Source of the DNA: Pandoraea capi
GTDB lineage: Bacteria; Pseudomonadota; Gammaproteobacteria; Burkholderiales; Burkholderiaceae
DNA: 64,000 nucleotides
Reading direction: 5' to 3'
Assembly (NCBI RefSeq): GCF_902459735.1
Contig: NZ_CABPRV010000012.1
Location: forward strand, 1 to 64,000
Below, one piece after another: positions 1 to 64,000 of this stretch; positions within the stretch are counted from its first letter, which is position 1, and the number at the start of each line of letters is the position of its first letter. A program made the translations under genes and the position numbers. The notes below the pieces were generated by a model, which was not told the DNA's origin, searched no databases, and worked only from the letters and a program-made list of their open reading frames with translations.

Positions 1-72
1 CGATTTCTTCATGACAAGGTTTCTCCTGCGGCCTTGCCACTAACTTTACAGTGGGATACTTCCGAGGGGTAA
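1..72 (+). CDS. C-terminal tail of an unidentified protein (partial)
   Basis: Frame +1 is open from the window edge to a TAA at 70-72 and encodes 23 residues ending in LQWDTSEG. Codon choice looks coding, and the next gene starts about 20 bases downstream, so this is probably the end of the preceding gene in the same operon. Too little remains to name a family. It could instead be the first part of the next gene separated by a frameshift. Confidence 0.3.
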   Translation, partial: RFLHDKVSPAALPLTLQWDTSEG

Positions 73-91
73 GGTCAGATACGAGCAGGCG

Positions 92-622
92 TTGGCAGGT
101 GACCTCGGGCCTTACGAGGCAGGGAGGATGCTCGTAGCCTATTGCGACGTTCGTGATATGCGCGGCGATTGGACTGTTGAGGCTTTTCGCGACCAGGTTG
201 AGAGGCGAACGCTAATCACTGAGTGGTTAAAACATGGTGATCTTCAGGCTGCGGTTCGGTTGCCGAAGCAAGCAGATGGAACCCCGAAGCCGAGCAGGCT
301 CTATTGCGAGAATCACAATCCCAAACGATCCGATGATTCGCGACGAGCCTATCAGCGAGATCGACGGTTCGTCGTTGAGTTTGAGCATGTTCAAGCGGAA
401 ATCTGGGCAAGGGACGCCGACAAATTGCCTCGGTGGGACTTAGAGGCACACGCCCACATCCGCCAAGAGGCCTATGTGATGCTACAGGCGATGAAGTCAC
501 CGACGCGGCTAATCGATAATCTGATTACGCAAGGGATTACGAAGCAGTCCGATCTCGCAAGGGTGCTTGGGGTTTCGCGGCAAGCTGTTTCTGCGGCGTT
601 AATAAAGCGCGGTGGAAAGTAA
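92..622 (+). CDS. Hypothetical protein with C-terminal helix-turn-helix
   Basis: A 176-residue soluble protein with a TTG start at 92, the only plausible start in the open frame. The frame is open back to position 44, and the residues before the TTG read like protein, so the true start or an upstream frameshift is uncertain. The middle is Arg-rich with a Cys/His pair (YCENHNP) and a run of charged helices (RRAYQRDRRF). The last 35 residues form a clear helix-turn-helix (KQSDLARVLGVSRQAVSAAL), so DNA binding is likely. I do not recognise the family. Its place in an integrated island suggests a regulator of the element. It ends 38 bases from the convergent next gene. Confidence 0.6.
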   Translation: MAGDLGPYEAGRMLVAYCDVRDMRGDWTVEAFRDQVERRTLITEWLKHGDLQAAVRLPKQADGTPKPSRLYCENHNPKRSDDSRRAYQRDRRFVVEFEHVQAEIWARDADKLPRWDLEAHAHIRQEAYVMLQAMKSPTRLIDNLITQGITKQSDLARVLGVSRQAVSAALIKRGGK

Positions 623-660
623 TCGTGGTCAATGCTGGGCGGCGATTTGGCCTGTAACAG

Positions 661-900
661 TCAGGGGCGAGATGGTCCAATCGACTTGACGAATATGAGG
701 CCTGCATCGTCAACATCAACCGGCTCAATTCGGCCATCGGGGTACTCGCGCACCAGTTCGTCCGTGCCAGGGTAGTCATAATAAATGCAGCGTCCCTGGC
801 TTAAATGAAACCTAGCTTCGCTGTCGTCATCGCAATCGCTCTCGAGGTCGCGGATGATCGCCAGGGTCACTTCATCGTCTTCCTTGTTCTCATTCCACAT
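661..900 (-). CDS. Small acidic hypothetical protein
   Basis: A 79-residue acidic protein (many Asp/Glu, including a DDD run) with a motif resembling YPGTDELVREYPDGRIEPV. No domain is recognised. Two ATG codons are adjacent, at 901-903 and 898-900. The GAGG Shine-Dalgarno sequence lies only about two bases from the first but five from the second, so the second is chosen. A possible promoter precedes it on the minus strand (TTGACG, then TAAAGC after 16 bases). Small acidic proteins in islands can be antitoxins, anti-restriction proteins or immunity proteins; nothing here decides between these. Confidence 0.55.
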   Translation of the reverse strand: MWNENKEDDEVTLAIIRDLESDCDDDSEARFHLSQGRCIYYDYPGTDELVREYPDGRIEPVDVDDAGLIFVKSIGPSRP

Positions 901-1042
901 CATGTCCTCGCCGATGTTCGCTTTAAGGGGTGTCTATTTCACGTCAACAAAAAGTTAACAAAAAATCAGCAGCGCGCTCACGCCGAGTCAACAATCCGTT
1001 ACCAGTTGTGTGATTGTCCGTAACTGACGATCGTATTCTTGC

Positions 1043-1138
1043 GAGCATACAAATGACGCGAAATTTAAGAGTTTGTATGCTCTTAATTTTGTTTAATTAT
1101 CAATCGGTTAGCTGGGAGAGTTGACGCGATGAGCATAC
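1043..1138. promoter_or_regulatory. GAGCATAC repeats: 11-bp inverted repeat plus a third copy (operator- or iteron-like)
   Basis: GAGCATACAAA at 1043-1053 is matched by its exact reverse complement at 1072-1082, and GAGCATAC recurs at 1131-1138. Two of the copies lie close to TGACGCG (1054-1060 and 1122-1128). A weak plus-strand promoter may overlap the third copy (TTGACG at 1121, then TATGTT at 1145). The layout fits a binding site for an element-encoded DNA-binding protein, such as the HTH protein at 92-622, but the binder is unknown. Confidence 0.5.
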
Positions 1139-1172
1139 GCTCTTTATGTTCCACTAGCTTTAGTTTCGGGGG

Positions 1173-1198
1173 CTCGGTTCTCGCATGCGAGAACCGAG
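1173..1198. repeat. Perfect 26-bp palindrome
   Basis: The arm CTCGGTTCTCGCA is followed at once by its exact reverse complement, with no spacer. It lies about 230 bases beyond the stop codon of the giant reverse transcriptase gene. As RNA it would form a long tight hairpin, but no T-run follows on either strand, so it is not a standard intrinsic terminator. It may be a protein-binding site, a recombination or replication site, or the structured part of a non-coding RNA. Confidence 0.7.
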
Positions 1199-1425
1199 GG
1201 TAACGTGAGTAGCCGAGTAGGGTAGGAGTTTCCTCAACGCTCAAAGGCTAAGAACGGAATCGGACATATGCGCCGACGAACGGTTTCCACTCGAGGTCGC
1301 GTTCATATCCTCTGAGCGATTTGAAGCAGGTTCTTTGATGGCGCTATCAGCAAATATTGGGCAAAGTTGAGCGACACGTTGCTCAATTAACTCGTTTCTC
1401 GACCGCGCCGTGATCTGCACTTAGT

Positions 1426-4400
1426 TCACTTGGCATCGCCGATGTTTGTACCACTACCCCCAGAAGGGGGGGATAGCCAAGGCGGCACCTCGATAGTCGG
1501 TATTGTGCCCTTGCACGTTAGGTCGGCAACAAGGAAGTCGAGCCACGCCGGTTCCGAGTTTGGGCCGCTAGCTTTAAAGCCCGGTTGTTGATGGCGGTCA
1601 TTCTGCCAAGCTGAAAATCGCTCACGAACGGCCCCGGGGTCGCTAAAGTAGGCGGAAAATACGTCGAGTTTTTTACGGCTATCGGGTGTCTGCACTCCTT
1701 GGGCATAGTCTTGGCGCAGGTCCGATAAGGCTTTGAAGAAGTGGTCGGGGCTGCGCGGCCCACTACCGTTGTCAGGGAAGATCTCCGCATGAAACAGCGC
1801 TTCACTCCTGGCGCACTTCGTCTCATCTTTCCATGCAGATATCATTTGGCCAGTACTTTGATTTGGTTGCCGCATTGCCTTAGACATGCCCTTCGCGTTT
1901 TGGGCTCTGTCCATGACTTCAACAACAGGTAGGTAGGCCACTAGGGACATTGGCTCGGGTAATAACTGTGGCCGAGGTTTGCCGCTGACGACGTGGATGG
2001 GGTCCAGATCAACTACTACCAAGGCTTGGTCGCGTTCGGACAATGCGCCTTGCCCATTCGCCTGCAGGATGCCCCTTTGCCAGCCGTGATATGGCGTCAG
2101 TAAGTGGACGACGCCAGGCTGTTCGGAGTGGCGCGCAACAGAGTCAATGCCGATGAAGCAACTGCCACCTCGAATCCCAGTGTGAACCGCATTGCAAAAG
2201 ACTGTGGCCGTTCCCGACGCCAATACACTGGCCTGACCTGCGTGCCAATAGTCATTGCTCCGGCTCGTGCACGCTGGAACCAAGAGTACCGACCGACGTT
2301 CGCGGTGAGCTTGCACGACTGAAAGCCACTCGCCAATAGCACGGATATCTTTCGAAACAGAGTCTTCGGCGCCAGCTGAACTCCCAAAGAATAGCTTCAT
2401 CATTCTGGCGAACTCCTGCACCAAAGGTCTGCGGTTGGCTGGACTGGTAAGCAGGAAGAGCTCGGAACAAATCAACTCCATGCAATATCGCAGGTTTGGC
2501 GACTCGTGCACTAGTGCGTTGATCAGCGCGTTGATTTGGGAACCAGACCATTCTTCCCTTTTGATAGCACTAAGCTCGCTTAAGACATTGTCTTCGGTGT
2601 AAAGAGGTGCTAGCGCGGAGCGCGACGGGCGGAACAGTTCATGCGCGGCGACCGCTCTATACTTTTTTGCGCGTTGAAACTGAATCGTAGCGCTCTCGGG
2701 ATCGAGGCCAAATTGTTGGCTTAGGTTGTCGTCGGGTTTCCACAATAAGGTGAGCTTTTCCTGCAGATGTTGGAGCTCATCATGTGAACTGAACTCGCGA
2801 AAAGTTCCAGCCAATACGGCCAGCCCTTTATAGCGACTGCGGAGTTCATCTTTTAGCCAATCAATAGTGTCGGACCGAATCGAGACCTCTGGAAGCACTA
2901 GTAGATGCACCCCCAGTTCATGACAGGCCTTCAATGCTTCTCCAATTAATACCCTGCGCCGGTGTTCAGGCCATGAGACGACACTTATGTGTTTGGCCCA
3001 ACGGGATTCTGAGCCACGCTTTGCTGCGCGGTCCACATCCAACAGGTCCCCGTCATTGAGTAAGCTGCGAAGCTCCTCGCGGGCACTTTTGCCCAATGGC
3101 AGGCCCCCAAGCCCAACTTCGGCTATCGGGTGCTTATAGCTGTCGTCCACTCGCCATTGGAATAGAGCTACGCGAAAATGACTGCTGGCACGCTCGTTTT
3201 CAGGATCGCTCGACTCAGAGCGCGTACTGCGCATCTTGCGCGACATGACCTGCTGAGCGCTAAATTCGGCAGCGATTACTTCCGCTTCGATCCGTCTGGC
3301 AGACTCGATACTATCTTCCGCGCCCACAGATTGATTGACGGCGTCGTTCGGATCCCACGACATAGCCCTTGTATTCTCCGAGGCCGGAACATCCGAGACT
3401 GGTTTAGCGTCAGACACTGCCGGTTCCGCGGGCACGGCGTTGATCCGCTCAAGGTCATCACCCACTGAAGCAGACAGTTTCCACTGTCCCAGCTTGAAGT
3501 CCAGTGTATGCACTGCCACAAGGTCGTCGCCGGCAATGCTGCGTGTTTCTGACCATACCGATAGCAACCGTCTTCCGTTCTGTTGCTTCTCTACGCCATC
3601 AGTGCCCAAGCTCGTGAACTGCGGCTTAGAGATTTGCCAGCTCGCATTGCTTGCATCGGTGAATTCGTCACTGTGTGGGTTGCGTCGAAACTGTTGAGCT
3701 TGCTGGCGCACGACACGCAGACCCAGCAACTCATCCAGCTTGCGTAATGCGCACGGCAGGGTGGTGATCAGTGCATCACAACGCTGTGAGGTGAATCTAG
3801 GCAGGGCGTCAAAGGGCCAAGGTTCGTCAGCTTCGTCCGGGCCGCCGGGTTCGCTTTGCCAAGCACTCAACTGTGAATACACTTGCTTCAATTCCAACAC
3901 GTCGAAAGCCTGAGGGAAATTTGCGTCGAGCAATCCGATCAGGGCTAGCATCCAGTGCCAGGGACTCGCACGGCAAAGGGAGGGCCAATCAGCGTCTTGA
4001 AGCCATTTGCGCATGGCACTGTAGTCGTGCTGCGGATCTAGACGCGCCATATCGGGTATATCCCAGGTGACGGGGATATTGAGGCGTTCGGGCATGCGGT
4101 TCGAGCCCTGCTGCGCTGTCAGTCCCCACAGCGCGGCCACGCTGCCGCGCAGACCGATACCTGTGGCGGCTAGTGCAAGTGCAACGCGCAGCGGGGGCGC
4201 CGGGGCCTTGATATTGGCACGCGGCGACAGCGCCTGATCCAGCGCCTTGTACAGAGCCAGCATCAACGCAAGCTCCGGCCGCAACGCCCCGACATGAGTC
4301 GATGCTTGCTCCAGTTGAAGCCCTTGCAGTGCCCATAATGGCAGCCTGGTAAGCACCTCAGGAAAAACCTGATGCAGCACCTTGCGTAAATCGCCGCCGC

Positions 4401-7400
4401 CGCGCATCTGCAGGCGAAGCGCCATGGCGCGGGTTTCGGCCTCTACGATAATCAAATGACGCACCTGCTGATCCAGCGGCTGATCGGCTGGGAAACTACG
4501 GAGCAGTGTCAGGGCTCGCGTTACCGTGCTTGGTAGCGCTGTCTTGTCAGTCGAGGCCGATGTGGCGTCGATCTGCGCCTCTGATATGTATGCGCCCTGC
4601 AACTTGCGCAACTGCTGACGAAGCACGTAATTTTCGATGAGGGCACGCTGACTTGCTGCTTGTGCGTCCGGTAGTTCGTCGGGGCCAACTTCCTCGTCCG
4701 CCCATTGTTCGTCTCGGTGGCCTGTCTCACCCGCCATATCGCCAGCAACGCCTAGCACATCCGCCACGGCCCAACCGACTCGCCACAGATTGGCGTTCGT
4801 TTTTGGCACGTTCACCGTGCGGACACGGTCGTCATGGTCATGGAACCACGCATTCACACCCAGCACCTTGCAATCCACCGGCTCCGCTAGTAGGCGTAAG
4901 ACATTTTGTTCACCGTCGCTAGAGGTGAACAACTGCGGCCTAAAGGGGACGTATACACATTGGTCATTTTCAGGAGCCAGCGTGCGGTGAATGACCAATA
5001 GCGCTTCAAACAAGCGGGCAGCCCTGAGTGTGGTCGGTGTGTCGTTTTCCTCAGGGGCATTCAAATCGAGCGCACCGCTGCTTCTGTCGACAGCCAACTT
5101 ATCTGTTGCACATTTAACTGGTTCGAAGCCTAGTGATTCGAAAGCAGATTCGATTGTCGTGTGAGCATTTAACACGACCTTAACAAAAGACTGCGCTGTG
5201 ACCGGCGATGGCGGCACTGAATACCGATATATGTGTCTTCCGCTGCCAGGTATAGGTGCATCTACTGCGTAGAGGGATGTAACGGTTTCCTTTGCGACTG
5301 GTAGGTGTGGAATCAATTGCGGACGCTTATCGTCGGCGAGTCCGACCAACAAATTTGGAAATCTAGACAGCGCATCAAGTCCAGAGCTTCGCGGCACGCA
5401 ACTGAGTACGAAGTCGATTGCTAGAGCCAATGCATCGTCGCCAATGTGTCCAGTCCGGCCATGCCCTTTTTCGCTCCCTAAGTGCTGACACACGTCCAAT
5501 GCGAGTCTGTCACCAAGATCGATCGAAGGCGCCTCAATGTTGCGGTCCTTGATTGATGCCAACGGGTCTCGAACACCGTCATCCTCCGTCACCGCGCTAA
5601 TGCGCTCGGCCGCCAGACAGAGCCACTCTATGGCTGTCACGCTGGTTCCGTGTTGCGCCTCAACGAAGTGCCGTGCTGCAGGTGTTCCCGCCAGGCGCCG
5701 GGCCTTGCGCGCTACCAGGCGAGCGCGTCGCCGAACGTGCGAAAAATTCTCTGCCGGCCTGACCGCGTCAAAAAAGCCCACTTGACAGACCACTACGGCC
5801 AGACGCTGACGCTTCACTCTGTTTTTTGGCAGTTCGGTCAAGGTCTGGTCGTTCTCCTGCCATGGGTTCGGATCTAATAGCTTGTCCAAGCCCTCCACTG
5901 CATAAAGCCAATGGTAGCCTCGCAGTTTGAACGCGTCGGCCCAGTCATGACCTTCACAGACGTTGTCCCACAACTCCCAGAAGCGACGCCAAACAGCAAC
6001 TCCATCACGGCCAAGCTGAGCGTCATCTTGTTCGGCCGTTACCTGCCACCACAGCCAGCGGGCGCACAGGCCTAAGTCATTGGGCCTCAAGTCGGGCGCC
6101 AACATAGCAGCCTTGACTTGCGCCTCGATTCGTTCAGGGCTAGCCATCAATGCGGGGTGACGCAACATCTTCAATGCGCACTGACGGTCAACTGTAGGCA
6201 TGTCCTCACCCAAGCCCCAGCCGGCCTCGCCATCTCCCATCAGTGGTGGCTCCCACGCAGGTACCGATGCAGCCAAACCACGCCCCTCATTGAGCTGACG
6301 CATCACCTGTGTCGGAGAGCCGGTGCGCACTCGATCACCCTTTTGGATCAGCGTGATCGACAGTTTTGCGGCCGTGCTCTGGAGAGTCTCGCGCAGCTCG
6401 GTGAGCAACGCTTCGCTATCTGCAAAAAGCACTATGTCGTCCACGTAGCGCGCGTAACCTGCGCGCGGGCGTAGCAAGCCATCGGTGCCCGGCTGAGCGG
6501 TCCGGCGCATGAACTGGCGTGCCGCATCGTCCACAGGAAACAAGGCAATAGTGCCGATATAGGCCGATAAAACGGGACCCTGCGGAATGCCAATGGCTTC
6601 GTCACCTCGTTTAGTTGAGCCGTCTCGCTGTGGATCTCGAAACTCGTAGCCGAAAAGCAGATCGCTGAAAAGTCGCTCTAAGGCGACGTCTCGCTCGGCG
6701 GGGTCCGCCACGTCGTTAAGCCCGAGTACGTTAGCGAAGTCCTGAGGCACGCCGCCGATGGCCAGCGCTCTGCGTAATGGCTGCAGCAAAGCATCTCGCA
6801 CCACGTAGCGCTGAATCGCATCGTAGTAGCGCTCGGCGTCCAGTCGCAGCACGTGCACGCGTGGCCCGATCGCGTGGCACTGTTCCGCAAGGTTGGCCAT
6901 GAATTCGCGCCAGCATTGGCCAAAGGGGCGGAACATTCCCTGATCAGATGGTGCCTTGTCGCCTTCAAGAACATCCATGTCAATCTGATAGCCGAAGCTC
7001 AGGGTTGCTGGCTCGCCTAACTCTAGATCCGGCTCGTTGAGAGAAGCGAAAGGGCCGGTCACCATCACCTCCTGTCGCGAGGCGTACCAACGTACCGCTG
7101 GAATGCTGGCCGAGAAAGTCTGACCACTTGCACTCAGTCGATCATGTCGCTGAGTAAGCAACTCGTTAAGAAGCAGTTGTTGTAGGTGCAAATCGGCTGG
7201 ATGCGGCATGACTTTGCGACGCGGGTCGTTAAGCACCGTGCCGAAGGCCAGCTTGCGGGGCAAGTTAACCGCATCGTAGGGGGCGGCCTGTCGCCAGTGA
7301 GTGTCTGGCCCCCCAATTGTCGCGCGAAGGCGATTCAGGGCGATCTGATCAAAGAGGCGAGCGTTACCACCTAACGTTAGCCACACCTCTTCGTCACAGG

Positions 7401-8943
7401 GTAGTTCGCCGCGCCTCGCACCATGGTAGGCCAGAGTTCTAGCGAGGGCTGCGCGTTCGTACTCACCGTCGAGAAATAAACTGCGCCCGAGGTACGGTTT
7501 GCCCCCTTCCTTACTCGATAACACCTGTTGCAATTCATTTGCCCAAGCCCAAGGGGGGATGTGCTCTAGGCGCTTCACCATTTCATCCGATGATCGGCGC
7601 CCGTGTATTTTTTTGACGGCTAACGCAGTCCTGAACACGGCGCGCTCACGCACCGATGCTGCAAGTTGACCCCAGCGCTGATCCTGCAGTTCGGATGTAT
7701 CTTGGCTGCCCAAAGCTGCCACTAGCAATGCGGCTTCTGCGGGCAAGTCGTAGCGTTGTAACCATGTTGCAACGTCCTCGTGGGACTTGAAATCGCGCAG
7801 ACTGGAGTCCGGATCCTTGCCGAGCGCTGGCTGAGTGCGCCAGGGCATACCAACCCAGCGCAAGTTCACCCCAGTCAGGCCCATAAGCTCACGGACTAGT
7901 CGCTCCGTGCCTCCAAAGCCGGCTGGGTCGTTGTCTAAAAAAATGCAGAATGTCAAGGGGGCTGAGGTGGATGGCTGATCCTCTGAAAACTTCCGCAATA
8001 GCTCGAACTGCCCTTTGCCGAGGCTGATACCCATCAGCGCAACGGAGTTATGACCGAGGGCCTGTAGCCGCAACGCGTCTAGAAAACCCTCCACTAGATA
8101 GAGTGTTGCAGGTCTTTCATTCTTTAAATTGTCGGTTAGGGCCGCGAAGGCTACGGACGCGTTGAATAGATGTTTGGACTTTTCAAATCCGGATGTGAGC
8201 AGATACTTCGGAACGCCTTCGGGCGGCACGTTTAGTAGTGCTCGACCAGCAAAGCCGACTACTTCGGGACGTTTGACATTTGTGTTGCGAATGGGGATTA
8301 CCACGCGGCCGTCATGGAAGCAGTCTTGGAATTGGTCTGACAAATCCAGCTTTAATTGGTCTGCTTTGGACGTGGACCTCAGACGTTTGATCAGCCCCAA
8401 CCCCTCCAAGCCATCGATCAGCTCGGCTTGTTCTCCGAGGTTCTTGGCTCGCAACCCATCGACCAATACTCCACGAGTGATGCAGCGCAGTCCCTGGCCA
8501 TGGAGAAAGTCGGCATCGAACGCACGCGCTTCGCACCAAGTCTCGAACCGCTTATTGTCATGGCGCTCGTTGAAAATTCGCAACGCAAAGTTCAGTGCAA
8601 TTTCGCTTGTGGCCTCGCGTTGGGCTTGAGGCGAGGGCTGGTTGCGCGGACTCTGGATGCCAAACTGCTGGGCTATCCACTGCACGGCTGGAAGGAACTC
8701 CACCCCCTGAACCTGCTTCACAAGCTCAATGGCATTGCCATGTGCCCCGCAGGCAAAGCAATGGTAGTGCGCCGACGAATTGCCATCGGCCGTAAAGAGG
8801 TTGAGCGATGGTCGAGTGTCCTGGTGGAACGGGCACAGCGACCGAGTTTGCGCCCCGCGTCTTTCAATTTGCATGCCGAGGCGCAGTGCCACGTCCTCCA
8901 ACGGCACTTTTGTCAATAGGTCACCAATGTTGTAACGATCCAC
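1426..8943 (-). CDS. Giant DnaG-type primase / reverse transcriptase / nitrilase-like fusion protein
   Basis: A single intact 2505-residue frame. The N-terminus is DnaG-like: a CHC2 zinc ribbon (C37, H40, C62, C65), an RNAP-basic region at about 205-262 (GRVVIPI..., VGFAGRAL, PKYLLTS) and a Toprim domain with E285 and D337/D339 present. A reverse transcriptase follows at about 620-880: motif A around D702 (LRLDAERYYD), GIPQGP at 785-790, and YVDD at 833-836. Residues about 880-1930 are mostly helical and unrecognised. The C-terminus, about 1935-2330, is nitrilase-like with a possible triad E2019 (LPE), K2094 and C2159 (LICSEL). RT-nitrilase fusions are known as type 1 defence-associated RTs; the fused complete primase is the unusual part. 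The ATG at 8943 begins exactly at the zinc-ribbon leader. It is divergent from the protease gene. Likely role: anti-phage defence (inference). Confidence 0.9.
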   Translation of the reverse strand: MDRYNIGDLLTKVPLEDVALRLGMQIERRGAQTRSLCPFHQDTRPSLNLFTADGNSSAHYHCFACGAHGNAIELVKQVQGVEFLPAVQWIAQQFGIQSPRNQPSPQAQREATSEIALNFALRIFNERHDNKRFETWCEARAFDADFLHGQGLRCITRGVLVDGLRAKNLGEQAELIDGLEGLGLIKRLRSTSKADQLKLDLSDQFQDCFHDGRVVIPIRNTNVKRPEVVGFAGRALLNVPPEGVPKYLLTSGFEKSKHLFNASVAFAALTDNLKNERPATLYLVEGFLDALRLQALGHNSVALMGISLGKGQFELLRKFSEDQPSTSAPLTFCIFLDNDPAGFGGTERLVRELMGLTGVNLRWVGMPWRTQPALGKDPDSSLRDFKSHEDVATWLQRYDLPAEAALLVAALGSQDTSELQDQRWGQLAASVRERAVFRTALAVKKIHGRRSSDEMVKRLEHIPPWAWANELQQVLSSKEGGKPYLGRSLFLDGEYERAALARTLAYHGARRGELPCDEEVWLTLGGNARLFDQIALNRLRATIGGPDTHWRQAAPYDAVNLPRKLAFGTVLNDPRRKVMPHPADLHLQQLLLNELLTQRHDRLSASGQTFSASIPAVRWYASRQEVMVTGPFASLNEPDLELGEPATLSFGYQIDMDVLEGDKAPSDQGMFRPFGQCWREFMANLAEQCHAIGPRVHVLRLDAERYYDAIQRYVVRDALLQPLRRALAIGGVPQDFANVLGLNDVADPAERDVALERLFSDLLFGYEFRDPQRDGSTKRGDEAIGIPQGPVLSAYIGTIALFPVDDAARQFMRRTAQPGTDGLLRPRAGYARYVDDIVLFADSEALLTELRETLQSTAAKLSITLIQKGDRVRTGSPTQVMRQLNEGRGLAASVPAWEPPLMGDGEAGWGLGEDMPTVDRQCALKMLRHPALMASPERIEAQVKAAMLAPDLRPNDLGLCARWLWWQVTAEQDDAQLGRDGVAVWRRFWELWDNVCEGHDWADAFKLRGYHWLYAVEGLDKLLDPNPWQENDQTLTELPKNRVKRQRLAVVVCQVGFFDAVRPAENFSHVRRRARLVARKARRLAGTPAARHFVEAQHGTSVTAIEWLCLAAERISAVTEDDGVRDPLASIKDRNIEAPSIDLGDRLALDVCQHLGSEKGHGRTGHIGDDALALAIDFVLSCVPRSSGLDALSRFPNLLVGLADDKRPQLIPHLPVAKETVTSLYAVDAPIPGSGRHIYRYSVPPSPVTAQSFVKVVLNAHTTIESAFESLGFEPVKCATDKLAVDRSSGALDLNAPEENDTPTTLRAARLFEALLVIHRTLAPENDQCVYVPFRPQLFTSSDGEQNVLRLLAEPVDCKVLGVNAWFHDHDDRVRTVNVPKTNANLWRVGWAVADVLGVAGDMAGETGHRDEQWADEEVGPDELPDAQAASQRALIENYVLRQQLRKLQGAYISEAQIDATSASTDKTALPSTVTRALTLLRSFPADQPLDQQVRHLIIVEAETRAMALRLQMRGGGDLRKVLHQVFPEVLTRLPLWALQGLQLEQASTHVGALRPELALMLALYKALDQALSPRANIKAPAPPLRVALALAATGIGLRGSVAALWGLTAQQGSNRMPERLNIPVTWDIPDMARLDPQHDYSAMRKWLQDADWPSLCRASPWHWMLALIGLLDANFPQAFDVLELKQVYSQLSAWQSEPGGPDEADEPWPFDALPRFTSQRCDALITTLPCALRKLDELLGLRVVRQQAQQFRRNPHSDEFTDASNASWQISKPQFTSLGTDGVEKQQNGRRLLSVWSETRSIAGDDLVAVHTLDFKLGQWKLSASVGDDLERINAVPAEPAVSDAKPVSDVPASENTRAMSWDPNDAVNQSVGAEDSIESARRIEAEVIAAEFSAQQVMSRKMRSTRSESSDPENERASSHFRVALFQWRVDDSYKHPIAEVGLGGLPLGKSAREELRSLLNDGDLLDVDRAAKRGSESRWAKHISVVSWPEHRRRVLIGEALKACHELGVHLLVLPEVSIRSDTIDWLKDELRSRYKGLAVLAGTFREFSSHDELQHLQEKLTLLWKPDDNLSQQFGLDPESATIQFQRAKKYRAVAAHELFRPSRSALAPLYTEDNVLSELSAIKREEWSGSQINALINALVHESPNLRYCMELICSELFLLTSPANRRPLVQEFARMMKLFFGSSAGAEDSVSKDIRAIGEWLSVVQAHRERRSVLLVPACTSRSNDYWHAGQASVLASGTATVFCNAVHTGIRGGSCFIGIDSVARHSEQPGVVHLLTPYHGWQRGILQANGQGALSERDQALVVVDLDPIHVVSGKPRPQLLPEPMSLVAYLPVVEVMDRAQNAKGMSKAMRQPNQSTGQMISAWKDETKCARSEALFHAEIFPDNGSGPRSPDHFFKALSDLRQDYAQGVQTPDSRKKLDVFSAYFSDPGAVRERFSAWQNDRHQQPGFKASGPNSEPAWLDFLVADLTCKGTIPTIEVPPWLSPPSGGSGTNIGDAK

Positions 8944-9326
8944 AGCCCCTCCAGATTATTTTGGATTCATGACAAATATTTTATCAGGGCACGTAGAACA
9001 ATGAATCATTGTCTCCGGTATTCAGCGACCAACAAAAGTTGCATGGTGGGCGGGAGTTGCTTGTTGCAGCTGATGACCGTAGGCTTGTCGTGGTGGGCCC
9101 CTCCATCGGTGCATGCCGGGATTGCCACGTCGATGTTGTTGCGGAACGACTTATCAAGTCGGTTGAAGTGGGGGGGATCAAGCGGAGTAACTGCCCGAAC
9201 CGGACTGCTGCGACCCGGGAAGTTTTTGGGTACATTGATATTTTAAACTGCCGGATTACTCGGTGTGGATTTTGTTTGGAAAATAATATTTAAAATTATG
9301 TAAAAATTATTTCGATAAACTAAATT
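8944..9326. promoter_or_regulatory. Divergent intergenic region of the defence-like cassette
   Basis: This stretch separates the minus-strand RT gene from the plus-strand protease gene and must hold both promoters. Positions 8955-8990 and 9240-9326 are A+T rich and promoter-like, but no single -35/-10 pair stands out. The G+C-richer middle contains a possible small gene (9009-9293). It is also a candidate site for a cassette-associated non-coding RNA. Confidence 0.4.
9009..9293 (+). CDS. Possible small Cys-rich protein or gene remnant upstream of the protease
   Basis: An open frame of 94 codons from a TTG. It has no obvious ribosome-binding site, but composition typical of real coding DNA in this phase: the first codon position is strongly G-rich (many GTN, GAN, GGN). 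The product contains CRDC and further cysteines (CRITRCGFC near the end), which could bind a metal. No family is recognised. It ends 33 bases before the protease start, on the same strand. It may be a small third member of that operon, a decayed gene, or chance; overlapping frames on both strands are also open. Confidence 0.3.
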   Translation: MSPVFSDQQKLHGGRELLVAADDRRLVVVGPSIGACRDCHVDVVAERLIKSVEVGGIKRSNCPNRTAATREVFGYIDILNCRITRCGFCLENNI

Positions 9327-10112
9327 TTGGAAATTTTTCCGATTGCTCAGTTCAATAATGTTGGGAATGATATTGCGAGAAAATGGGAGGGAAGCATTGT
9401 TTCATTTCGCGCAAAGAAGGAGTTTAATGATTGCAAAATATTGACTATGGGTGGTGGATTTGTATTAAATTACTATGGAAGTCTTTCAATAGCCACCGCA
9501 GCGCATGTGGTTTTAGAGTACAACAGGGGATTTGGCTTGGGGGTGCGAGTTGGTGGTCAACATCTCTCGTTGGACTCCGTTGAGGCTTTGTTAAACAAAG
9601 ATCAGGACATTGCGTTCATTCCATTCTCAAATGATTTTTTAGGGAGGAAATACTATCCCCTAATCGCGGGAAAGAGGGATGACGCCATCGCCACTTCGTC
9701 ATTTATGATTCTTGGATTGCCAGAGTCAAGGAATCGTCTTGATATACGTGATTCTCGAGCGACGTTCAATATGCTTAACGTCATGGTTCATAGTTTTGAA
9801 TATGATAGGAAAGCTGGGGATCTTATTTTTCCCTACGATCCCAAGAGTGTATTTATAGAGCCCGGGAGTTCACAGAAGAATATCGGTTCGCTTCGGGGGC
9901 TAAGCGGAGCTCCCGTCGCCCAGATACTGATTGTCAAGAAAACTGGTGCATTAACTTTACGTCCCGTAGGCGTTTTCAAAGAGTGGCGGCAGCACTCCGT
10001 TAAACGCTTGGTGGCGAGCTCTTTCCGAGATTTCTCCGATGAGCTTGACGAAATGATCGATGCAGGAGATTTTGCAGCTACATCTAATTTTTCATATATT
10101 GATGTTGTGTGA
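9327..10112 (+). CDS. Trypsin-like serine protease, cassette-associated
   Basis: A 261-residue protein without signal peptide or membrane segment, so probably cytoplasmic. The chymotrypsin-fold triad can be read in order: H60 in SIATAAHV, D94 in KDQDIAFIPF, and S193 in LRGLSGAPV (the GxSGxP box). Length fits a single trypsin domain. The start is a TTG at 9327 with no strong Shine-Dalgarno sequence; the sequence around it is very A+T rich, unlike the chromosome. It lies divergent from the primase-RT-nitrilase gene and 42 bases before the nuclease-like gene. Trypsin-like domains recur in prokaryotic defence proteins as effectors that cleave a target once infection is sensed; that role here is inference. 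Confidence 0.75.
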   Translation: MEIFPIAQFNNVGNDIARKWEGSIVSFRAKKEFNDCKILTMGGGFVLNYYGSLSIATAAHVVLEYNRGFGLGVRVGGQHLSLDSVEALLNKDQDIAFIPFSNDFLGRKYYPLIAGKRDDAIATSSFMILGLPESRNRLDIRDSRATFNMLNVMVHSFEYDRKAGDLIFPYDPKSVFIEPGSSQKNIGSLRGLSGAPVAQILIVKKTGALTLRPVGVFKEWRQHSVKRLVASSFRDFSDELDEMIDAGDFAATSNFSYIDVV

Positions 10113-10154
10113 TGAAAAATACGGGTTGGGAAAATAATTTTTAAGCGATTCTTT

Positions 10155-11378
10155 ATGAACAGAAAACTCTCCGTAGAGATTGATCGATCGACATGGCCAG
10201 GTCCGGGAATTCGACCGCTATTTCCGAAAAGTTTCACGGGCGGAAGCAGTTCTTACGACCTAAACATTCCTGCGATGTTGATGGTCATCGGGTATCTGAC
10301 GACGCCGACTTCTTCAACGGGTGTTTCGCTTAGCGAGTTTTGGGCGTGGGTACGATATCTTGCTGCGATATCGAATGAGCCGCACATAAGTTTGACCCGG
10401 AGTTTCTCGGAGCTCGACGCACATCAGAAGACTATTTTGAGTGACGACTTCGGTATGGGGGTTCCGATGCTCTGGTTGTTCGATAAGCTTTCGTTGACAG
10501 CGGTGGTTGACGGCAGGTATTTCATGCAAAGAATTGCAGCATCGGTTGGTGCGACACAAAAGCGGACTGCAAAACGAGGTCCGAATAAGACGCCTGATTT
10601 CGTTGCGCGAGATGTCGCCGGTCGATGGCATGTCATTGAATGTAAAGGTACGCAGTCAGGTCCTGAGTACAGTCTCAAGCAGCTCGGGGCCAAAGGTCTT
10701 GTGCTCAGTGGGGGCGTTGCTCAGAAGCGGTCAATCCAGTTTCCGAAAGGACATACCGGTCAGCGACTTGTCTGTGGGCTGGACATTGACGTTGAAGGTG
10801 GGAGGACAGGTGTCCTCCGGATCGTAGATCCTGAGCCAGAAGACCCATTCGAAATTGCAGCAAGCCAACTTATCCTCGCCGAAGACGCTGCGAATCGTGG
10901 GGTCATGTCAAAAGCGCTGCGTCTGGCTGGCTTTGATATCACAGCAGGAGCGGTTGCGTCACCATTTGGTCGTCGGCCGGATGCAACGCGCGCAAAGTCG
11001 TCCAGAGCGGAACGCGTTCGACAGGAAGAGGCGGCGATGCGTGATCAAAGTTCGCGAGATGAGCTCCGCGACAAGGTAGATCATCCAAACGTATTTAATG
11101 GACAATTTCGCGGACGGGAAACGCTCATTGAACTACCTCGGGGCGTCTGGGTAGGTGAGCAGCATGTAAAGCAGGTGATCATCAGGCAGGGCGTAAATCG
11201 CGACGCCTTGGCCGCGCTTGAAGAGCAACCTACCGTTGAGGATTTGGTAGACGGGGAACGCGCGCCGTGGGCCAAGCTAATGGGAAGAAGCATTATTGAA
11301 TCAGATGGAATGGTGGCGACGATGAAAATCGGCGACGTGTTTCGTTCCGAGATGATTCTGCAAGAGCGCAATGGGTGA
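10155..11378 (+). CDS. PD-(D/E)xK nuclease-like protein
   Basis: A 407-residue soluble protein. The motif P147-D148, then thirteen residues, then E162-C-K164 (TPDFVARD ... HVIECKGT) matches the restriction-endonuclease-like PD-(D/E)xK core. In such proteins the Asp and Glu bind Mg2+ and the Lys is catalytic. It is followed by SLKQLGAKG, which resembles the helix after the core. The N-terminal 130 residues and C-terminal 200 residues are unrecognised and may recognise a target. It is downstream of the serine protease on the same strand, probably co-transcribed, and is the last gene before the island edge. It could be a DNA- or RNA-cutting effector, or a structural relative whose activity differs. 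Confidence 0.65.
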   Translation: MNRKLSVEIDRSTWPGPGIRPLFPKSFTGGSSSYDLNIPAMLMVIGYLTTPTSSTGVSLSEFWAWVRYLAAISNEPHISLTRSFSELDAHQKTILSDDFGMGVPMLWLFDKLSLTAVVDGRYFMQRIAASVGATQKRTAKRGPNKTPDFVARDVAGRWHVIECKGTQSGPEYSLKQLGAKGLVLSGGVAQKRSIQFPKGHTGQRLVCGLDIDVEGGRTGVLRIVDPEPEDPFEIAASQLILAEDAANRGVMSKALRLAGFDITAGAVASPFGRRPDATRAKSSRAERVRQEEAAMRDQSSRDELRDKVDHPNVFNGQFRGRETLIELPRGVWVGEQHVKQVIIRQGVNRDALAALEEQPTVEDLVDGERAPWAKLMGRSIIESDGMVATMKIGDVFRSEMILQERNG

Positions 11379-11630
11379 CCTGGCAGAAAGTCGCGCTAAG
11401 TAACCTACGATGCCGGCGGGTTTGATTGATACGCGAGCGATTGCGGCATGGAACGCGTTGGCGAAAGCACCGCTATTAGCGACCGCGACGGGGTACAGTT
11501 CCGGTACACCCATGACGTTCACCGAACTCTAGAAAATTACGCTAACCTATTGTCACGTAAATACTTTTCGATGTTTCTGCTTACGGTCGCCTTCCCTTGA
11601 TTTTCCTAGGCATCCACAGTTAGCTGCAAA
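11379..11630. other. Non-coding island edge
   Basis: About 250 bases between the nuclease-like gene and the tRNA fragment. A minus-strand open frame at 11301-11522 overlaps the end of the nuclease gene and is not supported. No terminator, inverted repeat or direct repeat is evident. It may contain recombinase arm sites, which cannot be recognised by eye. Confidence 0.4.
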
Positions 11631-11675
11631 CTCATAATCCCTTGGTCGCTGGTTCGAACCCAGCACGGCCTACCA
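11631..11675 (+). other. attR: 3' fragment of a tRNA-Met gene
   Basis: The sequence runs from the anticodon loop CTCATAA (anticodon CAT) through the 3' anticodon strand (TCCCT), variable loop, T-arm GCTGG / TTCGAAC / CCAGC, acceptor strand ACGGCCT, discriminator A and CCA. No D-arm or 5' acceptor strand precedes it, and the bases just upstream (GCAAA) cannot pair with TCCCT. This is a truncated copy made by integration. The intact tRNA-Met should lie left of the window on the same strand, at the other end of the island. Confidence 0.85.
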
Positions 11676-11681
11676 GGAATA

Positions 11682-11715
11682 GGGCCAGCAGACGATTGTC
11701 TGCTGGCCCTTTTTT
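11682..11715 (+). terminator. Rho-independent terminator of the tRNA-Met locus
   Basis: A 12-bp perfect stem (GGGCCAGCAGAC and its complement) with a GATT loop, followed by six T. It sits seven bases after the CCA end of the tRNA fragment, as expected for the original tRNA terminator left behind on the chromosomal side. Confidence 0.9.
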
Positions 11716-11730
11716 GTTGTCCGAACTAAT

Positions 11731-12033
11731 GTGACTGACATGGAGCACAAGACGATGGAAGTAGAAGACGGCGTGATCGAAGCCCTTGACGAGTCGCGCG
11801 GGCGGTTCGTTGCACGCTTTGCTTCCGGGCGTTATGCGGCATTCGAGCTGGTGCGACAGCCAGGGCAGGACAAAGGTGTGGGGCGTATCGCCGTCGGCGA
11901 TTCGGTTCGCGCGGCACCAGCCAGCACCGGAAAGATAGTGATGCTGAGCATGTCGCGAAAATTGCCGTTGCTGGTGAACGGATTGACCGGTTCGACTAGT
12001 CAGAGCGAGTGCCTTCGCCTGATGGGCGAGTAG
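11731..12033 (+). CDS. Hypothetical protein, first chromosomal gene after the island
   Basis: A 100-residue protein with a GTG start at 11731; an in-frame ATG at 11740 would shorten it by three residues. Sequence such as GRFVARFASGRYAAFELV and VGRIAVGDSVRA suggests a small beta-barrel domain in the first 70 residues. No family is recognised, and there is no signal peptide or membrane segment. It follows the tRNA terminator and converges on the agmatine deiminase-like gene, 21 bases away. Whether it once lay directly behind the tRNA is likely but cannot be tested here. Confidence 0.55.
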   Translation: MTDMEHKTMEVEDGVIEALDESRGRFVARFASGRYAAFELVRQPGQDKGVGRIAVGDSVRAAPASTGKIVMLSMSRKLPLLVNGLTGSTSQSECLRLMGE

Positions 12034-12054
12034 CCTATCGCCCGGTTTCGCCCC

Positions 12055-13173
12055 TCAAGTCGGCTGCTGCTGCGTGGTGCAGTGAATTCCGCCGCCACCG
12101 CCCGCAATACCGTCGATATTGAGTTGGACGATTTCTCGTTTGGGAAACAGATCGCGCAAGGTGTCCCGCGTGCAGTTATCCGCCTCGCGATCGCCGAATT
12201 GCGGGGCGATGACGGCTCCATTGCATACATAAAAGTTGACATACCCGGCGGCGAATTCGTCCGACTCGTACGTGCTGCGCACGCTGTCGGGGCCGGGCAG
12301 AACGACCACTTGCAGTGGGCGTCCAGCGGCATCGGTCGCGTGACGCAGGATGTCGAGATGGCGCTTCGTGACGGCATGATCGTAAGATGACGTATCGTTG
12401 TCCAGATGGGCGATCACCACGCCCGGACGCGCGAATCTCGCGTAGAAGTCGGTGTGCCCGTCGGTGATGTCCTTCCCGGCGATCCCCGGCAACCAGATGA
12501 TCTTGCGCAGCCCGAGCAAGCGCATCAACTCGCCTTCGCAAGCGGTCTTGCTGAGTCCCGGATTGCGATTGCGGTTCAGCACGCAACTCTCCGTGATGAT
12601 GGCCGTGCCGTCGCCATCCACCTCGATACCGCCGCCTTCGAGCACCAGACGCGTCGTCAGTCGGCGCACGCCGGCTTTTGCGGTAACGAACGCGGCGACT
12701 TCGGCATCGTCGTCGCAAGTCTGTTTGCCGCCCCAACCGTTGAAGTTGAAGTCGATCCCGGCCAGTTCGCCGCGACGAGTGCGTACGAAGACGGGGCCGG
12801 TGTCGCGCATCCAGAGATCGTCGATGGGCTGGACGATCAGGTTCACCTTGTTGCCGCACATGCGGTGCGCGACGTCGTAGTCATCTTCCCGAACCAGCAT
12901 GTTGACGGGTTCGAAACTGCCGATCGCTTGTGCGATGCGCGCAAGCCCTTCCTGCGCCGCGCGCTGAAGGCGACGCCCCCACACATCTTCGCTCGGACCG
13001 AATGCCATCCATGTTGCGGCATGACGCTCGCCTTCGTCCGGCATGGTCCATTCGGACGACGATGTCCCGGCGGCGAACGCAGCACCCGTCAGCCCGCTCC
13101 CCAAAGCGCTCGCGAGCATCGTCGCCCCGGATACCGTCAATCCCGTCTTCATAAACCCTCGCCGTGTCGGCAT
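12055..13173 (-). CDS. Agmatine deiminase / peptidyl-arginine deiminase family protein, Tat-exported
   Basis: A 372-residue member of the porphyromonas-type PAD / AguA guanidino-group hydrolase family, which turns agmatine to N-carbamoylputrescine or acts on related guanidines. Motifs in order: WMRDTGPVFV (substrate Asp), LEGGGIEVDGDGT, GHTDFYARF (catalytic His/Asp), and GGGGIHC with the nucleophile Cys at about 365. The N-terminus carries a twin-arginine signal (RRGFMK, hydrophobic stretch, cleavage near AFAAG), so it works in the periplasm; cytoplasmic AguA enzymes lack such a signal. It is divergent from a LysR regulator that probably controls it. Exact substrate is not fixed by sequence. 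Confidence 0.85.
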   Translation of the reverse strand: MPTRRGFMKTGLTVSGATMLASALGSGLTGAAFAAGTSSSEWTMPDEGERHAATWMAFGPSEDVWGRRLQRAAQEGLARIAQAIGSFEPVNMLVREDDYDVAHRMCGNKVNLIVQPIDDLWMRDTGPVFVRTRRGELAGIDFNFNGWGGKQTCDDDAEVAAFVTAKAGVRRLTTRLVLEGGGIEVDGDGTAIITESCVLNRNRNPGLSKTACEGELMRLLGLRKIIWLPGIAGKDITDGHTDFYARFARPGVVIAHLDNDTSSYDHAVTKRHLDILRHATDAAGRPLQVVVLPGPDSVRSTYESDEFAAGYVNFYVCNGAVIAPQFGDREADNCTRDTLRDLFPKREIVQLNIDGIAGGGGGIHCTTQQQPT

Positions 13174-13335
13174 GACCTGATTCTCTTGATGATGTTGTGC
13201 ACGATGACGCCATGAAGTGACCGCGTGTGCGTTGGCGGGTCAGGCAGTTCACGCAGTTTGAGGCACATCATCGATAAATAAAAATGAGTTGTTTTGCTAT
13301 TATCGATCAACTTTTCTCATATCTCGGGGCGTGCG
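13174..13335. promoter_or_regulatory. Divergent control region with inverted repeat ATCGATAA / TTATCGAT
   Basis: ATCGATAA at 13270-13277 is mirrored by TTATCGAT at 13300-13307, 22 bases apart, just upstream of the LysR gene and in an A+T-rich stretch. The placement between a LysR gene and its divergent target is typical for a LysR-type operator; the binding protein is inferred. Confidence 0.45.
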
Positions 13336-14226
13336 ATGCATCGTCAGCGAATTCCTTCCCTGAAGTTGCTCATGGGCTTCGAAGCCGCGGCGCGCCACGG
13401 CAATTTCTCGCGTGCGGCGGACGAATTGCACGTCAGCCAGTCGGCGATCAGTCATCAGGTGCAGCAACTGGAGGAGGAGATCGGGCAGCCGCTGTTCCGG
13501 CGTGTGGGGCGCGGTGTCGAACTGACGGTGGCGGGGGAGGTGTTACAGCGCAGCGTGCAGCGCTCGGTCGATACGCTGCGCAGCGGGCTGGGGCGCATTG
13601 CCACGTATCTGGACCCCGGACTGGTGGTCATCGTGGGGCCGGCGCAGGTGTTGCACGGCTGGCTGAGCCCGCGTCTCGACGATCTGCTGGCGCATATTCC
13701 GTCGCTATGCCCGATGCTGTCGACGGACGAATCGGCGCGTTTCATCGACGAGATGGACATCGATATCGCCATCAGCGACCGTCCGCTTCAGCAAACCGGG
13801 TTGACGCAGACGCCATGGCTGCAAGACGAGTGGGTGATCGTGGCCGAGGCGACGTTGGCGGAACGCCTGACGCGCGTGCCGCTGTCAGCGCATGTGCAGG
13901 CGACATCGTTGCTTTGCCTCGAAGAAAGCTTCACGCGCGACGATACGGCATCGCTGTTTCGGGAGCGGCTGGCGTCGTTTCGCAAGCATACGATCTACGA
14001 CGACGAGCGCCTGCTGCTCGACGCCGCGCTGCGAGGCCGGGGCATCGCATGCATCTCACGATTGCTGGCCGATGAGGCGTTGCGGCAAGGGCGTCTGTGC
14101 CGGCTCGACGGCTATCCGGGCAGCGAAGGCCGCACGTGGTGGATCTCCCGCGCCGCCGGAGAACCGCGTTCGCCGGCGGTCAAGGAAGTCTTCGATTGGT
14201 TGATGCTCGAAGCGCGAGGCGTCTAG
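13336..14226 (+). CDS. LysR-family transcriptional regulator, GcvA-like
   Basis: A 296-residue regulator. The N-terminal winged HTH (SLKLLMGFEAAARHGNFSRAADELHVSQSAISHQVQQLE) is followed by a substrate-binding domain at about 90-296. The ATG at 13336 is preferred over an upstream TTG at 13294, because LysR proteins begin a few residues before the HTH and GGGG lies about seven bases ahead. The SHQVQQLE helix and the start resemble GcvA-type regulators. It is divergent from the periplasmic deiminase and probably senses a related nitrogen compound. Confidence 0.85.
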   Translation: MHRQRIPSLKLLMGFEAAARHGNFSRAADELHVSQSAISHQVQQLEEEIGQPLFRRVGRGVELTVAGEVLQRSVQRSVDTLRSGLGRIATYLDPGLVVIVGPAQVLHGWLSPRLDDLLAHIPSLCPMLSTDESARFIDEMDIDIAISDRPLQQTGLTQTPWLQDEWVIVAEATLAERLTRVPLSAHVQATSLLCLEESFTRDDTASLFRERLASFRKHTIYDDERLLLDAALRGRGIACISRLLADEALRQGRLCRLDGYPGSEGRTWWISRAAGEPRSPAVKEVFDWLMLEARGV

Positions 14227-14303
14227 CGTATTCATGGGTGAAATGCCGGCGGCATTCGATCCTGCCACCGGCATTGCCTGGGACTTGCGCCCCACGATAG
14301 CTG

Positions 14304-15659
14304 TCAGACCACCACTGTCTTACCGTCAGGGCGTCCGAGCTTCGGTCCGACGCCGGGCCTCACCTGCAACATCGCGAAGACGCCGATGGCCGTCGCGACC
14401 GCCGTGGCGATGAACATCGACGAATAGCCGTACTTCGCCGACAGAATGCCCGCCAGGGTCGGTGCGAGCACGGACGCAATGTTCGCGATGAAGTGCATCA
14501 GGCCGCTGAACGTACCCACGCGCGACGGCGCCGTGTCGATCACGACGGCCCAATACACCGAGTTCGGCAGCGCATTGAGCGCATTGCCCAGCGTCATCAG
14601 GGCGATCACGGCCCACACGCTCTGCGCTTGCGACACCAGCAGGAAGCACAGCGTCGTGCACGTCAGCGACGCGGCGGCGAACCAGCTGCGCGCGATCACC
14701 AGCTTGCCGGTCTTGCGGTACAGCCAGTCGGAGATGCGCCCGCCGAGCAGCACCGTCACGCACGCCCCCGTCCACGGAATCATGCCGATGTACCACAGCG
14801 ACGACAGCGTGAAATGGAACTCGTCCGCGAGATACTTCGGTGTCCAGGTCAGCAACATGAAGTTGACGTAGATGAACGCGAAATAACCGATCGAGTTGAA
14901 CACCAGCGTCTTGCTCCTGAAGAAGCTCCACCACGGCATTTCGCTCGCCGCAGCGGCGGACGACGACGGCTGCGCCGGGCGTCCCGCCTGAATCAGCGCG
15001 ACCTCGGCCGCATTCACGCGGGGATTGTCTTCCGGACGATTCGTGTAGACGCGGGCAAACAGCGCGATCAGCACGAAGCCGGCTACGCCGAGCACCACAT
15101 ACATCGTGCGCCAGCTATCGGTGAGCAGCAGCAGACCAACCGCCACCGGGGCCGTGAGCAGCGCGCCCAGCGGCGTGCTCAGCAGCCCGATCGACACGGC
15201 GAAACCGCGCTCGGACGGCGACGCCCACGCCGACATCGTCTTGTTGATGATGGAGTAGGCCGGTCCCTCGGCGAAGCCGAACAGCACACGAATCGTGGCG
15301 AAGCCCGTGAGCGCCGAACCGCCGAAGAGCGCCACGCCGATATCGCCCGCCCAGATCATCGCGATGGCAAAGGCCGACCACGCAATACCGGCGATCACCC
15401 ATACCTTCTTTGCGCCGAGCCGGTCGGCCAGCGCACCGCCGAACAGTGCGCCGAACATATAGCCGTAGCCGAAGTAGCCGAGCACGGCCCCCCATCCCGC
15501 ACGATCGAAGCCGTATTCCGCCGTGATCTGCGCGGCCGAGTACGAGATCGCGCCCCGGTCGATGTAGTTCACGAGGGCGATCACGACAATGAGTGCGAAT
15601 ACCGCGAACCGGTATCGGGTCGCCCCGGCGGCCGGATGGCCCACAGTGGTTGGTTGCAT
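14304..15659 (-). CDS. MFS transporter, anion:cation symporter (ACS) type
   Basis: A 451-residue inner-membrane protein with twelve predicted membrane segments. The first contains the ACS-type signature (ALVNYIDRGAISY) and the loop after helix 2-3 has the MFS motif GGALADRLGAKK. A longer frame extends upstream to 15845, but the ATG at 15659 has a clean AGGAGA ribosome site and a normal ACS N-terminus. ACS members import organic anions such as sugar acids, tartrate, phthalate or allantoate. It is divergent from an asparaginase gene and a GntR regulator, with which it probably forms one functional unit for a nitrogen-containing organic acid; the substrate is unknown. Confidence 0.85.
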   Translation of the reverse strand: MQPTTVGHPAAGATRYRFAVFALIVVIALVNYIDRGAISYSAAQITAEYGFDRAGWGAVLGYFGYGYMFGALFGGALADRLGAKKVWVIAGIAWSAFAIAMIWAGDIGVALFGGSALTGFATIRVLFGFAEGPAYSIINKTMSAWASPSERGFAVSIGLLSTPLGALLTAPVAVGLLLLTDSWRTMYVVLGVAGFVLIALFARVYTNRPEDNPRVNAAEVALIQAGRPAQPSSSAAAASEMPWWSFFRSKTLVFNSIGYFAFIYVNFMLLTWTPKYLADEFHFTLSSLWYIGMIPWTGACVTVLLGGRISDWLYRKTGKLVIARSWFAAASLTCTTLCFLLVSQAQSVWAVIALMTLGNALNALPNSVYWAVVIDTAPSRVGTFSGLMHFIANIASVLAPTLAGILSAKYGYSSMFIATAVATAIGVFAMLQVRPGVGPKLGRPDGKTVVV

Positions 15660-15799
15660 GACATCTCCTGATATGGGTTTTCTCTGGGGGAGCGCCGCGA
15701 AGCGCACAATGCCCTTCGCAAACGATTGTCGATTATATATAATGCACAATGCATAGCAATCGAAATTAAAATCGTCTCTACTCACCTGATCCCTCTGCC
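15660..15799. promoter_or_regulatory. Divergent promoter region with palindrome ATTATATATAAT
   Basis: This short A+T-rich stretch drives the MFS (minus) and the asparaginase-GntR pair (plus). A perfect 12-bp palindrome lies at 15732-15743, with TGCACAATGCAT just after it. FCD-type GntR regulators commonly bind short palindromes in such positions, so the GntR encoded at 16806 is the likely ligand. Confidence 0.5.
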
Positions 15800-16855
15800 A
15801 TGATCGATTCGTCTTCCACGCCCACCACGCCTGCCATGCCCTCAATCCCTGCTTCGCTTCCGACGGTTGCCGTCGCCTCGCTCGGTGGCACGATCAGCAT
15901 GACGCCCTCCGAAGCGGCCGGTGGCGTCGTCCCGACGCTCGACGCCACGCAACTCGCCCGCTCCGTACCGGGCCTCGCCGAGGTGGCGGTCATCCGCACG
16001 ACATCGTTGCGTCAGTTGCCGAGCGCCTCGCTGGGCTACGACGATCTGATGGCGGCGCTCGCGTGGGCTGAGCAGGAGGTCGAGGCGGGGGCGAGCGGTG
16101 TCGTGCTCACGCAGGGCACCGATACGCTGGAGGAGACGGCATTTCTGCTGGATCTGTTCTGGAAGTCACCGGCGCCGCTGATCGTGACTGGGGCGATGCG
16201 CGCGCCGCAGGCGGCCGGTGCCGACGGTCCTGCCAACTTGCTGGCGGCGGTGCGTACGGCCTGTCATCCGGACAGCGCCGGTCGCGGCGTACTCGTGGTG
16301 ATGAACGACACGGTGCATTACGCACGCTGGGTCAGCAAGAGCGACGCACTGGCGGTGCAGGCGTTCGCATCGCTCGACGGCGGTGTCGCGGCGCGCCTCG
16401 TCGAAGGGCGTCCCACGTATTTCCATGGCGCTGCCATGCGTGCGCAGCCGTTGCCCCGACCCGTGCGGGCGTGGCCGAAAGTCGCGCTGGTGACGGCCGT
16501 TCTCGGCGATGACGGCGAACTGGCGGAGATGGCGGTGACGGGAGGATACGAGGCGCTCGTGGTTGCCGCGCAAGGGGCGGGGCACGTCTCGTTCGGCTAC
16601 GCACAGCGCATCGGCACGCTGACGTCGCGGGTGCCGGTGGTGATCGCCAGTCGTGCGGCAAGCGGCTCGACGGCGTCGCAAACGTACGGCTACGTCGGTT
16701 CGGAAATCGATCTCGCGCGACGCGGCGCCCATCTGTCGGGCTGGCTGTCGCCGCTGAAGACGCGACTGCTGGTGACGGCGCTTCTGGCCTCGGGCACGGC
16801 AGCCGGTGACCTTGGAGAAGCGTTGGCAAATTGGAGTAAACTCACGCGTCGATAA
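15800..16855 (+). CDS. L-asparaginase family protein
   Basis: A 351-residue asparaginase/glutaminase-family enzyme hydrolysing L-asparagine to aspartate and ammonia, or a related amide. The first nucleophile Thr is in VASLGGTISM (about residues 26-35) and the second Thr motif is VLTQGTDTLEETA, followed by VTGAMR. No classical signal peptide is seen (a Ser/Thr/Pro-rich start), so it is probably cytoplasmic. The ATG at 15800 is the first in frame. It overlaps or abuts the GntR gene downstream and is divergent from an ACS-type importer, suggesting uptake and deamidation of one substrate. Confidence 0.85.
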   Translation: MIDSSSTPTTPAMPSIPASLPTVAVASLGGTISMTPSEAAGGVVPTLDATQLARSVPGLAEVAVIRTTSLRQLPSASLGYDDLMAALAWAEQEVEAGASGVVLTQGTDTLEETAFLLDLFWKSPAPLIVTGAMRAPQAAGADGPANLLAAVRTACHPDSAGRGVLVVMNDTVHYARWVSKSDALAVQAFASLDGGVAARLVEGRPTYFHGAAMRAQPLPRPVRAWPKVALVTAVLGDDGELAEMAVTGGYEALVVAAQGAGHVSFGYAQRIGTLTSRVPVVIASRAASGSTASQTYGYVGSEIDLARRGAHLSGWLSPLKTRLLVTALLASGTAAGDLGEALANWSKLTRR

Positions 16856-17591
16856 ATCCTCACACGGCCTTCCTTTGAAAAGCACGTCCTCCGCATCCGG
16901 CGCCGTCGGTTCGTCCGTCACTTCGGGCCGCCGCCGGCTCACCGCGTATCAATATGCCATCGAGACCCTGCGCACCGAGATTCTGCAAGGTCGTCTGAAG
17001 GCGGGGGACCGGTTGCGTCAGGACGATCTCGCGCGTCGTCTCGACATGTCGACGACCCCCGTGCGCGAAGCCTTGCGCACGCTGGTCTCCGAAGGGTTGG
17101 TGTTTTTCGACGTGCATCGCGGTGCGGTGGTGCGGGGGCTCACGATCGACGACGTCAACGAGATCTACCGCTTGCGCATGACGCTGGAGCCGATGATGGC
17201 CGAGCAGGCGATGGCGACGATGCGCGAGGAAGATATCGCGCACGCGCAGGCGCTGCATGCCGAGATGCTGGCGACGACCGATGTCGTCAAGTGGACCGAA
17301 CTGAATCAGGCGTTTCACGCGGCGCTGTGGGCGTCGCAGGACAACTCCCGTCTTGCCCATCTGATCAAGACGTTGCGCGATGCGTCCGGGCCTTACATCG
17401 CCTTGTCGCTCTACATGCGGCCCGTGCACGTGGACGTGAGCAATCGTGAGCACGAGTCCATGCTCGACGAGTACCGCACGCGTGACGTTGCGGCAGCGCG
17501 CAAGCACACGCACGCGCATCTCGACGCGACGCTGCGCATCATCGTTCAGGCCATCGAGCAGACCGAAGCCGAAGCGGCAGCGAACGACTGA
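16806..17591 (+). CDS. GntR-family regulator with FCD ligand domain
   Basis: Up to 261 residues. A winged HTH at about 45-110 (AIETLRTEILQGRLKAGDRLRQDDLARRLDMSTTPVREALRTL, read in parts) is followed by an all-helical FCD domain (IYRLRMTLEPMMAEQ..., FHAALW, EHESMLDEYRTRD), with the Asp/His positions typical of metal-dependent ligand binding. The start is uncertain: GTG at 16806 overlaps the asparaginase gene by 50 bases, while TTG at 16875 would avoid overlap. It probably represses the adjacent asparaginase/MFS genes until its organic-acid ligand is present. Confidence 0.85.
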   Translation: MTLEKRWQIGVNSRVDKSSHGLPLKSTSSASGAVGSSVTSGRRRLTAYQYAIETLRTEILQGRLKAGDRLRQDDLARRLDMSTTPVREALRTLVSEGLVFFDVHRGAVVRGLTIDDVNEIYRLRMTLEPMMAEQAMATMREEDIAHAQALHAEMLATTDVVKWTELNQAFHAALWASQDNSRLAHLIKTLRDASGPYIALSLYMRPVHVDVSNREHESMLDEYRTRDVAAARKHTHAHLDATLRIIVQAIEQTEAEAAAND

Positions 17592-17634
17592 CGTCGCGCG
17601 GATCAGGCAGCACCGACGCCGCCAGCGACACCCC

Positions 17635-17667
17635 GGCCCCCGACGGCAGCGTCCGGGGCCTTGTTTT
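17635..17667 (+). terminator. Rho-independent terminator after the GntR gene
   Basis: A ten-base stem with one mismatch (GGCCCCCGAC against GTCCGGGGCC) and a short loop is followed by TTGTTTTTG. It ends the asparaginase-GntR transcript. Confidence 0.65.
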
Positions 17668-17827
17668 TGCCCGGGGGGCCGAGCGGCGGGAGGGGCGAAA
17701 TCCGTCATATGGGGACATCCGTCGTCACTTTGGGGACACGGGGGGCAGCATGCGCACGCAAGCGTGCGCGGCAACGGCAGAATCCGGACATCCGACGCAA
17801 GTCGATACTCAATGTTTGGAGTTTTGT

Positions 17828-18832
17828 ATGACGCAGGCACGCCCCCAGCACCCCCCTTTACCCGACGCTGGCGCACCGGGACGAGCACAATCGGTCAGGC
17901 ATTTGCCTGTTGGCCTCTTCGGCTCGGTCATGAGCATCGCCGGTCTGTCGTTGGCGTGGCGAATCGCGAGCAAGCAATACGGGATCCGTGCGTCCATTGC
18001 CGATGGCATCGGTATCGTGGCGTTGATCGCCTTTGCGGTGCTCGTCGTTGCCTATCTGGCCAAGACAGTGAAACATCCGGAGGCCGTCGCCTTCGAGTTC
18101 ACCCATCCGGTACTCGGGAGTTTCTTCGGCACGGTGGGGATCAGCATTCTGTTGCTGTCGAGCGTGCTCGGACGCTATAACGCGCTGTTGCATGAATGGG
18201 TTTGGCTCTTCGGCACGCTTGTGACGCTGGGGTTGAGCGTCGTGATGATTTCCCGCCTGTTCAATGGCAACATGGCGCCGACGTCCGTGGCCCCGGCATG
18301 GTTGATTGCCGGTGTGGGCAGTCTGGACGTTGTCGTCGCCGGCGGGCAGTTCACCTCAGGGTGGGGGCGCGAGCTCAACCTGTTCGCGGCGGCTGTCGGT
18401 GGGGTGAGCGCTTTGGTGTTCTTCGTGCTGATCTTTTCGCGGCTGGTGCATGAGGCGCCGCTCACGGGCGCGACGCGTCCCTCGAAAATGATCCTGACGG
18501 CGCCATTCAGCGTTGGCTTCATCGCCTACGTCAACCTGTCGCATCACGTCGACATGTTTGCCGCGCTGCTCTTTTACTTCGCTCTGTTTCTCTTCGCGGT
18601 CATTGCCTATCGGCTGATCACGCGACCCGCGCCGTTCTCGCCGACGTGGTGGGGCATCGGATTTCCGATGGCGGCGTTGACCAATGCGTCATTGATCTAT
18701 GCCGATGCGGTGGGCGGCGCGGGACTGACAGCGATTGCCGCGATCATGCTCACCTTGCTGAGTGCGGCCGTCGCCGTGCTTGCGGTACGCACGCTTCACG
18801 CACTTGCCACAGGGCGGTTGTTGGCGGCGTGA
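17828..18832 (+). CDS. SLAC1 / TehA-like (TDT family) transporter or anion channel
   Basis: A 334-residue integral membrane protein with ten predicted helices. The first begins with the family hallmark LPVGLFGSVMSIAGLSLAWR. TDT/SLAC1 proteins pass anions, dicarboxylates, sulfite or tellurite-related ions across the inner membrane; which one applies here cannot be told. The ATG at 17828 has GGAG six bases upstream and removes an implausible Cys-rich leader from the longer frame beginning at 17750. It stands alone, converging on the GlxA-type regulator, so context gives no substrate clue. Confidence 0.8.
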   Translation: MTQARPQHPPLPDAGAPGRAQSVRHLPVGLFGSVMSIAGLSLAWRIASKQYGIRASIADGIGIVALIAFAVLVVAYLAKTVKHPEAVAFEFTHPVLGSFFGTVGISILLLSSVLGRYNALLHEWVWLFGTLVTLGLSVVMISRLFNGNMAPTSVAPAWLIAGVGSLDVVVAGGQFTSGWGRELNLFAAAVGGVSALVFFVLIFSRLVHEAPLTGATRPSKMILTAPFSVGFIAYVNLSHHVDMFAALLFYFALFLFAVIAYRLITRPAPFSPTWWGIGFPMAALTNASLIYADAVGGAGLTAIAAIMLTLLSAAVAVLAVRTLHALATGRLLAA

Positions 18833-18878
18833 GCCAGACGTGAGCCCGGGGTGAGCGGCGAGTGAGCGGGGGGGGCTG

Positions 18879-19877
18879 TCAGGGGGACGCCGTGGCATCG
18901 GTGCGCTCGTCCGAGGCGACACGAGAACGAAACGTCTCCCGGTAGGATTTCGGCGTCGTGCCGAGAACTCGGGAGAACGTGCGGCGCAAATGCGTCGCAC
19001 CGTTGAAACCGCAGCGAAACGCCACCGTTTTGAGTGGCACGTCGGTTTCTTCCAACAGCTTTCGCGCGAAATCGACGCGGACCTGCTCGACGAACACCGA
19101 CGGCGTAACCTTCGCGTGCTTGGCGAACGCACGTGCAAAGGTGCGTCGGCTCACACCCACGGCGTCGGCAATATCTTCGATGCTCAGCAATTCGTCGATG
19201 TGATCGGAGACGTATTTGAGAACTTTGGCCACGAGTGAATTCTCGTTTGGGCCAACCGCAAGATAGGGGCTGTACTGCGACTGCCCACCGTCGCGCCGAA
19301 TGTAGACGATCAGCCGCTTGGCGACTTTTACTGCCAGATCGTGCCCCCAGTCTTCTGCAACCAGCGCCAGGCAAAGGTCGATGCCCGCAGCGACTCCGCC
19401 GCATGTGAACAGGTTGCCGTCGCGCACGAAAATCTTGTCGGGGCGCACATTCAGATGTGGAAACTGCGTCTGCAACCGCGTGGCGTGGTCCCAGTGGGTT
19501 GTCACTTCGCGCTCGGACAGGAGGCCGGCGTGCGCGAGCAAGAAGACGCCGTTGCAGATTGCGCCGAATTTCGTCGCACCATGCGCGCGCAAGCGAATCC
19601 AGTCGGTGAACGTCGGATCGGGGCGAAATTCCGGCACTCTCGGGCCACCGGAGACCAATAAAAGATCGCTCTCCGAATGAAATTCGCGGTAGTCGCAGTG
19701 GACCTTGAATTCGATCCCGCTCGAACATCGCACGCTGTCGCGGCGCTCGCCTACCAACGTAATGTCATAGCGATCCTGTTCGTTCAACAACAAGTTGGCT
19801 TCGGCAAATACGTCGAGCGGGCCTGCCACATCGAGCGCTTGCACGCCGTCAAAAACAACCAATGTCAGTTTTTTCAC
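18879..19877 (-). CDS. GlxA-family transcriptional regulator (DJ-1/PfpI + AraC HTH)
   Basis: 332 residues. The N-terminal amidase-like DJ-1/PfpI domain at about 1-190 (LTLVVFDGVQALDVAGPLDVF, AICNGVFLLAHAGLL with the Cys-elbow) is joined to an AraC-type double HTH at about 220-320 (LSIEDIADAVGVSRRTFARAFAK, VAFRCGFNGATHLRRTFSRVLG, read in parts). The start is GTG at 19877. Family members such as GlxA, GbdR and ArgR sense amines or amino acids and activate their catabolism. It lies 140 bases from the divergent chemoreceptor gene; a functional link is possible but not shown. Confidence 0.85.
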   Translation of the reverse strand: MKKLTLVVFDGVQALDVAGPLDVFAEANLLLNEQDRYDITLVGERRDSVRCSSGIEFKVHCDYREFHSESDLLLVSGGPRVPEFRPDPTFTDWIRLRAHGATKFGAICNGVFLLAHAGLLSEREVTTHWDHATRLQTQFPHLNVRPDKIFVRDGNLFTCGGVAAGIDLCLALVAEDWGHDLAVKVAKRLIVYIRRDGGQSQYSPYLAVGPNENSLVAKVLKYVSDHIDELLSIEDIADAVGVSRRTFARAFAKHAKVTPSVFVEQVRVDFARKLLEETDVPLKTVAFRCGFNGATHLRRTFSRVLGTTPKSYRETFRSRVASDERTDATASP

Positions 19878-20017
19878 GTCGAATTCGGGTTAACACCTAA
19901 AGTTTCTTCGGCGGCTGCCGTAAATGCCTGGGTGGATTCTCCCACCTCGTGGAGCCGGTAGCCTGGGTGCCGGTCTTCTGTCTTTCGATCCCCTAGCCGC
20001 AGGCCTGCCTCGACAGC

Positions 20018-21901
20018 ATGACAGTATCTTCGCTTAGAACACGCATCATTCTGATCGCGTGTGCCACCGTCATTGGTGCACTGATCCTCTCCGGCATTAC
20101 CACTTACGTCATCGTGCGCAACAGCATGATGTCCACTATCTCCGACACGCTCGACGCCGTCGCCCGTGGCAACACGCTGGCCGTGGAGCGCTGGGCTGCT
20201 GCCAAGGGCCAGTCGGTCGTTGGCACCGCTGCTGCCGTCGAAAAGGGCGAGCAGGGCGTGGCCCTCACGAAGCTGCTTGGCGCGACCAACGGCTTCCCGA
20301 TCTCCAGCATTGGCTGGAGCGACAAGTCGTATTTCTCCAGCGGCCCCACGCCGCCCGACTACGACCCGACCGCACGCCCCTGGTACAAGGGCGCCACGTC
20401 CGCCGGCAAGCTCACGGTCGTCAAGCCGTATGCCGACATTGCCTCGGGCAAGCTGTACGTATCGTTCGCCGCGCCGATTCTGCGCGGCGGTCAGACGCTT
20501 GGTGCGGTGAGCGGCGCGGTGCCGCTCGACGCGGTGCAGGACGTTGTCAAGGCCGTGCACCCCACGCCGTCGAGCCTCGCCTTCGTGGTCTCGCGCGACG
20601 GTCTCGTGATCGCGCATCCGGACGAAAAGCTCATGCTCAAGCAGTCGAGCGATCTTGCAGCCGCGCTCACGCCCGACGCGCTGGGCAAGATGGAGCATGC
20701 CGCCAACCCGACGGAAGTCGAACTCGGCGGCGCAGCAAAGCTGGTCAAGGCGCAGCCGGTGCCGGGCACCGACTGGCTGTTCGTCGTCGCCCTCGACAAG
20801 GCGGAAGCCACCGCCGGGCTGTCGCGCGTGCTGAGCGGCACCGTCATCTCACTGATCGTGCTGACGCTGTGTGCGATCGGTATCGCGAGCTTCTTCACGT
20901 CGCAGGCCTTCCGTCGTCTGTCGCAAGTGCGCGACGCGATGGACACCATCGGTTCGGGCGGCGGCGATCTGACGCGTCGCCTCGATGTCATCGGGCACGA
21001 CGAAGTCGCGCAGATCTCGAAATCGTTCAATGCGTTCGTCGACAAGGTCAGCACCGTCATGCTCGACGTGCGCTCGGGCGTTCACGGCATGACCTCGGCG
21101 ACGAGCGAAATCGAGATGGGCAACCGCGATCTGTCGCAACGCACCGAGGCATCGGCCGGCACGTTGCAGGAGACGTCGGCGGCGCTCACCGAACTGACGG
21201 CGAGCGTCAAGCAGACGGCCGAGGCGGCCGAGCATGCCACGCGTCTGGCCAATGATGCGAGCGACGCCGCCGCGCGTGGCGGCGACGTTGTCACGGGCGC
21301 TGTCACGACGATGAGCGAGATCGCGAAGTCGTCGGAGCGCATTACCGAAATCATCGGCGTGATCGACGGCATTGCGTTCCAGACGAACATCCTCGCGCTC
21401 AACGCGGCGGTGGAAGCCGCGCGTGCGGGCGAACAGGGACGTGGCTTCGCGGTCGTGGCCGGGGAAGTGCGCACGCTGGCGCAGCGTAGTGCCGCCGCCG
21501 CGCAGGAAATCAAGACGCTTATCGAAGCCTCGGTGCAGAACGTCAAGAGCGGCACGCAACGCGTGCAGGCGGCGGGCGACACGATGGGCGAAATCGTCGA
21601 TGGCATCGCGCGCGTGCGGCGTTTGATCAGCGAGATTCATACGGCCATGATGGAGCAGAGCACCGGCATCAGCCAGATCGACCGCAGCGTGGCCGAGATG
21701 GATCAGTCGACGCAGCAGAACGCCGCGCTGGTGGAAGAATCGGCCGCCGCCTCCGCCATGCTCAGCGAGCAGGCGCGCAATCTGGCCGAGACGGTGGCGC
21801 TATTCCAGTTGCGCGAGCACAGCCGTCATGGTGTGACGGTCATGCACACGCCGCACGGCGGCCGCCCGCCGCGTCGCGACGAGCCGGCACTCGCGGCCTG
21901 A
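20018..21901 (+). CDS. Methyl-accepting chemotaxis protein with dCache_1 sensor
   Basis: A 627-residue transmembrane chemoreceptor: membrane helix about 8-33, periplasmic dCache_1 domain about 35-270, second helix about 277-300, HAMP, then the signalling coiled coil with the conserved hairpin ([29 protein letters not shown], in parts). The ligand pocket shows Y115, R120, W122, Y123, Y138 and D140 with exactly the spacing of the amino-acid motif of PctA-type receptors. The last motif residue, an Asp that contacts the ligand amino group, appears to be A167. There is no C-terminal NWETF-type pentapeptide for CheR tethering. ATG at 20018 fits the membrane leader. Confidence 0.9.
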
Positions 21902-22166
21902 GTGTCCTGGCGCGCTGAGTCGCTAAGCGTCGAGGCGCACTGAGTCCACTTCGCAGACTCGCCCCCCCCTCCTTCGACACGACCGGCGCTGGCGCCGGTC
22001 GCTGCCCGCCCGCCGGATTCTGTCGCACAATAGACCGCACGCCGGCGGCGCATTCCCCCATCTCGAATGAACGCGGCAACGCCGACGTGTCGTCCACGTC
22101 GGGATCGCCCGCATTGCGACGTCGTTTTCCGCCGGCGATCATTCCATCATCTGGAGGAGAGACGTC

Positions 22167-22523
22167 ATGGCGAATCAGCAATATTCGGGCGGATGTCATT
22201 GCGGTGATTTGCGCTTCACTGCAAATATTGATTTGTCCAAAACAATTACGTGCAATTGTTCTATTTGCAAAAAGCGCGGATTGATTCTCGCATTTACACC
22301 TGTCTCGGAATTCTCTCAAACGGCAGGCGATGGGAAAGCACGGGAATACCTTTTCAACAAGCATGTGATTCGTCACCAGTTCTGTCCGAATTGCGGTGTC
22401 GAAGCGTTTGCGTTCGGTCAGATGCCCGATGGCACGAAGATGGCAGCGATCAACGTGCGTTGCATCGACGACATCGACCTCGATACGGTGCATCCGACAC
22501 CCATCGATGGCGCGAGTCGCTAA
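22167..22523 (+). CDS. GFA / CENP-V family zinc protein
   Basis: 118 residues with the full set of zinc ligands of the glutathione-dependent formaldehyde-activating (GFA) fold: CHC (GGCHCGDLRF), CNCSIC and CPNC (HQFCPNCGVEAF). The family includes Gfa, which speeds formation of S-hydroxymethyl-glutathione, but most members have no proven substrate. GGAGGAGAG lies directly upstream of ATG 22167. It sits alone between two chemoreceptor genes; the link may be only positional. Its codon use is more A+T rich than its neighbours. Confidence 0.85.
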   Translation: MANQQYSGGCHCGDLRFTANIDLSKTITCNCSICKKRGLILAFTPVSEFSQTAGDGKAREYLFNKHVIRHQFCPNCGVEAFAFGQMPDGTKMAAINVRCIDDIDLDTVHPTPIDGASR

Positions 22524-22755
22524 TCCGGCATTTCGGTCGATAGATTATTAAATATATGTTGATGGATATTTATTAATCGAAAGTTTGTCAGGAGAAACAG
22601 GGGGCGCAAAACGATTGATATGCAATTGATTTTCTGTTTTTTGAAATGTTTCGAAAGTCATTGCGTGAGAATCAAGGGGTTATTGGCTCAAGATTGTCGA
22701 ATGCTCACCCGTTATGGCATGCGATTGTTATCGTTTTGTCGCATATGGAGCGGGC

Positions 22756-24342
22756 ATGAAGTTCTTGGGCAGTCTCAAAATCGGCACACGGTTGAGCGTC
22801 GGGTTCGCCATCACGTTGGTTCTGTTGTGCATCGTGGGCGGCATGGCGGTCTTCCAGGCGTCGCGCATTTACGGCGGTACGCGCGACCTCGCCGATAACT
22901 GGCTGCCCAGCGTGCAAACGCTCGGCACGGCGCAGGCGGCGGCCAACGCCACACGTCGCGCTACGCTCGCGCTGCTGCTGTCCACCGACGAGACGACGCG
23001 CTCCGACGAGACGGCCAAACGTCAGGCGGCCATCGACAGCATGAACAAGACGCTGGACGCCTACAAAGGCATGATCGCCTCGGACGAAGATCGTGTGGCC
23101 TATGAGGCCGTGCGCGACGCCTGGACCACCTATCTGGCCGTGGACAACCGCGTTGCCGAGCTGGAAAAGGGCGACAGCGATTCGAAGGTGCTGGCACGTT
23201 CCGTCGCCATGGCCGAGGCGACCAAGCCGTTTTCGGTGCTCGCCGAGAAGCTGAGAGCCCATGTGGAAGTCAATCGAGCGGGCGCCGCGCGCGCGACCGA
23301 CGCGGCCGCCAGCAGCTATCGCGCCGCGTTCATCGCCACGATCGTCCTGATTCTGCTGGCGCTGGCCGTAGCAACGTTCATCGCCTGGCTCATTACGCGC
23401 TCGATCGCGGTGCCTATCGGTCGCTGTGTGGAAATTGCGCAGACGGTGGCGCGCGGCGATCTCAGTTCGCGTATCGACGTACAGGGACAGGACGAACTCG
23501 CGCAATTGCTCGGCTCGCTGCGCGACATGAACACCCGGCTCGCGCAGGTCGTGGGGCAGGTGCGCAATACCAGTGAAAGCATCGCGACTGGCTCGGCACA
23601 GATCGCGGCGGGCAACACCGATCTGTCGTCACGCACCGAACAGCAGGCCGCTTCGCTGGAGGAAACGGCCGCGAGCATGGAAGAGCTCACGACTACCGTC
23701 AAGCAGAACGCGGACAACGCCGAGCAGGGCAATGTGCTGGCCTCGAACGCGTCGCAAATCGCCCAGCGCGGCGGCGAAGTGGTGCGTCAGGTCATCGAGA
23801 CGATGCGCGGAATCTCGGACGGCTCCGCCCGCGTGGCCGACATCACGAGCGTGATCGAGGGCATTGCCTTCCAGACCAACATCCTGGCGCTCAACGCGGC
23901 GGTCGAGGCGGCGCGCGCAGGCGAGCAGGGACGCGGTTTCGCCGTTGTCGCCGGGGAAGTGCGAACGCTCGCGCAGCGCAGCGCCAACGCCGCGAAGGAG
24001 ATCAAGGAGCTGATCGATGCCTCGACGCGGCAAGTCAGCGACGGCACGAAGCTGGTGGCCGAAGCCGGCGGCACGATGGACGAAGTGGTCCACGCCGTCA
24101 AACGTGTCACCGATCTGATGGCGGAAATTGCGGCGGCGTCGACCGAGCAGCGCACGGGCATCGAGCAGGTCAATCAGGCGGTGATGCAGATGGATACCGT
24201 CACGCAGCAGAATGCGGCGTTGGTGGAAGAAGCCTCGGCGGCGGCTCAGTCGATGGCGGCCCAATCGGGCGGCCTTCGCGAGTTGGTGTCGATCTTCCGG
24301 ATCGACGGCACGACCGCTCAGGCGTCGCGCATGATCGCGTGA
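22756..24342 (+). CDS. Methyl-accepting chemotaxis protein with four-helix-bundle sensor
   Basis: A 528-residue Tsr/Tar-like chemoreceptor. Membrane helix about 10-32, a helical 4HB_MCP periplasmic domain to about 190, second membrane helix about 194-217, HAMP about 218-270, then the methylation helices and signalling hairpin ([22 protein letters not shown], in parts). ATG 22756 gives the standard MKFLGSLKIGTRLSVGF start; the longer frame from 22714 adds an unlikely Cys-rich tail. The preceding 230 bases are A+T rich and carry its promoter. It has no CheR pentapeptide at the C-terminus. Ligand unknown. Confidence 0.9.
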   Translation: MKFLGSLKIGTRLSVGFAITLVLLCIVGGMAVFQASRIYGGTRDLADNWLPSVQTLGTAQAAANATRRATLALLLSTDETTRSDETAKRQAAIDSMNKTLDAYKGMIASDEDRVAYEAVRDAWTTYLAVDNRVAELEKGDSDSKVLARSVAMAEATKPFSVLAEKLRAHVEVNRAGAARATDAAASSYRAAFIATIVLILLALAVATFIAWLITRSIAVPIGRCVEIAQTVARGDLSSRIDVQGQDELAQLLGSLRDMNTRLAQVVGQVRNTSESIATGSAQIAAGNTDLSSRTEQQAASLEETAASMEELTTTVKQNADNAEQGNVLASNASQIAQRGGEVVRQVIETMRGISDGSARVADITSVIEGIAFQTNILALNAAVEAARAGEQGRGFAVVAGEVRTLAQRSANAAKEIKELIDASTRQVSDGTKLVAEAGGTMDEVVHAVKRVTDLMAEIAAASTEQRTGIEQVNQAVMQMDTVTQQNAALVEEASAAAQSMAAQSGGLRELVSIFRIDGTTAQASRMIA

Positions 24343-24667
24343 TCGCATGATGGCGCAGGGTCCGTGCGGTGGCGGCTGTCGTTGAGACGCGCTGCCGGAC
24401 CTTAAAAAACGGCTCGCCTGCGTGTGCCGGCGAGCCGTGAATGCCGGAGCGCTCTCACCAGCGTCCGGCCCATGAGACCGCATGCGTCTCACGTTCTTCT
24501 CGGCACCGGCGAGTCTTGTGGACTGCGCCGATGCCGGCCAACCGGTGTCCGGCCGCCCGCCCCCCGGCGATGGCGTCCGGCACCGATGTCGGTGATGTCA
24601 CCCGGCTGTGTCGGCCGCTGGCTTCATCCGACGGTCTCGATCGCTTCCGTCGATCCCGTTATTCCCA
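24343..24667. other. Convergent intergenic region
   Basis: About 325 bases between the chemoreceptor and the CoA-transferase, which converge here. It contains the minus-strand terminator at 24404-24437 and short open frames without ribosome sites. Nothing else is seen. Confidence 0.5.
24404..24437 (-). terminator. Rho-independent terminator for the CoA-transferase transcript
   Basis: Reading the minus strand, a perfect 9-bp stem (CGGCTCGCC / GGCGAGCCG, positions 24410-24418 and 24429-24437) is followed by six T at 24404-24409. It lies about 230 bases past the stop of the CoA-transferase gene and may also stop the chemoreceptor transcript as a hairpin. Confidence 0.7.
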
Positions 24668-26164
24668 TCACTTGCCCGCCAGCATCGAGCCACGCTCGCG
24701 CAGGTTGACGTGCAGATCGAAGGCGTGCTCCAGCGCGTGAGGCGTCTGACCGCCGTAGCGCTGCGCGTCGCGGTAATACTCGCGCAGCACGTCGCGGTAG
24801 CTCGGATGCGCGCAGTTGTCGATGACAAGATTCACACGCTCACGCGGCGCCAGCGTGCGCAGATCGGCCAGCCCTTGTTCGGTCACGATAATGTCGACGT
24901 CGTGCTCGTTATGGTCCACGTGCGGCACCATCGGCACGATGCTCGAAATCTTGCCCTCCTTGGCGATGGACTTCGTCGCGAAGATGGCCATGCGGGCATT
25001 GCGGGCGAAGTCGCCGGAGCCGCCGATGCCGTTCATCATGTGCGTGCCGCCGACATGCGTCGAATTCACGTTGCCGTAGATATCCGCTTCGAGCGCGGTG
25101 TTCAGGGCGATCAGGCCCAGACGACGGATGACCTCCGGATGGTTGCTGACCTCCTGCGGGCGCAGCACCAGCTTGTCGCGGTAACGCTCCAGATGCTTGA
25201 ACACACGGTCCTGCACCACCTGCGACACCGTGATCGACGAGCCCGAGGCGAACACCATCTTGCCGGCGTCCATCAGATCGAACGTCGAGTCCTGAAGCAC
25301 TTCCGAGTACATCGTCAGGTCTTCGAACGGCGAATCGATGAAGCCGGTGAGCACCGCGTTGGCGATCGTGCCGATGCCCGACTGGATCGCGGGCAGCGTG
25401 CGGGGCAGACGTCCGCGCGAGACTTCGTGCTGGAAGAATTCGATGAGATGGCCGGCGATGCGCTGCGTGTCGGCGTCGGGCGGCAGCGCATTGGAGGCGC
25501 TGTCCGGCGTATCGGTGATGACGATGGCCGCGATCTTCTCAGGCGCAATCTTCACCACGTTCGTGCCAACGCGGTCACGCACGTCGACGATGGGCAGCGG
25601 CGCACGGTGCGGGCGCTGACCCGGAATCCAGATGTCGTGCATGCCCTCGAACGCGAGCGGCTGCGCGAGGTTGATCTCTACGATCACCTTCTCGGCGAGG
25701 ATCGCGAAGCTCGCCGAGTTGCCGACCGACGAACTCGGCACGAGTCCGCCGTCTTCCGTAATGGCGACCGCCTCGATGACCGCGACATCCAGCTTGCCGA
25801 ACTGGCCGGTGCGCAGGAATTCAACGGTCTCGGAAAGGTGCTGATCGACGAACATCACTTCGCCGCGATTGATCGCGCTGCGCAACGTGGTGTCGACCTG
25901 GAACGGCAGCCGTTTGGCGAGTACGCCCGCTTCCGTGAGGGTCTTGTCCGAGTCGTGCCCCAGCGATGCCCCGGTGATCAGGGTGATTTTCATCGGGTTG
26001 GCTTTCGCCCGTCGGGCCAGAGCGATCGGCATGTCCTTGGCGTCGCCGGCGCGGGTAAATCCGCTCATGCCGACCACCATGCCGTCGCCAACGAGCCTGG
26101 CAGCGTCGTCTGCGCTCATCACCCGGTCGCGTAGCGACGCCAGGCGGATGCGATCTTCAAACAT
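24668..26164 (-). CDS. Acetyl-CoA hydrolase / succinate CoA-transferase family protein
   Basis: A 498-residue class I CoA-transferase, near the length of AarC / Cat1 / ScpC enzymes that move CoA between succinate and acetate or propionate. Features: GMSGFTRAGDAK near residue 32, the probable catalytic Glu in MYSEVLQDS, FASGSSITVSQ, and the glycine-rich GGTHMMNGIGGSGDFARNA close to the end. The ATG at 26164 has GAGG upstream. A LysR gene is divergent and probably regulates it. In this strain it could recycle succinyl-CoA and activate acetate or propionate, which would link it to the prp locus, but the acyl partner is not readable from sequence. Confidence 0.88.
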   Translation of the reverse strand: MFEDRIRLASLRDRVMSADDAARLVGDGMVVGMSGFTRAGDAKDMPIALARRAKANPMKITLITGASLGHDSDKTLTEAGVLAKRLPFQVDTTLRSAINRGEVMFVDQHLSETVEFLRTGQFGKLDVAVIEAVAITEDGGLVPSSSVGNSASFAILAEKVIVEINLAQPLAFEGMHDIWIPGQRPHRAPLPIVDVRDRVGTNVVKIAPEKIAAIVITDTPDSASNALPPDADTQRIAGHLIEFFQHEVSRGRLPRTLPAIQSGIGTIANAVLTGFIDSPFEDLTMYSEVLQDSTFDLMDAGKMVFASGSSITVSQVVQDRVFKHLERYRDKLVLRPQEVSNHPEVIRRLGLIALNTALEADIYGNVNSTHVGGTHMMNGIGGSGDFARNARMAIFATKSIAKEGKISSIVPMVPHVDHNEHDVDIIVTEQGLADLRTLAPRERVNLVIDNCAHPSYRDVLREYYRDAQRYGGQTPHALEHAFDLHVNLRERGSMLAGK

Positions 26165-26372
26165 CGTGAGGCTCCTCGTGTCTCTTCTCTAAGTCTCTTT
26201 TTCGAATCTCTTGAATTCTCGGCGCGACCGCTTTGGGGGAGCCGGTTTGCGCTTGACTCGAAGTGTATTGACCCATCGGTCACATTTCCAATATATTGAA
26301 CAAACGATTTGCATACTTTTCAAGTATTGATTGAGAAAAGCCCGACGGCATCGGGCTGACCGGGGAGTGGTT

Positions 26373-27299
26373 ATGGAATTGCGGCATCTGCAATATTTCA
26401 TTGCTGTCGCGCAGGAGCGTCATTTCACGCGGGCGGCGGCGCGTGTGGGGATTCAGCAGCCTCCGCTGAGCTTGCAGATCCGGCAGTTAGAAGCGGAGCT
26501 GGGCGGCCCGTTGTTCGTGCGCTTGCCGCGCGATGTCGTGCTCACGGAGCTGGGTGAGGCATTTCTGCCGGAGGCACAGCAAATTCTCGAGCGAGTGGCG
26601 CGGACCAAACGGCGCATGCAGCAGATTTCACGCGGCGAAGCGGGGCAGATCCGTATCGGCTTTGCCGGTGCGACGTATTTCGAACCGCGTATTCCGGCAT
26701 GGATTCGCGACTTCCGGGGGCGTTATCCCGAGGTGCAACTGCATCCGCAGCAGAGCAACACCGCGAGTCTGTTGAGCGCGCTGCTCGACGACGCCGTCGA
26801 TGCTGCGTTTATCCGCACGCCGTTCGAGGTGCCGGACGGCATTGTGAGTGTGCGCGTGGTCGACGAGCCGATGGTGCTGGCGTTGCCGTTGGGGCATCCG
26901 ATGAGCGCGCGTGAGCGAGTGCCGCTCGCCGCGCTCGCGCAGGACGAGTTCATTCTGCTGCCGCGCGACATCAGTCCAGCGTTGTACGACCGTACGATTG
27001 CGGCATGCGAGGCCGCAGGGTTTCGTCCAAAGCTGGGGCAGGAGGCGCCGCAGATCACGTCCATCGTGCCGATGGTCGCGGCGGGTTTCGGGGTGTCGCT
27101 GGTTCCGGCGTCGGTGAGTCAGATCCGCACGCCGGGCATGGGGTTTTGGCCGATCGAAGCGCCGGCGGGAGAGGCGCCGTTAGCGCCCATCAGTCTGGCG
27201 TATCGCGCCGACCATGGTTCGGCGGCGCTCGATCGCTTCATTGCGATGATGCCCGCAGACGTCGCCGGAAATGCGGGCGTGCGCGACGCGAGTCAGTGA
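26373..27299 (+). CDS. LysR-family transcriptional regulator, BenM/CatM-like
   Basis: 308 residues. It starts with MELRHLQYFIAVAQERHFTRAA, the common start of CatM/BenM/TfdR-type regulators, then the HTH helix PPLSLQIRQLE and an effector domain at about 90-300. ATG 26373 is preceded by GGGGAG. It is divergent from the CoA-transferase gene with a 208-base control region. Its 3' end overlaps the last seven bases of the convergent small membrane protein gene. Confidence 0.85.
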   Translation: MELRHLQYFIAVAQERHFTRAAARVGIQQPPLSLQIRQLEAELGGPLFVRLPRDVVLTELGEAFLPEAQQILERVARTKRRMQQISRGEAGQIRIGFAGATYFEPRIPAWIRDFRGRYPEVQLHPQQSNTASLLSALLDDAVDAAFIRTPFEVPDGIVSVRVVDEPMVLALPLGHPMSARERVPLAALAQDEFILLPRDISPALYDRTIAACEAAGFRPKLGQEAPQITSIVPMVAAGFGVSLVPASVSQIRTPGMGFWPIEAPAGEAPLAPISLAYRADHGSAALDRFIAMMPADVAGNAGVRDASQ

Positions 27300-27610
27300 T
27301 AGCCGCGTTGACGCGGGCCCGGCAGGGCATCGTCGCTGGTCGGCTCCCAGCCGTTCGCACGCAACCGGCCGATGAGCAGCGGATGGATCATGACCGCGTA
27401 AAGCAGGCACGTCGCGGGCAGCGAAAGCGCCAGTAGCGACTCTTTCCAGAGCAGCGCCGGGCCGATGGCGAGCAGCGTCCACAGCAGCGCGTGCCACGTG
27501 AAGCCGTACGCCAGCAGGTAGAGCGGGCCGAGGAAGAAGGCGGCGATGCAGGACAGATACGATATCTCGATGACGTCAGCGTTCGCCGGATTGCGAAATT
27601 TGAGTGTCAT
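27293..27610 (-). CDS. Small membrane protein, DUF2628-like
   Basis: 105 residues with three hydrophobic helices (SYLSCIAAFFLGPLYLLAYGF, then ALLWTLLAIGPALLW and LALSLPATCLLYAVMI, read in parts) and a short polar C-terminus (LRANGWEP). The layout FLGPLYLLAYGFTWHAL...LRANGW is typical of the DUF2628 group of small inner-membrane proteins of unknown role. It overlaps the convergent LysR gene by seven bases. Confidence 0.65.
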   Translation of the reverse strand: MTLKFRNPANADVIEISYLSCIAAFFLGPLYLLAYGFTWHALLWTLLAIGPALLWKESLLALSLPATCLLYAVMIHPLLIGRLRANGWEPTSDDALPGPRQRGYH

Positions 27611-27806
27611 GGCGAGGTCCGATGTCGTATCGAGAATGCGGGAGTCGGCAAGGTAACCGAGTGCCGACCCCCTATCGTCCCACTCGAAAATCCCCTTGGC
27701 GCGCGGTGCAGCAGGCGATTGTCTGGCAATCCGATGTATCGCCCGGGCAGTGCGCTACACTGCGGACAAGCCCCGGCAAGGGGCACTATCGTGGACGCCA
27801 CTCTCC

Positions 27807-29369
27807 ATGCAAACGCTCAGAAGGCTGACCCGCTGGTTGCCGGTGCTTGTCGGGGCCATGGCGGGCATGCTGGCTATGCTGTTGATTGGGCAGGTCGCGC
27901 AGACCCGTGTCGACGATTTTCGCCTGCGAAACTATGCGCAGGACATCATGGGGTTCATGGGCGATGCGTCGATTTCCAGTCGCAACGCGTTGCAGGACGC
28001 CATGTACAGTGGCGCGCTGCCCTGTACCGACGCCGACATCCTCTCGCTGCGCCGTGTCGCCATGCGCAGCCCTTATTTCCATGACATCGGTCGCGTTCAT
28101 AACTCGCGCCTGTTGTGTACCGCCGTGGCCGGCAGGCTGGACCCCGCGCCCGAACTGCCGCCGCCGAGTCATGAGACGCGCACGGGCGTGAAGCTCTGGC
28201 ACACGCTGACCGGCATTGTCACGCCGGGCGTGCAGGTCAATGCGATTGGTCTGGGCGACGTGGTGGTGTTCAGCCCGCCGATATTGCCGACACGGCTCGG
28301 CACCCCGGCGCCGGGGGTCGCGTCGGTGGCGTCGACAGGCGATATGCGCTTCCAGTTCTGGCGCGCGGGCAAGTTCGAGGACCAGCAGCGCATCACCCTC
28401 GGGCAGACCTCCCGCTGGCTCGACATCGGGTCGCTGCGGCAGTATTCGATGTGTTCGAGCAGCGTTGATGTCTGTGTGTCGGCTGTCTACACGTCGTCGC
28501 GACTGGTGGCCAACCCCTGGGGGCTGCTGCTTGCGCTGCTTACGGGGGCGGTAGCCGGTGGCGCGGTGGGCATGTCGTGGCGTTCGCGCCGGCGCTACCG
28601 CATGTCCATCGACTGGGTGACGCAGCAGGCCGCCGAGTCGGGCGGCATCCACCTCGTCTACCAGCCGCTGGTACGATTGCGCGACGGCAAGATGGTCGGC
28701 GTGGAAGCACTGGCACGCCTGAACGACAGTACGGGCACCCCGATTTCGCCGGACATCTTCATCCCGATTGCCGAGCGGCAGGGGGTGATCGGGCTGATCA
28801 CGCGGCAGGTGGTGCGCAAGGCGCTGATCGAAATGCACGGGCGCGTGTTGGCCGATCCGGAGTTTCACCTAAGCATCAATCTCGCGGCGACGGATGTCGT
28901 CGACCGGACCTTCCACACGTATCTGAATCACATGGCGGCATCGCTGCGTGTGCCGCGCGCGCAGATTGCGCTGGAAGTGACGGAGCGCTCGACCGACAGC
29001 ATGACGAAACTGCGCGAAGCGCTGGACCGGCTGCGCATCGATGGCTATCAGATTCACATCGACGACTTCGGCACCGGCTTTTCCAACCTCGCGTATCTGT
29101 CGACGCTGAACGTCGATGCGCTCAAGATCGACCGCATGTTCACGCAGGCGATCGGCAAGGACACCGTGGGCAGCGCTATCGTCGATCAGATCTGCAAGAT
29201 GGCGACGCTGCTTGACGTGGACATCATCGTGGAAGGGTTGGAAACGCAAGCGCAGGCCGACTACATGCTGGCGATTCACCCGGACGCGATCGGCCAGGGA
29301 TGGCTGTTCGGCAAGGCGGTCACCGCCGACGATCTGATGCCGGAGCCGGGGATGGCAGTGCAGGCCTGA
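27807..29369 (+). CDS. CSS-motif EAL-domain cyclic-di-GMP phosphodiesterase
   Basis: A 520-residue inner-membrane protein: helix about 12-32, periplasmic CSS-type redox domain to about 235, second helix about 236-256, then a cytoplasmic EAL domain. The EAL catalytic set is complete: E300-A-L, NLAATD, EVTERS, DDFGTGFSN, LKID and EGLETQAQ, so it should hydrolyse c-di-GMP to pGpG. C73 and C104 correspond in spacing to the cysteine pair that forms the regulatory disulfide in the enterobacterial PdeC family, although here the CSS itself reads CTA. ATG 27807 gives a normal membrane leader; the longer frame from 27696 does not. Confidence 0.9.
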   Translation: MQTLRRLTRWLPVLVGAMAGMLAMLLIGQVAQTRVDDFRLRNYAQDIMGFMGDASISSRNALQDAMYSGALPCTDADILSLRRVAMRSPYFHDIGRVHNSRLLCTAVAGRLDPAPELPPPSHETRTGVKLWHTLTGIVTPGVQVNAIGLGDVVVFSPPILPTRLGTPAPGVASVASTGDMRFQFWRAGKFEDQQRITLGQTSRWLDIGSLRQYSMCSSSVDVCVSAVYTSSRLVANPWGLLLALLTGAVAGGAVGMSWRSRRRYRMSIDWVTQQAAESGGIHLVYQPLVRLRDGKMVGVEALARLNDSTGTPISPDIFIPIAERQGVIGLITRQVVRKALIEMHGRVLADPEFHLSINLAATDVVDRTFHTYLNHMAASLRVPRAQIALEVTERSTDSMTKLREALDRLRIDGYQIHIDDFGTGFSNLAYLSTLNVDALKIDRMFTQAIGKDTVGSAIVDQICKMATLLDVDIIVEGLETQAQADYMLAIHPDAIGQGWLFGKAVTADDLMPEPGMAVQA

Positions 29370-29468
29370 AGCACCAGATTAGGCAAATTACCGAGAATAA
29401 CGACAACGATTCGGGACTACAGTGAAATCACCGTGGTCCTGATGTGCCCCCGACCTCCACGGACTGTC

Positions 29469-29500
29469 CGGCTCGCCGCTCTGGCGGGCCGCTTTTTTTT
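29469..29500 (+). terminator. Rho-independent terminator after the EAL gene
   Basis: A 9-bp stem (CGGCTCGCC with GGCGGGCCG, one G-T pair) and GCTCT loop are followed by C and eight T. Confidence 0.8.
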
Positions 29501-29595
29501 CGACTCCTAGTCGAAATTCATGAACATGTTACGATTTCCCAAAAAAGCAGCGTTGGCGAACCGGTCCGCAGCTGCCGTTTGAAAGAAGGGGACTT

Positions 29596-29862
29596 ATGAC
29601 AGATTCGTTCAAATTCAACTGGCATTACGTCAGTCATACGCCGCCAGGGCGGCCATTCGACCTGGCAGGCGCCATTACCCCGCGCGCCGACAAGCGCTTC
29701 GATGGCGCTGTCGACGCCTATTGCGACGGGGATTACATCGGTCGATGCGAATTTTCGTGCATCGACGCGGATTGCGCGTCCGATGCCGCAGCGCAGATTC
29801 GAAAACGTATCGAGTGCCGCATCGAGGATCGCGTCGCGAAGGAACGTCAGACGTCGCACTGA
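29596..29862 (+). CDS. Small hypothetical protein
   Basis: 88 residues, soluble, with four cysteines in the second half (AYCDGDYIGRCEFSCIDADC) and a charged C-terminal helix (AAQIRKRIECRIEDRVAKE). A good ribosome site (GAAAGAAGGGG) lies seven bases before ATG 29596. No family is recognised. It stands alone between the EAL terminator and the convergent lipoprotein gene. Confidence 0.65.
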   Translation: MTDSFKFNWHYVSHTPPGRPFDLAGAITPRADKRFDGAVDAYCDGDYIGRCEFSCIDADCASDAAAQIRKRIECRIEDRVAKERQTSH

Positions 29863-29901
29863 GATTGCGCGGGCCGCGTTGCCTGAACCGTCGACGACGG
29901 T

Positions 29902-30543
29902 TCAGCGCCAGCGGTGGCAGCAACGACCTCCCCATCCTCCCCAACCGCGCCCCCACGACACGGAAAACGACACGTTGCTGAGCCAGGGCGATGGGGCGAA
30001 CGCCGGGTAGACCGGTGCGTACGCCGGATAAGCCGGGTAGGCCACGGGGTATGTCGCGTATGCCGGATAGGCGGGATATACGGGATAGGTCGCGTAAGCG
30101 GGGTCTGCCACATAAGCGGCCGGACTTGCGGCGGCACCCGGTGCGGCTCTCGACGACGGTGGCGGGACGTAATCCGGTGGCACCGGCGATCCGTTCGGAT
30201 AGTTCGGGTAGCGCGGATTGGCGGCTGGTGGTGTCTGTGAGGCGGGTGGCCGATAGTCCGGCGGCACCGGTGAGCCGTTGCCCGGCTGGAAGTCGGGCGG
30301 GACGGGCGAGCCGTTCGGATACTGCGGTGGCGGCGTTGCGCGCACTGGAGCGGCGGCAACGTTAGGCGTCGGGATCGGCGCAGTCGTCACGTCGGTGCTA
30401 CCGATCGACCCCGGCGCGGCACGCATGGCTTGCGGCGCAGCGGGGGTGGGCGAAAGCGTCAATGCGCCGCCCGGATACTGCACGACATAGCAGCCGGCGA
30501 GCGGCAAAACACAAAGCAGGGTGGCGAGCGGCGCGATTTTCAT
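29902..30543 (-). CDS. Pro/Tyr-rich repeat lipoprotein
   Basis: 213 residues beginning MKIAPLATLLCVLPLAGC, a lipoprotein signal with lipobox LAGC. ATG 30543 is chosen over the upstream ATG at 30570, which would add a poor leader. The body is low complexity: three copies of a NGSPVPPDF/Y unit in the middle, then a Tyr-Pro-Ala stretch (repeats like YPAYPAYATYPV), ending in a Trp/Gly-rich tail (SWGRGWGGWGGRCCHRW). It is probably anchored to the envelope. Function unknown. Confidence 0.7.
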   Translation of the reverse strand: MKIAPLATLLCVLPLAGCYVVQYPGGALTLSPTPAAPQAMRAAPGSIGSTDVTTAPIPTPNVAAAPVRATPPPQYPNGSPVPPDFQPGNGSPVPPDYRPPASQTPPAANPRYPNYPNGSPVPPDYVPPPSSRAAPGAAASPAAYVADPAYATYPVYPAYPAYATYPVAYPAYPAYAPVYPAFAPSPWLSNVSFSVSWGRGWGGWGGRCCHRWR

Positions 30544-31237
30544 GGCGTCGAGTGTAGCGCAGGAATTCATGCGCGCTGCATCGCTGCCCGCGCGATCGCA
30601 TTACGTTCCGTTAGCCCATCCGCCTCGTCCCCTACGAATCCACCCTCACGATATCGACAGGCAAAAAAAAACGGCCAGCGCGTTGCTGGCCGTGAAATCC
30701 ACCAGGAGGAGGTGGAGGAGACAGGTGCAACTATATCAGGGAAATCCCTAGACGGGTAAACCTTTGGCAAAAAAATCTGTAGAAAAACCACATCTGCGAC
30801 AATTCGCCGCTTTTTCCCGCGCTGATCGCCCATTTCCACGCCCCGTATAGCCTTTGCGTACATCGGGAGGGCGTTCTCCTATCGTTGGTATGGAGAAAAA
30901 CCACAAAAACGCGTGCCGTTTGCCAAGACGATGCATCCGGCATCGTCCCGCGACGCTTCCCTCTGCCCCGACCTTGGCATCCGACGAGAATTCGGCCCGC
31001 CTCTAAGTGTTAACACCAAGCATTGATTTACGTTGGGAGAGATAAACTTCCGCAAAGCGTAATTTACGTGCGCGAGTGGATGGCACCGTTCGTCCTTCGA
31101 TCCTCGGCACGAAATGCCACGCTGCCCGAACGGGGCGGCGCGGTGCCCGCGAGGCAACGTCAGTCATCAGCAGTCAGAAAGCCGGCGCCTCGACCGGGAC
31201 GCAATACCACGAAGTTGCAAGAACGTTTGGAGACAGC
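30544..31237. other. Long intergenic region containing a probable sRNA and an inverted repeat
   Basis: Nearly 700 bases between the divergent lipoprotein and MFS genes. It contains a probable small RNA on the minus strand (30663-30725) and, at 31056-31068, the near-palindrome AGCGTAATTTACG with a half-copy ATTTACG at 31026-31032. An open frame continues upstream of the MFS start to 31076, but it lacks a ribosome site and is treated as leader. No other gene is seen. Confidence 0.5.
30663..30725 (-). ncRNA. Candidate small RNA with anti-Shine-Dalgarno loop
   Basis: On the minus strand a strong Rho-independent terminator (9-bp stem ACGGCCAGC / GCTGGCCGT at 30671-30693, then nine T) has no open reading frame ahead of it. 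Upstream lies a second hairpin, CCACC / GGTGG, whose loop is TCCTCCT, complementary to ribosome-binding sites, with CTCCTCC just before it. A -10 like box TATAGT (rc of 30730-30735) would start a transcript of roughly 60 bases. Short sRNAs with such exposed CU-rich loops are known from Burkholderia and other proteobacteria. The start site is uncertain, and a longer transcript is possible. Confidence 0.5.
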
Positions 31238-32593
31238 ATGAAAGCAGCAGAAGTGAATGTGGGCGCATTGATCGACGACAGTCGGCTGGGCGCTTATCAG
31301 TGGTGGGTGATCGCGTTGTGCGCGATGTGTCTGGTGGTCGATGGTTTCGACGTGCAGGCCATGGGTTACGTGGCCCCGGTGGTGATTCGCGAGTGGGGCA
31401 TTGCCAAGGAAACGCTTTCGCCGGTGTTCGGCGCGGGGCTGTTCGGCATGCTCGTCGGTTCGCTCACGTTTTCGGCGCTGGCCGACAAATTGGGGCGTCG
31501 TCCGGTGCTGATCGGCGCGACGCTGTTCTTCTCGGTGTGCATGATCGTCACGGGATTCGCCAACACGATCACCGAACTGGTCGTCTGGCGCTTTGTCGCC
31601 GGTCTGGGGCTCGGTTGCATCATGCCCAACGCGATGGCGCTGGCCGGTGAGTACAGCCCGCGCCGTATCCGCGTCTCGCTGATGATGATCGTGTCGTGCG
31701 GCTTTACGCTGGGCGGTGTGGTCGGCGGCCTGATTACGGCGGCGATCATTCCGAGCCTCGGCTGGCGCGCGGTGTTCTACATCGGTGGCGCGATTCCGCT
31801 GGTGCTGGGCGTGCTGATGTGGATCTCGCTGCCCGAATCGATCCAGTTCCTGATGTTCAGGAAGAGCGACCGTGCGCGTATCCGCAAGCAACTGTTGCGC
31901 GTCGCGCCGACGGCAAATGTGCCGGCCGACGCGCACTTCGTGCTCAACGAACAAAAGGCCCAGGGCGTGCCGTTCATCGAACTGTTCAAGGACGGTCGCG
32001 CCCGTGTGACGGTCCTGTTGTGGGTCATCAACTTCGCCAACCTGCTCGACATGTACTTCCTGTCGAACTGGCTGCCGACGGTGATTCGCGACGCCGGCTA
32101 TTCGACGCAGGTCGCCGTGATGGCGGGGACTGCCCTGTGGGCGGGCGGCGTGATCGGCACGCTGCTGCTGGGCCGTGTGATCGACCGCGTGGGCTTCACG
32201 AGTGTGCTGGCCGTCACCTTCCTGATCGCGATTGCCGCGACGGCCGCGATCGGCAATCCGGTGGTGATGGTGTCGATGGTGACGGTCTTCATCGCGATCT
32301 TCTTCGCGGGCTTCTCGATCATCGGCGGTCAGCCGGCGCTCAACGCGCTGGCGGCCACCTACTATCCGACGTCCCTGCGTTCCACGGGCATTGGCTGGAG
32401 CCTCGGCATCGGCCGTATCGGATCGGTGCTGGGCCCGGTGCTCGGCGGTGCGCTGATGCATCTGCAATGGTCGTCGTCGTCGCTGTTCCTCGCGGCGGCC
32501 GTGCCGGCATGTGTCTCGCTGATCGGTGTGCTCGCCATCGCTCGTACGCAACGCAGCGACGGCGGCAATCTGCGCGCGGCCACGGCGAGCTGA
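31238..32593 (+). CDS. MFS transporter, aromatic acid:H+ symporter (AAHS) type
   Basis: A 451-residue, twelve-helix inner-membrane permease. The AAHS hallmark is in helix 1 (LCAMCLVVDGFDVQAMGYVAP), the loop motif is LADKLGRRPVL, and LALPESIQF-like sequence follows helix 6, as in PcaK, BenK and related carriers of benzoate, 4-hydroxybenzoate or muconate. Start ATG 31238 matches the family (short acidic N-terminus before helix 1). No catabolic gene is adjacent. A palindrome-like site about 170 bases upstream resembles one in front of the P450/IclR pair, hinting at shared control. Confidence 0.85.
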   Translation: MKAAEVNVGALIDDSRLGAYQWWVIALCAMCLVVDGFDVQAMGYVAPVVIREWGIAKETLSPVFGAGLFGMLVGSLTFSALADKLGRRPVLIGATLFFSVCMIVTGFANTITELVVWRFVAGLGLGCIMPNAMALAGEYSPRRIRVSLMMIVSCGFTLGGVVGGLITAAIIPSLGWRAVFYIGGAIPLVLGVLMWISLPESIQFLMFRKSDRARIRKQLLRVAPTANVPADAHFVLNEQKAQGVPFIELFKDGRARVTVLLWVINFANLLDMYFLSNWLPTVIRDAGYSTQVAVMAGTALWAGGVIGTLLLGRVIDRVGFTSVLAVTFLIAIAATAAIGNPVVMVSMVTVFIAIFFAGFSIIGGQPALNALAATYYPTSLRSTGIGWSLGIGRIGSVLGPVLGGALMHLQWSSSSLFLAAAVPACVSLIGVLAIARTQRSDGGNLRAATAS

Positions 32594-32819
32594 GCCTTCG
32601 ACGGCGGACGATCAACGCGGTGAGGCGGTGAGGCGGTGAGGCGGTGGCGTGGTGGCATGAGCGACCGATCCCATGTCACGCCATAAGCAGCGGTTAAGTT
32701 TGCGATAACCATCGAGTATGAAAGGGCGACGCCCGCCGGCGTTATCATGGCGGGCGTCGTCGTTTTCGCGAAATCTCTCGCGGCGCCGACGGGATTCGCA
32801 CAAATAATCAGAACGATAA
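32594..32819. other. Intergenic region with 8-bp tandem repeat and hairpin
   Basis: Three and a half copies of CGGTGAGG run from 32618 to about 32645. A hairpin with an 11-bp stem (CGACGCCCGCC, 32727-32737, with 32749-32759) followed by TTTT at 32763-32766 may be a weak terminator or leader structure for the next gene. Confidence 0.5.
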
Positions 32820-34034
32820 ATGACCTCGACGTCCGAACTCTCTCCCGCCTTGCCTTCCGAGCGTGTGCTGCTGGGCATTCTCGGTTTGTTCATGATGATT
32901 GCGCCCGCGTCCACGGATATGTACCTGCCGGGGCTGCCGACGATGCGGCACGAGCTGGGCGCGAGCGCGGCGGCCTCGCAGCTCACGCTGTCGTACTTCT
33001 TCCTGGGCTTTGCCTTCGGCCAGTTGGTCTGGGGGCCGCTTGCCGATCGCTTCGGACGCCGCAAGCCCATGGCCGCCGGCATTGCGCTGTACATCTTCGG
33101 CAGCATCGGCTGTGCGTTCGCCGACAGCATCGATCACATGATGATGTGGCGCTTCGTGCAGGCGCTGGGCGGGTGCGCCATGCCGGTGATCGCGCAGGCT
33201 ATCGTGCGTGACGTCTACGGGCCGCGCAACAGCGCGCGTGCCTTCTCGATCATGCTGCTCGTGATGAGCGTCGCGCCGATCGTCGCGCCGCTGGTTGGCG
33301 GGCAGATGCTGCGCTTCACGACATGGCGCGTGATCTTCGGCATTCTCGCGGTCTTCGGTGTCGGCGCGTTGCTGGCGCTGTGGCGTCTGCCGGAGACGGG
33401 CGACGTGAACGTCCGCCAGTCGGGAGGGCCGCGCGCGATTCTGATGTCCTACTGGCATTTGCTGCGCGACGCCCATTTCGTCGGCTACATGGTGGCGGGC
33501 GGTGCGGTGTTCGGCGCGTCGTTCACCTACATTACGGGCACGCCGCTGGTGTACATGGAGTATTTCCACGTGTCGCCGCAGTTCTTCGGCGTGCTGTTCG
33601 GCATCAATATCGTGGGCATGGCGGCGATGACGATGTTCAACTCGCGCCGCGTCGGGCAACTCGGTGCGTACCGGTTGATGCGTGTGGGCATCATCGGCTG
33701 TGCGATCGTCACGTCGGCGCTGTGCGCGGCCGTCTGGCTGGGGCTCGTGCTGTTGCCGTTGATGGTCGTGATGCTGTTCCTGTTCATGTCGCTGCGCGGC
33801 ATCATCACGGCGAACTCAGTGGCGGGCGCGCTCGCGAATCACCCGACGCGGGCCGGGGCGGCGGCGGCGCTCGTCGGCAGTGTGCAGTACGGGTTCGGCT
33901 TTGCTGCGGGCGGTTTGCTCGGTCTGCTCAACGACGGCTCGCCGCGCCCGCTGGTGAGCGTCATGTGCGGCTTCGCCCTGCTGGCGCTGATTGCGCTGTC
34001 GACGATGCTGCGCAAGCCGCACGGTGCTCACTGA
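32820..34034 (+). CDS. Bcr/CflA-family multidrug efflux MFS transporter
   Basis: A 404-residue, twelve-helix exporter of the DHA1 drug/H+ antiporter group. Helix 1 contains the Bcr/CflA signature (APASTDMYLPGLPTM), the loop motif is GPLADRFGRRKP, and motif C-like GGCAMPVIAQAIVRD follows in helix 4. Such proteins export bicyclomycin, sulfonamides, chloramphenicol or small metabolites. The ATG at 32820 directly precedes the conserved N-terminus. Single gene, ending at a bidirectional hairpin. Confidence 0.88.
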   Translation: MTSTSELSPALPSERVLLGILGLFMMIAPASTDMYLPGLPTMRHELGASAAASQLTLSYFFLGFAFGQLVWGPLADRFGRRKPMAAGIALYIFGSIGCAFADSIDHMMMWRFVQALGGCAMPVIAQAIVRDVYGPRNSARAFSIMLLVMSVAPIVAPLVGGQMLRFTTWRVIFGILAVFGVGALLALWRLPETGDVNVRQSGGPRAILMSYWHLLRDAHFVGYMVAGGAVFGASFTYITGTPLVYMEYFHVSPQFFGVLFGINIVGMAAMTMFNSRRVGQLGAYRLMRVGIIGCAIVTSALCAAVWLGLVLLPLMVVMLFLFMSLRGIITANSVAGALANHPTRAGAAAALVGSVQYGFGFAAGGLLGLLNDGSPRPLVSVMCGFALLALIALSTMLRKPHGAH

Positions 34035-34092
34035 GCGCGCGATACGCTCGATTTCCTCGACACGCCAGCGACGTAAGCCGGCGAAGCATAAG

Positions 34093-34118
34093 CGAAGGGG
34101 CGCCGTGGCGCCCCTTCG
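34093..34118. terminator. Bidirectional hairpin terminator between MFS and P450 genes
   Basis: A 12-bp perfect inverted repeat (CGAAGGGGCGCC) with almost no spacer lies midway between two convergent genes. T-runs are short on both sides, so termination may be partial. Confidence 0.6.
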
Positions 34119-34150
34119 TATTTCCGTGCAGCCTGCTTCAGGTGTGGCCC

Positions 34151-36529
34151 TTACAGCGCCAGCACCAGCTTCTTGCCGCAGGCGCGCGAGCAGCACGACA
34201 TCATCTTCGTGTTGGCATCGCGCTCGGCGCGTGTGAGCACCACGTCGCGGTGATCCACGTCGCCCTCCAGCACCTGCACTTCGCACGAGCCGCACAGCCC
34301 TTCTTCGCAATCGCTCTGCACGTCGATGTTCGCGGCACGCAAGGCGGTGAGCAAGGTCTGATCGGCAGGCACCATGACGGTAATGCCCGAGTCCTTCAGC
34401 GTGACTTCGAACGCCTGTTCCTTTTCGGGATCGAGCGTGCCGAGCTGCGACTGGAAGTGTTCGACCCGCAGCGTGTCGTCCGGCCAGTGCGCGCTGCACT
34501 GTGCGAGCGCATCGAGCATGCGCACCGGACCGCAGGCATAGACTTGCGTGCCGTTCTGCGGCGTGGCGAGCAGGCTCGCGTAGTCGGCGCGTCGCCCTTC
34601 GTCCTTGACCCACAGATGCAGGCGCTCGCCATGCAGCGCCTGAAGCTCGTCGAGCAGCGCCATCGTGCGACGGCTGCGACCGCTGTAGTGAATCTCGTAA
34701 TCGATGCCCAGCGCCCTGGCGCGACGCGCCATCGCGGCAATCGGCGTCACACCGATGCCACCGGCCACGAAAATCGCGCGAGGCGTCGTCTCGTCCAGAC
34801 GGAAGTGATTGCGCGGGCCACGGATGCGCAACCGGTCGCCCACGCTCACCTGCGTGTGCACCCAGTTCGAACCGCCACGGCCTTCCGGCTCGTGCAGTAC
34901 GGCAATCTCCAGCGCACCGGCGTCTGCCGGATCGCCGCAAAGCGAGTACTGGCGCGACAGACCTGTCTCACCGCATTCGATATCGATGTGCGAGCCCGGT
35001 GCCCAGCGCGGCATGGCGCGGCCGTCCGGCGCGACGAGGCGCAGCTTGACGATGCCCTCGGCGACCGGCGTCACGGCTTCGACCACGACCGGACGCGTGA
35101 CGCTGTGTCCCGACGGCTCGCCGATACGCACCGGCGACTGACGCGTGAGCACGGCAGGATCGTCACGCTCCGGATTACGCGCCGGATCCCACTCGACGAA
35201 GACGTGCTCGGGGCCACGGAACGACGTGTTCGGCACATACGTGAACGTCTGCTGCGCGAGCTTCATGTGCGGCAGACGGCGCGTGAATTCTTCGAGGAAG
35301 ATCTGCATCTCCATGCGGGCGAGGTTCTTGCCCATGCACTGATGCGAGCCGTAACCGAACGTCAGTTGATCGCTGGCGTTTTCCCGGCGGATATCGAAGA
35401 GGTCGGCGTCGGCGAAATGCCCCTCGTCATGGTTGGCGGACGACGTTACGATCAGCAGCTTCGACCCGGCGGCGATGTCGATGCCGCCGATGTTGACGTC
35501 CTTCGTCGCCAGGCGCCGCCACGCGGCGACCGAGCCGTTATGGCGCAGACATTCTTCCACCGCGTTCGGAATCAGCGAGGGGTCTTCACAGATTTCACGC
35601 CATACGTCCGGATGCGAGAGCAGCAGCTTCATCGCGTTGGCGGTCGCGTTGGCCGTCGTTTCGTGGGCGGCCACGATCCCCGCCATCATCATCGAATGGA
35701 GGTACGAATCGGTCACGACTTCCGGGTGTTCCTTCTGCTTGCGAATCCCGTATTGCATCCAGCCCGGGCCGTCCGGGTTCTGACGCATCTTGTCGAGAAT
35801 CTTGCCCGCCAGTTGCCAGAAGTTGCCCACGGCGTGCGCCACGGCGACCTGCTCCTCGGGCTTCGGACGTCCCCACGTGTTCACGGTGTGCGCAATCGAG
35901 TACTCGCGCAGCTTGTCCATGTCTTCTTCGGGCACGCCGAGGAAGTGCAGCGCCACCGTGAGAGGCACTTCCCACAGCATCTGATCGACGAGATCGGCCC
36001 GGCCGTCGTTGACGAAGCGGTCGACGTACTCACGCGCGAGCTGGCGCACCAGCGGTTCGTGATGCTTGAGATGCTCCGGCGTGAACGGCTCCATCAGCAC
36101 GCGGCGGCGCGGCATGTGCGCGGGCTCGTCTTCGTTGACCAGCGTGCGGTTCAGCGCGAAGCCGTACGAGGCGAGCACGGTGTTGGCTTCCGGCCCGGTC
36201 GGCGTGATCTTCTCGAGCGCGATCGATGGGCTGAAGGTCAGGTTGTCGCGGAAGATCGCCTTGATGTCGTCATAGCGCGTAACGACCCAGTAGCCCAGCT
36301 TCGGGCTGTAGAACACCGGCTCCTGCTCACGCGCCCAGCGCACGTATTCCGGCGGGTCTTGCTGATAGCCGTCCTCGAACGGATCGAAGTCAGCCGCGCG
36401 GGCGCTCACCGGGCAGCCATTCGGTGCTGTCTGCGCCGTCGGTGCCGTCGTTTGATGGAAGGGGCAACCGCTCGCGCCGGCAGGCGCGCCGGTCGTGGCA
36501 TTTGGGGTGGGGGAAGTCGTCTGGCTCAT
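34151..36529 (-). CDS. Self-sufficient cytochrome P450 (CYP116B-like P450-reductase fusion)
   Basis: A 792-residue soluble fusion with all electron-transfer parts in one chain. The P450 domain is about 45-460: I-helix AGIVAAHETTANA, heme ligand C398 in FGYGSHQCMGK. A phthalate-dioxygenase-reductase-like FMN/NAD(P)H domain follows at about 475-690 (RQYSLCGDP, GGIGVTPIAAM, ACGPVRML). The plant-type [2Fe-2S] domain has C741, C746, C749 and C779. The order matches P450 RhF and CYP116B1/B2/B3, which hydroxylate, dealkylate or epoxidise aromatic and thiocarbamate compounds with NADPH and O2. It is divergent from an IclR regulator, the likely controller. Native substrate unknown. Confidence 0.93.
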   Translation of the reverse strand: MSQTTSPTPNATTGAPAGASGCPFHQTTAPTAQTAPNGCPVSARAADFDPFEDGYQQDPPEYVRWAREQEPVFYSPKLGYWVVTRYDDIKAIFRDNLTFSPSIALEKITPTGPEANTVLASYGFALNRTLVNEDEPAHMPRRRVLMEPFTPEHLKHHEPLVRQLAREYVDRFVNDGRADLVDQMLWEVPLTVALHFLGVPEEDMDKLREYSIAHTVNTWGRPKPEEQVAVAHAVGNFWQLAGKILDKMRQNPDGPGWMQYGIRKQKEHPEVVTDSYLHSMMMAGIVAAHETTANATANAMKLLLSHPDVWREICEDPSLIPNAVEECLRHNGSVAAWRRLATKDVNIGGIDIAAGSKLLIVTSSANHDEGHFADADLFDIRRENASDQLTFGYGSHQCMGKNLARMEMQIFLEEFTRRLPHMKLAQQTFTYVPNTSFRGPEHVFVEWDPARNPERDDPAVLTRQSPVRIGEPSGHSVTRPVVVEAVTPVAEGIVKLRLVAPDGRAMPRWAPGSHIDIECGETGLSRQYSLCGDPADAGALEIAVLHEPEGRGGSNWVHTQVSVGDRLRIRGPRNHFRLDETTPRAIFVAGGIGVTPIAAMARRARALGIDYEIHYSGRSRRTMALLDELQALHGERLHLWVKDEGRRADYASLLATPQNGTQVYACGPVRMLDALAQCSAHWPDDTLRVEHFQSQLGTLDPEKEQAFEVTLKDSGITVMVPADQTLLTALRAANIDVQSDCEEGLCGSCEVQVLEGDVDHRDVVLTRAERDANTKMMSCCSRACGKKLVLAL

Positions 36530-36905
36530 CCGCTCGCTCTCTGAGGCTCTCTATTGCCTGTTGTCCGGGCTTTGTCGGGACTTTATCAAGGCTTTGTCAG
36601 GCTATCGTGCGTCGGCGAGTCTTGCAGGACACCACCGGACACACACAATAGATCCAGTGTAGAGGAGCGTTGCCATCCGGGCAGTGTGCATCGGGCGATG
36701 ACCGGCACAGGTACCCAAAATCGGCAGGGTTGTCTCCTCGGTTCGATGTGATACTCCGCATGCGCATGGAAGCCCGGCACGCTGACACATTCTCTGAATC
36801 TGTTAAGCGTAAATATAATACGCATAGCGTAAATTAGTGGACTGGGGTTAACCTCTAGACGGGTCGATACGAGGTAACGATGATTTGCATCTTAAAATCT
36901 CGCCG
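36530..36905. promoter_or_regulatory. Divergent control region of P450 and IclR genes
   Basis: Positions 36806-36834 hold two direct copies of AGCGTAAAT twenty bases apart, with the inverted pair GCGTA / TACGC (36807-36811, 36819-36823) and a TATAAT box (36814-36819). IclR-type regulators bind such short repeats close to their own promoter. The remainder of the region shows no gene; open frames there lack ribosome sites. Confidence 0.5.
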
Positions 36906-37820
36906 ATGACGACAAGCAAACGACCCACAGCAGGCCGCCCGCGAAGCGCGGCCGCGCTTTCCCGCACGACACACGCAACGGATGGCACCGATGCCGCCGC
37001 GCAGGATGCCATCGACGCGCCGCGTGAGCGCGGGCGCCGACAGCGCGTGCAGTCGGCCGAGACCGGCATGGTCGTGCTCAAGGGGCTGGCTCGTCTGGGC
37101 GGCCGGGCGAGCCTCACCGCGCTTGCCCTGCATGTGCAGCAGAGTCCCGCCAAGGTTCACCGCTATCTGATGAGTCTCGTGGAAGAAGGGCTCGTCGCGC
37201 AGGACGCCGACTCGCAGCAATATTTCCTCGGACTCGAAGCCATGCTCATCGGCGTGGCAGCCATGCGGCAGGCCGATCCGGTGCGGGCCGCCGAACCGGC
37301 GCTCGTGCGTCTGCGCGAGGCGTTCGACGTCACCTGTTTCATCGCCGTCATGGGCAACAAGGGGCCGACCATCGTCCGCTTCGAGGAGCCGGGTCTGCCG
37401 GTCACGATCAACGTGCGAATCGGTTCGGTGATGTCGGTGCTCTGGTCCGCCGCCGGTCGCGTCTTTCTGGGGCTGCTCGACGACCCGCAGGTGCTGGCGA
37501 TGGCGCAGAGCGAGTGGGCACATGCCACCCCGGAACATCGCGCACAACTCGATGCCAACGATCCGATCGGCACGTTGCGGGCGTCGGTGCGTGCGGTGCA
37601 GGGGGCGAGCGTGCGCGACACGAATCTCACGGGCATCAGCGCGATTGCCGCGCCGGTCTTCAATTACGACGGGCGGCTCGTGGGTGTGATCACGGCACTC
37701 GGCGCGACGGGGGGCTTCGATCCCCGCATCGACAGTCCCATCGGTCAGGCCGTGCGTCGCGAGGCGCTGGCGGCCAGTCACGCGCTGGGCTACCGGCCAC
37801 CACTGCCCGCCAGCGCCTGA
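36906..37820 (+). CDS. IclR-family transcriptional regulator
   Basis: 304 residues. After a disordered basic N-terminus of about 50 residues comes a winged HTH (TGMVVLKGLARLGGRASLTALALHVQQSPAKVHRYLMSLVEEGLV, in parts; about 55-115), then the IclR effector domain about 130-300 (AVMGNKGPTIVRFEEPG, SVLWSAAGRVFLG, SAIAAPVFNYDGRLVGVITALG). ATG 36906 is the natural start; an earlier ATG at 36885 adds little. It probably controls the divergent P450 gene in response to an aromatic or related ligand. Confidence 0.88.
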   Translation: MTTSKRPTAGRPRSAAALSRTTHATDGTDAAAQDAIDAPRERGRRQRVQSAETGMVVLKGLARLGGRASLTALALHVQQSPAKVHRYLMSLVEEGLVAQDADSQQYFLGLEAMLIGVAAMRQADPVRAAEPALVRLREAFDVTCFIAVMGNKGPTIVRFEEPGLPVTINVRIGSVMSVLWSAAGRVFLGLLDDPQVLAMAQSEWAHATPEHRAQLDANDPIGTLRASVRAVQGASVRDTNLTGISAIAAPVFNYDGRLVGVITALGATGGFDPRIDSPIGQAVRREALAASHALGYRPPLPASA

Positions 37821-38132
37821 TCTGGCGTTCCCGTCCCCCGTTCCCCGCATATCGCTTTCACGCCGCTCATCCGCGTATCTGTTCCGAAGGGCGGATGAAA
37901 TCGACGAGCCGAGACGCTCCAGAAGATGGCGGTCGCGCAAGCGGCCGCATCTCCTGCTGCGGCGCGGCTTCTGACCTGCCAAATCGGGTGCATTCCCAAG
38001 CATTTGTCACTCCTTTCGCGTAGACGCTTGTGCTATCATTTGATAATGATTCTCATTACCAAATGAGTGATTTCCGATAGCCCTGCGCAAAGCGGGGTGA
38101 ATTATCGGGAATCACGTCTGTGGAGGTCGTAA
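37821..38132. other. Intergenic region with Fur box
   Basis: About 310 bases after the IclR gene. The only clear feature is the Fur box at 38042-38060; the rest shows no gene. Confidence 0.5.
38042..38060 (+). promoter_or_regulatory. Fur box
   Basis: GATAATGATTCTCATTACC matches the 19-bp Fur consensus at all but a few positions (central bases and the last T). It lies about 75-90 bases upstream of the next gene in an A+T-rich promoter-like stretch, so the gene at 38133 should be derepressed under iron limitation. Confidence 0.8.
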
Positions 38133-39050
38133 TTGTTGATGTTGAAACGAACGGTCGAATCGACACCGCGCGTCGCATCGATTCCGACACCTTCCATGAC
38201 TTACGTGCCGCTCGGGCAGTTCGGACAGGGCGACCGGAAGCTCACGGGTGGCGCGCAAAAGCGTGCGCTGGCGAGCAGCGATGTCGAGGCGCTCGGGCAT
38301 GCGGGGGACACCGGCGCGCAGGCGCGCACAGCGGCCGCTTCCTCGCCGCAATGCGGCAGTGATGAGCTATGGTTGTGGCGTTTTCTGCTCGCGGGGCGTC
38401 CCTTCGGGGCGACGGGGGCGGCAGCGGGCGGGCCGGACGACGGCGCGACGTGGCTATCGGCGGCCGAGCACTCGCTCGCGCGTCGTCTGCCGCGCACGCA
38501 GATGCGCCACCGCTTCTTGTCTGAGCGCATTGCCCTTCGCTGGATCTTCGGCCGCTGGTTCCGGTGTACGCCGGCGCAGGCGCCGGTGCCGGTGGCGACA
38601 CCCGGGGTGTCGTCGCTGGAATGCGACGGTCCGCACGGCAAGGTCTGGATCGATATGGCGCACGCCGGGCTGTGGCTCTTTGTGGCGATGGGGCAGGGGC
38701 CGGTGGCGCTGGCCGCTCATGCGCCGACGCCCGTGGGGGGCGAGGATGCCGTCTCCGCTGCATCCGCCGTCTCCGTGATCGCGCAGGCGGGGGCGTCGGC
38801 CGCGGCGCTCGATCCCTTTGCGGTGGCGCGCGACGCCGCGCATCGTGCCTGTCTGGCGCGCCTGGCGGGGGAGGGCGAGGCGTTGGCGTCCGGCGCCGAC
38901 ATTCCGCTGCTGGCGCATCCTTACGTGAGCGTGCCGTACGCCGGCAGCACACGCTATCTCTACGACATGTCGGTCAGTTCGCGACTGACGGTGGTGGCCG
39001 CGCGCGACAGCATCGTGCATCGGATGCGGGCATTCGGTTGGCAGAACTGA
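38133..39050 (+). CDS. Degenerate 4'-phosphopantetheinyl transferase-like protein, Fur-regulated
   Basis: 305 residues. The middle resembles Sfp-type phosphopantetheinyl transferases: ELWLWRFLLAG at the start of the fold, then LSAAEHSLARRLPRTQMRHRFLSERIALRWIFG (in parts), and HGKVWIDMAHAGLWLFVAMGQGPVAL. Family enzymes read GKP...SLSHSG...GVDIE; here the Ser is Ala and the metal-binding Asp/Glu stretch reads ALAAHA, so catalysis is doubtful. The start is TTG 38133, five bases after GGAGGT; ATG 38139 is the alternative. A Fur box upstream suggests a siderophore-related role, but no siderophore synthase is nearby. It might be an altered enzyme, a scaffold or a decaying gene. Confidence 0.5.
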   Translation: MLMLKRTVESTPRVASIPTPSMTYVPLGQFGQGDRKLTGGAQKRALASSDVEALGHAGDTGAQARTAAASSPQCGSDELWLWRFLLAGRPFGATGAAAGGPDDGATWLSAAEHSLARRLPRTQMRHRFLSERIALRWIFGRWFRCTPAQAPVPVATPGVSSLECDGPHGKVWIDMAHAGLWLFVAMGQGPVALAAHAPTPVGGEDAVSAASAVSVIAQAGASAAALDPFAVARDAAHRACLARLAGEGEALASGADIPLLAHPYVSVPYAGSTRYLYDMSVSSRLTVVAARDSIVHRMRAFGWQN

Positions 39051-39180
39051 CGTTCGCTTTCCGTATTTATGGCCGCGCATATATCGATATGCTGCGGCGC
39101 AAAGGCAGGGGTCCTGAATTTGCGATATTCTGGCCGGCTGTTTGACCGGTCGTTTCGCCATTCGCCTGACGATCGTCTCG

Positions 39181-39208
39181 CTATCCGCTATCCGCTATCC
39201 GCTATCCG
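39181..39208 (+). repeat. Four tandem copies of a 7-bp unit (CTATCCG)
   Basis: CTATCCG is repeated four times without interruption, ending 26 bases before the start codon of the peptide-binding protein gene. Copy-number slippage here would change leader length or promoter spacing, not the reading frame from ATG 39235. Confidence 0.8.
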
Positions 39209-39234
39209 TCATCGACTTCCTGGAGAAGAAGCTC

Positions 39235-40830
39235 ATGCACCGTCGCTCGCTCGCCGTCGTTCTCACCGCCCTTGCCCTGCCGCTGGTGCCGCTCGCGGCG
39301 CAAGCCAAGCCACTCACCGTCTGTACGGAAGCCAGCCCGGAAGGCTTCGACGTCGTGCGCTACAACTCGCTCACCACGACCAATGCGTCTGCGGATCCGG
39401 TGTTCAACCGTCTGGTCGAATTCGATGCCGCGCAGGCGAAGGTCGTGCCGAGTCTGGCGACGAAGTGGGAAGTCAGCCCCGATGGTCTGACCTACACGTT
39501 CACGCTGCGCCCGAACGTGAGCTTCCACAGCAACGACCTCTTCAAGCCCACGCGCGCGTTCAACGCCGACGATGTGGTCTTCACCTTCGATCGCATGCTC
39601 GACGACAACGCGCCGTGGCACAAGCTCACGCCGTCGGGCTTCCCGCATGCGCAGTCGCTCTCGCTGGGCAAGCTGATCAAGTCGGTGCAGAAGGTCGACG
39701 ACAACACGGTGCGCTTTACGCTCTCCGAGCCGGACGCCGTATTCCTGTCGATGCTGTCGATGGGCTTCGCGTCGATCTATTCGGCCGAGTACGCCGACAA
39801 GCTCGTCGCTGCGAACAAGACGGACGAACTCAATGCGCGTCCGATCGGCACCGGGCCGTTCGTTTTCCGCAGCTATCAGAAGGACAGCGTGGTCCGCTTC
39901 GACGCGAACAAGGCGTACTTCGGCGGCGCACCGGCGTCCGAGCGTCTCATCTACACGATCGTGCCGGACGCCGCCGTGCGTGCGCAGAAGGTCAAGGTCG
40001 GCGAATGCCAGATCGCGCTCTCGCCCAAGCCGCTCGACGTGCAGGCCGCGCGTAGCGACAAGGCGCTCAAGGTGGTCGAGACGCCCGCGTTCATGACGGC
40101 GTTCGTCGCCATCAACACGCAGCACAAGCCTTTGAGCGACGTGCGTGTGCGTCAGGCGCTGAACCTCGCGTTCGACAAGCCGAGCTACGTCAAGCAAGTG
40201 TTCGAGGGCACGGCTACGCCGGCCGTCAACGTGTACCCGCCGAACACGTGGAGCTATGCGAAGAACGTCGCCGACTATCCGCACGACATCGCGAAGGCGA
40301 AGAAGCTGCTCGCCGACGCGGGTTTCCCGCAAGGCTTCGAGACGACGATCTGGACGCGTCCGGCAGGCAGTCTGCTCAACCCGAACCCGCGTGTGGGCGC
40401 CGAAATGCTGCAAAGCGATCTGGCAAAGATCGGCGTGAAGGCACAGATCAAGACGGTGGAATGGGGCGAACTGATCCGTCGCGGCAAGGCGGGTGAGCAT
40501 GACCTGCTGTTCATGGGCTGGTCGGGCGATAACGGCGATCCGGACAACTTCCTCACGCCGCAATTCAGCTGCGCGGCGGTGACGTCGGGCACGAACTTCG
40601 CGCGCTTTTGCGACGCCAATCTCGACAAGCTGATCAGTGACGGCAAGCGCACGCACGACGTCGCCGCGCGCACCGCGAAGTATCAGGCCGCGCAGAAGAC
40701 CATCAAGGACGATGCGTTGTGGATTCCGCTCGCACACCCGGTCGCGTCGGTGATCACGCGCGCGGATGTGTCGGGCTATCGGGTGAGCCCGTTCGGTCGT
40801 CAGGACTTCTCGGCCGTGAAGGTCAAGTAA
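39235..40830 (+). CDS. ABC transporter substrate-binding protein, peptide/DppA family
   Basis: 531 residues: Sec signal peptide (MHRRSLAVVLTALALPLVPLAAQA), then a family-5 solute-binding fold beginning KPLTVCTEASPEGFDVVRYNS and including TKWEVSPDGLTYTFTLRPNVSFH-type sequence (in parts) and IKTVEWGELIRRGKAGEHDLLFMGWSGDNGDPDNF (in parts). This is the DppA group, which bind di- or oligopeptides or glutathione in the periplasm. No permease or ATPase gene is adjacent, so it is an orphan binding protein that must work with a transporter elsewhere. ATG 39235 follows GGAGAAG. Confidence 0.9.
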   Translation: MHRRSLAVVLTALALPLVPLAAQAKPLTVCTEASPEGFDVVRYNSLTTTNASADPVFNRLVEFDAAQAKVVPSLATKWEVSPDGLTYTFTLRPNVSFHSNDLFKPTRAFNADDVVFTFDRMLDDNAPWHKLTPSGFPHAQSLSLGKLIKSVQKVDDNTVRFTLSEPDAVFLSMLSMGFASIYSAEYADKLVAANKTDELNARPIGTGPFVFRSYQKDSVVRFDANKAYFGGAPASERLIYTIVPDAAVRAQKVKVGECQIALSPKPLDVQAARSDKALKVVETPAFMTAFVAINTQHKPLSDVRVRQALNLAFDKPSYVKQVFEGTATPAVNVYPPNTWSYAKNVADYPHDIAKAKKLLADAGFPQGFETTIWTRPAGSLLNPNPRVGAEMLQSDLAKIGVKAQIKTVEWGELIRRGKAGEHDLLFMGWSGDNGDPDNFLTPQFSCAAVTSGTNFARFCDANLDKLISDGKRTHDVAARTAKYQAAQKTIKDDALWIPLAHPVASVITRADVSGYRVSPFGRQDFSAVKVK

Positions 40831-40946
40831 GGTGCAGGTCGGGGGCGAGTCGGCGCTCACGCCGGCAGCGAAGCCTCGGCCGCTCGTGTCCTTAACGAAA
40901 AAAAGCCATGCATGGCTTTTTTGCTGGCGACCGGATGTGTGGAACG

Positions 40947-41837
40947 TCAGGCGTCCGGTGCGCTCTCGGCTTCGCCGATACGGAAGACTTGCGACAGATC
41001 CCAGTCCGCCATGCCGCGATCGGCGGCGTCCTTCAGCAGACGGCGCACTTCGGGCAGCACACGCTGCACCGTGGCGCTCGTATGCGCCAGCTCGGCAATC
41101 GCGTCGAGATCCTTGAGAATCACACGCACGGTGCCCGTGGCGAAGTCGGGCGGCGTAACCATGCGCGGCCACAGCGTCTGCATCAGCACGGAGTCGGCCC
41201 AGCCGCCTTGCAGTGCCGACGGCACGGCCGCCGTGTCGATGCCGCTGCGCTTGGCCAGCACGAAGGCCTCGGCCAGTCCGGCGAGCGTCGTCGCGACGAT
41301 GGCCTGATTGGCGAGCTTCGTCGTCTGGCCGGCGCCGATGTCGCCCATGCGCGTGACTCGCGACGAGAACGCGCGCAGCACCGGTGTGACGGCTTCGATG
41401 GCGTCGGCGGGGCCGCCCGCCATGATCGCCAGCGTGCCCGCTTCGGCGCCGCCCGTGCCGCCCGATACCGGGGCGTCGATCCAGACGCTGCCGGTGCTCT
41501 CGTGCCAGCGCCTGGCCAGGTTGCGCGTGAGGGCGGGGGAGAGCGTCGAATGATCGACGATGAAGCGCGGCGGCGTGGCGGCGTGCACGAGTCCGTGCTC
41601 ACCGAACACGACGTCCTCGACGGCCTTGCCGTCGCCCAGACACAACAACGCGATATCGACGCATTCGCCAAGCGCCTGCGGGGTCACGCAGGCGATGGCG
41701 CCGGCATCGAGCAGGGCGGCGAGTTTCGCGGTGGAACGGTTCCAGACGGCGACGTCGTGGCCGGCAGCCAGCAGGCGCCGCGTCATCGGTTCGCCCATGC
41801 GGCCAATGCCGCAAAAGCCTACGCGTGGGGTAGTCAT
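40947..41837 (-). CDS. NAD(P)-dependent beta-hydroxyacid dehydrogenase (HIBADH / GarR family)
   Basis: 296 residues. N-terminal Rossmann motif VGFCGIGRMGEPMTRRL, the family box DAPVSGGTGGAEAGTLAIMAGG, and the catalytic Lys in GAGQTTKLANQAI. Family members oxidise 3-hydroxyisobutyrate or reduce tartronate semialdehyde. ATG 41837 overlaps the stop codon of the upstream dehydratase gene by one base (TGATG), so translation is coupled; the longer frame to 41891 is not needed. It is the last gene of the four-gene operon and probably acts on the product chain of the dehydratase. Confidence 0.85.
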   Translation of the reverse strand: MTTPRVGFCGIGRMGEPMTRRLLAAGHDVAVWNRSTAKLAALLDAGAIACVTPQALGECVDIALLCLGDGKAVEDVVFGEHGLVHAATPPRFIVDHSTLSPALTRNLARRWHESTGSVWIDAPVSGGTGGAEAGTLAIMAGGPADAIEAVTPVLRAFSSRVTRMGDIGAGQTTKLANQAIVATTLAGLAEAFVLAKRSGIDTAAVPSALQGGWADSVLMQTLWPRMVTPPDFATGTVRVILKDLDAIAELAHTSATVQRVLPEVRRLLKDAADRGMADWDLSQVFRIGEAESAPDA

Positions 41838-43579
41838 CAATTCGGGTCCTCGTGGGTTGGCGTCTCCCCGATGGAGGCTTCGTAGGGCCATGGCACGGCC
41901 CCCGAGTGCGTGACCGCGCCCAGCTTGGCCGGCCGCACAAGCGCTTCGTACTTTTCCAGTACGCCGCCCAGACGACCGCGCACGAACGGTTTGGCCTCGG
42001 CGGCCCGCGCGGCGAGTTCCTCGTCGGAGAGTTCGACGTCGAGCTTACCCTTGATTGCGTCGATGTGGATGGTATCTCCGTCTCGAATCAAGCGAATCGG
42101 TCCGCCGGCCGCGGCTTCGGGGCCGACGTAACCGATGCACATGCCGCGCGTCGCGCCTGAGAAGCGACCGTCTGTGAGCAATGCGACCTTCTCGCCCATG
42201 CCCTGCCCGTAGATGGCCGCAGTCACGCTCAGCATTTCGCGCATGCCCGGGCCGCCTTTGGGACCCTCATTGCGAATCACGAGCACGTCGCCTTCACGGT
42301 AGGTCTGTGCCGACACCACGGCCATGCAGTCTTCCTCGGTCTCGAACACGCGGGCCTTGCCCGTGAACTTCAGTTGCTTGAGACCGGCGGTCTTGAGTGC
42401 TGCGCCGTCCGGCGCGAGGTTGCCGCGCAGCACGACCAGCCCCGCGTTGGGCGAGAGCGGTTCGGTGTGCGGCTTGACGACACGGCCGTCCGGACCGGGG
42501 AAGGCGCGCAACGCCGTTTCCAGCGTTTCGCCGGTCTGCGTGAGTGTGTCGCCGTGGATGTGGCCGCCCGCCAGCAGCGCGTTGAGGACGGCCGGTACAC
42601 CGCCGACATGGTGCAGATCGACGGCAAGATAACGTCCGCCCGGTTGCATGTCGCCGATGAGCGGCGTGCGGGCGAGCACTTCGGAGACGTCGTCGAGCGT
42701 GAACTCGATGCCTGCCTCGTGGGCAATCGCCGGGATGTGCAGCATGGCGTTGGTCGAGCCACCGGTAGCGGCCACGGCGGCGCAGGCGTTCTCCAGACTC
42801 TTGCGCGTGACGAGATCACGCGGCAGCGGACCGCCGTTGCGCAGGGCACGCATCACGTTCTCGCCCGCCCGACGCGCAATCGCGATCCTTTCGCTGTACA
42901 CCGCCGGCACCATGGCCGAGCCCAGCGGCGCGAGGCCGAGCACTTCTGCGACCATCGCCATCGTGTTCGCCGTGAACTGGCCGGGACACGAGCCCGCCGT
43001 GGGCGTGCAGCGCTTTTCAATGCCGCGCAGCGTCTCGGCGGACATGTCGCCGCGTTGCGCCGTGCCGACCGCTTCGATGGCGGTGAGGATCGTGGCCTGC
43101 GAGCCGTCCGGGGCCACGCCCGGCAGCATCGCACCGCCAAACAGGAAGACGCCGGGAACGTTCACGCGCACCATGCCCATCAGAATGCCGGGCAGCGTCT
43201 TGTCGCAACCGGCGACACCGACGAGGGCGTCGTAGCAATGGGCGCGCACGAACAGCTCGACGCTGTCGGCGATCGTCTCGCGCGAGACCAGCGAGAAGCG
43301 CATGCCCGAGTGATTCATCGACGTGCCGTCCGAGACCGAGATCGCCGAGCCGCGAATCGGCACGCCGCCGCCGGCCGCGACACCCAGCCGGACGTTGTCC
43401 GAGATCTGGTTGAGCGACATGGAGCAGGGCGTGTTCTCGCCGAACGTGTCGACGATGGCGACGAACGGTTTGTCGATGGCGGCGTCGTCGAGGCCGGTGG
43501 CGCGCAGGAAGGCGCGGTGCGGCGTGCGAGTGATGCCTTCGGTGACCGTGCGGGAGCGGTGTTTGTGCAGATCAGTCAT
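41837..43579 (-). CDS. IlvD/Edd-family dehydratase
   Basis: A 580-residue Fe-S dehydratase with the family landmarks: C52 (NTPCSMSLN), C125-D-K127 ([11 protein letters not shown], Lys usually carbamylated), a third Cys in [14 protein letters not shown], and [13 protein letters not shown]. The three cysteines fit a [2Fe-2S]-type enzyme. The family removes water from dihydroxy acids (valine/isoleucine synthesis) or from sugar acids such as arabinonate, xylonate or gluconate. Its operon (importer, SDR, hydroxyacid dehydrogenase) argues for catabolism of a sugar acid, not branched-chain amino acid synthesis. Specificity cannot be told from sequence alone. Confidence 0.88.
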
Positions 43580-43618
43580 GGGGGGCTTCCTTTGATGTTC
43601 TTGTACGGACTCGCGGAC

Positions 43619-44407
43619 TCAGGTGTTGAGCAGCAGTCCGTTCTCGATGGCCAGCACCTGACCGGTCATCGCCGGGGCGCGTGCGGCGAGGAACCACGCG
43701 AGTTCGGCGATCTCGGCGGGCTGCGAGACGCGTCCGAGCGGCGAATTCTCCCGCATGCCTTCGACGACGTGCCCATAAGCGTCGTCGCCGAGTACGCGCC
43801 GCAGCAGGCCGTCGTCGACCATGCCGGGCGCGATGGCATTCACGCGCACCTGCGGCGCGAGGTTGCGCGCGAGCGACAGCGTCAGCGCGTTGACGGCGCC
43901 CTTGGACGCCGCATAAGCAATCGACGACCCGGTGCCGTTGAGCGACGCGAGCGACGAGATGTTGACGACCGACGCATACGACGCTGCCGATCGGTTCGCA
44001 GGGCGCTCGCGCAGCAGCGGGGTGGCCGCGCGCGTCATCTGGAACATGCCGATGAGGTTCACACGATAGATGCGCTCGAATTCGGCGGCATCGATGGCGT
44101 CCAGATCGCCGTGGGGGATGACGCGCGTGGTGCCCGCGCTGTTGACGAGTGCATCGAGCCGTCCCCAGCGTGCGCCCACGGCATCCGCCATGCGGCGACA
44201 CGCGGCGTCGTCACCGACATCGGCATCGACGACGAGCGTTTGCGCGCCGGCATCGCGACACTGCGCGGCAACCGCTTCGGCTGCGGCACGCGTGCTGTCG
44301 TCGAAATTGTTGATGGCCACGGCCCAGCCGTCCTGCGCAAAGCGCAGGGCGGTGGCCGCGCCGATGCCCGTAGCGGCACCGGTCACGAGACAGACGGGAA
44401 AACTCAT
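43619..44407 (-). CDS. Short-chain dehydrogenase/reductase
   Basis: A 262-residue classical SDR. Cofactor motif VTGAATGIGAA, NSAG in LDALVNSAGTTR, the active-site Ser region (NISSLASLNG) and YAASK with catalytic Tyr/Lys, ending with a normal C-terminus (MTGQVLAIENGLLLNT). ATG 44407 overlaps the stop of the MFS gene by four bases (ATGA), indicating translational coupling. It probably oxidises a sugar or reduces a keto intermediate in the operon's pathway. Confidence 0.88.
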   Translation of the reverse strand: MSFPVCLVTGAATGIGAATALRFAQDGWAVAINNFDDSTRAAAEAVAAQCRDAGAQTLVVDADVGDDAACRRMADAVGARWGRLDALVNSAGTTRVIPHGDLDAIDAAEFERIYRVNLIGMFQMTRAATPLLRERPANRSAASYASVVNISSLASLNGTGSSIAYAASKGAVNALTLSLARNLAPQVRVNAIAPGMVDDGLLRRVLGDDAYGHVVEGMRENSPLGRVSQPAEIAELAWFLAARAPAMTGQVLAIENGLLLNT

Positions 44408-45729
44408 GCATGACTCCGTTGGGGCTTGAGCGACATCACGAGGCACGCACCGCCGACCAGCGCACACGCCAGCACGATCATGCCCGGCAGCAACTGGCCC
44501 GTGCTGTCCTTGAGAAAGCCGATGACGTACGGGCTGACGAAGCCCGCGAGGTTGCCGGTCGAGTTGATCAGCGCGATGGCGGCAGCCGCGCCTGCGCCGC
44601 CCATCATGGCCGTGGGAATGCCCCAGAAGACCGGTGCGATCGAGTTGATGCCGATGGCCGCGACGATCAGGGCCGCCATGGACCACCACAGATGCTGCGC
44701 GAGCAGCACGGAAGCAAGCATGCCGGCCGCGCCGAGCAGGCAGCACACGGCCACGTGCATGCGGCGTTCGTTGTGACGGTCGGCGTGGCGCGCGATCAGA
44801 ATCATCGCGACGGCGCTCACGAGCGACGGCACCGCCGAGAGCAGGCCGATGTTGCCGAGGTTCGCGACACCGGCGGCGCGAATCATCGTCGGCAGCCAGA
44901 ACACGAGGCCGTAATTGCCCATCGCGATGCAGAAGTACAGCAGGCCGAGCAGCCACACCTTGGGGCTGCCGAACACCTCACGCACGCTGTGCTGAGCCCG
45001 CGTGCTGCCGTCGGCGGCGAGGTCCTGGGCGAGCAGGCGCTTTTCTTCGGCGCTCAGCCACTTTACTGTCTCGATCTTGTCCTGCAACACGAAGAACGCT
45101 GCGATGCCCACGAGCAACGAGGCGATGCCTTCGATCAGGAACAGCCATTGCCATCCCGAATAGCCGTGCATGCCGCCGAAGTGCAGCATGATCCAGCCCG
45201 AGAGCGGACCGCCGATGGCGCCCGATACCGGAATCGCGACCATGAACAGCGCAATGATCTGCGAGCGCTTGTTCGACGGGAACCACGACGACAGATACAG
45301 CACGATACCGGGGAAGAAACCCGCTTCGGCGACGCCGAGCAGGAAGCGCAGCACGTAGAAGGACGTCGGTCCCTGCGTGAACATCGTGAGGCAGGAAATG
45401 ATCGACCACGTGACCATGATGCGCGCGATCCACATGCGGGCGCCCACGCGATGCAGGATCAGGTTGCTCGGCACTTCGAAGAGGAAGTAGCCGAGGAAGA
45501 ACACGCCCGCACCCGCGCCGTAGACCGTCTCGGACAGCGAGAGGTCGGAGAGCATCTCCAGCTTGGCGAAGCTCACGTTCACGCGGTCGATGTACGCGAC
45601 GATGAACGCCAGGAAAAGGAACGGGATGATGTGCCAGGTCAGCTTGCGGTACAGCGCGTCGCGCTGCACGGGATCTAGCGTGATCGGGGCGGCATGCGGC
45701 TGCGCGCCGCCCGAAAGGGACGTGCTCAT
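44404..45729 (-). CDS. MFS transporter, ACS type
   Basis: A 441-residue, twelve-helix organic-anion importer. Helix 1 carries FLFLAFIVAYIDRVNVSFAK, typical of ACS carriers for tartrate, glucarate/galactarate or phthalate, and helix 4 has FLLGVAEAGFFPGIVLYLSSWF. ATG 45729 has GGAG upstream; the longer frame to 45756 is unlikely. First gene of the four-gene operon and divergent from a LysR regulator. Confidence 0.88.
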   Translation of the reverse strand: MSTSLSGGAQPHAAPITLDPVQRDALYRKLTWHIIPFLFLAFIVAYIDRVNVSFAKLEMLSDLSLSETVYGAGAGVFFLGYFLFEVPSNLILHRVGARMWIARIMVTWSIISCLTMFTQGPTSFYVLRFLLGVAEAGFFPGIVLYLSSWFPSNKRSQIIALFMVAIPVSGAIGGPLSGWIMLHFGGMHGYSGWQWLFLIEGIASLLVGIAAFFVLQDKIETVKWLSAEEKRLLAQDLAADGSTRAQHSVREVFGSPKVWLLGLLYFCIAMGNYGLVFWLPTMIRAAGVANLGNIGLLSAVPSLVSAVAMILIARHADRHNERRMHVAVCCLLGAAGMLASVLLAQHLWWSMAALIVAAIGINSIAPVFWGIPTAMMGGAGAAAAIALINSTGNLAGFVSPYVIGFLKDSTGQLLPGMIVLACALVGGACLVMSLKPQRSHA

Positions 45730-46114
45730 GGGTGTTGTCTCCGAGGTGCGTGCCATGCGGCACGTCGAGTTATCTGGCAGCGCGTAGCGTCGGATGGGGT
45801 TCGCGCGACTGGCCCCGCGTTCGGTGTTCGGTTATACGTCGACCGCCTTGCGGTGCCGGATCGGGATCCCGGAAATCCGGGCCAACGGGCTCGGATAGGG
45901 TTGGAAATCGAAACGAAAATCCCGCCAAACGCTAGCGCTGCTCGATCGAAGGGTAAAGCGAGGGCGGTTGCCTCGGCAAATCACACTTTGCGCATCCGGC
46001 ATTACCATTTGGTTATGATGTCGACGATCCGCTGCCGAGTAACCGGCATTTCCGATCGTTCGGATGTTCGACGGTTCGACCGTCCCCGCCATTGTCTTTA
46101 CCGTTCTGAGCGCC
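45730..46114. promoter_or_regulatory. Divergent control region of the dehydratase operon and LysR gene
   Basis: A 385-base region between divergent starts. A promoter-like A+T-rich segment lies at about 45995-46020 (ATTACCATTTGGTTATGATG). No clear inverted repeat or gene is seen; a LysR site is expected. Confidence 0.4.
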
Positions 46115-47071
46115 ATGACCATGACCGACAACTCGATCGAGCGTTTCTTCCGCAGTGGCCTGAAGCTGGGCCACCTGCGCATTCTGGTGACGCTGGGCGA
46201 GCTGCGTCAGGTCACGCGTGTGGCGGCGGCGTTTCACGTCACGCAGCCGGCCATCTCCAAGCAGATTGCGGAAATCGAGGAGGCGCTGGGCGCGCCGGTC
46301 GTTCGGCGGGTGGGGAATGCGGTCGAGCTGACGGGGATCGGGCGGGTGCTCGTCGAGCGCGGGCGCGAGATCCTGCGGCAGATCGAACTTGCCCGCCGGG
46401 ATGTGAGTGCCTTGACCGCCGGGACGGCGGGGCACGTGCGCTTCGGCGCGGTGGTGACGATTCCTCAGCCGCTGATCGCGCACGCGGTGGAGCTATTCAC
46501 GCGACGCGCGCCGAACGCTTCGTTCTCCTTCGTCGAAGCGACGCTGGACCGGCTTCTGAAGATGATGGACGAAGGCAATCTCGATCTGGCGCTCGGACGC
46601 AATCGTGTGGCTGGCCATATGCCGGAGATGCGCCACGAATCGCTGCATCACGAGCCGTTCGTCTTCGTCGTCGGGACACGGCATCCGTTGGGTGGTCCGG
46701 ACGCCGCCGTCTCGTGGGGCGACTTGCAGACGGTGCGCTGGATCACGCCGATGCGCGGCTCGCCGGCGTTCACGACGATGGCCGAGATTCTGGCCGAGCA
46801 TGGGGTGACGTTGCAACGTCCGGTCATCGAGTCGAGTTCACTGGCGCTGAACCTGTCGTTGCTGCGTGGCGGCGAGTTCGTCTCGATCCTGCCGCTCTCG
46901 CTGGCGCGGCGTTATGTGCAGCGCGGCACGATGCGGGTGTTGCCGTTGCCGCCGCTGGCGCCGCTGGGCGAAGCGATTCTGTACTGGCGCGAGGACACGA
47001 CGACGCCCGCCGCACAACTGTTTGCCGCTTGCCTGCGGGAATCGTCGGCGGAGTTGATCGACGCGAACTGA
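46115..47071 (+). CDS. LysR-family transcriptional regulator, GbpR/CbbR-like
   Basis: 318 residues. The N-terminal HTH (LGHLRILVTLGELRQVTRVAAAFHVTQPAISKQIAEIEEALG, in parts) is followed by an effector domain with a long GxxGHVRFGAV linker. The arrangement resembles GbpR-type regulators of sugar transport and catabolism. ATG 46115 or ATG 46121 could start it; the upstream frame to 46064 lacks support. It is divergent from the MFS-SDR-dehydratase-dehydrogenase operon and is its likely regulator. Confidence 0.85.
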   Translation: MTMTDNSIERFFRSGLKLGHLRILVTLGELRQVTRVAAAFHVTQPAISKQIAEIEEALGAPVVRRVGNAVELTGIGRVLVERGREILRQIELARRDVSALTAGTAGHVRFGAVVTIPQPLIAHAVELFTRRAPNASFSFVEATLDRLLKMMDEGNLDLALGRNRVAGHMPEMRHESLHHEPFVFVVGTRHPLGGPDAAVSWGDLQTVRWITPMRGSPAFTTMAEILAEHGVTLQRPVIESSSLALNLSLLRGGEFVSILPLSLARRYVQRGTMRVLPLPPLAPLGEAILYWREDTTTPAAQLFAACLRESSAELIDAN

Positions 47072-47242
47072 TGCGTCGTGACGAGGCCATTGCACGACGA
47101 ATGCGACGAATGCATGACGGGGGTGACTGTGGCTGACGTCGAGGAGGTGGTGTATTTGAGCGTTTTGGGAAAGCGGGAAATTGCCCATCCGCGCATGCCT
47201 AGACTGGCGCATCCATGAACGGATTTGTCCCGGAGGCAAACT

Positions 47243-47838
47243 ATGAAATTCCGCACCCCACCTGTCTCGCTGCGTGTCTTGAGCGCTTGTGCACTGGCGG
47301 CGACCGTGGTCGTCGCAACCGGATGCACGGCCCCCATGGGCAAGCCGACGCCGGTCACGCAACCTGTGACGTCGCCAGCGAATCCCACGATCCTGCCTGT
47401 GCCGGGGCCGACCCCGCAGCCGGCGATCCAGCCGGTGCGGCCGACATCGCAGCCGACAATTCTGCCGGTACCGGGTCCCGCGCCGCAGCCGGCCATTCAG
47501 CCGGTGCGCCCGGCTCCGCAGCCGTCGATTCAGCCTGTCCCGTCTGACATCCCCAAACCCACGACCTTGCCTTCGGGGCCACAGCCCGTTGTTCGGGATG
47601 CGGTGCCTTCGGCGCTGAATAATCCCTCGCGTCGTCCTTGCACCGCCGAGTGGTTTTCCTATCTGGAAAAGCACTACGCTGCGGTTGGCGATGCACAGGG
47701 GCACGGCCCGGATCTGGGCAGCGACGAGTGGTTAAACGCCTTCGAGCGCCGTCGTAACCTGCCGTCGACCAGCGCGCTGCCGCGAGAGCAGCGCTGCGCG
47801 ACGCTGGCGCGTGAACTGGACTATCGCAACTGATCGGG
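47243..47838 (+). CDS. Pro-rich repeat lipoprotein
   Basis: 196 residues with stop near 47831-47833. The lipoprotein signal ends in VATGC. Residues about 40-115 hold imperfect repeats of PTILPVPGP and PQPAIQPVRP; the C-terminal 75 residues are a compact domain with two cysteines (RPCTAEWF, EQRCATLA) and SYLEKHYAAVGDAQGHGPDLGSDEW. ATG 47243 has GGAGG eight bases upstream. It is a single gene ending at a terminator and is probably an outer-membrane lipoprotein with a rigid Pro-rich stalk. Confidence 0.75.
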
Positions 47839-47843
47839 CATAG

Positions 47844-47884
47844 GTGTGCGCCTGTCACATGAGAGGGCGCACACGGAATAGTTT
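47844..47884 (+). terminator. Terminator after the Pro-rich lipoprotein
   Basis: A 9-bp stem (GTGTGCGCC at 47844-47852 with 47866-47874) is followed within a few bases by TTTT. A second G+C-rich hairpin (GGGCCGCC / GGCGGCCC) lies just beyond, serving the convergent helicase gene. Confidence 0.6.
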
Positions 47885-47921
47885 TCGGGGCCGCCCGGGC
47901 GGCGGCCCTCATCCCCTCGAA

Positions 47922-49334
47922 TCAGGGCTTGCGCTTGCTGCGACCGTTCACGCCGACAGGTTTGTCGGTGGACTTGCGTGCGCCCGACGTGGGCTTGCCT
48001 CCTGACGCGGGACGCGTCTTTTTTGCGCCGAACGGATTTCCGCTCGACGAGCCGCCCGTAGTCTTGACCTTAACCTTGTCCTTGCCAGCGATCTTGCCAG
48101 CGTTGCCGCCGGTCGTCGGACCTGGCGGGAATTTCGGTTTCTTCGGCTTTTTGGGTTTCTTCAGAATCTGACCGCTTGCGTCGGTCTGCGGCACGCGATG
48201 TTCCGCTTCGAAGCCGGGCACCTCCTCGCGACGCAGCGTTTGTCGGATCAGCGCCTCGATGGCGGCGAGTTGCGGCGCTTCGTCGGCGCACACGAGGGAC
48301 ACCGCCACGCCGCTGGCGCCGGCGCGTCCGGTGCGGCCGATACGGTGCACATAGTCCTGCGCCACGATCGGAAGATCGACGTTGATGACGAGCGGCAAAT
48401 CGTCGATATCCAGCCCGCGCGCGGCCACGTCGGTCGCGACCAGCATGTGAACCTCACCCGTCTTGAAACGCTCCAGCGCCCGCAGGCGTGCCGGTTGCGG
48501 TTTGTCGCCGTGAATGGTGTCGACCGAATAGCCTGCGTCCTGCAACATGGCTGCCAGATAGTCGACGCCGTTGCGGGTTTTGACAAACACCAGCGCGTGC
48601 GTCCACTGGTTTTCCGCGATCAGGTGCATGAACAGATCGGGCTTGTTGCGCTTGTCCACGGTCACGACCCACTGCTTGATGCGGCTGGCGGTGGCGTTCG
48701 GCGTGCTGACGCTGACATTGACCGGCTGGCGCAGCACGCGCTGCGTCATGGCGCGGATGTCATCGGTGAACGTGGCGGAGAACAGCAGCGTCTGACGTCT
48801 GGCGGGCAGGGCGTCGACCACGGCATTGAGCTCACGTGCGAAGCCCAGGTCCAGCATGCGATCGGCTTCGTCGAGCACGAGGGTCTGTACCTGATCGAAC
48901 TGCACGGCGTTCTGCCGGTTGAGGTCCAGCAGGCGGCCCGGCGTGGCGACGAGCACATCCACGCCCTTGCGCAGCTTCATCATCTGCGGATTGATGCTCA
49001 CCCCGCCGTAAGCGGCGAGAAAACGCAGATCAAGCCCTTTGCCGTACGTGAGGAAACTTTGCAGGACCTGTTCGGCCAGCTCGCGCGTGGGCACGAGGAC
49101 CAGCACGCGCGCGCGATTGCTGGATACAGCCGGGCCTTCCTGCACCAGACGCTGCAACAGTGGCAGCGCGAAGCCTGCGGTCTTGCCGGTGCCGGTCTGG
49201 GCTTCGGCCATGACGTCCTTGCCGCTGAGCACTGCCGGAATTGCAGCGGCCTGCACCGGGGTCGGTGTCCGGTAATTGAGATCCTGCAAATTCCGCAATA
49301 ACGGATCGATCAGGCCGAGCGAGGCAAAAGACAT
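47922..49334 (-). CDS. rhlE: ATP-dependent DEAD-box RNA helicase RhlE
   Basis: 470 residues with all helicase motifs: Q motif (YRTPTPVQAAAIP), motif I AQTGTGKT, Ia PTRELAEQ, II DEAD, III SAT, IV-V (LVATDVAARGLDID) and VI HRIGRTGRAG. The C-terminal 90 residues are a Lys/Pro-rich basic tail (KKPKKPKKPKFPPGP) of the kind that binds RNA. This is the RhlE group, which acts in ribosome maturation and cold-shock or RNA-decay functions in the cytoplasm. Single gene with ATG at 49334. Confidence 0.9.
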   Translation of the reverse strand: MSFASLGLIDPLLRNLQDLNYRTPTPVQAAAIPAVLSGKDVMAEAQTGTGKTAGFALPLLQRLVQEGPAVSSNRARVLVLVPTRELAEQVLQSFLTYGKGLDLRFLAAYGGVSINPQMMKLRKGVDVLVATPGRLLDLNRQNAVQFDQVQTLVLDEADRMLDLGFARELNAVVDALPARRQTLLFSATFTDDIRAMTQRVLRQPVNVSVSTPNATASRIKQWVVTVDKRNKPDLFMHLIAENQWTHALVFVKTRNGVDYLAAMLQDAGYSVDTIHGDKPQPARLRALERFKTGEVHMLVATDVAARGLDIDDLPLVINVDLPIVAQDYVHRIGRTGRAGASGVAVSLVCADEAPQLAAIEALIRQTLRREEVPGFEAEHRVPQTDASGQILKKPKKPKKPKFPPGPTTGGNAGKIAGKDKVKVKTTGGSSSGNPFGAKKTRPASGGKPTSGARKSTDKPVGVNGRSKRKP

Positions 49335-49557
49335 GAGCAGAGGGCGATGGATGCAAAAACCGTAATTCTAGCGGTTACTGCGTCCATCGCCGTGCAGGTC
49401 CGCCCGCGCGGGTGCGCGTGACTGGCAGTTGCTTGCCCACGAGGCGCCCGGTCGGCAATTGTGGGCTTTGCCGCTTGCTCACCCATCGTTGCCCGCGTCT
49501 ATCGACCGTCCATGCGCCTGCGCCGACCTTCGGCGGTGCGCATGGATGGCGTCACCG

Positions 49558-50382
49558 TCAGGCCGCGCGGGCGGCAACGTTCACGCCGTAGCGTTGGCCC
49601 GGTGTGCGGTTGCTCAGACCGCCCGACATCTGGCGACGTGCCGTGTCGAACGATGTCCACTCGGCGCCGTCCTGCAACGGCGGGATCGTGACGCTCTCAC
49701 CCTGGTCGAGGCCAGACAGCGCTGCGTCGACCAGATCGGCCGACGTCATCAGCCATTCCTGCGGCAACTCGCTGTGCGACTTGCCCGCGACATCCCAGAA
49801 CTCCGTCACCGTGGCGCCCGGCAGCACGGCTTGCACGCGCACGCCCGTGTCGGCGAGCTGATGCTGCAACGATTGCGAGAACGCCAGCACGAACGCTTTC
49901 GAGCCGCCGTACACGTCGTTGAGCAACTCCGGCGCGATGGCGACGATGGAGGCGATGTTGATGACGGTGCCGCGTCTGCGGGCCACGAAGCCGGGCACGG
50001 CGGCATACGTCAGCCGTGTGAGCGCGGTGATGTTCACTTCGATCATGTCGGTCATGTGCTCGACATCCGCTTGCAGCAGCGGCGCCACTGCGCCGAAGCC
50101 CGCGTTGTTGACGAGCGTGTCGATGGTGGCATCCTCGCGCAACCGCGCGGCAACAATGTCCTGACCCTCGCGGGTGGACAGGTCGGCGCTCAGAATGTCG
50201 ATCTGACGACCGGTTTGCGCGTGGATGCGCTCGGCGACGTCGCGCAGACGCGCCGTGTTGCGAGCGACGAGAATCAGATCGTGCCCGCGTCGGGCGAGGC
50301 GGTCGGCATAGATGGCGCCGATACCCGACGAAGCGCCGGTGATCAGGGCGGTGCCCGGGGAGGTTTGGGACGTTTGGCTCAT
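49558..50382 (-). CDS. Short-chain dehydrogenase/reductase
   Basis: A 274-residue SDR: ITGASSGIGAIYADRLA cofactor motif, LVNNAGFG, INIASIVAI and YGGSKAFV with catalytic Tyr and Lys (the expected YxxxK is kept as Y-G-G-S-K). It resembles the DltE/YqjQ-type group of SDRs often found with GlxA regulators. It is divergent from a GlxA-family regulator, with 297 bases between the starts. Substrate unknown. Confidence 0.85.
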   Translation of the reverse strand: MSQTSQTSPGTALITGASSGIGAIYADRLARRGHDLILVARNTARLRDVAERIHAQTGRQIDILSADLSTREGQDIVAARLREDATIDTLVNNAGFGAVAPLLQADVEHMTDMIEVNITALTRLTYAAVPGFVARRRGTVINIASIVAIAPELLNDVYGGSKAFVLAFSQSLQHQLADTGVRVQAVLPGATVTEFWDVAGKSHSELPQEWLMTSADLVDAALSGLDQGESVTIPPLQDGAEWTSFDTARRQMSGGLSNRTPGQRYGVNVAARAA

Positions 50383-50679
50383 GATGGTTTCAGTTCCTGT
50401 GCGTAGGGTCTTCGGACGTCGATAGCGTCGCCGGACGGCAAGCGGGGTTGTCGGCCTGTCTGGCGTGTCACTGCGTCGATGGCTTCTAGTGTGGTGCGCA
50501 CGGTGTTTGTCTGAAATGACTAGAAAACCTCCTTTTCAGACAAACTTGTCCGACGTGGCCGCCACCGGCCCACTACAATCGACGCATCGGCCGCCGCGCG
50601 GTCGTGGCCGCCCGTGCCCGGGTGGGTGTCCCGTCCTCTGGCGATCTCCTTGCCGTGGCCTTTCGCGCCTTTTTCAGTC
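50383..50679. promoter_or_regulatory. Divergent region between SDR and GlxA-family regulator
   Basis: TTTGTCTGAAA at about 50506-50516 and its inverted partner TTTTCAGACAAA at about 50531-50542 form an inverted repeat (TTTGTCTGAAA, 14 bases, TTTCAGACAAA), suited to a dimeric regulator such as the adjacent AraC-type protein. Confidence 0.55.
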
Positions 50680-51627
50680 ATGACGAAACGTATTGCGCTG
50701 GTGGTGTACCCCGGTTTCCAGATGATTTCGCTGGCGGCCATGTCGGTCTTCGAGATCGCGAATTTCGGGCGCGACGTGCCGCTCTACGAGGTGTCGACCG
50801 TCTCGGTCGAGGGCGGGCTGATCCGGGATTCGGCAGGCATTTCGGTGGCAACGGAGGTCATCGGGCGCAGCCACTACGACACCGTGCTGGTGGCCGGAGC
50901 GACCTACGTCGTGCCGACGGAGCCGGAACTGGTCGAGGCGCTGAAGCGGCTCGCGCCGAAGGTGCGGCGCATCGGGAGCATTTGTTCGGGGGCCTTCGTG
51001 CTTGCGGATGCCGGTCTGCTCGAAGGCCGCCGTGCGACGACGCACTGGGGCCAGGCGAGCGCGCTGCAACAGCAACACCCGGACGTGCTCGTCGAGGACG
51101 ACCGCATCTACGTCAACGATGGGGCGGTCTGGACGTCGGCCGGGATGACCGCCGGTATCGATCTGGCGCTCGCGCTGGTCGAGGCGGATTACGGCAGCGA
51201 GATCGCGCGTGAAACGTCGCGGCTACTCGTAGTGCACTACCGCCGCACCGGCGGACAGTCGCAGTTCTCCACACTCTCCGCGCTGGAACCCACGTCCGAT
51301 CGGGTACGTGCCGCGCTCGCTTATGCCCGAGAGCACTTGCGCGAACCGTTGTCGGTCGAGCAGCTTGCGGCGCAGGTGCATTGGAGCGCGCGGCATTTCA
51401 GCCGTGAATTCACGTTGCAGACCGGACTCACGCCGGCAAAGGCCATCGAGAAGCTGCGTCTGGAGGCGGCGCAAGCGCTGCTCGAAGCCGGGGAGGCGTC
51501 GATTGCGCGTGTCGCGAACGTGACCGGATTCGGTGACGAAGAACGGATGCGGCGCGCGTTCGTGCGCACGCTGGGCAAGCCGCCGCAAGCGTTGTTGCGT
51601 GAGGCGCGCGAACGCATGCGCGCCTGA
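50680..51627 (+). CDS. GlxA-family transcriptional regulator (DJ-1/PfpI + AraC HTH)
   Basis: 315 residues: DJ-1/PfpI domain at about 1-185 (IALVVYPGFQMISLAAMSVFEIAN, GSICSGAFVLADAGLLEGRRATTHW, in parts), AraC HTH pair at about 210-310 (LSVEQLAAQVHWSARHFSREF, IARVANVTGFGDEERMRRAFVRTLG, in parts). ATG 50680 begins right at the conserved strand; the longer frame from 50614 is not supported. It is divergent from an SDR, which it probably controls through the inverted repeat between them. Confidence 0.87.
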   Translation: MTKRIALVVYPGFQMISLAAMSVFEIANFGRDVPLYEVSTVSVEGGLIRDSAGISVATEVIGRSHYDTVLVAGATYVVPTEPELVEALKRLAPKVRRIGSICSGAFVLADAGLLEGRRATTHWGQASALQQQHPDVLVEDDRIYVNDGAVWTSAGMTAGIDLALALVEADYGSEIARETSRLLVVHYRRTGGQSQFSTLSALEPTSDRVRAALAYAREHLREPLSVEQLAAQVHWSARHFSREFTLQTGLTPAKAIEKLRLEAAQALLEAGEASIARVANVTGFGDEERMRRAFVRTLGKPPQALLREARERMRA

Positions 51628-52047
51628 AACGTTCGATCTGCCCGCACGCGGCTCATACCTGTTTCATCCCCCGTTCCGCCCGCGTTCATGACGAATTCGT
51701 CCATGCGGTCGAGTGGCTTTTTGCGCCCCGTGGCTTTGTAAGCGTTTCATGAACGATACGTTTTCGACAGGGTGTCCCTCGATGTCTCGCAAATTGAGTT
51801 ATTAATTCTTTTTTAATCAATGGGTTATATCGTCTGGCACGGAATTCGCGTATTTGAATCGTGTATGGCGAAGCGCCAACCTGGATCTTCCGCTGGCTCT
51901 TGGCAAGGGACTCCTGTGCCTCGTTGCACGGGTGGGCTCTCTATTGCCCGCGTTTTCCGCTGATGCGCTCTCGTCGTAACGCCGCACCTTTTGGCGGGGT
52001 GCGGCGTGTTCCGAAGTGAGTGTGTGCGCGTGCGCGGGGAGGGGACC
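51628..52047. other. Intergenic region upstream of the glycine-rich protein
   Basis: About 420 bases. A strongly A+T-rich patch at 51795-51832 contains an imperfect inverted repeat beginning ATTGA and ending TCAAT and is the likely promoter area. No gene is supported here. Confidence 0.45.
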
Positions 52048-52545
52048 ATGAACGGGTTCAAGGCGACTTTGGTGGGGGCGGCCGCAGTGGCGATGCTGTG
52101 CGGCATTTCGATCAATGCGTCGTACGCTGCCGGTGGCGGCGGGGGTGGACGCGGCGGTGGCGGCGGCATCGGCTTTGGCGGTGCTGGCGGCCTGGGCGGG
52201 TTAGGCGCATTCGGCGGCCCGAGCGGCCCGGGCGGCGGTGTGGGCATCGGTATCGGTGGCGCAGGCGGCTGCGGCTGCGGCGGGCACGGCGGCGGTCCCG
52301 GTGGTGGCGGCGGTGGCGGCGGTGGTGGCGGCGGCGGCGGCGGTGGTGGTGGCACCGGCGGCGGCGGTGGGACTGGCGCCAGCGGTGGCGGTGGCGGAGG
52401 CGTCGGTGCAAGTGGCCCGGGCGGGCGCGGCATCGGTGGCTCGGCCGGCGGTAACGGATTGGCAGCATTCGGCGGGCCGAGCGGTTTTGGCGGCGGCGGC
52501 GGATGTGCAATGAACGGCCAGGCAGGCGAGGAGCCATGTCCCTGA
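52048..52545 (+). CDS. Glycine-rich exported protein
   Basis: 165 residues. A Sec signal peptide (MNGFKATLVGAAAVAMLCGISINASYAAG) is followed by an almost pure Gly-rich body with runs of up to about 18 Gly residues broken by Ser, Thr, Ala and Val, and two copies of a FGGPSG unit. The end has three cysteines (CAMNGQAGEEPCP). Such proteins are secreted or surface low-complexity polypeptides. GAGGGG lies before ATG 52048. A signal peptide in frame and a defined start argue that this is a real gene in spite of the repetitive DNA. Confidence 0.6.
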   Translation: MNGFKATLVGAAAVAMLCGISINASYAAGGGGGGRGGGGGIGFGGAGGLGGLGAFGGPSGPGGGVGIGIGGAGGCGCGGHGGGPGGGGGGGGGGGGGGGGGGTGGGGGTGASGGGGGGVGASGPGGRGIGGSAGGNGLAAFGGPSGFGGGGGCAMNGQAGEEPCP

Positions 52546-52974
52546 GCCAGTCGCGGGGAGGAGCCTGCACGCGTTCGGCACAGCGCGTGCAGGCGCTGGC
52601 CCTCGGTATCTCGATGGTATAACGAGTCTCGCAGGTTGTTCGTCGGTTCCTGACGCGACCGGCTGACGGCGTTGCCGTTGGCCGTGCCACCCCCCCCGGC
52701 CCGTGATCAGGCTGTTCTCCCGGCGAAGCGCCCCTTCGGTGATCCGAAGGGGCGTTTTTTTATGATGTGCGCAGACTATCGGAACGAAAAAGGGGATATC
52801 GAAATGCCGATTATGTATTTCGTGTAAACCCGCATTTGTGGCAGCATCCGGTTTCCGGGTCGCGCGAAAGGACTGTCCGCCGCGCGCGACCGTAGCGGGC
52901 CCATCAGGTCCGCCGTGACTCGCAAAGATGCCCAACAGGCGTCGGTTCCTATAAGCAAAAAGGAGAAATCGCAC
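52546..52974. other. Intergenic region with strong terminator
   Basis: About 430 bases holding the terminator at 52729-52761 and the promoter and leader of the binding-protein gene downstream. Nothing else is evident. Confidence 0.5.
52729..52761 (+). terminator. Rho-independent terminator
   Basis: A perfect 11-bp stem (CGCCCCTTCGG and its complement) with a TGAT loop is followed by seven T. It lies 184 bases after the glycine-rich gene and insulates the next one. Confidence 0.9.
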
Positions 52975-53778
52975 ATGCTGTCCCGTCAACTGATCAACGC
53001 GTTCCTCGGCGCAACGTTTGCGCTCGCATCCCTCGGCGCTTCGGCCCAGACGGCCGACAAGCCCCTGAAAGTCGGCACGATGGCCGGCTCGGACGCCCAG
53101 ATCTTCGAAGTCGTGAAGAAGGTTGCCGAAAAGCGCGGCCTGTTCATCAAGATCGTCGAGTTCAGTGACTATGCACAGCCGAACGCCGCGCTCGACGCCG
53201 GCGATCTGGACGCCAACGGCTTCCAGCACAAGCCGTTCCTCGACAGCCAGGTCAAGGATCGCGGCTACAAGATCACCACGGCCGGCCTGACCTACGTCTC
53301 GCCGCTGGGTTTCTATTCGAAGAAGTACAAGTCGCTGAAGGATCTGCCCAACGGCGCCCAGGTCGGTATCCAGAACGATCCGTCGAATGGCAATCGCGCG
53401 CTGCTCCTGCTGCAAAAGGAAGGGCTGATCAAGCTGCGCGCCGGTCTGGAAGGCAAGAACGCCACGCCGCTGGACATTGCCGAGAACCCGAAGAAGCTGA
53501 AGATTCGCGAACTGGAAGCGGCACAACTCCCGCGCGCCTTGCCGGATCTGGATGCCGCGTCGATCAACACGAACTTCGCCGCGCAGGCCGGTCTGGTGCC
53601 CAAGCGTGACGCCATCGCCATCGAAGACCTGAAGGGCCCGTACGCCAACCTGATCGCCGTGCGCACGCAAGACCTGAACAAGCCGTGGGTCAAGCAACTG
53701 GTCGATGCCTATCACTCGGACGAAGTGAAGCAATTCATCGACAGCCAGTTCAAGGGCGCGCTGATTGCAACGTGGTAA
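52975..53778 (+). CDS. MetQ/NlpA-family ABC transporter substrate-binding protein
   Basis: 267 residues. A cleavable signal peptide (ending ASAQTADK, with no lipobox Cys) is followed by an NlpA/MetQ fold: LKVGTMAGSDAQIFEVVKKVAEK, VEFSDYAQPNAALDAGDLDANGFQHKPFL (in parts), IQNDPSNGNRALLLLQKEGLIKL, and the C-terminal TQDLNKPWVKQLVDAYHS. The family binds methionine or similar amino acids for import. No MetN or MetI partner is adjacent, so this is an orphan copy. AGGAG lies nine bases before ATG 52975; a longer frame from 52915 is unsupported. Confidence 0.88.
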   Translation: MLSRQLINAFLGATFALASLGASAQTADKPLKVGTMAGSDAQIFEVVKKVAEKRGLFIKIVEFSDYAQPNAALDAGDLDANGFQHKPFLDSQVKDRGYKITTAGLTYVSPLGFYSKKYKSLKDLPNGAQVGIQNDPSNGNRALLLLQKEGLIKLRAGLEGKNATPLDIAENPKKLKIRELEAAQLPRALPDLDAASINTNFAAQAGLVPKRDAIAIEDLKGPYANLIAVRTQDLNKPWVKQLVDAYHSDEVKQFIDSQFKGALIATW

Positions 53779-53832
53779 GCGTGAGCGAACGAATCGGTGC
53801 GCAACACGCGCATCGAACGCCGCAAACGAGCA

Positions 53833-53858
53833 ACCGGGGTTTCGACCCCGGTTTTTTT
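53833..53858 (+). terminator. Rho-independent terminator after the MetQ-like gene
   Basis: An 8-bp stem (ACCGGGGT / ACCCCGGT) with a stable TTCG loop is followed by a seven-T run. Confidence 0.9.
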
Positions 53859-53970
53859 ATGCCCGTCTGTCGCGCGGACATTGCGTGTCTCGCGTCATCG
53901 CACTTTGCGGCGCTGGCACGAAAGCGTTTGACTAGAATGAAAGCGTGATTCCTATCGACGGGAGGCCGCC

Positions 53971-54132
53971 ATGTCCATGATCAACATTTCGATGATGCTG
54001 GTGGCGCTGCTCGTCGGCTTCGCCATCGGCATGCTCGTGGATCACTTCTGGGTGACGCATCACGACGAGCCGTCAGAGCACAAGCGTCTGGACTGGCATG
54101 AGATGTGGGAGCGCATCCGTCATCAGCACTGA
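53971..54132 (+). CDS. Small single-helix membrane protein
   Basis: A 53-residue open frame with a strong GGGAGG ribosome site just upstream. It encodes one hydrophobic helix (ISMMLVALLVGFAIGMLVDHF) followed by a charged, His- and Trp-rich tail (THHDEPSEHKRLDWHEMWERIR). Its size is below usual gene-calling cut-offs. Family unknown. It lies 42 bases from the convergent prpR stop. Confidence 0.6.
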   Translation: MSMINISMMLVALLVGFAIGMLVDHFWVTHHDEPSEHKRLDWHEMWERIRHQH

Positions 54133-54174
54133 GCGGCGTCCATCGTTTCCAGATGCGGAGTGCGCCCGCGCCCG

Positions 54175-56349
54175 TCATGCGTCGTTGCGAAGTTTGCGCC
54201 AGAGCGTCGAGCGGCTGATGCCGAGCGCTTCGCATGCGGCATTGCGGTCGCCACCGCACGCGGCGAGCGTCGAGTGGATGCGGGCAAGCTCCTCGGCGGC
54301 GCGGCGCTCGCGTCCGGTCAGCGAGGCGGGGGTCTGAGTGGCGTGCGTGTCCTGCCCGGTGAGCGCTGCGATCTGCCGTTCGGCTTTCGTTCCTGAAACA
54401 TCGGGGGATGGTCCCGTTGTGCGTGCACCAAGTTCCGGCGCGATTTCCATCAGACGCGCCCGGCTGACCTCCCGCGCGTCGACCACGTCGGCGCAAACCA
54501 CCGCGATCCGTTCCAGCAGGTTTTCCAGTTCCCGCACGTTTCCCGGCCAGCGATAGGTCGCGAGCAGCGGCAGCAGAGAAGCCTGTAACGCGTCGACACT
54601 CATGCGCGCGCCGGCGCGGGCGAGGGCGCGTTCCAGAAAGAGCGGCGTGAGACGGGGCAGGTCGTCCATACGTTCGCGCAGCGGCGGCAGCACCATGCGC
54701 AGAATATTCAGCCGGTAGTAGAGGTCTTCGCGGAATTCACCGGCGGCGACTTGCTGGCGCAGATCGCGGTGCGTCGCGGCAATCACGCGCACGTCGCACG
54801 GGATCGGCTCGTTGGCGCCCAGACGAAGCACTTCGCGCTCCTGCAAGACACGCAGCAGACGCGTTTGCAGCGGCATCGGCATCTCGCCGATCTCGTCGAG
54901 AAAGAGGGTGCCGTTGTGCGCGGTCTCGAACAGACCCGCCTTCCCGCCGCGCCGCGCGCCCGTGAACGCACCGTCCTCATAACCGAACAACTCGCTCTCG
55001 AGCAACGTTTCGGGAAACGCCGCGCAGTTGATGGCAACGAACGGATAGTCGCGCCGGCGGCTCGCGTTGTGGATGCCTTGCGCCAGCAGTTCCTTGCCTG
55101 TGCCGCTCTCGCCGTGCACGAGCACGGTGGAGTCGGTCTGCGCATATCGGCGCGCCAGCGCGCGGGCCTGTGTCATGGCGGCGGAGTCGCCGATCAGATC
55201 TTCGAGACGGTAGCGTGCCACGAGGTGTCGCGGGCGATGACGCGAACGCAGCGACCGGTCCACCCGGGCAAACGATTGCGAATCCTGACAGGTTAGCAGC
55301 GCCCCCGTGAGCGTGCCCTGATCGAGCAGCGGAATGCGGTTGACGACCCACGTCTTGCCCGCCATCGACACGATGGCTTCGAGTTCTGCGCTCGCGCTCT
55401 CCAGCGTGCGGGCGATGTCGAGCGCGGGGGCGATGGCGTCGAGGGGGCGCCCGACCGCGTCGGCCACCGTTACGCCGAGCATGCCGGCCATCGAGGCGTT
55501 GATTGCTTCGATGCGTCCGTTCAGATCGACGGCGGCCACACCTTCGTGCAAGTGTCGCAGCACCGTGTCGAGACGCTCGCGCCGCTGCGCTTCGATGCGT
55601 CCGAGGCGCGCGACTTCCAGCGCCGTATCGAACGCGGCGCGTACCGAATCCTGCGAGTAGAGAAAGATGCCGGTCAGCCCGGCGCGCTCGGTCAGTTGCG
55701 TGACCAGCCCCGGGCCGACGATGACCTGCATGCCCTCGTCGCGCAGGCGGTGCACGAGGTCTTCGGCATTCTGCGCATCGACGTAAGTGTGCTGGGCGAT
55801 GTCGATATGAAAGGCGCTCTTGAAGCGCTCGAACTCGGCGGCCGGACGCGCGTAGGACACCAGCGCGATGCGCGAGTCGGGCGACGTCGACGGCAGCGCG
55901 CGTCGCGCGCGGGCCAGCGCATGCATGACGTCCGAGCCGGTGACCTTCACGAGCACGACGGGCAGTGCCAGGCGCTCGCGCAGGAAGTCACCGTTCGATC
56001 CTGCCGCGACGATGCCGTCGACACTCCCGGCGGGCAGCCGCTCCAGTGCTTCGATGACCGCCTCGTAACCCTTGTCGATGATATGCACTTCGGCTTGCGC
56101 GGCGTAGTCCGGCACGATGTCGCGATACAACTCGCCGAGCTTGCTGATGCCGACCGCCCAGATCACCGGCTTTCGCATGGCGGGCATCGATCCCGCGCGC
56201 GCCGCGCTCAGGGCGCCCGACGCGCCGACCGGCAGACGGGAAGGCAGGTCCGGAGGGATCGAATTCGGCATGGCGGGATGCGGGGTGTCGGAGAGTGTTG
56301 GCGTCACATCGTAGCATGTTGCGACGATGTGTTTCATTTTGCGTTTCAA
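54175..56349 (-). CDS. prpR: Propionate catabolism activator PrpR (sigma-54 dependent)
   Basis: Up to 724 residues; ATG 56271 would give 698 and is the more natural start, because the upper ATG lies within an inverted repeat. N-terminal PrpR_N sensory domain at about 35-215 (2-methylcitrate binding in known PrpR), a PAS-like segment at about 270-370, AAA+ at about 395-625 with GESGTGKE, the sigma-54 contact loop GAFTGA and FLDEIGEM, and a Fis-type HTH at the C-terminus (NAACEALGISRSTLWRKL). It activates the divergent prp operon from the sigma-54 promoter at 56492-56507. Confidence 0.93.
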   Translation of the reverse strand: MKRKMKHIVATCYDVTPTLSDTPHPAMPNSIPPDLPSRLPVGASGALSAARAGSMPAMRKPVIWAVGISKLGELYRDIVPDYAAQAEVHIIDKGYEAVIEALERLPAGSVDGIVAAGSNGDFLRERLALPVVLVKVTGSDVMHALARARRALPSTSPDSRIALVSYARPAAEFERFKSAFHIDIAQHTYVDAQNAEDLVHRLRDEGMQVIVGPGLVTQLTERAGLTGIFLYSQDSVRAAFDTALEVARLGRIEAQRRERLDTVLRHLHEGVAAVDLNGRIEAINASMAGMLGVTVADAVGRPLDAIAPALDIARTLESASAELEAIVSMAGKTWVVNRIPLLDQGTLTGALLTCQDSQSFARVDRSLRSRHRPRHLVARYRLEDLIGDSAAMTQARALARRYAQTDSTVLVHGESGTGKELLAQGIHNASRRRDYPFVAINCAAFPETLLESELFGYEDGAFTGARRGGKAGLFETAHNGTLFLDEIGEMPMPLQTRLLRVLQEREVLRLGANEPIPCDVRVIAATHRDLRQQVAAGEFREDLYYRLNILRMVLPPLRERMDDLPRLTPLFLERALARAGARMSVDALQASLLPLLATYRWPGNVRELENLLERIAVVCADVVDAREVSRARLMEIAPELGARTTGPSPDVSGTKAERQIAALTGQDTHATQTPASLTGRERRAAEELARIHSTLAACGGDRNAACEALGISRSTLWRKLRNDA

Positions 56350-56356
56350 AATGAAA
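56332..56356. promoter_or_regulatory. Inverted repeat at the prpR start (likely PrpR site)
   Basis: TTTCATTTTG (56332-56341) and its exact complement CAAAATGAAA (56347-56356) are separated by five bases. The site lies about 140-170 bases upstream of the sigma-54 promoter of prpB, the distance expected for an enhancer-type activator site, and overlaps the prpR 5' region, so it may also control prpR itself. Confidence 0.7.
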
Positions 56357-56491
56357 TGTTCTGAGACGGGATGCCCGCCAATCGCGGCATATTTACCTTG
56401 ACGTAAACGTCATGCCGGCGAAGAATTTCCGTCGACAAATGAAGGCCTTAGGCCTGCAGAGCCATCGCATGTTCACAGCCATAGTGCAGGC

Positions 56492-56507
56492 TGGCACGTC
56501 CGTTGCT
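56492..56507 (+). promoter_or_regulatory. Sigma-54 promoter of the prp operon
   Basis: TGGCACG, four bases, then TTGCT matches the -24/-12 consensus for sigma-54 (conserved GG and GC correctly spaced). It is about 80 bases upstream of the prpB start and agrees with the presence of the sigma-54 activator PrpR. Confidence 0.9.
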
Positions 56508-56588
56508 AAGTCGTAACCGCTACTCAACCCACGTGCGACGCTGCGGTGTCCTACCGCGCATCGCGCAAGACACGACCGAGGGACTCAA

Positions 56589-57479
56589 GTGACGCAAACC
56601 ATTCGTTCGGCCGGCGCCGCCTTCCGCGAGGCCGTCAAGACCGAGCAACCGTTGCAGGTTGTCGGCGCGATCAACGCCAACCACGCCCTGCTCGCCAAGG
56701 CGGCCGGTTTCAAGGCGATCTATCTCTCGGGCGGCGGTGTCGCCGCCGGCTCGCTCGGCTTGCCCGATCTGGGGATCTCGACGCTCGACGACGTGCTCAC
56801 CGACGTGCGCCGCATTACCGATGTGTGCGACCTGCCGTTGCTGGTGGATGTCGACACCGGTTTCGGTCCGTCGGCCTTCAACATCGCGCGCACGGTGCAA
56901 TCGCTGATCAAGTTCGGCGCAGGCGCGATGCACATCGAAGATCAGGTCGGCGCGAAGCGCTGCGGCCATCGTCCGGGCAAAGCCATCGTGACGCAGCAGG
57001 AGATGGTCGACCGCATCAAGGCGGCCGTGGACGCGCGCACCGACGAGAACTTCGTGATCATGGCGCGCACCGACGCGCTCGCCGTCGAAGGGCTGCAAGC
57101 CGCGATCGACCGTGCCTGCGCATGCGTCGAAGCGGGCGCCGACATGATCTTCCCGGAAGCGATGACCGAACTGCCGATGTATCGCCAGTTCTCCGACGCC
57201 GTGAAGGTGCCCGTGCTCGCGAACATCACCGAGTTCGGCTCGACGCCGCTTTTCACCGTGGAAGAGCTCAAGAGCGCGCAGGTCGGTCTGGTGCTGTATC
57301 CGCTCTCGGCATTCCGCGCGATGAACAAGGCGGCGGAAAACGTCTATCACGCCATTCGTCGCGACGGCACGCAAAAGGCCGTGCTCGACACGATGCAAAC
57401 CCGTGCCGAACTCTATGAGAGCATCGGCTACCACGCCTACGAACAGAAGCTTGACGCGCTGTTCGCCCAACAGAAATAA
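56589..57479 (+). CDS. prpB: 2-methylisocitrate lyase
   Basis: 296 residues, the normal length of PrpB. It cleaves 2-methylisocitrate to pyruvate and succinate, the last step of the methylcitrate cycle, in the cytoplasm. Visible are [17 protein letters not shown] (Mg2+-binding region), the catalytic box [11 protein letters not shown] with the active-site Cys, IMARTDA and FPEAM. The start is GTG 56589. First gene of the sigma-54/PrpR-controlled operon. Confidence 0.95.
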
Positions 57480-57506
57480 CGAACCCCTGATCCTGGAGGA
57501 ATGAGC

Positions 57507-58658
57507 ATGAGCGAGACGACTGCCACCGGCTTCAAGCCGAAGAAATCCGTCGCCCTGTCGGGTGTGACCGCAGGCAATACCGCGCTGTGTACCGTGGGCC
57601 GTTCGGGCAACGATCTGCACTATCGCGGCTACGACATTCTGGATCTGGCGCAAACCTCGGAATTCGAAGAGATCGCCTATCTGCTGGTCTACGGCAAGCT
57701 GCCGACGGTGGCCGAGCTGCGTGGCTACAAGGCCAAGCTCAAGTCGCTGCGCGGTCTGCCCGCCGCCGTCAAGGACGCCCTCGAAGCCGTGCCCGCCGCC
57801 GCTCACCCGATGGACGTGATGCGCACGGGCGTGTCGGTGCTCGGCACCGTGCTGCCGGAGAAGGACGACCACAACATTCCCGGCGCGCGCGATATCGCCG
57901 ATCGTCTGATGGCGAGCCTCGGCTCGATGCTGCTGTACTGGTATCACTACAGCCAGAACGGCGTGCGTATCGACGTGGAGACGGACGACGACAGCATCGG
58001 CGGCCACTTCCTGCATCTGCTGCACGGCGAGAAGCCGTCGGACCTGTGGGTGCGTGCGATGCACACCTCGCTGATTCTCTACGCAGAGCACGAATTCAAC
58101 GCGTCGACGTTCACCGCGCGCGTGATCGCCGGTACGGGCTCGGACATCCATTCGGCCATCACCGGCGCCATCGGCGCGCTGCGCGGTCCGAAGCACGGCG
58201 GCGCGAACGAAGTCGCCTTCGAAGTGCAGAAGCGCTACAACTCGCCGGACGAAGCCGAGGCCGACATCCGTCAGCGCGTCGAGAACAAGGAAGTGATCAT
58301 CGGCTTCGGTCACCCGGTCTACACCGTGAGCGATCCGCGCAACAAGGTCATCAAGGAAGTCGCCCACGAGTTGTCGAAGGAACAGCAGAACACCGCGATG
58401 TACGACATTGCCGAGCGTCTCGAATCGGTGATGTGGGACGTCAAGAAGATGTTCCCGAACCTCGACTGGTTCAGCGCCGTGAGCTATCACATGATGGGCG
58501 TGCCGACCGCGATGTTCACGCCGCTGTTCGTGATCGCGCGCACGTCCGGCTGGAGCGCGCACATCATCGAGCAACGCATCGACAACAAGATCATTCGTCC
58601 GAGCGCCAACTACACGGGACCGGAAGACCAGACGTTCGTGCCGATCGAGAAGCGCTGA
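57507..58658 (+). CDS. prpC: 2-methylcitrate synthase
   Basis: 383 residues. It condenses propionyl-CoA with oxaloacetate to 2-methylcitrate. Citrate-synthase motifs: [20 protein letters not shown] (in parts, catalytic His), [13 protein letters not shown], and [15 protein letters not shown]. The length is that of short PrpC, not citrate synthase GltA. Of the ATGs at 57501 and 57507, the second sits seven bases after GGAGG and is preferred. It is 27 bases after prpB, in the same operon. Confidence 0.94.
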
Positions 58659-58788
58659 GTACCCACGCTCGACGCTCGACCCTCGGCACCGATGGGCTCT
58701 CTGTGGGCCGATCGGCGCCGGGGCGTCTCGATCCAGCGTCTGCCGTTCCTACCGTCCCCCATACGCGTCAAATCCATAACACCGCGAC

Positions 58789-61386
58789 ATGAACACCGCC
58801 TACCGTAAATCCCTGCCGGGGACGTCGCTCGACTATTTCGACGCCCGAGCAGCTGTCGAGGCCATTGCGCCCGGCGCGTACGACACCCTGCCGTACACGT
58901 CGCGCGTGCTGGCCGAAAACCTCGTGCGCCGCTGCGAACCGGCGGCGCTCACCGACTCGCTCCGACAACTGATCGAGCGACGCCGCGACCTCGATTTTCC
59001 GTGGTTCCCGGCACGCGTCGTGTGCCACGACATTCTGGGGCAGACCGCGCTCGTCGACCTCGCCGGGCTGCGCGACGCCATTGCGGCGCAAGGCGGCGAC
59101 CCCGCACTGGTCAATCCGGTGGTGCCGACGCAACTCGTGGTCGACCACTCGCTGGCAGTCGAATGCGGCGGTTTCGATCCGGACGCGTTCGCGAAGAACC
59201 GCGCGATCGAAGATCGTCGTAACGAAGACCGCTTCGACTTCATCAACTGGACGAAGAAGGCGTTTCGCAACGTCGACGTGATCCCGCCGGGCAACGGCAT
59301 CCTCCACCAGATCAACCTCGAGCGCATGAGCCCGGTGATTCAGGTGGCGGATGGTGTGGCGTATCCCGACACGCTCGTGGGCACCGACTCGCATACGCCG
59401 ATGGTCGATGCGCTGGGCGTGATCGCCATCGGCGTGGGCGGGCTGGAAGCGGAGAGCGTAATGCTGGGCCGCGCGTCGTGGATGCGTCTGCCGGATATCG
59501 TCGGTGTCGAACTGACGGGCAAGCCGCAGCCGGGCATTACCGCGACCGATATCGTGCTGGCGCTCACCGAGTTCCTGCGAAAGGAAAAGGTCGTGTCCGC
59601 CTATCTGGAGTTCTACGGCGAAGGCGCGTCGAATCTCACGCTGGGCGACCGCGCGACGATCTCGAACATGGCGCCCGAGTTCGGCGCGACGGCGGCGATG
59701 TTCTACATCGACGCCCAAACCATCAAATACCTGAAACTCACCGGTCGCGACGACGCGCTCGTCGCGCTGGTCGAGACCTACGCGAAGCAGACCGGCCTGT
59801 GGGCCGACAGCCTGACGAACGCCCAGTACGAGCGCGTGCTCACGTTCGATCTTTCGAGCGTGGTGCGCAACATCGCGGGACCGTCGAATCCGCACAAGCG
59901 TGTGCCGACGAGCGAGCTGGCGGCACGCGGCATCAGCGGCAAGGTCGAGAACGAGCCGGGGCTGATGCCCGACGGCGCGGTCATCATTGCCGCCATCACG
60001 AGCTGCACGAACACCAATAACCCGCGCAACATGATTGCGGCAGGACTCTTCGCGCGCAACGCGAATCGCGCCGGCCTCGTGCGCAAGCCGTGGGTCAAGA
60101 GTTCGCTCGCCCCGGGCTCGAAGGCCGTCACGCTGTATCTGGAAGCCGCCGGTTTGCTGCCGGAACTGGAAGCGCTCGGTTTCGGCGTGGTCGCGTATGC
60201 CTGCACGTCGTGCAACGGCATGTCGGGCGCGCTCGATCCGGTGATTCAGCAGGAAATCGTCGAGCGCGATCTGTATGCCACCGCCGTGCTCTCGGGCAAC
60301 CGCAATTTCGACGGCCGTATCCACCCGTATGCGAAGCAGGCGTTCCTCGCCTCGCCGCCGCTCGTCGTGGCTTACGCCATTGCGGGTACGATCCGCTTCG
60401 ACATCGAGAAGGACGTGCTGGGTGTCGACGCCGACGGCAAGCCGGTGAAGCTCGCCGACCTGTGGCCGAGCGACGAAGAGATCGACGCGATCATCGCGAA
60501 CAGCGTGAAGCCGGAGCAGTTCCGTCGCGTGTACGAGCCGATGTTTGCGGCGTCCGTGGCACAGGGCGAATCGGCCGAGCCGCTCTACGACTGGCGCGAG
60601 ATGAGCACGTACATCCGCCGCCCGCCTTACTGGGAAGGCGCACTCGCCGGGGAGCGCACGCTGCGCGGCATGCGCGCGCTGGCCGTGCTGGGCGACAACA
60701 TCACGACCGATCACCTCTCGCCGTCGAACGCCATCATGGCCGATAGCGCCGCAGGCGAGTATCTGGCGAAGATGGGCCTGCCGGAAGAAGACTTCAACTC
60801 GTACGCCACGCACCGCGGCGATCACCTCACGGCGCAACGCGCCACGTTCGCGAACCCGACGCTCAAGAACGAGATGGTCGTGGTCGACGGTCAGGTGAAG
60901 GCGGGCTCGCTCGCGCGCATCGAACCGGAAGGCAAGGTCACGCGCATGTGGGAAGCGATCGAGACGTACATGGCGCGCAAGCAGCCGCTCATCGTGATTG
61001 CCGGGGCCGACTACGGTCAGGGCTCGTCGCGCGACTGGGCGGCCAAGGGCGTGCGTCTGGCCGGTACCGAAGCCATCGTTGCCGAAGGCTTCGAGCGTAT
61101 CCACCGGACCAATCTGGTTGGCATGGGCGTGTTGCCGCTCGAATTCAAGCCGGGTACGAACCGCAAGACGCTGGGCATCGACGGCAGTGAGACGTTCGAT
61201 GTCGTTGGCGAGCGCACGCCGCGCGCCGATCTGACGCTGGTGATCCATCGCAAGAACGGCGAGCGTATCGACGTGCCGGTCACCTGCCGTCTCGATACGG
61301 CCGAAGAGGTGTCGATCTACGAGGCGGGCGGGGTGCTTCAGCGCTTCGCGCAAGACTTTCTGGAATCGTCGCAGGCCGCGGCATGA
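58789..61386 (+). CDS. acnD: Fe/S-dependent 2-methylcitrate dehydratase AcnD
   Basis: An 865-residue aconitase-family protein that dehydrates 2-methylcitrate to a 2-methylaconitate isomer. The [4Fe-4S] ligands are C406 (SCTNTNNP), C472 and C475 (CTSCNGMSG). The swivel domain is at the C-terminus (GADYGQGSSRDWAAKG, RIHRTNLVGMGVLPLEF, in parts). It works together with the isomerase PrpF encoded next; the pair replaces or backs up PrpD. The stop codon overlaps the first possible ATG of prpF. The large open frames on the opposite strand are antisense shadows. Confidence 0.95.
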   Translation: MNTAYRKSLPGTSLDYFDARAAVEAIAPGAYDTLPYTSRVLAENLVRRCEPAALTDSLRQLIERRRDLDFPWFPARVVCHDILGQTALVDLAGLRDAIAAQGGDPALVNPVVPTQLVVDHSLAVECGGFDPDAFAKNRAIEDRRNEDRFDFINWTKKAFRNVDVIPPGNGILHQINLERMSPVIQVADGVAYPDTLVGTDSHTPMVDALGVIAIGVGGLEAESVMLGRASWMRLPDIVGVELTGKPQPGITATDIVLALTEFLRKEKVVSAYLEFYGEGASNLTLGDRATISNMAPEFGATAAMFYIDAQTIKYLKLTGRDDALVALVETYAKQTGLWADSLTNAQYERVLTFDLSSVVRNIAGPSNPHKRVPTSELAARGISGKVENEPGLMPDGAVIIAAITSCTNTNNPRNMIAAGLFARNANRAGLVRKPWVKSSLAPGSKAVTLYLEAAGLLPELEALGFGVVAYACTSCNGMSGALDPVIQQEIVERDLYATAVLSGNRNFDGRIHPYAKQAFLASPPLVVAYAIAGTIRFDIEKDVLGVDADGKPVKLADLWPSDEEIDAIIANSVKPEQFRRVYEPMFAASVAQGESAEPLYDWREMSTYIRRPPYWEGALAGERTLRGMRALAVLGDNITTDHLSPSNAIMADSAAGEYLAKMGLPEEDFNSYATHRGDHLTAQRATFANPTLKNEMVVVDGQVKAGSLARIEPEGKVTRMWEAIETYMARKQPLIVIAGADYGQGSSRDWAAKGVRLAGTEAIVAEGFERIHRTNLVGMGVLPLEFKPGTNRKTLGIDGSETFDVVGERTPRADLTLVIHRKNGERIDVPVTCRLDTAEEVSIYEAGGVLQRFAQDFLESSQAAA

Positions 61387-61397
61387 GGGGAGACGTG

Positions 61398-62594
61398 ATG
61401 GCACATCAGCCGCAAATCCGCATTCCCGCCACGTATATGCGTGGCGGCACCAGCAAGGGCGTGTTCTTCCGCTTGCAGGACCTGCCCGCCGCCGCGCAGA
61501 CGCCGGGCGCCGCGCGCGACGCGTTGCTCATGCGTGTGATCGGCAGCCCCGACCCGTACGGCAAGCAGATCGACGGCATGGGCGGGGCCACGTCGAGCAC
61601 CAGCAAGACGGTCATCATCGCGAAGAGCGAGCGGCCGGACCACGATGTGGACTATCTGTTCGGGCAGGTCTCGATCGATCAGAAGTTCGTCGACTGGAGC
61701 GGCAACTGCGGCAATCTGTCGGCGGCCGTCGGCCCGTTCGCGATCAGCGGCGGGCTGGTGGATCCGGCACGGGTGCCGCGCGATGGCGTGGCTGTCGTGC
61801 GCATCTGGCAGGCCAACATCGGCAAGACCATCGTCGCGCATGTGCCGATGACGAACGGTGCGGTGCAGGAGACGGGCGACTTCGAGCTCGACGGCGTGAC
61901 GTTCCCGGCCGCCGAAGTGCAACTCGAATTCCTCGATCCGGCCGCCGAGGAAGAGGGTGACGGCGGGGGCGGCGCGATGTTCCCGACCGGGCATCTGATC
62001 GACGACCTCGAAGTCCCCGGCGTGGGCACGTTCAAGGCGACGCTTATCAATGCGGGAATTCCGACGATCTTCCTGAACGCCGAAGACATCGGCTACAAGG
62101 GCACCGAATTGCAGGACACCATCAACAGCGACCCGAAAGCGCTCGCCATGTTCGAGACGATTCGCGCTCACGGCGCCATTCGCATGGGGCTGATCAAGGA
62201 CGTGTCGGAAGCGGCAACGCGCCAGCACACACCGAAGGTCGCGTTCGTGGCGAAGCCTGCGGGCTATACGGCGTCGAGCGGCAAGGTCGTGAATGCCGGT
62301 GACGTGGACCTGCTGGTTCGCGCGCTGTCGATGGGCAAGCTCCATCATGCGATGATGGGCACGGCGGCGGTGTGTATCGGCGCGGCCGCGTCCATTCCGG
62401 GCACGCTCGTGAATCTGGCCGCCGGGGGCGGCGCACGCAATGCCGTGCGCTTCGGCCACCCGTCGGGCACGTTGCGTGTGGGTGCAGAGGCCAACGAGGC
62501 GGGCGGCGAGTGGACGGTCACGAAGGCCATCATGAGCCGCAGTGCCCGTGTGCTGATGGAAGGCTGGGTCCGCGTTCCGGGAGATGCGTTCTGA
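61398..62594 (+). CDS. prpF: 2-methylaconitate cis-trans isomerase PrpF
   Basis: 398 residues, near the usual length. It isomerises 2-methylaconitate made by AcnD so that aconitase can hydrate it. It begins MAHQPQIRIPATYMRGGTSKGVFF, the strongly conserved PrpF/AcnD-accessory start, and has GGATSSTSKTVI and CGNLSAAVGPFAI, which carry the active-site residues of the diaminopimelate-epimerase-like fold. ATG 61398 follows GGGGAG; the ATG 61383 overlapping the acnD stop is less likely. Confidence 0.95.
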   Translation: MAHQPQIRIPATYMRGGTSKGVFFRLQDLPAAAQTPGAARDALLMRVIGSPDPYGKQIDGMGGATSSTSKTVIIAKSERPDHDVDYLFGQVSIDQKFVDWSGNCGNLSAAVGPFAISGGLVDPARVPRDGVAVVRIWQANIGKTIVAHVPMTNGAVQETGDFELDGVTFPAAEVQLEFLDPAAEEEGDGGGGAMFPTGHLIDDLEVPGVGTFKATLINAGIPTIFLNAEDIGYKGTELQDTINSDPKALAMFETIRAHGAIRMGLIKDVSEAATRQHTPKVAFVAKPAGYTASSGKVVNAGDVDLLVRALSMGKLHHAMMGTAAVCIGAAASIPGTLVNLAAGGGARNAVRFGHPSGTLRVGAEANEAGGEWTVTKAIMSRSARVLMEGWVRVPGDAF

Positions 62595-62627
62595 CGAGGC
62601 GCTGATCCCCGTCACAGGAGGTAGTCG

Positions 62628-64000
62628 ATGTCTGCAAATGAATCGAGCGTTCGGAAAAATTCACCCATTTCGAACGTGCGCCCCTCGCCCGACAACGTGC
62701 TGACCCACATTGTCGACTACGTCCTGACCTACGAGATCCGCAGCGATCTTGCCTTCGATACCGCGCGTTACTGCCTGATCGACACGCTCGGGTGCGGTTT
62801 CGAAGCGCTCTCTTATCCTGCGTGCACCAAACTGCTGGGCCCCATCGTGCCGGGCACCGTCGTGCCGAACGGGGCGAAGGTGCCCGGCACGCCGTATCAG
62901 CTCGATCCGGTGCAGGCCGCGTTCAGTCTGGGCGCGATGATCCGCTGGCTGGACTTCAACGACACGTGGCTCGCCGCCGAGTGGGGGCATCCGTCCGACA
63001 ATCTCGGCGGCATCCTGATGACGGCCGACTGGCTCTCGCGCACAGCGGTCGCGCAAGGGCAGCCGCCGCTCACGATGCGTCATGTGCTCGCGGCGATGAT
63101 CAAGGCGCACGAGATTCAGGGATGTCTCGCGCTGGAGAACTCGTTCAATCAGGTCGGGCTCGATCACGTGGTGCTGGTCAAGGTCGCATCGACGGCGGTG
63201 GTCGGCGAGATGCTGGGCCTCTCGCGCGACGAGCTGATCAACGCGCTTTCGCTGGCGTTCGTCGATGGACAGAGCCTGCGCACGTATCGTCATGCGCCCA
63301 ACACCGGCAGTCGCAAGTCATGGGCCGCCGGGGATGCAACGAGCCGCGCGGTGCGTCTCGCACTCATGGCGCGCACGGGGGAGATGGGGTATCCGTCCGT
63401 GCTGACGGCGAAGACGTGGGGCTTTTACGACGTGCTGTTCAAGGGCAAGCCGTTCGCCTTTCAGCGGCCTTATGGGTCGTACGTGATGGAGAACGTGCTG
63501 TTCAAGATTTCGTTCCCCGCCGAGTTTCATGCGCAGACGGCTGCCGAGGCTGCCATGACGCTGCACCGGCAACTGGCGTCGATGGGGCGCCGCGCCGAGG
63601 ACATCCGCTCGGTGAAGATTCGCACGCATGCGGCGGCGATTCGCATCATCGACAAGCAGGGGCCGCTCGCCAATCCGGCGGATCGCGATCACTGCATTCA
63701 GTACATGGTCGCCGTGCCGTTGCTGTTCGGACGCTTGACGGCATCCGACTATGAGGACGACGTGGCGGCCGACCCGCGTATCGACGCGTTGCGCGCGAAG
63801 ATCGTCTGCGAGGAAGACCCGCAGTTCACGCGCGATTATCACGATCCGGACAAGCGCTCGATCGCCAACGGGCTGAGCGTCACGCTGAACGACGGCACCG
63901 TGCTCGACGAAGTACTTGTCGAATACCCGATCGGCCACAAGCGGCGTCGCGACGAAGGCATGCCGTTGCTCGTGGAGAAGTTCAGAACGAACCTGGCGCG
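62628..64000 (+). CDS. prpD: 2-methylcitrate dehydratase PrpD (5' part, runs off the window)
   Basis: 457 codons of an expected 480-odd are visible, with no interruption to the window end. MmgE/PrpD family: [34 protein letters not shown] (in parts), [23 protein letters not shown] (in parts), [25 protein letters not shown] (in parts) and the C-terminal [12 protein letters not shown]. It is the iron-independent 2-methylcitrate dehydratase. AGGAGG lies directly before ATG 62628. Its presence beside acnD-prpF means the operon carries both dehydration routes. Confidence 0.93.

Follow-up and report, generated by a model that had tools for sequence, protein, structure and literature searches.

The DNA that we analyzed, referred to here as the window (64,000 nucleotides from Pandoraea capi), carries on its minus strand a single long gene whose product joins a DnaG-type primase core, a reverse transcriptase (RT) of the UG/Abi type and a divergent nitrilase in one chain. 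The first-pass annotation had placed a protein of 2505 residues with these three parts at 1426..8943; its coordinates and length proved correct, the gene lies on the minus strand with a GTG start, and the three-domain reading was borne out. The features of the gene, in the order in which they are encoded, are as follows.

8948..8952, minus strand: GGAGG, resembling a ribosome-binding site, 4 bases upstream of the GTG start (read from the sequence)
1426..8943, minus strand: UG29 reverse transcriptase gene, GTG start, 2505 amino acids plus stop (PADLOC RT_UG29)
8641..8928, minus strand: DnaG CHC2 zinc ribbon, residues 6–101 (C37, H40, C62, C65); Pfam Zn_ribbon_DnaG, 6.6e-17, above cut-off; residues kept in 13/13 UG29 proteins
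8155..8340, minus strand: DnaG N-terminal catalytic part, residues 202–263 (R213, R234, K246); DNAG_N, 5.7e-5, below cut-off; residues kept in 13/13
7807..8100, minus strand: DnaG Toprim, residues 282–379 (E285, D289, D337, D339, D377, D379); Toprim_2, 1e-6, above cut-off; residues kept in 13/13
7144..7758, minus strand: region between primase and RT, residues 396–600; without a Pfam match, and fairly well conserved (mean identity to nine relatives 61%)
6334..6939, minus strand: reverse transcriptase, residues 669–870 (D702, GIPQGP, YVDD at 833–836); RVT_1 at 763–864, below cut-off; hhalign to the DRT1 RT, E 5.8e-8; catalytic residues kept in 12/12
6265..6267, minus strand: S893, conjectured candidate for a protein-priming residue; the sole invariant Ser/Thr/Tyr from YVDD to residue 1103 (12/12)
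3274..6063, minus strand: less conserved middle, residues 961–1890, perhaps mostly helical; 42–56% mean identity
1909..3186, minus strand: nitrilase-type domain, residues 1920–2345 (E2019, K2093, C2159), with an insertion past the cysteine; hhalign to DRT1 plus UG5, E 1.3e-5; residues kept in 11/11
1429..1908, minus strand: variable C-terminal tail, residues 2346–2505; 37% mean identity, 5/160 columns invariant

Comparison of the window protein with the PADLOC-DB model RT_UG29 (PDLC03767) gave a score of 2783 bits, with residues 1–2491 aligned to model positions 1–2279 of 2280, and this model already covers all three parts (primase, RT and nitrilase). Because the match runs the full length, the protein is a member of UG29, a listed group of defense-associated RTs, and does not found a new family. 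Nor is it an unlisted variant of the type 1 defense-associated RTs (DRTs), the group of RT-nitrilase fusions with which the first-pass annotation had compared it. The UG29 group was reportedly defined by Mestre et al. in 2022. An RT-associated DnaG-like protein had likewise been listed in PADLOC before, as RTasDnaG-like, which was the second PADLOC match of the window protein. HMM searches for the three parts recovered the primase through Pfam and the RT weakly (RVT_1 scored below its cut-off); the nitrilase had no Pfam match. That the three parts belong together beyond chance is indicated by relatives in other bacteria whose similarity extends along the full length or most of it. What is new here is thus a member of a listed family, and pairwise precedents exist for its parts.

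We compared the protein with 12 relatives, comprising a copy on a Polaromonas naphthalenivorans plasmid (59% identity), a copy on a Sphingomonas aerolata plasmid (27–29% identity), a relative in a genome of the same order as the window's (G087) and nine loci on genome contigs. The search that yielded these nine loci reaches close relatives only, and their best segments were 54–61% identical (Rubrivivax, Burkholderiaceae, Simplicispira, Rhodoferax, Azonexus, Zoogloea, Burkholderiales, Paraburkholderia and a Stenotrophomonas MAG). The Zoogloea copy is cut by a contig end, and the Stenotrophomonas copy (L014:9992-17499) is split into several frames, representing either a pseudogene or assembly errors. 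Matches to the family model occurred in 266/399 genomes of the order and in 132/398 of the phylum; among the matches listed, those to the whole model numbered two in the order and one in the phylum, the window's own included, and the others covered model positions ~5–390 and look like ordinary DnaG proteins. UG29 looks rare and scattered across hosts, and its three catalytic centers are kept together down to 27% identity.

DnaG itself supplies the roles assigned to individual zinc, basic and acidic residues, and the UG29 primase carries all of those that we checked, in its CHC2 zinc ribbon and among its basic and acidic metal residues. C37/H40/C62/C65, E285, D337 and D339 are located where the first-pass annotation had read them, and its description of the primase as apparently active held up at the residue level: all 13 DnaG catalytic positions that we checked (zinc, basic and acidic) were identical in 13/13 UG29 proteins (the window's plus the 12 relatives, one of which is known as a first piece only). 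Among 30 DnaG-type proteins, each of the same 13 positions was identical in at least 27 and in up to all 30 (these comparators came from 36 loci tried, six of which had no usable ORF). Since every checked catalytic residue is kept, real RNA synthesis is argued for, and we consider it quite likely that the UG29 primase is catalytically active. The primase profile also matched solved DnaG structures (best match 2au3, E 2.4e-15). In a tree, the UG29 primases formed one clade with a support of 100/99, within which the Sphingomonas sequence has a long branch and an unusual composition, and this single clade suggests that the fusion is old and has been kept whole. The fused primase does not reach equivalence with housekeeping DnaG, as TIGR01391 (dnaG) matched residues 7–397 with 136 bits, under the NCBI cut-off of 283.6, and no helicase-binding domain was found among the Pfam matches of the window protein. 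A separate dnaG-like gene lies on contig 14 of the window's genome, and separate DnaG-like matches were present in four of the five relatives' genomes searched (of nine), so the fused primase is an extra copy.

Within the RT part, D702, GIPQGP and YVDD at 833–836 had been correctly picked out at first pass. D702, Y707, D708, Q788, G789 and Y833-V-D-D836 were invariant in 12/12 UG29 proteins, and GIPQGP reads GIAQGP in the Polaromonas copy. When aligned with four DRT1-type proteins by hhalign, the UG29 RT gave an E value of 5.8e-8 over residues 669–843. The best PADLOC RT models for the window protein besides UG29 were UG19 (31.5 bits) and then Drt1a (26.9 bits), the latter matching the RT part only, so that the protein does not match DRT1 over its full length. 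For the Sphingomonas copy, the best model besides UG29 was UG10_large (69.4 bits), to which the window protein matched weakly (16.9 bits). We also built an RT tree from 12 UG29 sequences, four DRT1 sequences (eight loci were returned, the rest being fragments), two UG5 sequences and four group II intron sequences (two of them identical; from six loci returned). The groups separated, and UG29 joined neither DRT1 nor UG5, the deep joins being meetings of long branches; UG29 itself was held together weakly (support 83/68). As further comparators for the RT, we looked for UG10_large and Drt3a, which were found in 0/349 and 0/120 of the genomes searched, respectively, counts that are no proof of absence.

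The nitrilase was identified by profile comparison with the DRT1 and UG5 nitrilases together with conserved motifs. A Glu-Lys-Cys triad in nitrilase order is present, and E2019, K2093, C2159 and N2251 were invariant in 11/11 UG29 proteins. Two of the triad residues, E2019 and C2159, had been named correctly in the first-pass annotation, and its choice of K2094 as the lysine has to be corrected to K2093, which is kept in 11/11 proteins, compared with 10/11 for K2094 (Arg in Sphingomonas). The cysteine motif, ELICSE (C2159), resembles the ICSE or VCSE of UG5, and beyond the insertion N2251 lies in FCNA, along with a GGS stretch (GQS in Sphingomonas). The Pfam nitrilase family (CN_hydrolase) matched neither the window protein nor any of 10 members; a DRT1-type protein (L048) likewise had no Pfam nitrilase match, and hence this absence does not exclude membership. 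The structure of the DRT1 nitrilase has been solved, according to the available text of its account (PMC13275509).

Against the DRT1 and UG5 nitrilases combined, the UG29 nitrilase gave an hhalign E value of 1.3e-5 with a probability of 81%, and 0/100 shuffles scored as high; this alignment covers the Glu and Lys motifs. Four DRT1 nitrilases alone gave E 5.5e-4 (0/60 column shuffles as high), two UG5 nitrilases alone gave a weak match (E 0.02, 0/100 shuffles as high), and a longer C-terminal UG29 alignment against whole DRT1 proteins gave a modest one (E 0.0031, probability 10%). Comparison with 27 generic nitrilases (from 30 loci returned, three of which were dropped by a filter) was not significant (E 0.016, 1/60 shuffles as high), and adding DRT1 to these gave E 0.0011 (0/60 shuffles as high); as a yardstick, the DRT1-type nitrilases themselves matched the same 27 generic ones with E 2.4e-6. 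Searching solved structures with the nitrilase profile returned only two matches, both to unrelated molecules and no better than chance (best E 0.93), and when 10 members were run against PADLOC, one touched Drt1a (E 0.035) and one a CARF-nitrilase model (0.03). Judged by these profiles, the UG29 nitrilase is related to the DRT1 and UG5 nitrilases, and not detectably to generic ones.

We also compared conservation along the chain. Mean identity to the nine relatives was 62–71% in the enzymatic parts, 62–77% when two stretches beside the RT palm are included, and 57% in the primase linker (residues 106–200), so that the enzymes are more strongly conserved than residues 961–1890 (42–56%) and the tail (37%). 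Structure prediction with AlphaFold for residues 1–1190 and 1310–2505 gave mean pLDDT values of 46.4 and 37.5, respectively, from alignments of nine and eight rows that included the window's and left out the Polaromonas, Sphingomonas, G087 and broken L014 copies. In this low-confidence model, helices with block pLDDT values of 50–87 were seen for residues ~921–1080 only.

Turning to the surroundings of the gene, we found no conserved partner gene among ORFs of at least 70 amino acids at 14 loci plus the window. Besides UG29, neighbor families never occurred in more than two loci, and those common to two were a STAND/NACHT-type protein (L003 and L009), a transposase (L003 and L045) and a protein of the window and L008. 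The last of these are related ORFs lying ~4 to 8 kb from UG29 (window 13294-14223, plus strand, 310 amino acids; L008:25135-26097, 321 amino acids). A conserved upstream RNA was not found either: the 450 bases (339 in one case) upstream of 11/13 genes (aligned without L004 and L014) had a mean identity of 34% with three invariant columns, and Rfam gave no match at gathering score over positions 1–14000 of the window.

The scan for known functions among the neighbors took in a chosen part of them, 10 proteins with PADLOC and a partly overlapping set of 10 with Pfam, and STAND/Avs-type genes lie close by in 3/13 loci (G087, L003 and L009). In G087, an Avs1b-like gene (L046:894-5942, minus strand, at ~379.9–384.9 kb of contig 1; 1978 bits) is the next large ORF past UG29 and is convergent with it. 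The other two loci carry related proteins of ~1,800 residues upstream of their UG29 genes (L003:757-6183 and L009:4097-9412, both minus strand); the L003 protein is annotated NACHT and has modest matches to the DUF626_VIII, PDC-M54A and Avs4 models, and L009 has a Schlafen AlbA_2 protein too. In the window itself, the genes adjoining UG29 (9327-10112 and 10155-11378) had no Pfam match at E 0.001. The second of them (plus strand, 407 amino acids) is 48–54% identical to hypothetical proteins on eight plasmids from several proteobacterial genera, and a minus-strand gene at 12055-13173 encodes an agmatine/peptidylarginine deiminase family protein (PAD_porph, 1e-107). The G+C content is 45–60% over positions 1–12000 (52–60% in the nine kb holding the UG29 gene), compared with 58–67% over the next 12 kb (12001 to 24000) except for a single kb at 54%, a contrast such as fits an acquired island.

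Several described systems share parts with UG29. Class 3 UG/Abi RTs are defined, in the available text of a recent account, as single proteins that combine an RT with a phosphohydrolase or nitrilase domain (PMC13275509), and UG29, with an RT and what appears to be a DRT1/UG5-like nitrilase, fits this domain definition. DRT1/UG1, of the same class, has the order RT, middle part and nitrilase with E-K-C, as does UG29, but it is about half as long, no primase is named in the available part of its account (PMC13275509) or matched in L048, and its priming serine, S402, has at most a candidate counterpart in UG29 (S893). As far as that text extends, DNA synthesis by the DRT1 RT is untemplated and starts on serine 402, which is 77 residues past the catalytic D325; the resulting adducts favor assembly into tetramers and quiescent filaments and do not serve as templates in vivo; and abortive infection requires both the RT and the nitrilase (PMC13275509). 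The UG5-nitrilase proteins (DRT5) have the cysteine motif ICSE or VCSE, to be compared with ICSE in UG29, but the RT of the two examples (open frames of 1017 and 1073 amino acids) is divergent. DRT7/UG10, available descriptions of which give an RT fused to a primase-polymerase of the archaeo-eukaryotic type, resembles UG29 in holding RT and primase in one chain, whereas the primase matched in UG29 is of the bacterial DnaG type and not archaeo-eukaryotic. With bacterial DnaG, UG29 has in common the zinc ribbon, the catalytic core and the metal residues, and differs in that its primase is fused to an RT and a nitrilase and forms a clade of its own. The myRT paper, in its available text, names dnaG among the domains occasionally near RT genes (PMC8934634). 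In the openly licensed literature that we searched, we found no experiment on UG29, and no account of primase, RT and nitrilase together or of their function.

We read the gene as a single-gene defense-associated RT of the UG29 group in which the RT product controls the nitrilase and the DnaG core primes, and to this reading as a whole we give about an even chance. An anti-phage function is very likely, and the nitrilase is probably the effector. The scattered hosts, the two plasmid copies, the defense-type neighbors and the G+C contrast count in favor of the reading as a whole. By analogy, UG29 would most likely be an abortive-infection DRT that combines the logic of DRT1 (RT-made DNA controls the nitrilase) with that of DRT7/UG10 (RT and primase together). 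The RT would synthesize DNA and thereby control the C-terminal nitrilase, the killing arm, as in DRT1; upon phage infection the nitrilase would be released and would attack or make a small molecule, and growth would stop. In what is the least certain step, the DnaG core would make short RNA primers on single-stranded DNA (ssDNA), either DNA made by the protein itself or intermediates of phage replication, and the RT would extend these into DNA that is RNA-primed or double-stranded, with DRT7/UG10 as the parallel.

That the primase feeds the RT of the same protein falls, in our estimate, slightly short of an even chance. Self-priming, with the RT extending an RNA primer of the protein's own making, is plausible, as had been suggested at first pass; the described class 1 and class 3 DRTs, DRT1 and DRT5 among them, are protein-primed in the available text of their account (PMC13275509), which makes RNA priming one of several options for UG29, and both kinds of priming may be present. 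A more specific form of the preferred reading would have one protein write an RNA-primed duplex, with the RT extending DnaG-made primers to double-stranded DNA or RNA-DNA, and with a nitrilase toxin gated by the state of this product; we put this forward tentatively and think it rather unlikely. The finding that DRT1 adducts are not copied in vivo argues against a second strand in DRT1, a system that is, however, not known to include a primase.

The same priming precedent supports a different division of labor, in which, as in DRT1, the RT would prime on its own protein (for example on S893); the DnaG part would make no primer and would instead sense phage ssDNA or replication proteins and unlock the nitrilase. 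S893 is suited to such a role by its invariance, and a DnaG sensor would recall DRT1, whose activity against T4 requires the phage ssDNA helicase, as given in the available text (PMC13275509). A pure sensor, however, could do without some of the catalytic metal residues, whereas each one that we checked is invariant in 13/13 proteins, and we regard this arrangement as possible and on the whole somewhat improbable. Toprim domains of other defense proteins are thought to be nucleases, and a Toprim part acting as a nuclease would give UG29 two effectors; the match here is nevertheless to DnaG as a whole, with the CHC2 zinc ribbon, DNAG_N and the basic R213/R234/K246 as primase features, and we consider a nuclease very unlikely. 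It is highly improbable, in our view, that UG29 serves mobile elements in replication or repair and is not a defense protein: a primase joined to a polymerase would suit replication, and two relatives are on plasmids, but a nitrilase would have no evident task there, the gene is seldom found (among the matches listed, full length in 2/399 genomes of the order, the window's included) and STAND/Avs-type genes lie near it in 3/13 loci.

UG29 bears on how defense RTs start DNA synthesis, on which it is a good lead, and on the role of the DNA product. If RNA-primed duplex writing were true of it, UG29 would be, as far as we found, the first RT immune system with self-made RNA primers, and two primase types (DnaG here, archaeo-eukaryotic in UG10) would have been recruited independently by defense RTs. 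The DnaG and archaeo-eukaryotic primase folds are unrelated. Because primase, RT and a DRT1-type effector lie in one gene and no accessory RNA was found, point mutants can separate priming, polymerization and killing.

We also searched viral contigs for UG29. The window protein found no relative there, the family alignment returned 11 loci matching either the primase part only (nine) or the RT motifs only (two), and the nitrilase alignment returned none. An unannotated 2.4 kb record (L005; DQ115810.1, Cyanobacteria phage AS-1 contig_3) holds a UG29 fragment that is 53% identical over residues 770–1242 and adjoins an ORF resembling ISL3-family transposases; this may be a bacterial contaminant in the phage assembly, or else a UG29 gene that an insertion sequence has interrupted. 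Lastly, the RTasDnaG-like model of PADLOC (PDLC03800) matches the UG29 primase with its N-terminal part and UG29 residues ~2309–2479, past the nitrilase cysteine, with its C-terminal part, and may perhaps have been built from UG29-like proteins without the middle.
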